Assembly (NCBI GenBank): GCA_903889655.1
Contig: CAISYL010000247.1
Span: 1-36,746 of the forward strand
Direction: 5' to 3'
Length of the DNA stretch: 36,746 nt
From: an uncultured Alphaproteobacteria bacterium
GTDB taxonomy: Bacteria > Pseudomonadota > Alphaproteobacteria > Parvibaculales > Parvibaculaceae
A program made the position numbers and the translations under genes. Positions 1 through 36,746 of this stretch are shown here, piece after piece. The notes beneath the pieces were generated by a model that did no database searches, was not told the origin of the DNA, and was given only the letters and a program-made list of their open reading frames with translations. Each line of letters opens with the position of its first letter. Position 1 is the stretch's first letter.

Positions 1-49
1 CATCGAGAAGGTCGCCTTCATCACCGAACCCGATCGCGGGCAGCAGTAA
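1..49 (+). CDS. ExbD/TolR biopolymer transporter, C-terminal end only (partial)
   Basis: Only the last 15 codons and a TAA stop (47-49) lie in the window, read from base 2. The peptide ends IEKVAFITEPDRGQQ. The IEKVAFI-type ending matches the C-terminal beta-strand of ExbD/TolR proteins and parallels the ending of the next gene (VKRIGFV). With an ExbD gene starting 27 bp downstream, this is most likely the first of two tandem exbD paralogues, as in the tonB-exbB-exbD-exbD layouts of many proteobacteria. The body of the gene and the expected exbB lie outside the window, so the call rests on a short tail plus context. Confidence 0.6.
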   Translation, partial: IEKVAFITEPDRGQQ

Positions 50-76
50 CACGTATCAGTTGAAGGAGACTCCGCG

Positions 77-505
77 ATGGCAATGAATGTCGGAGAGGGT
101 GGCGGCGAAGACGAGCCGATGATGGAGATCAACACGACGCCATTGATCGACGTCATGCTGGTGCTGCTCGTCATGCTGATCATCACCATCCCGCTGCAGA
201 CCCAGGCGGTGAAGCTCGACATGCCGCAGACGCTCAGCGCGCCGCCGCCGGACGTCAAGCCCGTGGTGGTCGATCTCGAAGTGGACTTCGACGGCACGGT
301 CTTCTGGGACGGAACGCCCGTGCCGAGCACCACGCAGCTCGACGGGCTTCTGACGTCGGCCGCCGCGCAGACGCCGCAACCGGAAATCCATCTCAAGCCC
401 AACCGCCTCGTCAAATACGACTACGTCGCCAAGGTCCTCGCCGCCGCCCAGCGCCTCGGCGTCAAGCGCATCGGATTCGTCGGAAACGAACAGTATATGG
501 ATTGA
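77..505 (+). CDS. exbD: ExbD/TolR family biopolymer transport protein
   Basis: A 142-residue inner-membrane protein of the TonB energising complex. With ExbB it uses the proton motive force to drive TonB-dependent outer-membrane uptake. The N-terminus is cytosolic and acidic, followed by the family signature EINTTPLIDVMLVLLVMLII (about residues 17-36). This forms the single membrane helix and holds Asp25, the residue whose equivalent in E. coli ExbD (D25) carries protons. Residues from about 45 form the periplasmic domain, ending in LGVKRIGFVGNEQYMD. The length is normal for the family. GAAGGAGAC about 8 bp before the ATG is a good ribosome binding site. It follows another ExbD tail by 27 bp, so the two were probably co-transcribed as paralogous subunits. 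The substrate receptor served cannot be told from this window. Confidence 0.93.
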   Translation: MAMNVGEGGGEDEPMMEINTTPLIDVMLVLLVMLIITIPLQTQAVKLDMPQTLSAPPPDVKPVVVDLEVDFDGTVFWDGTPVPSTTQLDGLLTSAAAQTPQPEIHLKPNRLVKYDYVAKVLAAAQRLGVKRIGFVGNEQYMD

Positions 506-686
506 GGCGGCGAGCTGCTCCGCGTGGGGCGCAAGGCTTGGCAGAAGCTGCGAGCGGTCATGCGCCATGCCAAAACGGAGCGGAGCCGCGGACGCGCAAA
601 ACGTCGATTGATAGCGTGGAACTCACAAGCCCGACGCGCCGTTGAAAGGGAGCGGCAATGGGGCTGCATAGAGAGGAACACCGCTC
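506..686. other. Intergenic gap between exbD and the hemerythrin gene
   Basis: This 181-bp gap holds no convincing gene. A 62-codon open frame at 524-712 has no good ribosome binding site, is dominated by Arg, Lys and Ala, and runs into the next gene. GAGAGGAA at 670-677 is the likely ribosome binding site of the hemerythrin gene. No clear terminator hairpin with a T-run was seen. Confidence 0.5.
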
Positions 687-1229
687 ATGGCTCAGGCCAA
701 ATCGACAAATAACTCCAGATCAACATCCGCGAAATCGACGACACGGCGCACGCGTCGGACGGGACGCCGCGATCCCCTGGCGATCAAGTTGCTCAAGCAG
801 GATCATCGCGAAGTCGAGCAATGGTTCGACGAATACGAGCAGCTCGAGGATGACGGTGAAAAGCTGGAACTTTTCAACAAGATCGCGCTGGCGTTGAAAG
901 TTCATACCTCGATCGAGGAAGAAATCTTCTATCCGGAAGAACGCGGCGACGTCGAGGACGACATGCTCGACGAGGCTTTTGTCGAACATGACGGCGCGAA
1001 GAAGCTCATCGCGGAAATCGAGGCGATGGAGCCCGGCGAAGAATATTACGACGCGAAGGTGAAGGTGCTCGGTGAATATATCAAGCACCACGTCAAGGAA
1101 GAGGAGCAACCCGGAGGCCTATTCGCCCAGGCCAAGAAGGGCGACGAGGATCTCGATGAAATGGGCGAGCGCCTGAAGGAACGCAAAGAAGAGCTCATGC
1201 AGGAACTCGGCGGCGCTTCCGCACACTGA
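687..1229 (+). CDS. Hemerythrin-like HHE cation-binding protein
   Basis: A 180-residue soluble protein. The first 28 residues are a basic Ser/Thr/Arg-rich tail of low complexity. Residues 30-145 form a hemerythrin HHE-type four-helix bundle with the expected diiron ligands: His40 in KQDHREVE, His73 and Glu77 in HTSIEEE, His101 in VEHD, and His134/135 with Glu139 in HHVKEEE. The remainder (about 146-175) is charged and probably helical. Bacterial HHE proteins bind O2, NO or metal, or act in oxidative and nitrosative stress; which applies here cannot be decided from sequence. The gene stands alone between exbD and a convergent lysR gene. GAGAGGAA upstream supports the ATG. The basic N-terminal tail is not part of the core domain and could bind nucleic acid or another anion, but that is speculation. 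Confidence 0.88.
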   Translation: MAQAKSTNNSRSTSAKSTTRRTRRTGRRDPLAIKLLKQDHREVEQWFDEYEQLEDDGEKLELFNKIALALKVHTSIEEEIFYPEERGDVEDDMLDEAFVEHDGAKKLIAEIEAMEPGEEYYDAKVKVLGEYIKHHVKEEEQPGGLFAQAKKGDEDLDEMGERLKERKEELMQELGGASAH

Positions 1230-1257
1230 ACTTCGTGACGATACGGCGGATGAATGT

Positions 1258-1306
1258 GGCCCCGGTTGCTTTGCCCGGAAGGGGTGAGGCGGACGGGGCC
1301 GATTTT
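1258..1306 (+). terminator. Possible terminator between hemerythrin and LysR genes
   Basis: The perfect arms GGCCCCG (1258-1264) and CGGGGCC (1294-1300) could pair across a 29-nt loop. GATTTT follows on the plus strand, and the element sits between two convergent genes. The loop is long and the T-run short, so this is only a candidate for ending the hemerythrin transcript. It touches the lysR stop codon. Confidence 0.3.
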
Positions 1307-2216
1307 ATGCAGCCGCCGCGCAGGCATGGTGCTTGAGCACGAGATTGATGAAGGCCTCGCAGGCGGGCGAGGTCTTCTTCTTGTTGTAGGTGATCCACAT
1401 CTTCGTCGTGGCGTCGACCTCCTTCAAAGGCCGGTAGACGACATGCTCGACCTGAAGAGCCTGCAGCGACGCCGCAAGCACCGTGACGCCGAGCCCCGCG
1501 GCGATCAAGCCGAGAAGGGTCGAAAGCTCATGAACTTCCTGCGCGATCTTCGGCTCGAAACCGGCGCGGTGGCAGAGCGCGAGCCATTGTTCGTGAAAGC
1601 CGGCGCCGAGGCCGCGCACATAAAAGACGAAGAACTCATCCGCGAGTTCCTTCATCGTGACCGGACCGCCGCTCTGTGCGAGCGGGTGATCCTCCCGCAG
1701 GACGAGCACCAGGCGGTCCTCATATATTTCGGTCGCGGTCAGGCCGATGGGCAGGTCCGGAAGCTGCGCGCCGCGCAGAAAACCGACCTGGAGGCTACCG
1801 GCATTCAAGGCTTCGATCTGGAGCGGGCTCGGCATCTCGCTCATCGTCAGGCGGACGTCCGGCGAACTCTGGCGGAAGGCCAGGATCGCCTTCGTCACCG
1901 CTCCGGTGAAGGGCGCCGAGGCCGTCATGCCGATCGTGACCTCACCGATTTCGCCGCGATGCGCCCGGCGAGCGACTTCCACGGCGTGCGCGGCCTGTTC
2001 GAGGGCCGCACGAGCTTCCGGCAAAAAGAGCTTCCCGACCTCCGTGAGTTCGACGCGCCGATTGGTTCGTTCGAACAGGCGGGTGCCGATTTCCTCTTCC
2101 AGAACATGTATTTGCTGGCTTAATGGCGGCTGCGATACACCGAGGCGCCGGGCTGCGCGACCGAAGTGCAATTCCTCGGCAACATGGACGAAGTAGCGCA
2201 AATGGCGCAGTTCCAT
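1305..2216 (-). CDS. LysR-family transcriptional regulator, divergent from RND pump
   Basis: A 303-residue LysR-type regulator. The N-terminal winged helix-turn-helix covers about residues 1-60 (MELRHLRYFVHVAEELHFGR, then AARRLGVSQPPLSQQI). It is followed by a linker helix and a two-lobed periplasmic-binding-protein-like effector domain starting with IGEVTIGMTASAPF near residue 90. Both length and layout are typical. The N-terminus resembles the CatM/BenM/CbbR branch, whose members often sense aromatic or organic acids, but the ligand is not predictable here. The gene is divergent from the RND operon with a 237-bp AT-rich gap. By the usual LysR logic it therefore probably regulates itself and the pump. 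The ATG has only a weak upstream GGA. Confidence 0.92.
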   Translation of the reverse strand: MELRHLRYFVHVAEELHFGRAARRLGVSQPPLSQQIHVLEEEIGTRLFERTNRRVELTEVGKLFLPEARAALEQAAHAVEVARRAHRGEIGEVTIGMTASAPFTGAVTKAILAFRQSSPDVRLTMSEMPSPLQIEALNAGSLQVGFLRGAQLPDLPIGLTATEIYEDRLVLVLREDHPLAQSGGPVTMKELADEFFVFYVRGLGAGFHEQWLALCHRAGFEPKIAQEVHELSTLLGLIAAGLGVTVLAASLQALQVEHVVYRPLKEVDATTKMWITYNKKKTSPACEAFINLVLKHHACAAAA

Positions 2217-2453
2217 GGCAATATTCCGTTCTACATATCAATTGAGCTTTATTATATATTAGACACTATCAATGCGGCGGCGCAATACGAGGCGGGTGCT
2301 CGTCACCTGAGGCCGTCACGGCCGCCGCGTCTGCGATATGTCGCCCCTTCCCCCCCAATGACATGTCCCGGGCCTCCGCCGTGGCGGCTTCCTTGCGTCG
2401 GCCGCGAACTCGCCCCCCGACGCGCCCTGGATCTCCATTGTCGAGGTTGAGCC
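2217..2453. promoter_or_regulatory. Divergent control region, lysR / RND efflux operon
   Basis: A 237-bp divergent intergenic region. Bases about 2219-2275 are strikingly AT-rich against the GC-rich surroundings. They contain the heptamer TATCAAT twice in direct orientation (2236-2242 and 2267-2273, 31 bp apart, about three helical turns) and the palindrome TCAATTGA at 2238-2245. These are plausible LysR-type operator elements. The rest (2275-2442) is GC-rich with nothing recognisable. GAGG at 2443-2446 is the ribosome binding site for the GTG start of the pump gene. Confidence 0.5.
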
Positions 2454-5400
2454 GTGTTCTCCATCGTGCGTATTGCGTTGCAACGGCCCTATACGTTCAT
2501 CGTCCTTGCAATGGTGATATTGATCGTCGGCGGGCTGGCTGCCGTCAGAACGCCCATCGATATTTTCCCCGATATTCGCGTGCCGGTTGTCGCCGTCATC
2601 TGGCAGTACACCGGCCTGTCGCCGGACGACATGTCGGGGCGCATGGTTTCGCCCTATGAACGCGTGCTGACCACCACCGTCAACGACATCGAGCACATCG
2701 AGGCGCAGTCGATGCAGGGCATCGGCATCGTCAAGATCTACTTCCAGCCTGGCGCCGATATCCGTCTGGCCAACGCGCAGATTACCGCGGTTTCGCAGAC
2801 GGTGCTGAAGCAGATGCCGCCCGGATCGACGCCGCCGTTGATCCTGAATTACAGCGCTTCCACCGTGCCGATCCTGCAGCTGGCGCTTTCCGGCAAGGGA
2901 TTGTCCGAACAGCAGCTCGGCGATTACGCGCTCAACGTCATCCGTACCAATCTCGTGACGGTGCCGGGTGCGGCGGTTCCTTATCCCTATGGTGGCCGGA
3001 CCAGACAGGTTCAGGTCGACATCGATCCTGTGGCGCTCCAGTCGAAGGGACTGTCCGCGACCGACATCGGCAACGCCATCGCGGCGCAGAACCAGATCAA
3101 TCCCGCCGGTTTCGTCAAGATCGGGACCTTTCAATATAATCTGCGGCTCAACAACGCGCCCGACACGATCGAAGCCCTGAACGACATTCCGGTGAAGACC
3201 GTGAACGGCGCGACCATCTACATGCGCGATGTCGCCCATGTGCGCGACGGCAGCCCGCCGCAGCAGAACGTCGTGCATGTGAACGGCGCGCGTTCGGTGC
3301 TGATGACGATCCTGAAGTCTGGCGCGACATCGACGCTGGCGATCGTCCAGGGCATCAAGGAACGACTGCCCGGCCTGCAGGAAATACTGCCGCCGAGCTT
3401 GAACATCGTGCCGCTGAACGACCAGTCGCTGTTCGTGAAGGCCGCGATCTCGGGCGTCGTGCGCGAGGGTGTTCTCGCGGCGATGCTGACCAGCCTGATG
3501 ATTTTGCTCTTTCTCGGCTCATGGCGCTCGACCGTCATCATCGCGATCTCGATCCCACTGGCGATCCTCGCGGCAGTGGCGGCGCTTGCTGCTTTCGGCC
3601 AGACGCTCAACATCATGACGCTGGGCGGTCTCGCGCTCGCGGTCGGCATTCTGGTCGACGATGCGACGGTGACGATCGAGAACATCAACTGGCATCTCGA
3701 ACAGGGCAAGGATGTGATCACCGCCATTCTCGACGGTGCCGCGCAGATCGTCGTTCCGGCCTTCGTCTCGCTCCTTTGCATCTGTATCGTGTTCGTTCCG
3801 ATGTTCTTCCTGCCGGGCGTTGCCGGGTTCCTCTTCGTGCCGATGGCGCTCTCGGTCGTCTTTGCGATGATCGCGTCGTTTATTCTATCGCGCACGCTGG
3901 TGCCGACCATGGCGATGTACCTGCTGAAGCCGCATGCGGCCGGGCATGAACATGAAGACGATGAAGCCCATCCGTCGCGCAACCCGCTGGTGAGATTCCA
4001 GAGGTCGTTCGAACGGCGATTCGAGAAGGTGCGCGAAAGCTATTCGGGTTATCTCGAACTTGCGCTTGCGCATCGCATGCCGTTCATCATCGGCTTCATG
4101 GTTTGCGTGCTCCTGTCGTTCCTGCTGCTACCATTCCTCGGAGAGAACTTCTTTCCATCGGTCGATGCCGGCTCGATCACCATGCATGTCCGTGCGCCCG
4201 TCGGTACGCGCCTCGAGGAGACGTCGGCACTCTTTGACAGGATCGAGCAGCGCATCCATGAAATCATCCCGCCGGATGAACTCAATTCGATGGTCGACAA
4301 TATCGGCTTGCCTGTCAGCGGCATCAACACGACCTATAATGCGACCGGCACCATCGGGCCACAGGACGGCGATATTCTCATCGGTCTGAAGGAGGGACAC
4401 AGGCCGACGGATGAATTCGTCAAGACGATGCGCGAGAAGCTGCCGCATGAATTTCCGACGGCAACCTTTGCCTTCCTGCCATCGGATATCGTCAGTCAGA
4501 TTCTCAATTTCGGTGCGCCCGCCCCGATCGACATTCAGGTGATCGGTCCTAACTTCGCCGCCGACCGGGATTATGCGACGACGATCCTGCGCGACGTGCG
4601 CAAGATATCCGGTGTCGCCGACGCGCGTATCCAGCAATCCTCGCAATATCCGGAACTTCGTTTCGACGCGGACCGCACACGGATCGGCGAACTTGGCCTT
4701 ACCGAGCGCGACGTGACGAACGGCGTTGCGACGGCGCTGGCCGGCAGCGGACAGACCGCTCCGGTCTACTGGCTCAATCCGAAGAACGGCGTGTCCTATC
4801 AGGTTGTCGCGCAGACGCCCGAATATCTTCTGGATTCGCTCAGCAGTGTCCAGAACCTGCCCATCACGGGGTCTTCCTCGAACGGTACGCTGCAGGTTCT
4901 GGGCGGTCTTGGGACGCTGTCGCGCGATACCGCCAACGCCATCATCTCGCAGTACAACATCCAGACGATGGCCAATATCTACGCAACGACCCAGGGCAGG
5001 GATCTCGGCGCGATTGCTGACGACATCAACGATGTTCTGCAGGCGCATGCGAGCGAGCGGCCGAAGGGCATCACCGTTGCGCTGCGCGGACAATATCAGA
5101 CGATGAATACCGCCTTTTCGGGCATGGGCTTCGGTCTGCTGGGTGCCATCGTGATGATTTATCTGCTGATCGTCGTCAATTTCCAGTCGTGGCTCGATCC
5201 GTTTGTGATCATTACGGCCTTGCCTGGCGCGCTTGCCGGCATCATCTGGATGTTGTTTGTCACCGACACTACATTGTCGGTGCCGGCATTGACGGGTGCG
5301 ATCATGTGCATGGGCGTCGGAACGGCAAACTCAATTCTCGTGGTCAGTTTCGCGCGCGAGCGTCTGGTGGCGACGGGGGATGCCACCAAAGCAGCGCTCG

Positions 5401-5645
5401 AGGCCGGATTCACCCGTTTCCGCCCGGTGCTGATGACGGCTCTGGCGATGATCATCGGCATGGCGCCGATGGCGCTGGGCCTTGGTGAGGGTGGTGAGCA
5501 GAACGCGCCGCTCGGCCGCGCTGTGATCGGGGGACTCATCGTCGCGACCTTCGCCACGCTGATGTTCGTTCCCGTCGTGTTTTCTCTCGTCCACGGTCGC
5601 CATCAAACCGCGCCCTCGGCCAATCCAGGTGAAGCCTATGCATGA
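2454..5645 (+). CDS. RND multidrug efflux permease (inner-membrane subunit)
   Basis: A 1063-residue proton-driven RND pump of the AcrB/MdtB superfamily. It would export compounds from periplasm or inner leaflet through the adaptor and outer-membrane subunits encoded next. The architecture is standard: helix 1 at about residues 12-32, a large periplasmic loop to about 335, helices 2-6 with GILVDDATVTIEN in helix 4 (Asp402 and Asp403 match the AcrB proton-relay Asp407/408), a second periplasmic loop, and a C-terminal helix bundle. The position of AcrB Lys940 in helix 10 is Ala958 here (GVGTANSILVVSFARE). It starts with GTG, preceded by GAGG at 2443-2446. The final codons overlap the adaptor gene. 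Substrates are unknown; a CusA/CzcA-type metal pump is less likely because no Met-rich metal-relay features stand out. Confidence 0.95.
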   Translation: MFSIVRIALQRPYTFIVLAMVILIVGGLAAVRTPIDIFPDIRVPVVAVIWQYTGLSPDDMSGRMVSPYERVLTTTVNDIEHIEAQSMQGIGIVKIYFQPGADIRLANAQITAVSQTVLKQMPPGSTPPLILNYSASTVPILQLALSGKGLSEQQLGDYALNVIRTNLVTVPGAAVPYPYGGRTRQVQVDIDPVALQSKGLSATDIGNAIAAQNQINPAGFVKIGTFQYNLRLNNAPDTIEALNDIPVKTVNGATIYMRDVAHVRDGSPPQQNVVHVNGARSVLMTILKSGATSTLAIVQGIKERLPGLQEILPPSLNIVPLNDQSLFVKAAISGVVREGVLAAMLTSLMILLFLGSWRSTVIIAISIPLAILAAVAALAAFGQTLNIMTLGGLALAVGILVDDATVTIENINWHLEQGKDVITAILDGAAQIVVPAFVSLLCICIVFVPMFFLPGVAGFLFVPMALSVVFAMIASFILSRTLVPTMAMYLLKPHAAGHEHEDDEAHPSRNPLVRFQRSFERRFEKVRESYSGYLELALAHRMPFIIGFMVCVLLSFLLLPFLGENFFPSVDAGSITMHVRAPVGTRLEETSALFDRIEQRIHEIIPPDELNSMVDNIGLPVSGINTTYNATGTIGPQDGDILIGLKEGHRPTDEFVKTMREKLPHEFPTATFAFLPSDIVSQILNFGAPAPIDIQVIGPNFAADRDYATTILRDVRKISGVADARIQQSSQYPELRFDADRTRIGELGLTERDVTNGVATALAGSGQTAPVYWLNPKNGVSYQVVAQTPEYLLDSLSSVQNLPITGSSSNGTLQVLGGLGTLSRDTANAIISQYNIQTMANIYATTQGRDLGAIADDINDVLQAHASERPKGITVALRGQYQTMNTAFSGMGFGLLGAIVMIYLLIVVNFQSWLDPFVIITALPGALAGIIWMLFVTDTTLSVPALTGAIMCMGVGTANSILVVSFARERLVATGDATKAALEAGFTRFRPVLMTALAMIIGMAPMALGLGEGGEQNAPLGRAVIGGLIVATFATLMFVPVVFSLVHGRHQTAPSANPGEAYA

Positions 5646-6816
5646 ACCCGTGAAGCTCATTGTGCGGGATAACCGCGGGCTCAAGCGAGCCGGCCTGATC
5701 GGTATTGCCGTCGCCGTCGTCGTGGTCGGCGCGGGGATGACGACGCGGCTCTTCGCCAAGCAGGAATTGAAGAACTGGACGGCCGAGCAGGCGATGCCGA
5801 CGGTCAGCGTTCTTCGCCCCTCCGTCGACGGAGCGCAGCGTCCGCTTTCCCTGCCGGCTTCGGTGGAAGCCTGGTCGCAGGCGCCGGTCTATGCGCGGAC
5901 CAACGGCTATCTGAAGGCTTGGTATGCGGATATCGGAACGCCGGTGAAGGCGGGCCAGGTGCTGGCCGAAATCGATACACCCGATGTCGACCAGCAGGTC
6001 GCCGCGGCGACCGCCAATCTGGCGACGGCGCAGGCGCAGCTTCGGCTGGCGGAAACCACCGCGCAGCGCTGGGACAGGCTGGTGGCGCAGGATGCCGTCT
6101 CGAAGCAGGATGCCGAGACAAAGCGGAGCGACCTCGCGGTGCGGCGCGCAATGGCGAATGCCGCGCAGGCGGATGTGGATCGGCTCCGGACGCTGCAAAG
6201 CTTCCGGCGCATCATCGCGCCCTTCGATGGCGTGGTAACGAGCCGGGCGACGGATATCGGCGCCCTCATTGTTTCCGGCACGGCCGCCGCGCGCCCGCTT
6301 TTCACTGTGGCCGACACGAAGAAGATGCGTGTCTATGTGCATGTGCCGCAGAATTTCTCGGCGGACATCAAGCCTGGCATCACGGCGACGCTCATGCTGC
6401 CTGAATATCCGGGCCATACGTTCAACGCGACGTTGCTCAACACCTCGGAATCCGTGAACGATACGACGGGGTCGATGCTCGTCCAGCTCGTTGCCGACAA
6501 TTCCGAGGGGCTGCTCAAGCCGGGATCCTATACGCAGGTTACCTTCTCGCTGCCGAATAGCGGATCGTCGGTTCTCGTTCCGGCGAGCGCGCTGATGTTC
6601 CGTCCGCAGGGCATGACCGTTGCGGTGGTCGATGGCGACGGCCGGGTGAAGCTCAGGGTAGTCAAGATCGCGCGCGACTTCGGCTCCAAAGTCGAGATCG
6701 CCACCGGCTTGTCCGCGAACGATCGCATCGTCGACAGCCCGCCCGACGCCCTGGCCGATGGCGACCAGGTTCATATTCTCGACACCGGCAGCCAGTCCTC
6801 TCATGCAAACAGCTAG
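5638..6816 (+). CDS. RND efflux periplasmic adaptor (membrane fusion protein)
   Basis: A 392-residue HlyD/AcrA-type adaptor linking the RND permease to the outer-membrane channel. An uncleaved N-terminal anchor lies at about residues 17-38 (GLIGIAVAVVVVGAG). It is followed by the first half of a lipoyl-like domain (APVYARTNGYLKAWYADIG, GTPVKAGQVLAEID), an alpha-helical hairpin rich in Ala and Gln (about 115-185), the second lipoyl half (RIIAPFDGVVTSR), and beta-barrel and membrane-proximal domains. The ATG at 5638 overlaps the permease stop by 8 bp and has AGGTGA at 5627-5632. An in-frame GTG at 5629 would add three residues but lies inside that ribosome binding site. The gene is translationally coupled on both sides. 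Confidence 0.93.
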   Translation: MHEPVKLIVRDNRGLKRAGLIGIAVAVVVVGAGMTTRLFAKQELKNWTAEQAMPTVSVLRPSVDGAQRPLSLPASVEAWSQAPVYARTNGYLKAWYADIGTPVKAGQVLAEIDTPDVDQQVAAATANLATAQAQLRLAETTAQRWDRLVAQDAVSKQDAETKRSDLAVRRAMANAAQADVDRLRTLQSFRRIIAPFDGVVTSRATDIGALIVSGTAAARPLFTVADTKKMRVYVHVPQNFSADIKPGITATLMLPEYPGHTFNATLLNTSESVNDTTGSMLVQLVADNSEGLLKPGSYTQVTFSLPNSGSSVLVPASALMFRPQGMTVAVVDGDGRVKLRVVKIARDFGSKVEIATGLSANDRIVDSPPDALADGDQVHILDTGSQSSHANS

Positions 6817-8224
6817 AATTCTGTCGGTCGCCCTCGCTCTTGCGGTAGCAGGATGCGACATGGCGCCAGATTATGCGCCGCCCAAGATTGCAGTCCCTGC
6901 CGCATACAAGGAAGTGGGGCCGTGGTCGCCGGCGGCGCCCGCCGACGATGCGCATCGCGGGACATGGTGGAGCATATTTCCCGATCCGGTGCTCGACGGG
7001 CTCGAACAGCGCATCGAGAAGCAGAGCCCGCAGCTCGCCGCCGCCGTGGCGCGCTACGATCAGGCGCGCGGCCTTGCGGATCAGGCACGTTCGTCGCTTT
7101 TTCCCTCGCTCGATCTCGAAACGAGCGCGGAGCGCGATCGTCTCTCGGCAAACCGGCCGCTGCAGAACAAGGCGGCGGTCTATAATGACTATGTCGGCGG
7201 TCTTGCAGCAAGTTACGAGCTCGACCTATGGGGCCGGGTGCGCAATCTGGTGGCGCAAGGTAATGCCGACGAGCAGGCGAGTGCCGCCGATCTGGCGTCG
7301 GTGCGCCTGAGCCTGCAGGCGGAGCTCGCCGACGATTACCTTCGCCTGCGTGGCCTCGATGCCGAAATGGCGCTCCTGTCCGACACGGTCGACGCTTTCA
7401 ACAAGGCGTTGAACCTGACGGTCACGCTTCATTCCGGCGGTGCGTCTTCGGGCATTGACGTCGGTCGCGCCGAGACACAGCTGGCATCGGCGAAGGCGCA
7501 ACTCTCCGACGTCGGTGCGGACCGGGCGCTCCTCGAACATGCGATCGCGTCGCTGGTCGGTGAGCCTGCCTCGACCTTTTCGATTGCGCCGGCGGTGCAG
7601 AAGATCGCGACGCCCGTGGTTCCGGTGACGGCGCCGTCGGTTCTTCTGCAGCGTCGTCCCGATATTGCCGCTGCCGAGCGGCGCGTGGCGGCGGCGAATG
7701 CCGGTATCGGCGTTCAGCGGGCGGCCTTCTATCCCGATATCACGCTTGGCCTTTCCGGCGGATTTGAAACCATCGGTGGCGGTTTTCTAAGCGCGCCGAG
7801 CGCCTTTTGGGCATTGGGTCCGGCGGATGCCGTGCTGTCGATCTTCGACGGCGGAGAACGTACTGCCGCGCTCAAGGTGGCGCATGCGCAATTCGACGAG
7901 GCGGCCGCCAATTATCGCCAGACTGTGCTGGACAGTTTCCGCGAGGTCGAAGACGAGATGGCACTGGCGAACCGGCTGGCCGAAGAAGCCCGGCATCAGG
8001 ACGATGCGGTTGCAGCCGCCTCGCGCACCAACAAGCTTGCCTTCGTTCAATACAAGGAAGGCGCGGCCGACTATCTGGGCGTCGTGACTGCGCAGACTGC
8101 TGAACTTCAGGCGGAGATGGCGGCGCTCAATGTGCAGACGCGCAGGCAGCAGGCAGCCATTGCCCTGGTCAGGGCTCTCGGTGGCGGCTGGGAGCAGAGC
8201 GGACCGAAGCTGGCCGATCGCTAG
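6803..8224 (+). CDS. NodT-family outer-membrane efflux lipoprotein (TolC-like)
   Basis: A 473-residue outer-membrane factor forming the exit channel of the RND pump. Starting at ATG 6803 gives a clean lipoprotein signal (MQTARILSVALALAVAGC) with the lipobox Cys at residue 18. An earlier in-frame start at 6758 would bury this signal behind a 15-residue extension and was not chosen. The mature part opens with the family's DMAPDYAPPK motif and contains two OEP repeats. YELDLWGRVRNLV sits in the first repeat and LLQRRPDIAAAERRVAAANAGIG opens the second, both characteristic of NodT-type factors. The start overlaps the adaptor stop by 14 bp. The TAG stop (8222-8224) overlaps the TAG of the convergent oxygenase gene within a single CTAG. 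Confidence 0.94.
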   Translation: MQTARILSVALALAVAGCDMAPDYAPPKIAVPAAYKEVGPWSPAAPADDAHRGTWWSIFPDPVLDGLEQRIEKQSPQLAAAVARYDQARGLADQARSSLFPSLDLETSAERDRLSANRPLQNKAAVYNDYVGGLAASYELDLWGRVRNLVAQGNADEQASAADLASVRLSLQAELADDYLRLRGLDAEMALLSDTVDAFNKALNLTVTLHSGGASSGIDVGRAETQLASAKAQLSDVGADRALLEHAIASLVGEPASTFSIAPAVQKIATPVVPVTAPSVLLQRRPDIAAAERRVAAANAGIGVQRAAFYPDITLGLSGGFETIGGGFLSAPSAFWALGPADAVLSIFDGGERTAALKVAHAQFDEAAANYRQTVLDSFREVEDEMALANRLAEEARHQDDAVAAASRTNKLAFVQYKEGAADYLGVVTAQTAELQAEMAALNVQTRRQQAAIALVRALGGGWEQSGPKLADR

Positions 8225-9252
8225 ATCGCTTTGGGCACATAGGTATAGGCAGCCTTGATGTTCGCCACAGTCCAGTCGCCGGCTTTCACCGGTGGGTGGC
8301 GCGGCGGGTTCGCAGCGTCCTGACAGGTTGGCAGGCATTCGATCGTCGCGTGATAGTTGGCGCCGTAGAAGAAGGCGAGGCTGTAGCGTTTTCTCCCGGA
8401 CAGGTTGATGACGCGGTGGACCGTCGAGCGGAAACGGTCGTTGGTCCAGCGCTGCATGCAGTCGCCGATATTGACGACGAAGGCGCCGGGAATGGGCGGA
8501 GCGGCAATCCACTCGCCCTTGCGGTTCTGCACCTGAAGGCCGTGCTCGCTCTGCGCGAGAATGGTGAAGCATTCGTAATCGGTATGCGCGCCTATGCCGA
8601 TCTGGTTCGGATCGACGGTGCCGGCCTGCGGTGGGTAATAAAGCACGCGGAGCTGACCCATCGGCTTTTCGATCTTCGGCTCGAACCAGTTCTCCTCGAG
8701 TCCGAGCGCCAGCGCGAAGCCGCCGAAGAGGCGCCGGCCGAGCGAAATCATTTCGCTGTAATAGCTGTTCGCTATGTCCTTGAAGTCGGCCGGATGCTCC
8801 GGCCAGACGTTGGGCCCGTACATCGGATTGCCGGCGAGATAATCGGGGTCGGTTTGCGGCAATTCGAGCGACAACTCGAAGCCTTCCTGCAGATCGTGCG
8901 AACTCGCGTTATGCGCGTCGGCGTGGAGACCGCCGACCGGTACGTAGCCGCGATGGCGGTCCGCCTTGTGGATGTCGACCTTGAGTTTCTCTTCCGTCGG
9001 CATTGCGAAGAAGCGGTCGGCGACGCCATAGACCGCGTCGAGCAACGCCTGCGGCACACCGTGATTGGCGACATAGAAGAAGCCGACATGTTCGCAAGCC
9101 TCGCCGATCTTGCGCGCCACGGCTTCGCGCCTGGTGCGGTCCGGATGGGTCAGGTCCGCGATGTCGATCAACGGAATGGAATCGAAGTCGAGTTCCTTCG
9201 CTGAGAGATCGCTGCGGTCGAGCGAAGCTGTTCGTGCCTGAAGGACGGTCAT
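8221..9252 (-). CDS. Isopenicillin N synthase-like 2-oxoglutarate/Fe(II) oxygenase
   Basis: A 343-residue non-haem iron oxygenase of the IPNS/ACC-oxidase/gibberellin-oxidase fold. The N-terminal DIOX domain contains IPLIDIADL and GFFYVANHGVPQALLD (about 26-72). The catalytic domain has the facial triad His223-x-Asp225 (GIGAHTDYE) and His279 (RSTVHRVIN), plus Arg289-x-Ser291 (RYS) for the 2-oxoglutarate C5 carboxylate. Such enzymes hydroxylate, desaturate or demethylate small molecules. The start overlaps the Rieske oxygenase stop by ATGA (9249-9252), so the two oxygenases are translationally coupled and probably act on one substrate. The context with a guanidino/ureido-type hydrolase operon suggests oxidation of a nitrogen-rich compound. 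The open frame extends further upstream without a supported start inside the Rieske gene; the coupled ATG was chosen. Confidence 0.92.
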   Translation of the reverse strand: MTVLQARTASLDRSDLSAKELDFDSIPLIDIADLTHPDRTRREAVARKIGEACEHVGFFYVANHGVPQALLDAVYGVADRFFAMPTEEKLKVDIHKADRHRGYVPVGGLHADAHNASSHDLQEGFELSLELPQTDPDYLAGNPMYGPNVWPEHPADFKDIANSYYSEMISLGRRLFGGFALALGLEENWFEPKIEKPMGQLRVLYYPPQAGTVDPNQIGIGAHTDYECFTILAQSEHGLQVQNRKGEWIAAPPIPGAFVVNIGDCMQRWTNDRFRSTVHRVINLSGRKRYSLAFFYGANYHATIECLPTCQDAANPPRHPPVKAGDWTVANIKAAYTYVPKAI

Positions 9253-10496
9253 ATCGCGCGGTCCGGATAGCGCCCGTCCAGACGCGCGGCGAGGTAGCGC
9301 TGGATCAGCCAGACGGGTTCTTCGAGATGGCTCAACCGGCCGCGCACTACATGGGCGGATTTCAATCCTTTCTGCACGGCCTGGTTCACCTGCATGTCCT
9401 GGGCGTGAAAATCCGAAAGCATTTTCGTTTCCGCCTCGATCACCGCGTCGAATGAAGGATCGGCGTGCGCTTCTTTCGAGATCAGCGTCATGGTGGAGAG
9501 CTTGCAGCGGCTGGCTGAAACGGGTTCGAGCCGATACCAGAGCACGCGATCGCGCATGGTGAGGAACATGAAGCAGGGATAGCCGAGATAAAGGCCCCAT
9601 TCCGTCTGACGGTCGATGGGCAGGCCGTCGATGGGCTTGAAACCGCTCCATGGCTTCGTCCCCGCCGCGATCTCGCGCAGCTCCTCGGCAAGCTCCGGAC
9701 GGAAGGGCAGGTGGCAGCGGATGAAATGCGGATGTTCGGGGTCGGTCCAGGTGGTGCGCGCGGGCATGGTCACCTGCAGCGTGTCGTGATGGATGCCCAT
9801 GTGGTGATAGGATTCCATCCAGTTCTCGATCATCACCTTCCAGTTGAAGTCGCACTCCCATTGAAGCTCGATGACGACCTCCATCTCGTCCGTGTTCCAC
9901 GGTGCGATGGCTTCGCCGAAATCGGCATATTGTTCGGCGAGCGGCGGGGCCTTGCCGTCGAGATTGACGAAAAGGAAGCCGTGCCAGATTTCCGAGCGGA
10001 TGGTGGGGAGCGACCAGTCGCCCTTGACGAAACCCTCGGCGCGCTCCATCTCCGGCGCGCTTACGAGTTGACCGGAAAGGTCGAAGGCCCAGACGTGGTA
10101 AGGGCAGGTGAGGCGCCGCGTCGTGCCCTCGCGAGGCTTGCCGAAGCATTCATGCAGAATGTCGGTGCCGCGATGCGGGCAGATGCGCGACAGCACGCGG
10201 ACGGCACCTGCCTCGTCGCGGACCGCGACCAGCGGCTCGTCGAGAAGGTCGACGGCGATGTAACTGCCGGGTGTCTTCAGTTGCGAAGCGTGGGCGATGC
10301 AGAGCCAACCGGAGGAGAGCACGGCATCGGCCTCCTGGCGGAAATAATCCTCGCTTGTATAGGCGGCCTTCGGCAGTGTGACCGCTCGCGCGAGCGGCTG
10401 GCGCGCTGCCTCCGCGATCTCGCGCCGGATTCCGTCGATGTCCTGCGGCTGGCGCATCGCGCCGGCTTTCATGGGGCTGGAGAAGACGGCACTCAT
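9249..10496 (-). CDS. Rieske non-haem iron ring-hydroxylating-type oxygenase, alpha subunit
   Basis: A 415-residue terminal oxygenase. The N-terminal Rieske domain binds [2Fe-2S] through Cys106-Pro-His108 (ICPHRGTD) and Cys131-Pro-Tyr-His134 (CPYHVWAF). Twenty-two residues separate the two halves, longer than the usual 16-17. The catalytic domain carries FNWKVMIENWMESYHHMGIHH, where His231 and His236 fit the Fe(II) ligand pattern; a conserved Asp nearer the C-terminus, possibly in HAQDMQ, would be the third ligand. Such enzymes hydroxylate or N-/O-demethylate and need an electron-donor reductase, which is not encoded here. It lies downstream of and co-directional with a lysR gene and overlaps the 2OG oxygenase gene by ATGA. 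The substrate is unknown; a role in the neighbouring nitrogen-compound pathway is inferred from position. Confidence 0.93.
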   Translation of the reverse strand: MSAVFSSPMKAGAMRQPQDIDGIRREIAEAARQPLARAVTLPKAAYTSEDYFRQEADAVLSSGWLCIAHASQLKTPGSYIAVDLLDEPLVAVRDEAGAVRVLSRICPHRGTDILHECFGKPREGTTRRLTCPYHVWAFDLSGQLVSAPEMERAEGFVKGDWSLPTIRSEIWHGFLFVNLDGKAPPLAEQYADFGEAIAPWNTDEMEVVIELQWECDFNWKVMIENWMESYHHMGIHHDTLQVTMPARTTWTDPEHPHFIRCHLPFRPELAEELREIAAGTKPWSGFKPIDGLPIDRQTEWGLYLGYPCFMFLTMRDRVLWYRLEPVSASRCKLSTMTLISKEAHADPSFDAVIEAETKMLSDFHAQDMQVNQAVQKGLKSAHVVRGRLSHLEEPVWLIQRYLAARLDGRYPDRAI

Positions 10497-10615
10497 CTAC
10501 TGATCTCCGAAGCGGGAGGGCTCTTCTCAGTGAAGCATGCCGCAGGCATATATCGAGATAAATAATGAATTTCTGTGAGTTACATCCGGAATTTTAGATG
10601 TGAAAATATCGGCCT
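10497..10615 (-). promoter_or_regulatory. Gap between lysR and Rieske oxygenase genes
   Basis: A 119-bp AT-rich gap. It contains the imperfect dyad TTACATC (10580-10586) / GATGTGA (10597-10603) and a short repeat ATGCC-GCA-GGCAT near 10541-10553. The TTACAT half-site recurs in the lysR/ABC-operon control region at 11575-11582. This is consistent with the same LysR protein controlling the oxygenase genes from here, but that link is inference. Confidence 0.35.
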
Positions 10616-11542
10616 TCAAACCGGGGCGTTGCCTGTCTTGCGCATCGCCGCAGCCTGTTGCCTCAGCAACCGCACGAAACTCGTAATCAGAGGGCGCTTC
10701 TCGTCGCTCCGGCGATAGGCGGCGAAATGAGTGGAAAGGAACTGGTAGGTCGAGGGCTTCAGCTCCCGCATCTGCTTCTGTTTCACCCAATCGTCGGCGA
10801 TATGGCGCGGCAGGAAGCCAATGAAACGGCCCGACAGGATCATCATCACCTGCGCCTCCATCTGTACCACCTGACCGCTCGCGCGAGGATGATTGGCGCG
10901 GTAGAGGTCGTCGAACTGGCGATAGCCGCGCACGGAAAAGAGCGCATCCTCGATATGGGCCGGAGTGATCTTGCCCGCCGGCATATCGAAAAGGGCGTGG
11001 CCGCGGCCGCAAAAGAGCCCATGCGGCTCCTGATGGAGCGAGACATAGGTGACGCCCGGCGCCTTCTGCGAGAAGGGGCCGATGGCGATATCGCGCCGCC
11101 CGTCGGCGACGGCCTGCTCAAGGAGGTGCGGCGTGCCGAGTTCGAGATCGATGAAGACGCTGTCCGAATTCTCGAGATAACGGCCGATAATGGCCGGCAG
11201 GCTGAAGACGGGATTGGTCACGACACCGTCGACGATGCCGATCCGGAGCCGGCCGGCGAGTTGTCCCGTATGCTGGCCGACCCGTTCCTCGAAGGTGTGA
11301 ATGTCCGAGAAGAGCTTCTGGGCGGCCGTATAGGTCGCCTCGCCGAAGGGCGTCATCTGAAAGCCGCGACGTCCGCGCACACAAAGAGAGCCGCCAAGCT
11401 TGCGCTCGAGAGCCGCCAGATGTGTGCTGAGCGTAGGCTGGGAAAGGTTGAGGGCGATCTGGGCGTCCGCGAAGCTGCCCGCATCGACCAGCGTCACGAA
11501 GACCCGGAGCAGGCGGAGATCGATATTGTCGAGCCTGCGCAT
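10616..11542 (-). CDS. LysR-family regulator of the oxygenase/ABC-hydrolase locus
   Basis: A 308-residue LysR regulator with an N-terminal winged helix-turn-helix (MRRLDNIDLRLLRVFVTLVD, then SFADAQIALNLSQPTLSTHL). The C-terminal effector-binding domain begins near GRLRIGIVDGVVTNPVF. The ATG at 11542 has GGAGAA just upstream. An in-frame extension to 11665 is rejected because it would consume the operator region and add residues unlike the family N-terminus. The gene is divergent from a nine-gene ABC/hydrolase operon and precedes the two oxygenase genes on its own strand, so it is the obvious local regulator. The effector is probably a pathway substrate or intermediate. The promoter gap contains a striking nested dyad (see 11575-11630). 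Confidence 0.92.
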   Translation of the reverse strand: MRRLDNIDLRLLRVFVTLVDAGSFADAQIALNLSQPTLSTHLAALERKLGGSLCVRGRRGFQMTPFGEATYTAAQKLFSDIHTFEERVGQHTGQLAGRLRIGIVDGVVTNPVFSLPAIIGRYLENSDSVFIDLELGTPHLLEQAVADGRRDIAIGPFSQKAPGVTYVSLHQEPHGLFCGRGHALFDMPAGKITPAHIEDALFSVRGYRQFDDLYRANHPRASGQVVQMEAQVMMILSGRFIGFLPRHIADDWVKQKQMRELKPSTYQFLSTHFAAYRRSDEKRPLITSFVRLLRQQAAAMRKTGNAPV

Positions 11543-11574
11543 GGGCGGTTCTCCATTTACGGTCGGCCTGGTTC

Positions 11575-11630
11575 TTACATTGGCATTTTCAAATCTATTA
11601 TTCGAATAATCGATATTTCCATCAATGTAA
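11575..11630. promoter_or_regulatory. Nested inverted repeats, probable LysR operator
   Basis: A 14-bp perfect palindrome, ATTATTCGAATAAT (11597-11610), lies almost concentrically inside an outer perfect inverted repeat, TTACATTG (11575-11582) and CAATGTAA (11623-11630). The block is AT-rich in GC-rich DNA and sits in the 146-bp gap between divergent lysR and ABC-transporter genes. LysR proteins bind extended dyads in exactly this position, so it is a strong operator candidate. The downstream start of the binding-protein gene is preceded by AAGGGG. Confidence 0.6.
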
Positions 11631-11688
11631 ATTTCGGGGAACCTCATGGGGCAGACTGGCGTCAACTGGCCAAAGAAGGGGCAAATCC

Positions 11689-12693
11689 ATGTCTTTCAAG
11701 CGTATCCTCGCGGCGGGCTTCGGGCTGGCGGTGGCCATGTCCGTGAGCGCTGCCCATGCCGACGATAAAATCAGGATTCTCTGTCCGACCTGGAGCGGCT
11801 ATGCGCCGGTCTTCGTTGCCAACGACCTCGGCTATTTCAAGGCGCTCGGCATCGATGTCGATATCAAGTTCGAAGACGAGCGGCCGAACGTCATGGCGGC
11901 CATGGCGCGCGGCGATATCGAGATGGACATGCGCACGGTCGGTGAATATCAGGGCAAGCCGCGCGACGCGGATACGCCGGGCATCATCATCGGCACGATC
12001 GACGAGTCGCTGGGCGGTGATGGCGTCGTCGCCGACGGATCGATCAAGTCTGTGGAGGATCTCAAAGGCAAGACGGTCGCTTCCGAACCCAATATTCCGG
12101 CGCGCCTCCTCCTGCAGCTCGCGCTGAAGAAAAAGGGAATGACGCTCAACGATCTCAACGTGAAGCAGATTGCGACGGCCGATACGGTCGCCGTCTTCGC
12201 GGACAGTTCGATCGCGGCGGTCGCGACCTATCAGCCCTTCCTGTCGCAGGCGCTGGACAAGATCAAGATGCGCAGCCCGAAAGTGCTCGTGTCATCGAGC
12301 GACTATCCGGGCATCATCGTCGATGTCATCATCGTGCGACAGGACGATCTGAAGGCCAATCCCGAGAAATACCGGAAGTTCCTGATCGGCATCTTCAAGG
12401 CGATCGAATACTTCAAGACCGACAAGACGGACTTCATCAAACTCGCGGCGCCTCATTTCAACCTGAAACCACAGGAATTCGCGGACTCGATCGAAGGCAG
12501 TCTCGTCTATACGTCCTACAAGGACACGGCCGAATATTTCGGCACGCCTGCAAAACCCGGTTCGCTCTACGGCATTTTCGGTACTGTGATGCAGCTCAAT
12601 CTCGAGAATGGCGCCGCCGATCACAAGCTCGTGCCGGCAAAGCAGATCGACAGCTCCATCATGGCGAAGATCAGCGCGAGCGATCTGAAATGA
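11689..12693 (+). CDS. ABC transporter substrate-binding protein, NMT1/SsuA-like
   Basis: A 334-residue periplasmic binding protein. It has a Sec signal peptide, with likely cleavage after Ala24 (SAAHA/DDKIRI). The mature protein belongs to the NMT1/THI5/SsuA-TauA fold, seen in the PTWSGYAPVFVANDLGYFKALGIDVDIKF opening and in SVEDLKGKTVASEPN. Family members bind sulfonates, pyrimidine (thiamine) precursors, nitrate or other small nitrogenous compounds. As the first gene of the operon it probably captures the compound degraded by the enzymes downstream. Its TGA overlaps the permease ATG (ATGA, 12690-12693). I cannot name the ligand; the hydrolases encoded downstream point to a small cyclic or guanidino-type nitrogen compound. 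Confidence 0.9.
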   Translation: MSFKRILAAGFGLAVAMSVSAAHADDKIRILCPTWSGYAPVFVANDLGYFKALGIDVDIKFEDERPNVMAAMARGDIEMDMRTVGEYQGKPRDADTPGIIIGTIDESLGGDGVVADGSIKSVEDLKGKTVASEPNIPARLLLQLALKKKGMTLNDLNVKQIATADTVAVFADSSIAAVATYQPFLSQALDKIKMRSPKVLVSSSDYPGIIVDVIIVRQDDLKANPEKYRKFLIGIFKAIEYFKTDKTDFIKLAAPHFNLKPQEFADSIEGSLVYTSYKDTAEYFGTPAKPGSLYGIFGTVMQLNLENGAADHKLVPAKQIDSSIMAKISASDLK

Positions 12694-13481
12694 GCGAACG
12701 CCCCTCCCAGGGACTTTCCTTTCGCGGAGCGCTGCCGCGCGGCCGGCGATTGATGATCGCCGTCCTCGCGAGCGTTGCAGTGCTGGCTCTCTGGGAGGTG
12801 GCGACGCGGTTCGGCTGGATGAATGCACTCTTCTTTCCGCCACCGAGTACGACCTTCGCGACGCTCGTCGACATGATAGAGGAGAAGAACCTCCTCTATC
12901 ATGCGATGGTTTCGACGGGGCGCGTCTGGCTGGCCTTCGGGCTGTCCGTCGTCATGGCCATACCACTCGGCATGGCCATGAGCAGCTTTCCGGCGGTGGG
13001 GGCGGCGCTCGAACCGATCGTCGATTTCATCCGCTACCTGCCGGTGCCGGCGCTCGTGCCGCTCAGCATCATCTGGTTCGGCGTCGGCGAGGAGACCAAG
13101 ATCTTCCTGCTCTGGCTCGGTACCTTCTTCCAGCTTCTGCTGCTCGTCGCGGACGATATGCGCCGCGTACCGCAGGAATATATCGAAATCGCCTATACGG
13201 TCGGCGCGCGCCCGACGCAGATGCTCTCCGATGTCGCCTTCCGAGCCATGCTGCCGAGCCTCTTCGACAATCTGCGCGTTACGCTCGGCTGGTGCTGGAC
13301 CTATCTCATCATCGCCGAGATCGTCGCCGCCGATAGCGGCCTTGGCTTCGTCATATGGGCAGCGCGGCGCTACATGAACACGTCGGAAGTGATGGCGGGC
13401 GTCGTCGCGATCGGTCTTATCGGTCTTTTCACCGATCAGGCGCTTCGCGTTCTTCACAAATTCATGTTCCGATATCTCTAA
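12690..13481 (+). CDS. ABC transporter permease, SsuC/TauC family
   Basis: A 263-residue inner-membrane permease with about six helices. The binding-protein-dependent transport domain starts with LLYHAMVSTGRVWLAFGLSVV and includes the EAA-type coupling loop around EIAYTVGARPTQMLSDVAFRAMLPS. Length and topology are normal for SsuC/TauC/ThiX permeases, which homodimerise. It overlaps the binding-protein gene by ATGA and is followed 24 bp later by the ATPase gene. Together the three genes form a complete importer. Confidence 0.93.
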   Translation: MSERPSQGLSFRGALPRGRRLMIAVLASVAVLALWEVATRFGWMNALFFPPPSTTFATLVDMIEEKNLLYHAMVSTGRVWLAFGLSVVMAIPLGMAMSSFPAVGAALEPIVDFIRYLPVPALVPLSIIWFGVGEETKIFLLWLGTFFQLLLLVADDMRRVPQEYIEIAYTVGARPTQMLSDVAFRAMLPSLFDNLRVTLGWCWTYLIIAEIVAADSGLGFVIWAARRYMNTSEVMAGVVAIGLIGLFTDQALRVLHKFMFRYL

Positions 13482-13505
13482 GCCATCAGTCATAAGCAGC
13501 GCCCC

Positions 13506-14282
13506 GTGCCCGCACCTTATCTCGTCTTCAAATCCGTCTCGAAAAACTTCGGCGCGCTCGAAGTGGTCTCGCCGAGCTTCGACCTCGAGGTGAAGCGCCG
13601 AGAATTCGTCGTTTTCCTCGGTCCGTCCGGCTCGGGCAAGACGACGCTGATGCGCATGGTGGGCGGTCTCGAGACGCCGACGAAAGGGCAGATCACGATC
13701 GACGGTCAACCGGTGGAGGGGCCGGATCGCAGCCGCGGCATGGTCTTCCAGTCCTATTCGTCCTTTCCCTGGCTCACCGTCGCGCAGAACGTCGCCTTCG
13801 GCATGAAGTACAGGCTGGACATATCGCCGAAGAAAAAGAAGGAGAGGCTGGCGCATTATCTCGCTCTCGTCGGCCTGACGGATTTCGCGAATGTCTATCC
13901 GAACAAGGTCTCGGGCGGCATGCGCCAGCGCATCGCCATCGCTCGTACGCTGGCGGCCGGCTCGGAAATTCTGCTGATGGACGAGCCCTTTGGTGCACTC
14001 GATGCACAGCGCCGCGAGGATCTGCAACTGCAGCTCCGGCTCATTCAGCAGCAGGATGCGAAGACGGTGATCTTCGTCACGCATGACGTCGACGAGGCGG
14101 TGTTTCTTGCCGACCGCATCATCGTCTTCTCGAAGCGCCCCGCGCGGATGCTCGAGGAGATCGACGTCACCGCGCTTCTGGGAACGGAAAGGACGCTCGC
14201 CCTCCGCGACAGCGAAGCCTTCTTTCACCTGCGGACGAAGATTTTGCGTCTTGTGCGGGCGAGCGCGGGAGCGGACGAATGA
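13506..14282 (+). CDS. ABC transporter ATP-binding protein, SsuB/TauB family
   Basis: A 258-residue ABC ATPase. The Walker A motif is GPSGSGKTT (39-47), the Q-loop is FQSYSSFPW, the signature is VSGGMRQRIAIARTL, Walker B is ILLMDEPFGALDAQ and the H-loop is FVTHDVDEA. The call is GTG at 13506; no strong ribosome binding site is visible and no nearby ATG would keep the first beta-strand, so the exact start is the weakest point. The FGALD and FVTHDVDEA features are typical of SsuB/TauB/NrtD-type importers. The stop overlaps the following SDR start by ATGA. Confidence 0.92.
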   Translation: MPAPYLVFKSVSKNFGALEVVSPSFDLEVKRREFVVFLGPSGSGKTTLMRMVGGLETPTKGQITIDGQPVEGPDRSRGMVFQSYSSFPWLTVAQNVAFGMKYRLDISPKKKKERLAHYLALVGLTDFANVYPNKVSGGMRQRIAIARTLAAGSEILLMDEPFGALDAQRREDLQLQLRLIQQQDAKTVIFVTHDVDEAVFLADRIIVFSKRPARMLEEIDVTALLGTERTLALRDSEAFFHLRTKILRLVRASAGADE

Positions 14283-15049
14283 ACGATCTGCTTGGCCTCA
14301 AGGGCAAAAAGGTGCTCGTCACCGGCGCGAGCCGCGGCATCGGCTATGGCATCGCGGCGGGCTTCGTTGAGGCTGGCGCGGAGCTTTCGATTCTCGCCGA
14401 CGATACGGGCGTGCATGACGCCGCGAAGCGGCTCGGAGATGCGGCGGTCAGATCCTTTCAGTGCGATGTGCGCGATCGCGCCGCCGTTGCCGCAATCTTC
14501 TCCGATTTCGGTCCGCTCGACGTCCTGGTCAACAATGCCGGTCTCGAACTCATCACGCCGCTCGACGATCCGTCACCGGCCGTCGACGAAGTCTTCGAGC
14601 GTATCCTTGCGATCAACGTGACGGGAACATGGAACGTGACGCGCGCGGCCCTGCCGCTGATGGGGGAGGGTGGGCGCATCGTCAACACGGCGTCCGTCTG
14701 GGGCAAATCGGCGGTCGGCGAGTTCGCCGCCTATATCGCGTCGAAACATGCCGTCATCGGTCTCACGCGAACCTTCGCCCGCGAGCTGGGACCGCGCGGC
14801 ATCAACGTCAATGCGGTCTGCCCCGGCTGGGTCAGAACCGAAGCTTCGCTGCGATCACTAAAGGCGATGTCGTCGCGTGCCGAACAGACCGAGGATGCAT
14901 TGCTCGGCGACATTCTCGCCGGTCAGGCGCTGCCGGGGTTGATGAACCCCGATGACGTAGCAGGCCTTTATGTGTTTCTGGCAAGCAAACTTGCCGCCAA
15001 CATTACCGGACAGGCGATCGGGGTCGATCGCGGAGAGTTTCTCGGATGA
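14279..15049 (+). CDS. SDR-family NAD(P)-dependent oxidoreductase
   Basis: A 256-residue classical short-chain dehydrogenase. The nucleotide motif is TGASRGIG (15-22), the NNAG motif lies at 85-88, and the active site is Ser139, Tyr152 and Lys156 (YIASK). GINVNAVCPGWVRTE and a C-terminal TGQAIGVDRG are typical. It would oxidise an alcohol or reduce a ketone. The gene is coupled on both sides by ATGA overlaps, between the importer and a second SDR. The two SDRs may act in sequence on a hydroxylated intermediate, perhaps a product of the divergent oxygenases; this is inference. Confidence 0.92.
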   Translation: MNDLLGLKGKKVLVTGASRGIGYGIAAGFVEAGAELSILADDTGVHDAAKRLGDAAVRSFQCDVRDRAAVAAIFSDFGPLDVLVNNAGLELITPLDDPSPAVDEVFERILAINVTGTWNVTRAALPLMGEGGRIVNTASVWGKSAVGEFAAYIASKHAVIGLTRTFARELGPRGINVNAVCPGWVRTEASLRSLKAMSSRAEQTEDALLGDILAGQALPGLMNPDDVAGLYVFLASKLAANITGQAIGVDRGEFLG

Positions 15050-15777
15050 GTGAATTGAGCGGAAAGACGGCGCTGGTGACGGGCGCCGCGAGCGGTATCG
15101 GCAGGGCAGCAGCGCTCGCGCTGGCGGAGGCCGGTGTGCGGCTCGTGCTCTTCGATCGTGCGCCTGAAATGCAGACGCTGAAGGGCTTTGCTTCGTCCCA
15201 TCTCGCTTTCAGCGTCGATGTCGGCGATGAAGCGGCGGTCATCGCGGCCGTCTCGGCGGCCGATGCCCAAAGCGGCGGCATCGACATCCTCGTGAGCGCG
15301 GCCGGCATCTTCCGCGAGGCGCCGCTCGTCGAAACGACGCTTGCCATGTTCAACGAAGTCATCGGTGTCAACCTCACCGGGAGTTTCCTCGTCGGCCGCG
15401 AAGTTGCCCGCGTCATGGTGGCGCGCGGACGCGGGGGACGCATCATTACGGTCAGCTCCGAGCTCGCGTCGCTCGGCCGCGCGGGCCATACGGCCTATTG
15501 CGCGAGCAAGGGGGCAATCGAGGCGATGACGCGCACATGGGCGCGTGAGCTCGGGCCCGAGATTCTCGTCAATGCAGTGGCGCCCGGGCCGACCGACACG
15601 CCGCTGCTCGATTTCGAAAACCTGCCAGCCCATTGGCGGCAGGCCGAATTGTCCAATCCGCTCGGCCGCATCGGCCGGCCGGAAGAAATCGCGGCCGCGA
15701 TCCGCTTTCTCGCAGGCCCCGGCGCTTCCTTCATGACCGGCCAGGTGGTCGGCGTGAATGGCGGCGCATCTATGTAA
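15046..15777 (+). CDS. SDR-family NAD(P)-dependent oxidoreductase (second)
   Basis: A 243-residue short-chain dehydrogenase with TGAASGIG (12-19), the active-site Ser138 region (VSSELAS) and Tyr151-x3-Lys155 (YCASK). The usual NNAG motif reads SAAG (84-87). The C-terminal MTGQVVGVNGG is typical. It is distinct in sequence from the SDR just upstream, so the pair is not a simple recent duplication. It overlaps the upstream gene by ATGA and is followed after 18 bp by creatininase. It probably oxidises an alcohol intermediate in the same pathway; the substrate is unknown. Confidence 0.92.
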   Translation: MSELSGKTALVTGAASGIGRAAALALAEAGVRLVLFDRAPEMQTLKGFASSHLAFSVDVGDEAAVIAAVSAADAQSGGIDILVSAAGIFREAPLVETTLAMFNEVIGVNLTGSFLVGREVARVMVARGRGGRIITVSSELASLGRAGHTAYCASKGAIEAMTRTWARELGPEILVNAVAPGPTDTPLLDFENLPAHWRQAELSNPLGRIGRPEEIAAAIRFLAGPGASFMTGQVVGVNGGASM

Positions 15778-15795
15778 CGAAAAGGAGTGATGCGA

Positions 15796-16584
15796 ATGAG
15801 CGACCGCTTGCTGATGAACGAGATGAGCTGGACGACCTACAAGGAGCGGATCGACAAGGGGGCGTTGATCATCCTGCCGGTCGGCGCCACGGAACAGCAT
15901 GGGCCGCATCTGCCGATGGGCACCGATGCGATGCTGTCGACGGCCGTTGCGCTCGACGTTGCGAAGAAAATCGATGCCATCGTCGCGCCTGTCGTCGCCT
16001 TCGGTTACAAGTCGCAGCCGAAAATGGGCGGCGGCAATCATTTCTGCGGCACGACCAGTCTCGACGCCGACACGCTGGCCCATGTCCTGCGCGACGTCAT
16101 CAAGGAATTCGCGCGCCACGGCGTGCGGAAGATGGCGCTCATCAACGGGCATTACGAGAACATGATGTTCACCATCGAGGGCATCGATCTCGCGCTGCGT
16201 GAACTGCGTTATGACGGCATCAAGGATTTCGAGGTGCTGCGTCTCGAATATTGGGATTTCACGACGCAGGAGACGCTCGACAAGGTCTTCCCGGAAGGCT
16301 TCCCGGGCTATGCGCTCGAACATGCCGCCGTGATGGAGACATCGCTGATGCTTCATCATTTCCCGCATCTCGTCGACGAGAGCGCTATTCCGACCGACGA
16401 CATGGCGCATTTCCCGGCCTACGACATGTATCCGACGCGTACGGGATGGGTGCCCTGTTCCGGCGTGCTTTCGCCCGCAAAGGGTGCGGATGCGGCCAAG
16501 GGCGTGTTGCTGGCCGGCGACTACGCCAAAGGCGTTACCGAGGCGATCCTCAAGGAATTCCCGAACGTAAAGGTGAAGGGATGA
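15796..16584 (+). CDS. Creatininase (creatinine amidohydrolase) family protein
   Basis: A 262-residue metal-dependent amidohydrolase. The family signature GATEQHGPHLPMGTD (30-44) and NGHYEN (117-122) place Glu33, His35, Asp44, His119 and Glu121 one position before the metal ligands recalled for Pseudomonas putida creatininase (34, 36, 45, 120, 122). GYKSQ-x-K-x-GGGNHF, EGIDLALRELRY and YWDF also match that enzyme from memory, and the length is nearly identical. The substrate-capping Trp174 region (FLGWDIEH) reads FPGYALEH here, so the ligand may differ. Creatininase opens the creatinine ring to creatine. ATG 15796 is chosen because AAAGGAG (15781-15787) is correctly spaced; 15790 and 15787 are too close. 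The stop overlaps the DUF1989 gene by ATGA. Confidence 0.88.
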   Translation: MSDRLLMNEMSWTTYKERIDKGALIILPVGATEQHGPHLPMGTDAMLSTAVALDVAKKIDAIVAPVVAFGYKSQPKMGGGNHFCGTTSLDADTLAHVLRDVIKEFARHGVRKMALINGHYENMMFTIEGIDLALRELRYDGIKDFEVLRLEYWDFTTQETLDKVFPEGFPGYALEHAAVMETSLMLHHFPHLVDESAIPTDDMAHFPAYDMYPTRTGWVPCSGVLSPAKGADAAKGVLLAGDYAKGVTEAILKEFPNVKVKG

Positions 16585-17183
16585 ACGCCGTCGCAGAAGA
16601 AACAAGGCACCGCGTGCCGCCGCGCAGTGGCAAGGCGGTCCGCCTGAAGGCGGGGCAGTCGATCCGCATCATTAATACGCATGGCCATCAGGTCGTCGAT
16701 ACCTGGGCCTTCAATGCGCATGATCTTACCGAGTTCCTGTCGATGGAGCACATGCGTGCCGCCATCGACCGGGTCATTCCAAAGCCCGGCGACAAGCTCG
16801 TCACCAACCACCGGCGTCCGATCCTGACGCTTGTCGAGGACACATCACCCGGCGTCCACGACACGTTGATCGCAGCCTGCGACATCTATCGGTATCAGGG
16901 TCTCGGTGTCGAAACCTATCACGACAATTGCCAGGACAATCTGAAGGCCGGCCTTGCCGAGCTCGGACTGACGCCGCCCGAGACGCCGTCGCCATTCAAT
17001 CTCTGGATGAACATTCCCTTTGCCAATGGCGAGATCGGCTGGGAGAAGCCGGTTTCGAAGCCCGGCGATTATGTTGTTCTGAAGGCCGAAATGGACTGCA
17101 TCGTCGCGATGTCGGCCTGCCCACAGGACATCATCTGCATCAATGACGGAGCGCCGACAGAGGCGCATTACGAGGTTTTCTGA
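16581..17183 (+). CDS. DUF1989 (urea carboxylase-associated) family protein
   Basis: A 200-residue protein of the DUF1989 family, once called urea carboxylase-associated. Visible signatures are SPGVHDTLIAACD (89-101), YHDNCQDN (113-120) and SACPQDIICINDG (178-190), with conserved Cys100, Cys117 and Cys180. Two members, CgdA and CgdB, are known to form carboxyguanidine deiminase, so the family can remove nitrogen from guanidine-type groups. Here there is a single copy and no adjacent guanidine/urea carboxylase. It lies directly between creatininase and a DDAH-fold enzyme, coupled by ATGA and TGATG. A deiminase role on a guanidino intermediate is a reasonable inference, not shown by sequence. 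Confidence 0.85.
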   Translation: MNAVAEETRHRVPPRSGKAVRLKAGQSIRIINTHGHQVVDTWAFNAHDLTEFLSMEHMRAAIDRVIPKPGDKLVTNHRRPILTLVEDTSPGVHDTLIAACDIYRYQGLGVETYHDNCQDNLKAGLAELGLTPPETPSPFNLWMNIPFANGEIGWEKPVSKPGDYVVLKAEMDCIVAMSACPQDIICINDGAPTEAHYEVF

Positions 17184-18055
17184 TGAGTTCTCCTTCGATC
17201 CCCTGGGGCGTCGATTCCGAAACGGGCGTGCTGCGTCACGTCCTTCTCGGCGCCCCGGATTTCTTTGAATGGCGGCCCGTGAGTGCGGTGGCGCGGCAGA
17301 CGCTGGCGCTGGATCTCAAATTCGACGTGCAGACCGCGATCTCCCAGCATCGCGAGATGGTCGATGCCTATGAGAGCGCCGGCGTCACCTGTCATTGGCT
17401 CGAGGCGAAGCCGGAACTCAAATACAGCGTCTTCGCACGCGACTCGAGTTTTATGACGCCGTTCGGCGCCGTCGTGACGATGATGCAGACGAAGTTTCGC
17501 CGGGGCGATTATTCGCTGGTGCTGAAATTCTATCAGGATCACGGCATTCCGATCTGGAACATGGTGACCGCGGGCCATTTCGAAGGCGGCGATTTCATGG
17601 TCGTCGAACCCGGTTTCGTGCTGTGCGGTTATGGCGGCGAGCGTTCGGAAAAGGAAGGCGCCGAGCAGGTCGTCTCATGGTTCCGCGCCGAGGGCTGGGA
17701 AGCGCATGCCGTGCCGTTTCCTCCCTATTTCGTCCATCTCGACGTTTCGGTCGGCTTCATCGCGCCGAAGCTCGTCGCGGTCTGCGAGGACGCTCACCAG
17801 CCCTGGTTCATCGAGTTGCTGCGCGGGCGCGGATACGAAATTCTTCCGGTCTCCTACAAGGACGCCATGAAGCTCGGCTGCAATCTGGTCAGCCTCGGCG
17901 ACGATCGCGTTCTTTCGACGGCGGAGAATGTCGATCTCAACGCGCGCATGAGGGCGCATGGGATCGAGGTCTTCGCACCCGATCTTTCGATGTACACGCT
18001 GGGCGGAGGCGGCCCACACTGCCTCTGTCAGTCCTTGAAGCGGGATCCGCTATGA
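17183..18055 (+). CDS. DDAH / arginine-deiminase-fold guanidine-modifying enzyme
   Basis: A 290-residue enzyme of the amidinotransferase/dimethylarginine dimethylaminohydrolase superfamily. The motifs occur in order: FARDSSF (84-90), HFEGGDF (132-138), VHLDVSV (184-190) with His185, and GGGPHCLC (274-281/282) with nucleophile Cys280. These are the residues of the Cys-His-carboxylate guanidine hydrolases. Family members convert a guanidino group to a ureido group, or transfer the amidino group, through a covalent Cys intermediate. Placed between a DUF1989 protein and an N-carbamoyl-amino-acid hydrolase, it could convert a guanidino acid to an N-carbamoyl acid. It starts in TGATG with the previous stop and ends in ATGA with the next start. 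The true substrate, perhaps creatine-like rather than methylarginine, is unknown. Confidence 0.9.
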   Translation: MSSPSIPWGVDSETGVLRHVLLGAPDFFEWRPVSAVARQTLALDLKFDVQTAISQHREMVDAYESAGVTCHWLEAKPELKYSVFARDSSFMTPFGAVVTMMQTKFRRGDYSLVLKFYQDHGIPIWNMVTAGHFEGGDFMVVEPGFVLCGYGGERSEKEGAEQVVSWFRAEGWEAHAVPFPPYFVHLDVSVGFIAPKLVAVCEDAHQPWFIELLRGRGYEILPVSYKDAMKLGCNLVSLGDDRVLSTAENVDLNARMRAHGIEVFAPDLSMYTLGGGGPHCLCQSLKRDPL

Positions 18056-19326
18056 ACGAGACCAGTCCTTCCGTCACCAACCTCTCGGTCAATGGCGGCC
18101 GGTTGTGGCAGAGCCTGATGGAAATCGGAGAGATCGGCGCGACGCCCAAGGGCGGTGTCTGCCGGCTCGCACTGTCGGACGAGGACCGGCAGGGTCGCGA
18201 TCTTTTCATCCGCTGGTGCGAGGAGGTGGGTTGCACGATCCGCATCGACCGGATGGGCAATATCTTCGCGCGCCGCGCCGGCCTCGACAATTCTCTGCCG
18301 CCGATCATGACCGGCAGCCATCTCGACACAGTGCCGACGGGCGGAAAGTTCGACGGCATTCTGGGTGTCATGGCCGGGCTTGAAGTGCTGCGGACGCTGC
18401 ACGATCTCGACTATGTGACGCGAGCGCCGGTGGAAGTCGCCGTGTGGACCAACGAGGAAGGTTCGCGCTTCTCGCCTGCCATGGTTTCGTCGGGGGTCTT
18501 CGCGGGCGCGATCCCGATGGAGACGGCCAAGGCGCGGACCGACAAGGATGGAAAGACGCTCGGCGAGGAGCTGAAGCGCATCGGCTATGAAGGCGAGGAT
18601 GAAGTGGGCGGGCGCCCGGTCTCGGCCTTCTTCGAGCTTCACATCGAGCAGGGTCCCGTTCTCGAGGCGGAGAAGAAGACGATCGGCGTGGTGACCGGCG
18701 TGCAGGCGTTTCGCTGGTATGAATTGAAACTCGTCGGCCAGGATGCGCATGCCGGCACGACGCCGATGGAAGCGCGGCGCGATGCGCTGCTCGGCGCCGC
18801 CGATATCATTCGCGAGGTTGATCGTATTGCACGCGATGCCGGGCCACTCGGTCGGGGGACGGTCGGGTTCCTGACCGCGGCGCCCAATGGCCGCAACGTC
18901 ATCACCGGCGAGGTCTTTATGTGCGTCGACCTTCGCCATCCGGACGATGCCGTTCTCGTCGAGATGGGAAAGACCTTGGCGAACGCAGCGGCCAAGATCG
19001 CCGCCGACCACCGCCTTGCGCTCGACTTCAGGGAGATCGTTCATACGCCGGCGGTCGAGTTCGATGTGGTGTGCATCGGGATGGTCCGCGCAGCGGCGGA
19101 GAAGCGCGGGCTCCCGCATCGCGACATCATTTCCGGGGCCGGCCACGACGCCGTCTATATGGCGCGCGTCGCACCGACCTCGATGATCTTCGTTCCCTGC
19201 AAGGACGGGCTCAGTCACAACGAGGCGGAGTGGGCGACGCCGGAAGATTGCGCCGCCGGTTGCGCCGTTCTCCTCGACGCGCTGCTCTCCTTCGACGCGA
19301 CCCTTGCGGCCGCGCCGAAGGCATAG
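18052..19326 (+). CDS. M20-family N-carbamoyl-L-amino-acid hydrolase / allantoate amidohydrolase-like
   Basis: A 424-residue dinuclear metal amidohydrolase of the M20/HyuC-AllC family. Metal-site motifs: GSHLDTVPTGGKFDGILGV (88-106; His90, Asp101), TNEEGSRF (133-140; Glu135/136), FELHIEQGPVLE (194-205; His197) and GLSHNEAEW near the C-terminus (His). GQDAHAGTTPM marks the dimerisation domain. Members split a ureido group from N-carbamoyl amino acids or allantoate, giving ammonia, CO2 and the amine. As the last gene of the operon it would release the final ureido nitrogen and carbon from the compound handled upstream. ATG 18052 overlaps the preceding stop by ATGA; a longer open frame upstream lies inside the DDAH-like gene and was not used. 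Confidence 0.92.
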   Translation: MNETSPSVTNLSVNGGRLWQSLMEIGEIGATPKGGVCRLALSDEDRQGRDLFIRWCEEVGCTIRIDRMGNIFARRAGLDNSLPPIMTGSHLDTVPTGGKFDGILGVMAGLEVLRTLHDLDYVTRAPVEVAVWTNEEGSRFSPAMVSSGVFAGAIPMETAKARTDKDGKTLGEELKRIGYEGEDEVGGRPVSAFFELHIEQGPVLEAEKKTIGVVTGVQAFRWYELKLVGQDAHAGTTPMEARRDALLGAADIIREVDRIARDAGPLGRGTVGFLTAAPNGRNVITGEVFMCVDLRHPDDAVLVEMGKTLANAAAKIAADHRLALDFREIVHTPAVEFDVVCIGMVRAAAEKRGLPHRDIISGAGHDAVYMARVAPTSMIFVPCKDGLSHNEAEWATPEDCAAGCAVLLDALLSFDATLAAAPKA

Positions 19327-19332
19327 CTCACG

Positions 19333-20463
19333 TCAGAGCAGCATATCCGCAAGGATGCGGCGATGATGCGCCGCATCGCCGAACTGGGCTTCGCACCAGA
19401 TGCCGCGGCGGCGATAGAGCTGCGCGTCGCAATCATAGGTGAAGCCGAAACCGCCGTGAAACTGGATCGCGCGGTCGGAGGCGAAGGCGAGCGCGTCGCT
19501 CGACTGCGCCTTGGCCATGCGAACCGCGATCTCGCCATCCTCCCCTTCGCCGATCGCCGTCGCGGCGAAATAGAGGTGGGAGCGTGCCGCTTCCATGGCG
19601 AGAAGGGCATCGACCGTCGGGTGTTTCAGCGCCTGATAGGAGCCGATATATTTCTCGAACTGCTTGCGCGACTTCAGATATTCGACCGTGACGTCGATGA
19701 CGCCGCTTGCGCCGCCGCAAGCCTCGGCGGAAAGGAGGAGGCACGCCGCCTGCTCCAGATGCGCGAGCGTAGCACCGGCCTTCGCCGGATCGAGAAGAGC
19801 GGCGGCTGGGACAGTGACACCGTCGAGCTTCAGCCGATAAGAACGCCGCGTCTCGTCGATGACGATCTCACGTTCTATCTTCGCGGCGCCGAGTGCTGTC
19901 TTGTCGAGAAGCACGAGAGCGGGTCTGCCGTCCAGTGAGGCCGAAACGACGGCGAGATCGGCGGAAGCCGCATCCGTCACAAAAGTCTTGATGCCGGAAA
20001 GGGCAAGCTTGTTGCCCTGCCGCGCGGCCTTGCAGGTCAGGTTCGCAAGGTTCCAGTCGCCATGCGGCTCCGTCAGCGCGAGGGCACCGATGGCGCCTCC
20101 GCAAATCTTTGGTAGCCACTCATTCTTTTGAGCCTGCGTGCCGCCCTTGAGAAGGGCCTGTGCAACCAGCGTCGTCGAGACGAGCGGCGCGCCGGCGAGG
20201 GCGCGGCCCATCGGCTCGACGATCGTCACGACCTCGGCAAGGCCGAGGCCGCTGCCGCCGAATTCCTCCGGCACGGCAACGCCGAGCCAGCCGAGCGCGG
20301 CCATTTCGTCCCACACGCCTTTATCGAAATCCTCGGGCGCCGCGATACGGGCACGGATGCGATCGGCGGGGAACTTGTCGAGGCAGAAACTGGTCGCGAC
20401 TTCGAGCAGCTGCTCCTGCTCATCGCTGAACTGGATGGTCGGTCGTTTGTTTGTGTCCAACAT
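19333..20463 (-). CDS. Acyl-CoA dehydrogenase, probable non-catalytic-type partner subunit
   Basis: A 376-residue acyl-CoA dehydrogenase-fold protein, last gene of the atu-like operon. Recognisable parts are the N-terminal helical domain (VPEEFGGSGLGL), a beta domain (LALTEPHGDWNL) and the C-terminal helical domain (SRKQFEKYIGSYQALKH, IQFHGGFGFTYDCDAQLYRRR). Many related small ACADs have Glu in the GGxGFTxE stretch; here it is Asp344. The usual FER-type catalytic base is not evident either. Such degenerate subunits pair with a catalytic neighbour in alpha2beta2 steroid/terpenoid ACADs, so the next gene upstream is the likely partner. ATG 20463 with GAGG upstream is chosen over GTG 20478. It ends 6 bp from the convergent M20 gene. 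Confidence 0.9.
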   Translation of the reverse strand: MLDTNKRPTIQFSDEQEQLLEVATSFCLDKFPADRIRARIAAPEDFDKGVWDEMAALGWLGVAVPEEFGGSGLGLAEVVTIVEPMGRALAGAPLVSTTLVAQALLKGGTQAQKNEWLPKICGGAIGALALTEPHGDWNLANLTCKAARQGNKLALSGIKTFVTDAASADLAVVSASLDGRPALVLLDKTALGAAKIEREIVIDETRRSYRLKLDGVTVPAAALLDPAKAGATLAHLEQAACLLLSAEACGGASGVIDVTVEYLKSRKQFEKYIGSYQALKHPTVDALLAMEAARSHLYFAATAIGEGEDGEIAVRMAKAQSSDALAFASDRAIQFHGGFGFTYDCDAQLYRRRGIWCEAQFGDAAHHRRILADMLL

Positions 20464-20478
20464 GGTTTCACGCCTCAC

Positions 20479-21684
20479 TTAGCTTTTCGGCAGGCCGAGA
20501 ACGCGCTCGCCAATGATGTTGTGCTGAATTTCGGATGTGCCGCCGCCGATGGTCGCGGAGAAGGCGTTGAAGTAGGAGCGCTGCCAGAGGCCGCGGTCGT
20601 AGGCGAGATCGTCGCCGACGTAATAGGCGGCGTTCGCGCCCTGCAGCGAGAGCGCGAACTGGTTCAGGCGACGCTGATATTCGCTGCCGACAAGCTTTGC
20701 CGACATCGGGATCGAGAAGGGCCGCTCCGAGGTCAGCGCCTTTATCTTCGCGCGGGCCGAGTTCAGCGATTGCGCGCGTTCTTCCATGATGAACTGGACC
20801 AGCCTGTCGCGGATCTGCGGATCCTCGATGGCCGGCCGCCCGTTGCGCTGCGCGGTACGGGCCAGCGCCACGACTTCGGCGACTTCCTTACTCATCATCG
20901 AATGGCCGCCGGCCTGCCCGCCGACCGCGCCGCGCTCGAAGGCGAGCGTCGCCATCGCGACCTGCCAGCCGCCGCCTTCCTTGCCGATGAGGCAGGTGTC
21001 GGAAATGCGGGCGTCGGTGAAAAAGGTCTGGTTAAAGCCGTATTCGCCGGTGAGCTTCCTGATCGGCACGACCTCGATCCCCGGAATGCGCATCGGGATC
21101 AGGAAGAAACTCAGGCCTTCATATTTGTTGTTGGTATTGGCGTTCGAGCGCGCAAGCAGGATCATGTATTTCGCGTGCTTGCCGAGGCTCGTCCAGATCT
21201 TGCTGCCGTTGAGCACGAACTCGTTGCCGTCGCGCGTTGCCTTCAGCTGCGCATTGCCGAGGTCGGAGCCGTGGTCGGGCTCGGAGAAGCCCTGGCACCA
21301 GATGTCGTCGGCGCTCAGGATGCCCGGGATATAGGCTTTCTTCTGCTCTTCTGTGCCCATGTTGAGGATCAGCGGGCCGGCCCAGTTGAGGCCGATCGTG
21401 TTCGTCATGAAGGGCACCTTCTGGCGCACCATCTCGCGCGTCACGATGTCCTGCAGCGCCTGCGGCTTGCCGCCGCCGCCATATTCCTTCGGCCAGGCCA
21501 TGCCGAGATAGCCGGCCTCATAGACTTTCCGCTGCCAGTCGCGCAGGAAATAGAACTGATCGTCAGTGCCGACCTCCATGAAGGATTGCGGCAGCAGAAA
21601 TCCCGGATCGGTGGGCTTGTTCTCGTCGAACCAGGCCCGGACTTCCGTGCGGAATTCGTCGAGCTCCTGTTTACTCAGGCTCAT
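20479..21684 (-). CDS. Acyl-CoA dehydrogenase, catalytic-type partner subunit
   Basis: A 401-residue acyl-CoA dehydrogenase. Features: AWPKEYGGGG (63-72), CQGFSEPDHGSDLGN (130-144) for flavin and substrate contact, SKIWTSLGKHAKYM, and LAFERGAVGG with Glu250 in the position used as catalytic base by isovaleryl-CoA and FadE26-type dehydrogenases. The C-terminal IGGGTSEIQHNIIGERVLGLPKS is typical. The start ATG 21684 has a strong GAGAGGGA ribosome binding site; a longer frame to 21765 would overlap the upstream dehydrogenase. The gene sits 15 bp before the degenerate partner gene. Together they may form an alpha2beta2 enzyme introducing a double bond in a branched or terpenoid acyl-CoA, as AtuD does for citronellyl-CoA. 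The substrate is inferred. Confidence 0.92.
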   Translation of the reverse strand: MSLSKQELDEFRTEVRAWFDENKPTDPGFLLPQSFMEVGTDDQFYFLRDWQRKVYEAGYLGMAWPKEYGGGGKPQALQDIVTREMVRQKVPFMTNTIGLNWAGPLILNMGTEEQKKAYIPGILSADDIWCQGFSEPDHGSDLGNAQLKATRDGNEFVLNGSKIWTSLGKHAKYMILLARSNANTNNKYEGLSFFLIPMRIPGIEVVPIRKLTGEYGFNQTFFTDARISDTCLIGKEGGGWQVAMATLAFERGAVGGQAGGHSMMSKEVAEVVALARTAQRNGRPAIEDPQIRDRLVQFIMEERAQSLNSARAKIKALTSERPFSIPMSAKLVGSEYQRRLNQFALSLQGANAAYYVGDDLAYDRGLWQRSYFNAFSATIGGGTSEIQHNIIGERVLGLPKS

Positions 21685-21700
21685 TCGTCGTCCCTCTCTT

Positions 21701-22891
21701 TCAAATTCCGAGCTGACGGGCGGCGAGATCGCGCATGATCTCCTCCGAACCGCCGCCGATTGCATTGACGCGCACCTCGCGGTAGATGCGTTCCACCCGG
21801 CAGCCCCGCATATAGCTCGCGCCGCCCATGATCTGCATGGCCTCGCGGGCGCAGAGTTCCATCGTCAGCGTCGCCTGGACCTTCAGCAGCGAAAGGTCCG
21901 CGACGGGTGTTTCGCCCGCCTTCACGCGGACCACGCATTGCTCCAGATAGGCCTGCGTGGCGGCGATGTGGCGCGCCATTTCCGCGAATTTGTGCCGGAT
22001 CACCTGATGGTCGCCGAGCCGCTTTCCGAATGTTTCGCGGCTGCGGGCCCAGGCGAGCGCATCTTCGAAGCAGACGCGGGCATGCGCGACTGCGCTTGCG
22101 GCAAGGCCGATACGCTCATTGTTGAAGTTGAGCATGATGCCGATGAAGCCGTTGTTTTCCTCGCCGATCCGGTTCTCGACCGGCACGCGCACATCGTCGA
22201 AATAAAGCGCCGCCGTATCGGAGGACCACCAGCCCTGTTTCTTCAGGGGCGTGCGCGTGAAGCCCGGCATATCGCGTTCGAGGAGAAGCAGCGAAATGCC
22301 CTTGGCGCCCGGACCGCCGGTCCGCACCGCGACCGTGTAGTAGTCGGCGCGCATGCCGCCGGTGATGAAAATCTTCGAACCGTTGACGATGTAGTGGTCG
22401 CCGTCGCGCACGGCGCGGGTCTTGAGATTGGCTACGTCCGATCCGCCGGATGGTTCCGTGATGCCGAGCGCGTGGATTTTCTCGCCGGCGAGAACCTGCG
22501 GTGCGACCCGGCGCTTCATCGCCTCCGATCCGATGGCGAGCACTGGCGGCAAGCCGATGCCATGCACCATCAGGCTCGCATTGATGCCGCCCGCACCAAG
22601 CCGGGCAAGCTCCTCGGCGGTGACGATCGAATACATCGGATCGTTGACCGGCGTGCCGCCATATTCTTCCGGGAAACCGAGGCCGATCAGGCCGATTTCG
22701 GCGGCCTTCCTGTAAAGTTCGCGCGGAAACTCACCAGCTTCTTCCCATTCGTCGACATGCGGCATCATCTCCGTCTCGACGAACTTCCGGAGCGTCGCGC
22801 GCCAGGCCCGATGGTCGTCGGTATAGAGCGGGCCCATATAGCGATGGTCGAAATCGACGGGGCTCTGACCGTCGGAGAATTTTGCCGACAT
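21701..22891 (-). CDS. Acyl-CoA dehydrogenase (isovaleryl/citronellyl-CoA type)
   Basis: A 396-residue FAD acyl-CoA dehydrogenase, third in this operon. Motifs: GLGFPEEYGGTPV (70-82), ALGITEPSGGSDVANLKTRA (141-160), KIFITGG (173-179), NNERIGLAAS (257-266) with Glu259 as the likely base of the isovaleryl type, and the C-terminal REVRVNAIGGGSEEIMRDLAARQ. It is a complete, apparently self-sufficient homotetramer-type enzyme, unlike the paired genes downstream. It could be the AtuD/LiuA-equivalent acting on citronellyl-CoA or a related beta-methyl acyl-CoA. A GGAGAAA ribosome binding site precedes the ATG, and 16 bp separate it from the GST gene upstream. Confidence 0.93.
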   Translation of the reverse strand: MSAKFSDGQSPVDFDHRYMGPLYTDDHRAWRATLRKFVETEMMPHVDEWEEAGEFPRELYRKAAEIGLIGLGFPEEYGGTPVNDPMYSIVTAEELARLGAGGINASLMVHGIGLPPVLAIGSEAMKRRVAPQVLAGEKIHALGITEPSGGSDVANLKTRAVRDGDHYIVNGSKIFITGGMRADYYTVAVRTGGPGAKGISLLLLERDMPGFTRTPLKKQGWWSSDTAALYFDDVRVPVENRIGEENNGFIGIMLNFNNERIGLAASAVAHARVCFEDALAWARSRETFGKRLGDHQVIRHKFAEMARHIAATQAYLEQCVVRVKAGETPVADLSLLKVQATLTMELCAREAMQIMGGASYMRGCRVERIYREVRVNAIGGGSEEIMRDLAARQLGI

Positions 22892-22907
22892 TCCGTTTTT
22901 CTCCGCG

Positions 22908-23519
22908 TCAGAGTGCGACGGCGCGCTGGAAAGCGGGCCGCGCGCTCAGTCGTTGGTAATAGGCTTCCGTATTCGGCTTGAAGCCGGGACGAAGACCGAG
23001 CGTCTCGGCGAGATAGAGCGCATAGCCGATGCAGATGTCGGCAATCGTGAAACGTCCGGCGCAGAGGAATTCGCGCTCGCCCGTTGCCCGCTCGACGCTC
23101 TTCAGCCGCGAGAAGAACCATTGCGTATAGTCGTCGACGGCCTGCTTCAGTCTGCGCTCTTCGGGTTCGAGCTGCGTGTAGCGCAGCACGATCGTTTGAG
23201 GGAAGGTCAGCGTTGCGTCGCTGCGGTGCAGCCAGTTGAGGTAGAGGCCGTAGTCCTTGTCCTTCGGCGTCAAGCCGAGATCGGAAGGGCCGTGGCAATC
23301 GACGAGATACTGGCAGATCGCCGCCGATTCCGTCATCGTCAAGTCGCCTTCGGTCATCGTGGGCACCGTGCCGAGCGGGTTGATGTCGAGATAGCCCTCG
23401 TGGAGAACGCGCGGCGGAAATTTCATCGACACGAGCTCATAGGGAATGCCCATTTCCTCGAGCGTCCAGAGTGGCCTGACCGAGCGTGCCGTCTTGCAAT
23501 GATAAAGCTTTATCGTCAT
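22908..23519 (-). CDS. Glutathione S-transferase family protein
   Basis: A 203-residue cytosolic GST. The thioredoxin-like N-terminal domain reads MTIKLYHCKTARSVRPLWTL, with NPLGTVPTM supplying the cis-Pro loop and MTESAAICQYL the glutathione-binding Glu-Ser. An all-helical C-terminal domain follows from about residue 90 (FTIADICIGYALYL). Its role in an acyl-CoA carboxylase operon is unclear; it could conjugate or isomerise a reactive unsaturated intermediate. Its start lies 1 bp after the carboxylase alpha gene stop, with GGAG inside that gene's end, so it is coupled to it. No GST belongs to the classical Pseudomonas atu set, so this is a local addition. Confidence 0.92.
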   Translation of the reverse strand: MTIKLYHCKTARSVRPLWTLEEMGIPYELVSMKFPPRVLHEGYLDINPLGTVPTMTEGDLTMTESAAICQYLVDCHGPSDLGLTPKDKDYGLYLNWLHRSDATLTFPQTIVLRYTQLEPEERRLKQAVDDYTQWFFSRLKSVERATGEREFLCAGRFTIADICIGYALYLAETLGLRPGFKPNTEAYYQRLSARPAFQRAVAL

Positions 23520-23520
23520 C

Positions 23521-25524
23521 TCAGGCTCCGCTCGCCGCTTTTTCGATTTCGATAATGAGTGTGTTCGCTGGCACCTGATCGCCTTCGGCGACGTTCACCG
23601 CGGTTACCTTGCCGTTCACCGTCGCGTTGATCTCGTGTTCCATCTTCATGGCCTCGAGAACGACGAGCGGTTGCCCCTCGTTGACGACATGACCGACGGC
23701 GACGTGAAGACGAAGGATCTTGCCATGCATGGGCGCGAGAACGCTGCCGCTCGAGGCGGCCTCGTCGGCGCCGGCAGCTTTCAGCAGAAGATTATCGAAG
23801 AGAAAGTTCCGGCCGTCGACCGCCAGATGCAGCCTGCCATTGTCGGCGGCGAAGAAGCGGACCGTCTTCTGCACATTGTCGATCAGCACCCGCGCCACGC
23901 CTTGTTGGTCGTTCAACATCTCGATCGTGTGGGTGTCGATTTTCCCTTCGACGCGATAGGTCTCGCGGCCCAATGCGCTGACGCGGAAGTCGGCTGGCGT
24001 CTCTTCATCCAGCATGTAGGAGAAACGGCTCACGAGGTGGCCGGCGCTCGCCCAGTCGCGAAGCTGCGGCGTCAAGGCGACGGCCCCGGCGGCGAGGCGA
24101 TCCCGGGCGGAGCGGAACTGAAGCACGGCCGCGATCGCGGCTTGCGCGCGGGAGGGCCGAACCTTCTTCGGCGCGGCCTCATCGAAGTTCTCAGGCAGAA
24201 AAGTCGTCGTCGCTTCGCCGGCGGCGAAGCGGGGATGCGCGAGGATGGCGACGAGGAAATCCTTGTTGGTAACGGGGCCGAAAATGGCGGTCTCTTCCAG
24301 CGCGCGGATGAGGCGGCGGCGCGCCTCGTCACGGTCATGGCCCCAGGCGATCACCTTGGCGATCATCGGGTCGTAGAAAGGCGAAATCTCCTGACCTTCA
24401 CGAAGTCCGTGGTCGATGCGAATGCCATCGCCCGTTGCGGGTTGCCAGACATCGACGCGTCCGCTCGCGGGCAGGAAATTGTTGGAAGGATCTTCCGCAT
24501 AGAGGCGCACTTCGATGGCGTGGCCGGTCAGCGTTACATCTTTTTGACCGAGGGGCAGGGGTTCGCCGCGGGCAACGCGGAGCTGGAGCGCGACGAGATC
24601 GAGCCCGGTGATGAGCTCCGTCACAGGATGCTCGACCTGAAGCCGGGTGTTCATTTCGAGAAAATAGAAAGCGCCCCTGCTGTCGAGCAGGAATTCGACC
24701 GTGCCAGCGCCTTCGTAGCCGATGCTGCGCGCCGCTTCGACGGCGGCGGCACCCATGCGTTCGCGCAGCTCCGGCGTCATCACCGGGCAGGGCGCTTCCT
24801 CGACCACTTTCTGATGCCGGCGCTGCACGGAGCAGTCGCGCTCCCCCAGATGGATGACGTTGCCATGCGCATCGCCGAAGACCTGTATCTCGACATGACG
24901 CGGCTGCTGAACGGCCTTTTCGAGAATGAGTTCGTCCGATCCGAAAGCATTGAGCGCCTCGGAGCGCGCGGAAGCGAGGGCCGCGACGAGTTGATCCTTC
25001 TTCTCGACGAGGCGCATGCCGCGTCCTCCGCCGCCGGCGGCCGCCTTCACCATGACGGGGAACTCGATCTTGTCCGCCGCCGCGACGAACGCCGCATCCG
25101 CCTGATCCTTGCCCTCATAGCCGGGAACGCAGGGGACGCCCGCTTCGATCATGCGGCGCTTGGCCTCGGCCTTGTTGCCCATCAGGTGGATGGCATCCGC
25201 CGACGGACCGATGAAGGCGAGGCCGGCCTCGGCACAGGCGCGCGCGAAATTGGCATTCTCGGAAAGGAAGCCATAGCCCGGATGCACCGCGTCCGCGCCC
25301 GTCGCGGTCGCCGCTTTCAGCAGCCGTTCCGGATCGAGATAGGAGGAGGCGACGGGAGCAGGGCCGATCAGCACCGCCTCGTCGGCGAGCGACACATGGG
25401 GCGCGCCTGCGTCTGCCTCGGAATAGACAGCGACGGTGCGGTAGCCCAGGGCGCGCGCGGAGCGGATGATGCGCACCGCGATCTCGCCGCGATTGGCCAC
25501 CAGAATCTTGCTGAAGTCTTTCAT
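23521..25524 (-). CDS. Acyl-CoA carboxylase alpha subunit (biotin carboxylase + BCCP), AtuF-like
   Basis: A 667-residue biotin-dependent carboxylase subunit. The biotin carboxylase domain (about 1-445) starts FSKILVANRGEIAVRIIRSA and includes HPGYGFLSENANFA, the Gly-rich VKAAAGGGGRGMRLV ATP-grasp loop and EMNTRLQVEHPVTEL. A linker (BT) domain follows, then a C-terminal biotinyl domain in which EAMKMEHEI makes Lys627 the biotinylated residue. It would carboxylate biotin with bicarbonate and ATP and hand it to the beta subunit encoded two genes upstream. Geranyl-CoA and methylcrotonyl-CoA carboxylases share this architecture. In-frame ATGs at 25539 and 25536 are alternatives; 25524 gives the usual family N-terminus, whereas 25539 would overlap the hydratase stop by ATGA. 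Confidence 0.94.
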   Translation of the reverse strand: MKDFSKILVANRGEIAVRIIRSARALGYRTVAVYSEADAGAPHVSLADEAVLIGPAPVASSYLDPERLLKAATATGADAVHPGYGFLSENANFARACAEAGLAFIGPSADAIHLMGNKAEAKRRMIEAGVPCVPGYEGKDQADAAFVAAADKIEFPVMVKAAAGGGGRGMRLVEKKDQLVAALASARSEALNAFGSDELILEKAVQQPRHVEIQVFGDAHGNVIHLGERDCSVQRRHQKVVEEAPCPVMTPELRERMGAAAVEAARSIGYEGAGTVEFLLDSRGAFYFLEMNTRLQVEHPVTELITGLDLVALQLRVARGEPLPLGQKDVTLTGHAIEVRLYAEDPSNNFLPASGRVDVWQPATGDGIRIDHGLREGQEISPFYDPMIAKVIAWGHDRDEARRRLIRALEETAIFGPVTNKDFLVAILAHPRFAAGEATTTFLPENFDEAAPKKVRPSRAQAAIAAVLQFRSARDRLAAGAVALTPQLRDWASAGHLVSRFSYMLDEETPADFRVSALGRETYRVEGKIDTHTIEMLNDQQGVARVLIDNVQKTVRFFAADNGRLHLAVDGRNFLFDNLLLKAAGADEAASSGSVLAPMHGKILRLHVAVGHVVNEGQPLVVLEAMKMEHEINATVNGKVTAVNVAEGDQVPANTLIIEIEKAASGA

Positions 25525-25535
25525 CGCGAATCCCA

Positions 25536-26348
25536 TCATTCGGCCGTCACGGCCCAGCGGGCCTTGCGCTTCTCGATGAACGCCGAGACGCCCTCGCGAC
25601 CTTCATCGCTCAGCATGCAACTCGCAAAGCCTTCCGCCGCGAAGTCCAGCGCATCGGTGCGCGGGCGGCGCGTCGCTTCGAAAACGATGGCCTTTGTGAT
25701 GGCGTTGGCACCCGGCGCGCAGTTGGCGATCTGGGCGAGCACATTCTTGCAGATGCGCTCCATGTCCTCCGCGCCGTCGGCGATGAAATGCCCGATGCCG
25801 AGACGTACCGCTTCCTCGCCTTTGAAGCGCGCGCCGGTCAGCATCAGGCGCCGCGCCTGTGTCAGCCCGACGCGTTCGACGACGAAGGGCGCGATCTGCG
25901 CCGGCGGAATGCCAAGGCTCGTTTCGCTCAACTGGAAGCGCGTTTCCTTTTCCACGATGGTGACGTCGCCGACGCAGGCAAGGCCGAGGCCGCCGCCGAC
26001 CGCACCGCCCTCGACCAGCATCACCACGACCTGCGGCTGCTCGTTGATCTTGATCATCAGATCGCCGAAGGACCGGTTGCCCCGCGCGATTTCCTTCGCG
26101 TCGCCGGGGCCCTGCATGCCGGATTTGAATCCCTTGATGTCGCCGCCGGCGCAGAAGACGCCGCCCTTGCCGCGCAGCACCAGCGTGCGGATCGTGCGGT
26201 CGTCGCGCACCGCGTCGAGCACCGCCGCGAGCTCGCCCGTCACTTCGGCGGTCAATGCATTGCGCGCTTCGGGCCGGTTCAGCCAGATACGGAGCACGCT
26301 TTCCTCGCGTTCGAGGATCAGGGCCGTCGTCGTCGGAAGCGTCGTCAT
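25536..26348 (-). CDS. Enoyl-CoA hydratase/isomerase, LiuC/AtuE-like
   Basis: A 270-residue crotonase-fold protein. The oxyanion-hole motifs are GGVFCAGGDIKGF (62-74) and VEGGAVGGGLGLA (112-124). Relative to rat enoyl-CoA hydratase, the second catalytic Glu is retained as Glu142 (QLSETSLGIPPAQIAPFV), while the first is replaced by Gly122 (GGGLGLA instead of GGGCELA). This pattern occurs in LiuC-like methylglutaconyl-CoA hydratases, which fits the operon. After carboxylation of geranyl-CoA or methylcrotonyl-CoA, such a hydratase hydrates the glutaconyl-CoA product. It lies between the two carboxylase subunit genes, with GGGAGAA before the ATG. The physiological substrate (isohexenylglutaconyl versus methylglutaconyl) cannot be decided from sequence. 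Confidence 0.9.
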   Translation of the reverse strand: MTTLPTTTALILEREESVLRIWLNRPEARNALTAEVTGELAAVLDAVRDDRTIRTLVLRGKGGVFCAGGDIKGFKSGMQGPGDAKEIARGNRSFGDLMIKINEQPQVVVMLVEGGAVGGGLGLACVGDVTIVEKETRFQLSETSLGIPPAQIAPFVVERVGLTQARRLMLTGARFKGEEAVRLGIGHFIADGAEDMERICKNVLAQIANCAPGANAITKAIVFEATRRPRTDALDFAAEGFASCMLSDEGREGVSAFIEKRKARWAVTAE

Positions 26349-26365
26349 TTTCTATTCTCCCGAAT

Positions 26366-27988
26366 TCACATGCGCGCAATGCCGAAGCTGTTCGGCCGCA
26401 CCTCGCGGTGCCGCGCCTCCCAGCAGGTCTCGAGCAGGAAGCCCAGCACGCGGCGCGTATCGCGCGGATCGATGAGCCCGTCATCGAGCAGATGGCCCGA
26501 TGTGTAGAAGGCATCCGACTGGCCGTCGAAATGCTGCGTCAGCATGTCTTCCTGCGCCTTGACCTGTGCCTCGTCGAGCGCCGCGCCACGTCGTGCGGCG
26601 CCCGCCTGCATCACTTGCGACATGGTGCGGGCCGCCTGTGCACCACCCATCACGCCGGTCTTGGTGTTCGGCCAGGAGAAGACGAAATCCGGATCGTAGC
26701 CGCGGCCGCACATGCCGTAATTGCCGGCACCGAAGCTCGCGCCGATCATGAAGGTGAGGCGTGGCACGCTGACATTCGTCACCGCCTGGATCATCTTCGA
26801 ACCGTGCTTGATCATGCCGGCGCGCTCATATTGCGTTCCGACGAGATAGCCCGTCGTGTTCTGGAAGAAGACGAGGGGGATCTGCGCCTGATCGCAGAGC
26901 TGCATGAACTGCGCCGCCTTGGTCGCGCCATCGGGATCGATCGGCCCGTTGTTGCCGATGAGACCGAAAGCATGGCCGTAAACTTCGGCCTGTAGGCAAA
27001 CGGTCGAGACGCCATAGGCTGGTTTGAAGTCGAGGATTTCGGAACCGTCGACGACGCGGGCGACGACCTCGCGCACGTCATAGGGCTTCCTGTAGTCGAG
27101 CGGCACGATTCCGGCGAGCTCATCCGGATCGTAATAGGGCTCCGCGAAGCTGGCGGCCGGGCGCACGGGGCAGCGCACATTCCATTGCAGCCGCTCGACC
27201 ACTTCGCGCGCGATCAGCAGCCCATGACCGTCATTCTCCGCAAGATATTCGGCAAGGCCCGAAACGCTCGCATGCATTTCCGCGCCACCGAGATCTTCCT
27301 CGGTCGCGACTTCGCCGGTCGCGGCCTTGAGGAGAGCGGGCCCCGCGAGGAATGCCTTGCCGCGTCCCTTGATCGCGACCACATAGTCGCTGAGGCCCGG
27401 CATATAAGCGCCGCCCGCCGTCGAGGCGCCGTGCAGCACCGTGATAACGGGCACGCCGGCCGCGCTCAACCGCGCGAGATTGGCGAAGAGGCCACCGCCG
27501 CTGATGAACCCCTCGACCGTATATTTCATCAGGTCGGCGCCGGCGCTTTCGACCAGATGGATGAAGGGGAGTTTCTTTGCGAGCGCGATTTCCTGACAGC
27601 GGCGCAGGCGATAGGTTCCGGCCTGCGTCATCGCGCCTGCGTTGATGCCGCTATCGTCGACGAGGATTGCCGCACGTACACCGGCAACAAAGCCGATACC
27701 CGCAATGACGCTTCCGCCGGGAACCGACTTTGCCGGGTCCTTGGTGTCGAGCATGTAACCGGCCATGTTGCCGATCTCGAGGAAGGGCATGCCCGGATCG
27801 AGCAGGCGCGACAGACGTTCGCGCGGCGTCAGCTGGCCGCGCTCGTCGAAGCGGGGCTTGCGCTTTTCCGATTCGAAGACCGCCCGGCCGTTGAGCTCCT
27901 CGAGCTTCGAGGTCAGTTCGAGCATTTCGGCCCGATTGGCCTTAAAGGCGTCCGACATCGTGCTTATTTTCGAAACGAAGCGTGGCAT
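26366..27988 (-). CDS. Acyl-CoA carboxylase beta (carboxyltransferase) subunit, AtuC-like
   Basis: A 540-residue carboxyltransferase of the methylcrotonyl/geranyl-CoA carboxylase lineage. The N-terminal domain has LTPRERLSRLLDPG (53-66), GASTAGGAYMPGLSDYV (187-203) and FLAGPALLKAATGE (213-226). The C-terminal domain contains PLVFFQNTTGYLVG and SFGAGNYGMCGRGYDPDFVFSWPN. It transfers carboxyl from biotin to the gamma carbon of an alpha,beta-unsaturated acyl-CoA. At 164-166 it reads GGG in a segment where methylcrotonyl enzymes carry a Phe; a Gly/Phe exchange in this pocket is the known geranyl/methylcrotonyl selector, which favours geranyl-type substrates here. ATG 27988 has a well-placed GGAGAA. 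The partner alpha gene is two genes downstream. Confidence 0.93.
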   Translation of the reverse strand: MPRFVSKISTMSDAFKANRAEMLELTSKLEELNGRAVFESEKRKPRFDERGQLTPRERLSRLLDPGMPFLEIGNMAGYMLDTKDPAKSVPGGSVIAGIGFVAGVRAAILVDDSGINAGAMTQAGTYRLRRCQEIALAKKLPFIHLVESAGADLMKYTVEGFISGGGLFANLARLSAAGVPVITVLHGASTAGGAYMPGLSDYVVAIKGRGKAFLAGPALLKAATGEVATEEDLGGAEMHASVSGLAEYLAENDGHGLLIAREVVERLQWNVRCPVRPAASFAEPYYDPDELAGIVPLDYRKPYDVREVVARVVDGSEILDFKPAYGVSTVCLQAEVYGHAFGLIGNNGPIDPDGATKAAQFMQLCDQAQIPLVFFQNTTGYLVGTQYERAGMIKHGSKMIQAVTNVSVPRLTFMIGASFGAGNYGMCGRGYDPDFVFSWPNTKTGVMGGAQAARTMSQVMQAGAARRGAALDEAQVKAQEDMLTQHFDGQSDAFYTSGHLLDDGLIDPRDTRRVLGFLLETCWEARHREVRPNSFGIARM

Positions 27989-28003
27989 GCGAACTTCTCC
28001 GGA

Positions 28004-29815
28004 TCAGATGGCAGCTTCGAGATTGTCACGTCTTGCGAGCGACGCCGGCACTTCGATGGGTACTTCCAGCAGCAATTGCGCATAGCCCTTGCCTTGCGGA
28101 TCGTTGCGGAGGCTCGCGACGCCGCCGCCGCCCAGCACATTGTGCAGCAGGAAGTTGAGCGCATGAGGCCCCGGCATCACGAAACGCTCCACATCGCCTT
28201 TGAGAAAATGCGCGAAGCGTTCCGCCACGACCTTCGTCGTCAGCGACCGGCAGATATAGGGAAAGTAGTCCGCCCGGCGGGCGATCACGCCGATATTCGA
28301 TTTGTCGCCCTTGTCGCCGCTGCGGGCCCAGGCAAGCGCGACGAGCGGAACGAACATGAGCCCCGATGTATCTTCGGCCATCGGCGTTTCCGGGCGCGGG
28401 AGAGAGGCAGGATCGAAGCGTTGGCCTTTCGTGTCGGTAAAGCCACTCTTCCCACCGTCGATCTCGACCGAGATCGAAACCTTGTCCTTCGGGATCGCGA
28501 AAGAAAAGAGCCGGGCAACCGGGGTTGGCTTCGGACGCCCGCCGGCAAAGCCGGAAAGACCTGGCGGTGTCGCGAGGCCGAGGCCCGTCGCCTCCTTCAG
28601 CAGGATGCCGATGCCGGTCGCGTCGGGATGTTTCGCCGCGATCTTCACCACGACCTCGCGCGCAACCTCGACGCGGGCGAAGTCGCCGTATTGCGATTCC
28701 GCGCCGATGACCTCGGTGCTGACTTCCGTGAAATCTGGAAGGTTGAGGCTGCGCAGCGTACGGCGCGCGCGCGTATAGACCACTTCGGCAAAGCGTGCGG
28801 CCTTGCGGCTCGCGTCGATGCCGTAAAAGCTCATGGTGAGGCCACCGCGAAAGCCGTCGACATATGTCGCGCAGACCTTGTAGCTGTCGGGCGCGGGATG
28901 GCCCTTCGCGCCGCTGACCAGAACGCGGTCCGGGCCCTGCTGCTCGATCTTCACATTCGAGAAGTCGCAGACGACGTCGGGCAGCATATAGGCCTGCGGA
29001 TCGCCGATCTCGTAAAGCATCTGCTCCGAGACGGTGCCGACATTGACGATGCCGCCGGTGCCTTCGGGCTTCGTGCAGATGAAGCTGCCGTCCGCAGAAA
29101 TCTCGGCGATCGGATAGCCGATATCCTCGAGCCGGTCGATGACGCTTTCCCAGTCGGTGAAATTTCCGCCGGTCGCCTGCGGCCCGCATTCGAGAATGTG
29201 CCCGGCGAGACTGCCGCCCGCGAGCCTGTCGAGATCGGCGGGCGTCCAGCCGAATTCGTGGATGCAGGCGCCGAGCGTCACGGCGCTGTCGACGCAGCGC
29301 CCGGTGATGACGATGTCGGCGCCTTCATCCAGCGCCTTCGCAATGGGGAAGGCGCCGAGATAGGCGTTGATCGAGAGGATATTCGATGGATCGGGAAAGG
29401 CGTCGGCCGAGAACATTTCGGCGAAGCCCTGTTGCGCGAGTTGATCCTTCTGCGCGACCAGATCGTCGCCGGTGACGGCGGCAACCTTCAAATCGAGGCC
29501 GCGGTCGGCGAGCAGCTTGCGGACCGCGGCGGCGCAGGCTTCCGGATTCACGCCGCCGGCGTTGGAAATGATCTTGACCTTCTGGCGTGCAATCTCGGGG
29601 AGGTTGAGCTTCAGCGCCAGTGAGATGAAGTCGGTCGCGTAGCCTGCCTCGGGCTTCTCCGCGCGGGCGCGGGCCATGATCGACATGGTGATTTCGGCGA
29701 GATAGTCATAGACGATATAGTCGAGGCCGCCGCCCGCGAGAAGCTGCGGTGTCGACATGGCGGCATCGCCCCAGAAGCCGCTCGCCCCGCCGATGCGGAT
29801 CGCTTTTTTCGCCAT
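28004..29815 (-). CDS. AtuA family protein (DUF1446), acyclic terpene utilisation-like
   Basis: A 603-residue cytosolic protein with no signal peptide. The large N-terminal AtuA domain (about 5-450) opens with IRIGGASGFWGDAAMS and contains IISNAGGVNPEA, VTGDDL, VITGRCVDSA and the long ECGPQATGGNFTDW stretch. The C-terminal AtuA-like domain (about 490-595) has ALAWARSGDKGDKSNIGVIARR and HNVLGGGGVASLRND. AtuA is required for citronellol/geraniol growth in Pseudomonas, but its biochemical role is unsettled. It is the first gene of an eight-gene operon with carboxylase, hydratase and dehydrogenases, which supports the terpene-like assignment. An AGGAGG-type ribosome binding site precedes the ATG. 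Divergently a TetR gene shares the 180-bp promoter region. The classical atuB, atuG and atuH partners are absent from this window. Confidence 0.92.
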   Translation of the reverse strand: MAKKAIRIGGASGFWGDAAMSTPQLLAGGGLDYIVYDYLAEITMSIMARARAEKPEAGYATDFISLALKLNLPEIARQKVKIISNAGGVNPEACAAAVRKLLADRGLDLKVAAVTGDDLVAQKDQLAQQGFAEMFSADAFPDPSNILSINAYLGAFPIAKALDEGADIVITGRCVDSAVTLGACIHEFGWTPADLDRLAGGSLAGHILECGPQATGGNFTDWESVIDRLEDIGYPIAEISADGSFICTKPEGTGGIVNVGTVSEQMLYEIGDPQAYMLPDVVCDFSNVKIEQQGPDRVLVSGAKGHPAPDSYKVCATYVDGFRGGLTMSFYGIDASRKAARFAEVVYTRARRTLRSLNLPDFTEVSTEVIGAESQYGDFARVEVAREVVVKIAAKHPDATGIGILLKEATGLGLATPPGLSGFAGGRPKPTPVARLFSFAIPKDKVSISVEIDGGKSGFTDTKGQRFDPASLPRPETPMAEDTSGLMFVPLVALAWARSGDKGDKSNIGVIARRADYFPYICRSLTTKVVAERFAHFLKGDVERFVMPGPHALNFLLHNVLGGGGVASLRNDPQGKGYAQLLLEVPIEVPASLARRDNLEAAI

Positions 29816-29995
29816 ATCCTTCGCCTCCTCCTGGCCCGGACGGAAACGATCATGTCTCCTCCGGTCCGGTTGCCTCGCCTTGTTTTCGACGTTTGCAAAC
29901 CGTGCGCACTGTTTTTATTATGGCACCCGACCGCAAACAAGCGAATTTAGAGCCTGGGCGGCGACCGGGGATAAGTCTCCCGAGATTGGACGACC
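29816..29995. promoter_or_regulatory. Divergent atu-like operon / tetR control region
   Basis: A 180-bp divergent gap. The perfect palindrome GTTTGCAAAC lies at 29891-29900. A promoter towards tetR is visible: TTGCAA (29893-29898), 17 bp, then TATTAT (29916-29921). Its -35 box sits inside the palindrome, so a TetR dimer bound there would block it. A minus-strand promoter was not clear, although the palindrome presents TTGCAA on that strand too. A weaker repeat CCGGAC/GTCCGG lies at 29836-29841 and 29864-29869, near the atuA-like ribosome binding site. Confidence 0.6.
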
Positions 29996-30640
29996 ATGCG
30001 CAAGACCGAAACAGCCGAAACTCAGCCGCCGGGTAAACAGGAGACGAAGAGCCTCCGGACGCGAAAAGCCATTTGCGACGCTACGGTAAGCACTCTCGTG
30101 GAGTTCGGTTACGGCGAAACGACATTGGCGCGCGTGGTCGAGAGGGCTGGACTTTCCAATGGGGCGCTACTGCATCATTTCCCGTCGAAAGAACATTTGA
30201 TGACGGCAACGGCGCAATATCTGTTCGGACGAACGCTTCGCCGCCCGAAACGCCGTCTTCCCGACAATGCCGGCGACACGGATGTGATCGCGGCGGATCT
30301 GCGCACCAACTGGTCCTATTACATCAACACGCCACAATATCGCGCGCTTCTGGAAATCCTGATCGCATCGCGCACGGACAAGAACCTGCGCAAGCAGATC
30401 GCGGAGACGCTGCACGATTATCATCGCCGCGCTGTCGACCACATGATGGCGGTTTACGAATCCGCGAGCGACAAGCCGGAAGACGCGGAGCTTCTGCCGG
30501 TGATGAGCAATATCTTCTTCCGTGGGCTGCTCATTCAGGACCAGTATTCGGCCGATCCGAAGACGCAACAGCGTATGGTCGAACGCTGGATCGAGATCGT
30601 CGCGCCATTGCTCAGACCAAAAAGCCGCAAGACGGATTAA
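29996..30640 (+). CDS. TetR/AcrR-family transcriptional regulator
   Basis: A 214-residue TetR-type regulator. The N-terminal helix-turn-helix domain (about 19-65) reads TRKAICDATVSTLVEFGYGE, then TLARVVERAGLSNGALLHHFPSKEHLM, a textbook TetR motif. The helical C-terminal domain would bind the inducer, perhaps a CoA thioester of the pathway. It is divergent from the atu-like operon, as AtuR is in Pseudomonas, and the shared gap has a 10-bp palindrome overlapping its own -35 box. It is therefore probably a self-regulating repressor of the operon. The ATG has only a weak GGA upstream. Its stop lies 21 bp from the convergent response-regulator stop. Confidence 0.92.
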   Translation: MRKTETAETQPPGKQETKSLRTRKAICDATVSTLVEFGYGETTLARVVERAGLSNGALLHHFPSKEHLMTATAQYLFGRTLRRPKRRLPDNAGDTDVIAADLRTNWSYYINTPQYRALLEILIASRTDKNLRKQIAETLHDYHRRAVDHMMAVYESASDKPEDAELLPVMSNIFFRGLLIQDQYSADPKTQQRMVERWIEIVAPLLRPKSRKTD

Positions 30641-30653
30641 TTCCGGCGCGGCT
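30618..30653 (-). terminator. Possible terminator of the response-regulator transcript
   Basis: On the minus strand AGCCGC (30653-30648) and GCGGCT (30628-30623) can pair across a 19-nt loop. A short T-run follows (plus-strand A's at 30619-30623). The element lies just after the response-regulator stop at 30662 and inside the end of the convergent tetR gene. The stem is only 6 bp and the loop long, so this is a weak candidate. Confidence 0.3.
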
Positions 30654-30661
30654 CGTCCCGG

Positions 30662-31579
30662 TCAGCCTGTCGTCAATGCGCGAACGGCGAGGATGGCCGC
30701 GGCTGTGCGGTTTTCGACACTCAGCTTGTTGAATATCTGTTCGAGGTGCTTGTTGACGGTACGCGGACTGAAGCTGAGGATTTCCGCGACGTCGCGATTG
30801 GATTTGCCTTGCGTGATCCAGAGCAGGACTTCGGCCTCGCGGGCAGTCAACTGGAAATGCCGGCGCAGGATGTCCTCTTCGCTCGATGCGGAGCCTTCGC
30901 GGAGCCGGATCAGGTATTCGCCCGGTCTCGATTCGCCGATATAGGACGCATAGATCGAGGCCGTGCCCGAGACATGCAAGAGATGCTTGCTCAGTTTCTG
31001 CTCGAAAATATGGATCAGGGCAGGCGAGATTTTGGTCCGCCAGGCATCGTCGTCTCCGCGGGTCTCGCCCGAGAATTCGGAAACGAGTTTCTCGCTTTCC
31101 GGCGTTCTCCAGAGGATGTGCCCCTGCGCATCGACCGCAATCAACGGAACGCCCGACACATCGAGCGCGACAAGCGCGCTCTGCACGAGACGGGAATTCA
31201 TCAGATGCACCCGGATGCGGGCCAGCAACTCGTCCGGCCTGACAGGCTTCGTTATGTAGTCGACCCCGCCGGCTTCGAAACCTCTGACGACGTGTTCCGT
31301 GTCGGTAAGGCCGGTCATGAAGATGACGGGAATATGCGCCAGGCCGCTTTCACCCTTGATACGACGGCATGTCTCGAAGCCGTCCATTTCCGGCATCACC
31401 GCGTCCATCAGGATGAGATCGGGTGCGATGCGGTTGACGAGCGCGAGCGCGCCGATGCCGTTGCGTGCGACCAAGGCCGTCATGCCTGCATTCTCGAGAA
31501 TGTCGGTGAGGAGGCTCAGCGTCTCCGGTGCGTCGTCGACCGCCAGGACAACGGGCTGAGTGGCGATATCAGACTTCAT
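30662..31579 (-). CDS. Response regulator, receiver plus LuxR-type DNA-binding domain
   Basis: A 305-residue response regulator. The receiver domain (about 10-125) has the acidic pocket VDDAPE (14-19), phospho-acceptor Asp59 (LILMDAVMPEMDG), Thr in MTG and Lys in TKPV. A middle segment (about 135-235; VALDVSGVPLIAVDAQGHILWRTP) resembles a PAS-like fold. The C-terminal LuxR/GerE helix-turn-helix is LTAREAEVLLWITQGKSNRDVAEI, then RTVNKHLEQIFNKL. The start overlaps the stop of the hybrid kinase gene by 11 bp, so it is the cognate regulator. Its likely targets are the divergent porin and urt genes, whose control region contains a dyad suited to a dimeric regulator; that is inference. The PAS-like middle is unusual for simple NarL-type regulators. 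Confidence 0.93.
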   Translation of the reverse strand: MKSDIATQPVVLAVDDAPETLSLLTDILENAGMTALVARNGIGALALVNRIAPDLILMDAVMPEMDGFETCRRIKGESGLAHIPVIFMTGLTDTEHVVRGFEAGGVDYITKPVRPDELLARIRVHLMNSRLVQSALVALDVSGVPLIAVDAQGHILWRTPESEKLVSEFSGETRGDDDAWRTKISPALIHIFEQKLSKHLLHVSGTASIYASYIGESRPGEYLIRLREGSASSEEDILRRHFQLTAREAEVLLWITQGKSNRDVAEILSFSPRTVNKHLEQIFNKLSVENRTAAAILAVRALTTG

Positions 31580-34500
31580 CGCGCGCCAGTGCTTCGATCA
31601 TTTTGTTGTACCCCTCGATGTCGCAATCCTCCGCGAAGCGCCGGAGATAACCCAGCGTCACCGCCGTGTCCGGCTCCGCTGCGCCGATCTCGTCCAGCTT
31701 CGTCAGGATGCCGCGTATATGGCCTATCTCGCCCATATGCTTCAGGCTTGCAAGGTAGAAAGCGGAGGGAATTTTCTCGGGGGTGAGAGCGCCGGACACG
31801 ATGTCGATCGGCATGGGGCGTTCCGGCAGCTGCTCGATCCACTTCACGTCCATCAAAGTCTTCAACGTCTCCTGGAGGACCGAAAGACGAAGCGGCTTCA
31901 TGAGATAGGCGTCGTGGTCTTCGGCGGCGAGAACGCGCTGACTTTCATGTCGAGGGTCGGCGGATATGATGATGATGGGGATGCGGCGACGGGCGGCTTC
32001 GCGCAGCCGGCGCGCCGTTTCCCAGCCGTCCATTCCGGGCATGGAAATGTCCAGTAACACGGCGTCCGGATCGGCGCGTCTTGCCTTGTCGAGGCATTCC
32101 ATTCCGGTATGGGCTATCAGCACGGTGAAGCCGAGGCTCGAGAGTGCGTCATTGACAAAGGAGATGTGGCCGGGATCGTCGTCGACGACCAGTATGGTCT
32201 TGCGCGACCCTTCATATCCGACGACCGGGGTGCGCGTGACATTGCGCATGTGCCGCGACGCCGGCACCGATGCAAGCATGAGCCTGACGCTGAAGCAGCT
32301 TCCGGCTCCCGGTGTGCTCCTGACGGTGATCTCTCCGCCCATGGCTTCGGTCAGCAGTCTCGTGATCGTCAGGCCCAATCCGGTGCCGCGTTTGGCGGGA
32401 TGGCTCGGTGTTTCTATGCGCTCGAACGGCCTGAAAATGCGCTCGATGTCCTCGGACGAAATTCCGATGCCGGTGTCTTCGATATCGAAACGCGCGACTT
32501 CGCTCGCATAGCTGATGCGCAGCGTGACGCTGCCCTCCTTGGTACTGCGAATGGCGTTCTGCAGGAGATTGATGAGTATCTGCCCAAGGCGCTTGCCGTC
32601 GGTGTAGACGGCATCGGGAAGGTTCGGCGGCGCGGCGAAGATGAAGTCGAGCCCGCTTTCCTTCGCCTGAAGGCTGAACATATCGACGATCTGGTCGAGG
32701 AAATCATTGAGACGCACCTCGTCGCGAAAGATCTGCAGACGTCCCGCCTCGATCATCGAGATGTCGAGAAGGCCGTCGACGAGGCTCGACAGGTGATCGG
32801 CGCTACGCCGGATGACCCGGACGCTATGCTTGAAATGCGGTGCAACCGCGTTGTTGGTCTCGAGCAACTGTGCATAGCCGAGCACCGCATTCAGCGGCGT
32901 TCGAAGCTCGTGGCTGATGCCCTGTATATATTTACTCTTGGCAAGGCTGCCGGCATCGGCGGCTTCCTTCGCCTTTTGCAATTCGAGGTCCGTCTGTTGA
33001 TGCGCCTCGATCTCTTGCATCAGCATGTTCGTCTGCTGCCTGGTTTCGGCGCGCGCGACGCGGCTGCTCTCGCTGGCGAGAAGGAAAGGCCACACGACGA
33101 TCGCGATGACGACGACCATGACGAAGAAGACGTTATAGAGCGTGCTCGCAACGGCGGGCTGGAGCGTTCCGGTCAGGCTCGCCATATGCACATAGATGAT
33201 CGCGAGGAGCATCGCAGCGGCGCAGCTACAGAGAAGTACGAGGCCGAGATATTTGACCAGTTGCCGGTCGAGATAGCGGGCGAGGAGGGGCGGAAGGGCG
33301 AAGTTGAGAAGATTGCTCCATTGTTCGGAAAGTCTTGCGCCCTCCCTGCAGAGGTCGCTGCAACGAACGTCGAGAGAGCAACAGAGCGAACAGATCGGAC
33401 CGGAATAGAAAGGGCACTGCGCCATGTCTTCCGGCTCGAAATGATGCTCGCAGATACAGCACTGTATTTCTTGCGCCTCACCGGCAGTCGATTGTCTCGA
33501 AGGCGGCCGGACGAAATAAAAACGTCCCTTGGTCAGAAAAGCGAGGGCGGGAACCGTTGTGAAGGCGACGCCGAGCGCGACGAATGGCGCGAGGCCATGA
33601 TAGGCGGCACCGAACACGCCGGCATAAGTGGCGATCGCGGCGATCGAGGCGAGCAGCATCCCGCCGACGCCGACGGGATTGACGTCGTAGAGATAGGCTC
33701 GCTTGAACTCGATATGACGCGGGCTGAGACCGAAGGATTTGTTGATGGCCAGGTCGGCGGCGATCGCGCCCATCCATGCGACGGGAATGTTGGAATAGAG
33801 ACCGAGCGTGCGCTCAAGCGTCTCGTAGATGCCGAGTTCCATCAGGAGCCAGGCCAGCGTGACGTTGAAGACGACCCAGACGACGCGGCCGGGATGATTG
33901 TGCGTCAGGCGTGAGAAGAAGTTCGACCAGGCAAGAGAGCCGGCATAGGCGTTCGTCACGTTGATCTTCAATTGCGAGACGACGACGAAAATACCGGTGA
34001 TCGCAATGGCGGCATCGGAGTTGTGAAGAACGTGCTGAAAGGCGAAGAGATACATCTGGGCCGGCTGGGCGGCATCGGACGACGACATCCCGGCTTTCAA
34101 CAACAGGACGGCAAGGAAAGAGCCGACCAGCATCTTGACGATGCCGGGTACGATCCACCCCGGTCCGGCGCAGATGAGCGCGGTCCACCACTGCCAGCGA
34201 CGGCCTTTCCGTTGTCTCGGCAGAAAGCGAAGATAGTCGACCTGTTCCGCATTCTGGGGCACCAGCGCGAAGACGACCGAAGCGGCGGCGCCGAACAGCA
34301 TGAAATCGAAGTGACCGTCCGCAGGCCCGAGCGTGCCTGTGAAATCGCGCCACTGGCCGGCAGAGAGAAGCCCCTGCGAACCGATATAGACCAGCGGAAT
34401 CAGTTGAAGGCCCAGCCAGATGAACTGCGTCCAGAACTGAAATCGACTTAGAAACGTGAATCCGTAGGTGACGAGCGGAATGACGATCAGGGCACTGAAC

Positions 34501-34964
34501 AGATATCCGAGCCCGAGGGGCAGCCCGAAACACAGCTCCGCCGCATGCGCCATGATGGCGGCCTCGAGGGCAAAGAATATGAAGGTGAACGAGGCGTAGA
34601 TCAGCGAGGTGATGGTGGAGCCGATATACCCGAAGCCTGCGCCACGCGTCAGAAGGTCGATGTCGACGCCATACTTCGCGGCGTAATAGCTGACCGGCAT
34701 TCCCAGTGCGAAGATGATTGCGCCGACGACGAGAATGGCCGCGGCCGCGTTGGTGAAGCCATATCGAAGCGTGATGGTTGCGCCGATCGCCTCGAGGACG
34801 AGGAAGGAAACCGTGCCGAGTGCGGTATTCGCGACACGGACGGTCGACCATTTGCGGGCCTTGGTCGCCGTGAAGCGGAGGGCATAGTCCTCCATCGTTT
34901 CATTCGCGACCCACTGATTGTACTGCCTCCGCTCGCGGAGAATTGTCTGCCGACCCACACTCAT
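31569..34964 (-). CDS. NCS1 transporter-fused hybrid histidine kinase/response regulator
   Basis: A 1131-residue membrane sensor. Residues about 25-485 are a complete NCS1 nucleobase/cation symporter-like domain with about 12 helices (NTALGTVSFLVLEAIGATITL, then AKYGVDIDLLTRGAGFGYIGS). Residues 501-539 form a cytosolic Cys-rich cluster: Cys502, 503, 505, 517, 525, 528, 529, 535 and 539, plus His507/508. Two more helices (about 570-595 and 608-630) and a coiled coil precede the kinase: H-box ISHELRTPLNA (His685), N-box LLQNAIRS (Asn803), DTGIGIS and GTGLGL. The receiver (921-1035) has phospho-acceptor Asp972. A helical tail ends the protein. CbrA, an SLC5 transporter-kinase fusion, is an analogue. 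The context suggests sensing of urea, an amide or another nitrogenous solute. The cognate regulator gene overlaps by 11 bp. Confidence 0.95.
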   Translation of the reverse strand: MSVGRQTILRERRQYNQWVANETMEDYALRFTATKARKWSTVRVANTALGTVSFLVLEAIGATITLRYGFTNAAAAILVVGAIIFALGMPVSYYAAKYGVDIDLLTRGAGFGYIGSTITSLIYASFTFIFFALEAAIMAHAAELCFGLPLGLGYLFSALIVIPLVTYGFTFLSRFQFWTQFIWLGLQLIPLVYIGSQGLLSAGQWRDFTGTLGPADGHFDFMLFGAAASVVFALVPQNAEQVDYLRFLPRQRKGRRWQWWTALICAGPGWIVPGIVKMLVGSFLAVLLLKAGMSSSDAAQPAQMYLFAFQHVLHNSDAAIAITGIFVVVSQLKINVTNAYAGSLAWSNFFSRLTHNHPGRVVWVVFNVTLAWLLMELGIYETLERTLGLYSNIPVAWMGAIAADLAINKSFGLSPRHIEFKRAYLYDVNPVGVGGMLLASIAAIATYAGVFGAAYHGLAPFVALGVAFTTVPALAFLTKGRFYFVRPPSRQSTAGEAQEIQCCICEHHFEPEDMAQCPFYSGPICSLCCSLDVRCSDLCREGARLSEQWSNLLNFALPPLLARYLDRQLVKYLGLVLLCSCAAAMLLAIIYVHMASLTGTLQPAVASTLYNVFFVMVVVIAIVVWPFLLASESSRVARAETRQQTNMLMQEIEAHQQTDLELQKAKEAADAGSLAKSKYIQGISHELRTPLNAVLGYAQLLETNNAVAPHFKHSVRVIRRSADHLSSLVDGLLDISMIEAGRLQIFRDEVRLNDFLDQIVDMFSLQAKESGLDFIFAAPPNLPDAVYTDGKRLGQILINLLQNAIRSTKEGSVTLRISYASEVARFDIEDTGIGISSEDIERIFRPFERIETPSHPAKRGTGLGLTITRLLTEAMGGEITVRSTPGAGSCFSVRLMLASVPASRHMRNVTRTPVVGYEGSRKTILVVDDDPGHISFVNDALSSLGFTVLIAHTGMECLDKARRADPDAVLLDISMPGMDGWETARRLREAARRRIPIIIISADPRHESQRVLAAEDHDAYLMKPLRLSVLQETLKTLMDVKWIEQLPERPMPIDIVSGALTPEKIPSAFYLASLKHMGEIGHIRGILTKLDEIGAAEPDTAVTLGYLRRFAEDCDIEGYNKMIEALARDEV

Positions 34965-35140
34965 CGATGAACCCCGTCCTCTCGCTTACAGCTTAAGCGC
35001 TGTTTTTTGCAATGCACAAGGGATCACGCGTCCATCTGTTGCTCTGGCGATGTTCGGCGAGTGTGGCGGAAAAGCTTCTCCTAGATTAGTGAAGCAATAT
35101 CAAACACTTATTTTTGTTATCAACAGGAGCGGCCCCCGAA

Positions 35141-35160
35141 TGACGTAGAGGCCTACGTCA
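35141..35160. promoter_or_regulatory. 20-bp dyad, candidate response-regulator operator
   Basis: TGACGTAG (35141-35148) and CTACGTCA (35153-35160) are perfect inverted repeats with a 4-bp AGGC spacer. The site lies 122 bp before the porin start and between divergent genes controlled, most likely, by the adjacent LuxR-type regulator. NarL/LuxR-type dimers bind short inverted heptamers of this sort. It has no T-run and is not a terminator. Confidence 0.55.
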
Positions 35161-35223
35161 AAACGCGTATGGCTGCACTGCACAAATCCCCCGACCGTCG
35201 ACCCCGTCAAGAGTTCACGTCTT

Positions 35224-35257
35224 CGGACGAAACGCACCGGGCAGGGCGTTTCGTCCG
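35224..35257 (+). repeat. Strong 12-bp-stem hairpin in the porin leader
   Basis: CGGACGAAACGC (35224-35235) and GCGTTTCGTCCG (35246-35257) are perfectly complementary around a 10-nt loop (ACCGGGCAGG). The element ends 24 bp before the porin ATG. There is no T-run on either side, so it is not a standard terminator. It could stabilise the mRNA 5' end, control access to the ribosome binding site, or act as a DNA operator. No known riboswitch class is recognised. Confidence 0.6.
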
Positions 35258-35281
35258 CCACAAAAATATGGGGGTTTCAAT

Positions 35282-36091
35282 ATGCGTCATATTTCCAAAG
35301 CGAAGCTGCTTGTCGCGACCGCCACGGCCGCCCTGCTGTCGAGCGGCGTCGGGGCTTTCGCCGCCGACAAGGTCTCGGGCGATGTCGGGGTCAGCTACAA
35401 CTCGCATTTCGTGTCATACGGCTCCGACGTCTGGGGCGGCGGAAACGACTTCTTCGGCGATGAGTCCACCACCTTCGTCTACGGCGATCTGGTGATCAAG
35501 CCGACCGAAGCGTCGTCCGTCTTCCTCAATGTCTGGACCGACAACAACGACAACACCACGAGCAGGATCGGCGGCCATCTGCAGGAAGTCGACCTCAATG
35601 TCGGTGGCAGCTACAAGATCGGCATGGTGACGCTGGGCGCGGCCTATGGCTCGTGGAACTACGCCGGCGGCGCCGAAGAGAGCGTCGAAGGATCGATCGC
35701 GCTCGACGATTCGAGCTTCATGCCCTTCACGCTGTCGCCGAAACTGACCTACCACCAGCGCACGGGCACCAACGAAGGTACGACGCAGGGTTACGGCGCC
35801 GTCATCATCGCCGGCGTGTCACATTCCTTCGCGCTCGGCAGCGACGGCATTTCGCTGACCTTCCCGATCAATGTCGCCTTCTTCACCGACAATTTCGGTG
35901 CCGATAGCGGCTATGCCTATACCTCCGCTGGCGCTTCGCTCGGCGTGCCGCTGAGCTTCATCTCGCCGGACTTCGGCGCATGGTCGCTCAGCGCCGGCCT
36001 CACCGGCTACTTCACGCAGCACGACGCGCTGCCGGGCAACCCTGCCGAGAATTTCCTGACCGGTTCAATCGGCCTGCAGGTCGCCTTCTGA
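35282..36091 (+). CDS. Putative outer-membrane beta-barrel / porin-like protein
   Basis: A 269-residue exported protein. The Sec signal peptide (MRHISKAKLLVATATAALLS) is cleaved after Ala27 or Ala28 (GAFA/AD). The mature part is rich in Gly, Ser and alternating aromatic residues, consistent with an 8-12-strand barrel: VSGDVGVSYNSHFVSYGSDVWG at the start, repeated amphipathic strands, and a final GSIGLQVAF with terminal Phe, the outer-membrane insertion signal. The exact family is not certain. Position before urtA is reminiscent of fmdC, the porin of the Methylophilus amide/urea uptake locus, so diffusion of urea or amides is a fair guess. Its leader holds a strong hairpin. Only 44 bp, without a terminator, separate it from urtA. 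Confidence 0.8.
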   Translation: MRHISKAKLLVATATAALLSSGVGAFAADKVSGDVGVSYNSHFVSYGSDVWGGGNDFFGDESTTFVYGDLVIKPTEASSVFLNVWTDNNDNTTSRIGGHLQEVDLNVGGSYKIGMVTLGAAYGSWNYAGGAEESVEGSIALDDSSFMPFTLSPKLTYHQRTGTNEGTTQGYGAVIIAGVSHSFALGSDGISLTFPINVAFFTDNFGADSGYAYTSAGASLGVPLSFISPDFGAWSLSAGLTGYFTQHDALPGNPAENFLTGSIGLQVAF

Positions 36092-36135
36092 GCGCCACGT
36101 AACCGTTTCCTTCCATCTCCAACGGAGAGAATTTC

Positions 36136-36746
36136 ATGAAACTACTGAAAAGCGCATTGGCGGGCGCGATCATGCTGGCGACAGCGACGTCTGCCGCACA
36201 TGCCGAAGACACCATCAAGGTCGGCATCCTGCATTCGCTGTCCGGCACCATGGCGATCAGCGAAACGACGCTGAAGGACGCCATGCTCATGCTGATTGCG
36301 GAGCAGAACAAGAAGGGCGGCCTGCTCGGCAAGAAGCTTGAGCCGGTCGTCGTCGATCCGGCCTCGAACTGGCCGCTCTTTGCGGAAAAGGCGCGCGAAC
36401 TTCTCGCCGTCGACAAGGTGGCCGCGATCTTCGGTTGCTGGACCTCGGTGTCGCGCAAATCGGTTCTTCCGGTCATGGAAGAACTCGACGGCATCCTCTT
36501 CTATCCGGTTCAATATGAAGGCGAAGAGAGCTCGCGCAACGTGTTCTATACCGGTGCGGCGCCGAACCAGCAGGCCATTCCCGCGGTCGACTATCTGATG
36601 AAGGAAGAGAAGGTCAAGCGCTGGGTGCTCGCAGGTACCGACTACGTCTATCCGCGCACGACCAACAAGATCCTCGAAGCCTACTTGAAGTCGAAGGGCG
36701 TCAAGCAGGAAGACATCATGATCAACTACACCCCGTTCGGTCATAG
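36136..36746 (+). CDS. urtA: Urea ABC transporter substrate-binding protein UrtA (partial, 3' end cut)
   Basis: The first 203 residues of a periplasmic binding protein run off the window end. The signal peptide ends [10 protein letters not shown] (cleavage after Ala23). The mature start [30 protein letters not shown] and the later [45 protein letters not shown] and [13 protein letters not shown] are characteristic of UrtA/FmdD, the high-affinity urea/short-chain amide binding protein. It would deliver urea to UrtBCDE, expected just beyond the window. CGGAGAG about 8 bp before the ATG is a good ribosome binding site. Placement after a porin gene, divergent from a transporter-like sensor kinase, suggests nitrogen-responsive control. 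Confidence 0.93.

Follow-up and report, generated by a model that had tools for sequence, protein, structure and literature searches.

Overall organization of the locus

Four adjoining genes that encode a creatininase homologue, a DUF1989 protein, a DDAH-fold protein and an M20 hydrolase raise the question of which compound they break down and whether they do so in one pathway. The genes lie in a 36,746-nucleotide stretch of DNA from an uncultured alphaproteobacterium (hereafter, the window), where we found them to be the 3' end of a larger locus (Table 1). The genes for a LysR regulator, a Rieske oxygenase and a 2-oxoglutarate (2OG) dioxygenase are divergent; they are followed by an ABC importer, two short-chain dehydrogenases (SDR1 and SDR2), and the creatininase homologue, DUF1989, DDAH-fold and M20 genes. 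The junctions among the final four genes read ATGA, TGATG and ATGA, so that these genes overlap, and six start/stop overlaps were present across the nine-gene run from the substrate-binding protein (SBP) to M20. The start codon of the 2OG dioxygenase gene also overlaps the stop of the Rieske gene. As evident from the Pfam and NCBIfam matches and the overlaps at all three junctions, the four coupled genes of the initial annotation are real and correctly placed; SDR1, SDR2, the Rieske oxygenase and the 2OG dioxygenase of the same locus had been missed. In the alignment, both window SDRs carry an acidic residue at the end of strand β2, which is typical of NAD users.

Table 1. Genes of the locus, with window coordinates.
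Feature	Coordinates	Strand	Basis
2-oxoglutarate/Fe(II) dioxygenase (DIOX_N + 2OG-FeII_Oxy)	8221..9252	-	Pfam on longer ORF; HxD..H..RxS motif
Rieske oxygenase, GbcA/CntA-like	9249..10496	-	NCBIfam GbcA 130.5 bits, below cut-off 670
LysR regulator	10616..11542	-	Pfam; probable start 11542, ORF open to 11665
NMT1/SsuA-type substrate-binding protein (SBP)	11689..12693	+	PF09084 70.9 bits
ABC permease	12690..13481	+	PF00528
ABC ATPase	13506..14282	+	PF00005
SDR1, short-chain dehydrogenase, probably NAD-dependent	14279..15049	+	PF13561; YxxxK and acidic residue ending strand β2
SDR2, short-chain dehydrogenase, probably NAD-dependent	15046..15777	+	PF13561; alignment
Creatininase paralogue, putative cyclic acyl-guanidine hydrolase	15796..16584	+	PF02633 199.8 bits; TIGR04448 378.8 bits
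DUF1989 protein, putative second deiminase or accessory hydrolase	16581..17183	+	PF09347 178.7 bits
DDAH/ADI-fold protein, putative guanidino-acid deiminase, Cys280	17183..18055	+	PF02274 64.0, PF19420 55.0 bits
M20, N-carbamoyl amino acid hydrolase family	18052..19326	+	TIGR01879 452.4 bits, cut-off 204

The creatininase homologue and creatinine as a substrate

The initial annotation had proposed a creatinase-free route in which creatininase would convert creatinine to creatine, the DDAH-fold enzyme would form N-carbamoylsarcosine and the M20 enzyme would release sarcosine. Several features of the creatininase homologue agreed with this route. The protein passed the TIGR04448 equivalog cut-off of 235 bits and, as had been claimed, kept in the alignment all five residues that we take to be the metal ligands of Pseudomonas putida creatininase (E34, H36, D45, H120 and E122), together with Lys77, Tyr121 and Trp154. 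The reported lack of creatinase held beyond the window, as no homologue was found in the whole genome at E≤1e-20; another route would therefore be needed if creatinine were used.

However, TIGR04448 was also passed by homologues encoded beside a Rieske oxygenase (347.6 bits), a desaturase-like protein (320.7), an FMN monooxygenase (314.0) and ureohydrolases (366.8 and 316.4), and by all six SDR-linked homologues scanned (window, L119, L127, L158, L165 and L171), and is therefore no marker of creatinine users. In the window protein, Trp174 was replaced by Tyr and Ser78 by Met, both presumably pocket positions. Trp174 was present in all 12 creatinase-labelled rows of the alignment, of which nine adjoin an M24 creatinase gene, one is the solved P. 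putida enzyme as reference and two are from L120, where the M24 gene (39%) is more than 5 kb away. It was also present in three of five "other" rows and in none of the 20 SDR-linked rows, a count that leaves out the "other" rows L122 and L124, in which an unrelated SDR (32% and 39%) lies 1–3 kb off. In the tree, a 10-row clade containing the P. putida enzyme (support 100/98) left the window protein outside. Additionally, soxB (sarcosine oxidase beta), our one marker of a sarcosine route, scored above cut-off in eight of nine genomes searched, and the sole exception was the window's own (best 110.9 vs 529.45). It is not evident what the SDRs and oxygenases would do in creatinine breakdown, and where a ureohydrolase follows creatininase in other loci, it belongs to the 3-guanidinopropionase type. 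Creatinine is thus disfavoured by the position of the protein outside the creatinase-linked clade, by the absence of Trp174, by the coupling to dehydrogenases and by a genome with no soxB above cut-off. The compound is probably not creatinine, and we regard the creatinine route as very unlikely. Streptidine, pterins, ectoine and glycation adducts were considered only as speculative candidate substrates and dropped.

Family assignment of the DUF1989, DDAH-fold and M20 proteins

The DDAH-fold protein passed the PF02274 and PF19420 cut-offs (22.8 and 23, respectively), and its Cys280, His185, Glu134, Asp87 and Arg154 aligned with positions of DDAH that we take to be catalytic or carboxylate-binding, which upholds the annotated Cys280 DDAH fold. 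All NCBIfam DDAH/ADI equivalog cut-offs were missed (69.5 vs 300, 63.5 vs 414 and 60.4 vs 340). The DUF1989 protein missed the cut-offs of both carboxyguanidine deiminase models (UAAP2, 101.1 vs 284.7; UAAP1, 61.5 vs 205.95); UAAP1/2 presumably corresponds to the DUF1989 carboxyguanidine deiminase CgdAB. Its 66% relative in L131 adjoins an M20 gene and has a ureohydrolase nearby. The M20 protein passed the hydantoinase/carbamoylase model TIGR01879 and fell below the AllC (259.8 vs 597.75) and ErtE (375.1 vs 520) cut-offs. Among solved structures, it scored 444.5 bits against N-carbamoyl-beta-alanine amidohydrolase (8c46) and 186.3 against allantoate amidohydrolase; its top matches, above 8c46, were uncharacterised proteins (543.7, 525.8 and 497.5 bits). 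The analysis turned up no characterised protein within the subfamilies to which the creatininase, DUF1989 and DDAH-fold proteins of the window belong.

Conservation of the gene set

We compared the best 80 of at least 344 confirmed DDAH-fold loci (at least 596 stretches) from a scan of genome contigs, many of them short. The initial annotation had named joint conservation of the four genes as its test, and in the strict form this test failed: the complete set occurred in 0 of these best 80 other loci (tblastn, E≤1e-12), although the larger cassette was conserved among them, without M20, in four (L016, L017, L018 and L022). Each of these four genomes holds one M20 gene outside the operon (57–59%). 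The six ORFs neighbouring these M20 genes in three loci encoded a peroxiredoxin, two thioredoxin-reductase-like proteins, a solute-binding protein, a molybdopterin oxidoreductase and, in L155, a cytidine-deaminase-family protein; no dihydropyrimidinase was among them. Genome G027 carries SDR2-DUF1989-DDAH-M20 with no creatininase at E≤1e-40, and ring opening is therefore dispensable there. In 17 of the best 80 loci, which are related to one another, the 2.5-kb surroundings of the DDAH-fold gene included an M20 gene, always on the same strand and about 110 bp or less away, and no M20 match of at least 120 bits was present in the other 810 kb of these best 80. The DDAH-fold relatives in L019, L020 and L021 (69, 63 and 59%) had neighbours without clear bearing by Pfam, save an amidase in L021.

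SDR2 relatives adjoined creatininase homologues in other loci, and SDR1, SDR2 and creatininase occurred together in nine (window, L016, L017, L018, L022, L156, L158, L165 and L171); in L127 and L171, the SDR2-type protein is without the acidic residue of NAD users. Further genes found alongside an SDR and a creatininase homologue encoded a Rieske oxygenase (seven loci), a fatty-acid-desaturase-like protein (four) or an FMN monooxygenase (L171). The window Rieske oxygenase, which missed the cut-off for GbcA (glycine betaine monooxygenase), was 55–58% identical to those directly beside SDR-creatininase pairs in seven loci and 63–64% identical to those of G420 and G328; no homologue was present in G383, G421 or G423 at E≤1e-30, and G422 had only a 31% one. 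The genomes had been picked for a creatininase homologue, and these neighbourhoods therefore show its companions rather than the specificity of the Rieske oxygenase. The window 2OG dioxygenase was 43% identical to one approximately 4 kb from the G027 cassette (L096) and 36% and 29% identical to two flanking a DDAH-fold gene in L056, and LysR was 69–77% identical in L016, L017, L018, L022 and L096. SBP relatives were absent from plasmids at E≤1e-40; a search of 398 genomes of the phylum gave one further SBP (57%, G646), with a permease, an ATPase and an amidohydrolase-family neighbour and no other cassette gene in the surrounding 32 kb.

Replacement by a ureohydrolase

In L158 (genome G383), the LysR/SBP-permease-ATPase-SDR1-SDR2-creatininase block is arranged as in the window and is followed by a ureohydrolase gene; G383 has no DDAH-fold gene at E≤1e-10. 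On a plasmid of Rhizobium CIAT894 (L165), creatininase is likewise followed by a ureohydrolase, with the SDR pair 1.6 kb off. The best solved match of both ureohydrolases was 3-guanidinopropionase (443.8 and 462.4 bits), with guanidinobutyrase at 315.5 and 313.5. The window genome (G000) and G027, both with a DDAH-fold gene, have no ureohydrolase homologue at E≤1e-20. Ureohydrolases were present in 16 of the best 80 of at least 344 DDAH-fold loci, in L049, L052, L054, L073 and L075 together with DDAH and M20 side by side, and each of the four cassette MAGs holds one at 41–42%; the deiminase and ureohydrolase routes are therefore not generally exclusive. The annotated order of ring opening, guanidino acid, ureido acid and amino acid fits both the DDAH/M20 pairing (17 of the best 80 loci) and the creatininase-ureohydrolase arrangement of L158 and L165; creatinine as its starting substrate is not supported.

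Proposed pathway and alternatives

From the genes, their order and overlaps, the neighbourhoods and the swaps in other genomes, we infer all substrates and reactions that follow. We give an even chance to the reading that the locus serves to break down an imported guanidino compound, cyclic (or cyclising) and oxidisable, whose ring would be opened by the creatininase paralogue before deimination and decarbamoylation; given the SDRs and oxygenases in the locus, the substrate likely differs from that of the earlier reading. The NitT-type ABC transporter would import the compound, and oxygenase and/or NAD-dependent SDR steps could convert a carbon next to nitrogen to a hemiaminal and then a carbonyl, giving a creatinine-like cyclic acyl-guanidine, with the lactam step proposed by analogy. 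A guanidine hemiaminal is described as unexpectedly stable in PMC12508155. Ring opening by the creatininase paralogue would give a guanidino acid; from this, the DDAH-fold enzyme, acting together with DUF1989 or alongside it, would form a ureido acid and ammonia, and the M20 enzyme would release an amino acid, CO2 and ammonia; the latter two steps would replace the one-step ureohydrolase that was not found in the window genome (E≤1e-20). Our best guess for the final steps is 3-guanidinopropionate to 3-ureidopropionate to beta-alanine. Only tentatively do we put forward the complete, undescribed oxidative route of a Rieske (or other) oxygenase, SDR, creatininase paralogue, DDAH-fold guanidino-acid deiminase and M20 decarbamoylase.

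The creatininase paralogue might instead cleave another bond, either C-C in a diketone (as IolN) or N-formyl (as riboflavin formamidase), within a non-guanidine ring degraded by oxygenase-SDR steps, and DDAH and M20 would then have a substrate of their own or act on a guanidino side chain. IolN is a family member with such chemistry, the creatininase family includes a formamidase according to PMC9478397, and SDR-creatininase pairs occur in 11 loci without a labelled guanidine-gene match (L114–L119, L121, L123 and L125–L127). Yet the protein scored 90.1 with the IolN model, which has a cut-off of 245, it retains the creatinine-pocket residues Trp154 and Tyr121, and creatininase is directly followed by a ureohydrolase gene in two distant loci, so we find cleavage of another bond unlikely. 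It is quite unlikely that the locus is a loose nitrogen-scavenging cluster of separate hydrolases with separate substrates, one regulator and no linear pathway: the variable content, with M20 missing from four cassettes and creatininase from G027, would suit it, but the six overlaps in nine genes, the nine SDR1-SDR2-creatininase loci and the replacement of DUF1989-DDAH-M20 by a ureohydrolase in L158 argue for one flow.

Searches of a literature collection with few subscription journals gave nothing tying creatininase to DUF1989 in creatinine use, on a bacterial creatine to N-carbamoylsarcosine deiminase with creatininase, on creatininase with Rieske and short-chain dehydrogenase in degradation, or discussing creatininase Trp154 with Trp174. 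The names guanidinobutyrate, guanidinopropionate, creatine and guanidinoacetate deiminase did not occur in the literature searched.

Comparison with known systems

Interest in guanidino compounds within nitrogen cycling is growing, and small ones are, to our knowledge, used mainly through ureohydrolases or the guanidine carboxylase pathway. If our reading is correct, a creatininase paralogue that feeds a deiminase-carbamoylase route would extend this list, and the name "creatininase" would cover enzymes of differing function, as SDR-linked homologues pass the curated model. The complete oxidative route would also be a urea-free alternative to guanidinopropionase or guanidinobutyrase and would imply new activities for SDR-linked creatininases and this DUF1989/DDAH subfamily.

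Like the creatininase-creatinase pathway (creatinine to creatine to urea and sarcosine), the locus has a member of the creatininase family with identical metal ligands and a LysR nearby, but it has no creatinase homologue genome-wide (E≤1e-20), another importer type, SDRs and oxygenases, a replaced Trp174 and a position outside the P. putida clade. With the guanidine carboxylase pathway (CgdAB) it shares a DUF1989 protein and a distantly related SBP (66.1 bits against the putative urea SBP model TIGR03427, below its cut-off of 333.9); however, the DUF1989 protein misses the UAAP1/UAAP2 cut-offs, and scanning the nine cassette proteins gave no match to a carboxylase model. A guanidino acid of this kind would also be a substrate for the 3-guanidinopropionase (GpuA) and guanidinobutyrase routes, and a ureohydrolase of this type follows creatininase in L158 and L165; that enzyme yields urea, whereas the window has a Cys deiminase fold and M20 and no ureohydrolase genome-wide (E≤1e-20). 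Dimethylargininase and arginine deiminase have the same fold and aligned Cys, His, Glu, Asp and Arg, although the window protein misses all NCBIfam cut-offs, at best 69.5 vs 300. In methylguanidine demethylation by MgdH/MgdL, as described in PMC12508155, an oxygenase likewise makes a guanidine hemiaminal, but a lyase releases formaldehyde there, whereas we propose a dehydrogenase and a hydrolase for the window.

Organization of the locus

Re-examination placed the creatininase homologue, DUF1989, DDAH-fold and M20 genes at the coordinates given in the initial annotation, and revealed that they form the end of a nine-gene run beginning with the substrate-binding protein (SBP) of an ABC importer. 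Starts and stops overlap at six of its eight junctions, and the remaining two (permease-ATPase and SDR2-creatininase) are short gaps. A LysR gene is divergent from this run, with two oxygenase genes on its far side. The minus-strand cluster that includes AtuA looks like acyclic terpene or leucine-type catabolism.

Positions of genes and gene clusters in the window
Feature	Start	End	Strand	Remark
AcrB-type RND efflux pump, outer membrane efflux protein	2454	8224	+	
2OG-Fe(II) dioxygenase	8221	9252	-	start overlaps Rieske stop
Rieske oxygenase	9249	10496	-	
SBP	11689		+	
Permease	12690		+	
ATPase	13506		+	
SDR1	14279		+	
SDR2	15046		+	
Creatininase homologue	15796		+	
DUF1989	16581		+	
DDAH fold	17183		+	
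M20	18052	19326	+	
ORF 3' of M20	19333	20478	-	acyl-CoA dehydrogenase-like by reading of sequence
Acyl-CoA dehydrogenase, biotin carboxylase, enoyl-CoA hydratase, carboxyltransferase, AtuA	20482	29815	-	

Conservation of the cassette

Scanning the genome_contigs collection with a DDAH-fold alignment confirmed at least 344 loci, of which the best 80 were analysed. Four of these (L016, L017, L018 and L022; titled Hyphomicrobium twice and Proteobacteria twice) contained LysR and the entire importer-SDR1-SDR2-creatininase-DUF1989-DDAH block at 56-84% identity. No M20 match followed their DDAH-fold gene, where all four share another ORF (cluster 24), apparently GGDEF-like in L016; each genome carries one M20 copy elsewhere (57-59%). 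G027, from the window's family, has LysR and SDR2-DUF1989-DDAH-M20 at 61-81% identity, with SDR1 not alongside; its contig stops shortly beyond M20, the ABC genes closest to its cassette are at most 41% similar to the window's, and a genome search found no creatininase homologue at E<=1e-40. Because the four cassettes lack M20 and G027 lacks creatininase, none of the 80 other loci held all four families, and the strict co-occurrence implied by the initial annotation is not conserved. Among 26 same-genus genomes, the DDAH-fold gene was found in none and the creatininase homologue in nine.

Of the same 80 loci, 17 have M20 no more than 2.5 kb from the DDAH-fold gene; among the 74 having 1 kb downstream, 13 carry it directly 3' on the same strand. 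The remaining 810 kb of the 80 loci contained no M20 match of at least 120 bits. This confinement supports a putative deiminase-carbamoylase pair acting on guanidino acids, independent of creatinine. A relative of 5-guanidino-2-oxopentanoate decarboxylase occurred in nine of the 80 loci, and a betaine-type importer accompanies the pair in L002. L080 (10001-17266) and L174 (7282-11243) contain SDR1-like, SDR and "polysaccharide deacetylase" hydrolase genes with polyamine-type ABC genes, a second DDAH-fold gene adjoining this set in L080; they look like the same scheme with a different ring-opening enzyme. The 5 kb around the DDAH-fold gene of L029 (10001-14221) and L031 (10001-14757) include a DUF1989 relative at 31-32% and a Rieske oxygenase, assigned by Pfam in L029, whose identity to the window protein is about 31%.

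Relatives of the DUF1989 protein are carboxyguanidine deiminases, reportedly treated by Schneider in 2020; by this analogy, a second guanidine deiminase is plausible in the window. Eight of 338 plasmid records with a DUF1989 relative were examined. In L131 and L135 its neighbour is M20, L131 and L132 have an agmatinase-family gene nearby, and five records (L133, L134, L136, L137, L138) have an amidase with "polysaccharide deacetylase". L131 and L135 (Paraburkholderia and Klebsiella plasmids) share a module of amino-acid ABC importer, M20, DUF1989 and cupin.

Ureohydrolase in place of DUF1989-DDAH-M20

L158, from the one-contig genome G383, has window-type LysR, importer, SDR1, SDR2 and creatininase, but the next gene encodes a ureohydrolase; beyond it come an amino-acid ABC importer, DUF1989 and a PuuR-like HTH-cupin protein. 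A ureohydrolase is also directly 3' of creatininase in L165 (Rhizobium CIAT894 plasmid). The best solved match of both was 3-guanidinopropionase (443.8 and 462.4 bits for L158 and L165), with guanidinobutyrase at 315.5 and 313.5 bits. In nine genomes searched, ureohydrolases were absent from the window's genome and G027 at E<=1e-20; one occurred in each cassette MAG (41-42%), one at 46% besides the query in G383, one at 52% plus three weaker in G328, and three (32-45%) in the creatinase control G315. The DDAH-fold gene was present at 78% or above in the window's genome, G027 and the cassette MAGs, matched at only 27-30% in G328, and had no match in G383 or G315 at E<=1e-10. Mutual exclusion is not a general rule, since 16 of the best 80 of 344 DDAH-fold loci contain a ureohydrolase and several Rhodobacteraceae-type loci (L002, L049, L052, L054, L073, L075) have DDAH, M20, arginase-family and agmatinase genes in one row.

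Creatininase homologue and substrate

Of the 37 rows in the tree, 20 have an SDR2-related SDR adjoining the creatininase homologue (1.6 kb off in L165), accompanied by SDR1 in nine, a Rieske oxygenase in seven and a fatty-acid-desaturase-like protein in four. Two Rieske and one desaturase-like protein were typed by Pfam and the others by tblastn, and the genomes were picked for holding a creatininase homologue. The nine homologues nearest P. putida creatininase adjoin M24 creatinase (L128-L130, L159-L161, L170, L172, L173) and form one clade with it (support 100/98). Support is 100/99 for grouping the window row with the four cassette rows, and 88/86 for grouping it with L156. On this midpoint-rooted tree, with long branches including L171 and L165, SDR1-SDR2 rows do not form a single clade (three changes), and all neighbour groups together need seven changes versus a shuffled mean of 21.6.

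All five metal ligands are conserved in 36 of 37 rows, the exception being L171 (Asn at 120). Trp174 was found in 12 of 12 creatinase-labelled, three of five "other" and none of 20 SDR-linked rows. Lys77, Tyr121 and Trp154 are retained in the window, so a flat ring may still fit the pocket. The name "creatininase" says little about function, since one creatinase-linked and six SDR-linked homologues, all seven scanned, exceed the curated model's cut-off.

The absence of creatinase noted initially in the window extends genome-wide: no homologue was found at E<=1e-20 in eight cassette or related genomes, and the control G315 has two. Of sarcosine enzymes, only soxB was compared; it exceeded the cut-off in eight of nine genomes, the exception being the window's own. 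These results, the presence of SDRs and oxygenases, and the altered pocket together make creatinine, the substrate first suggested, unlikely in the window's genome.

The Rieske oxygenases adjoining SDR-creatininase pairs in L114-L119 and L121 share 55-58% identity with the window protein. Those of G328 and G420, where the SDR1-SDR2-creatininase set is on other contigs, share 63-64%, and further relatives reach at most 41%. Since G383, G421 and G423 have no Rieske homologue at E<=1e-30, the oxygenase is an optional front end. Among the loci compared, 2OG dioxygenase relatives are confined to L056, where they adjoin the DDAH-fold gene, and the vicinity of the G027 cassette.

In L114-L119, L121, L123 and L125-L127, where labelled guanidine genes gave no match, the SDR-creatininase pair is accompanied by an oxygenase of the Rieske or fatty-acid-desaturase-like kind; together these constitute a separate putative oxygenase-dehydrogenase-amidohydrolase module. 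A single run in L171 (Salipiger sp. CCB-MM3 plasmid, 856-7233) comprises a "urea" NitT-type importer, FMN monooxygenase, creatininase homologue and two SDRs. Yet another context is L169 (4989-8959), where genes annotated cytosine deaminase, nucleoside deaminase and amidohydrolase adjoin the homologue.

Proposed mechanism

In the proposed mechanism, a carbon next to nitrogen would be oxidised to a hemiaminal, which would be dehydrogenated to a cyclic acyl-guanidine and hydrolysed by the creatininase paralogue; deimination and then decarbamoylation would follow ring opening. This would account for the SDR2 relative recurring beside creatininases while the oxygenase differs, and gives no individual role to SDR1, DUF1989 or the 2OG dioxygenase. 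The hemiaminal step is modelled on the chemistry of GbcA/CntA-type enzymes. It also draws on N-(hydroxymethyl)guanidine, which is reported to be stable (PMC12508155).
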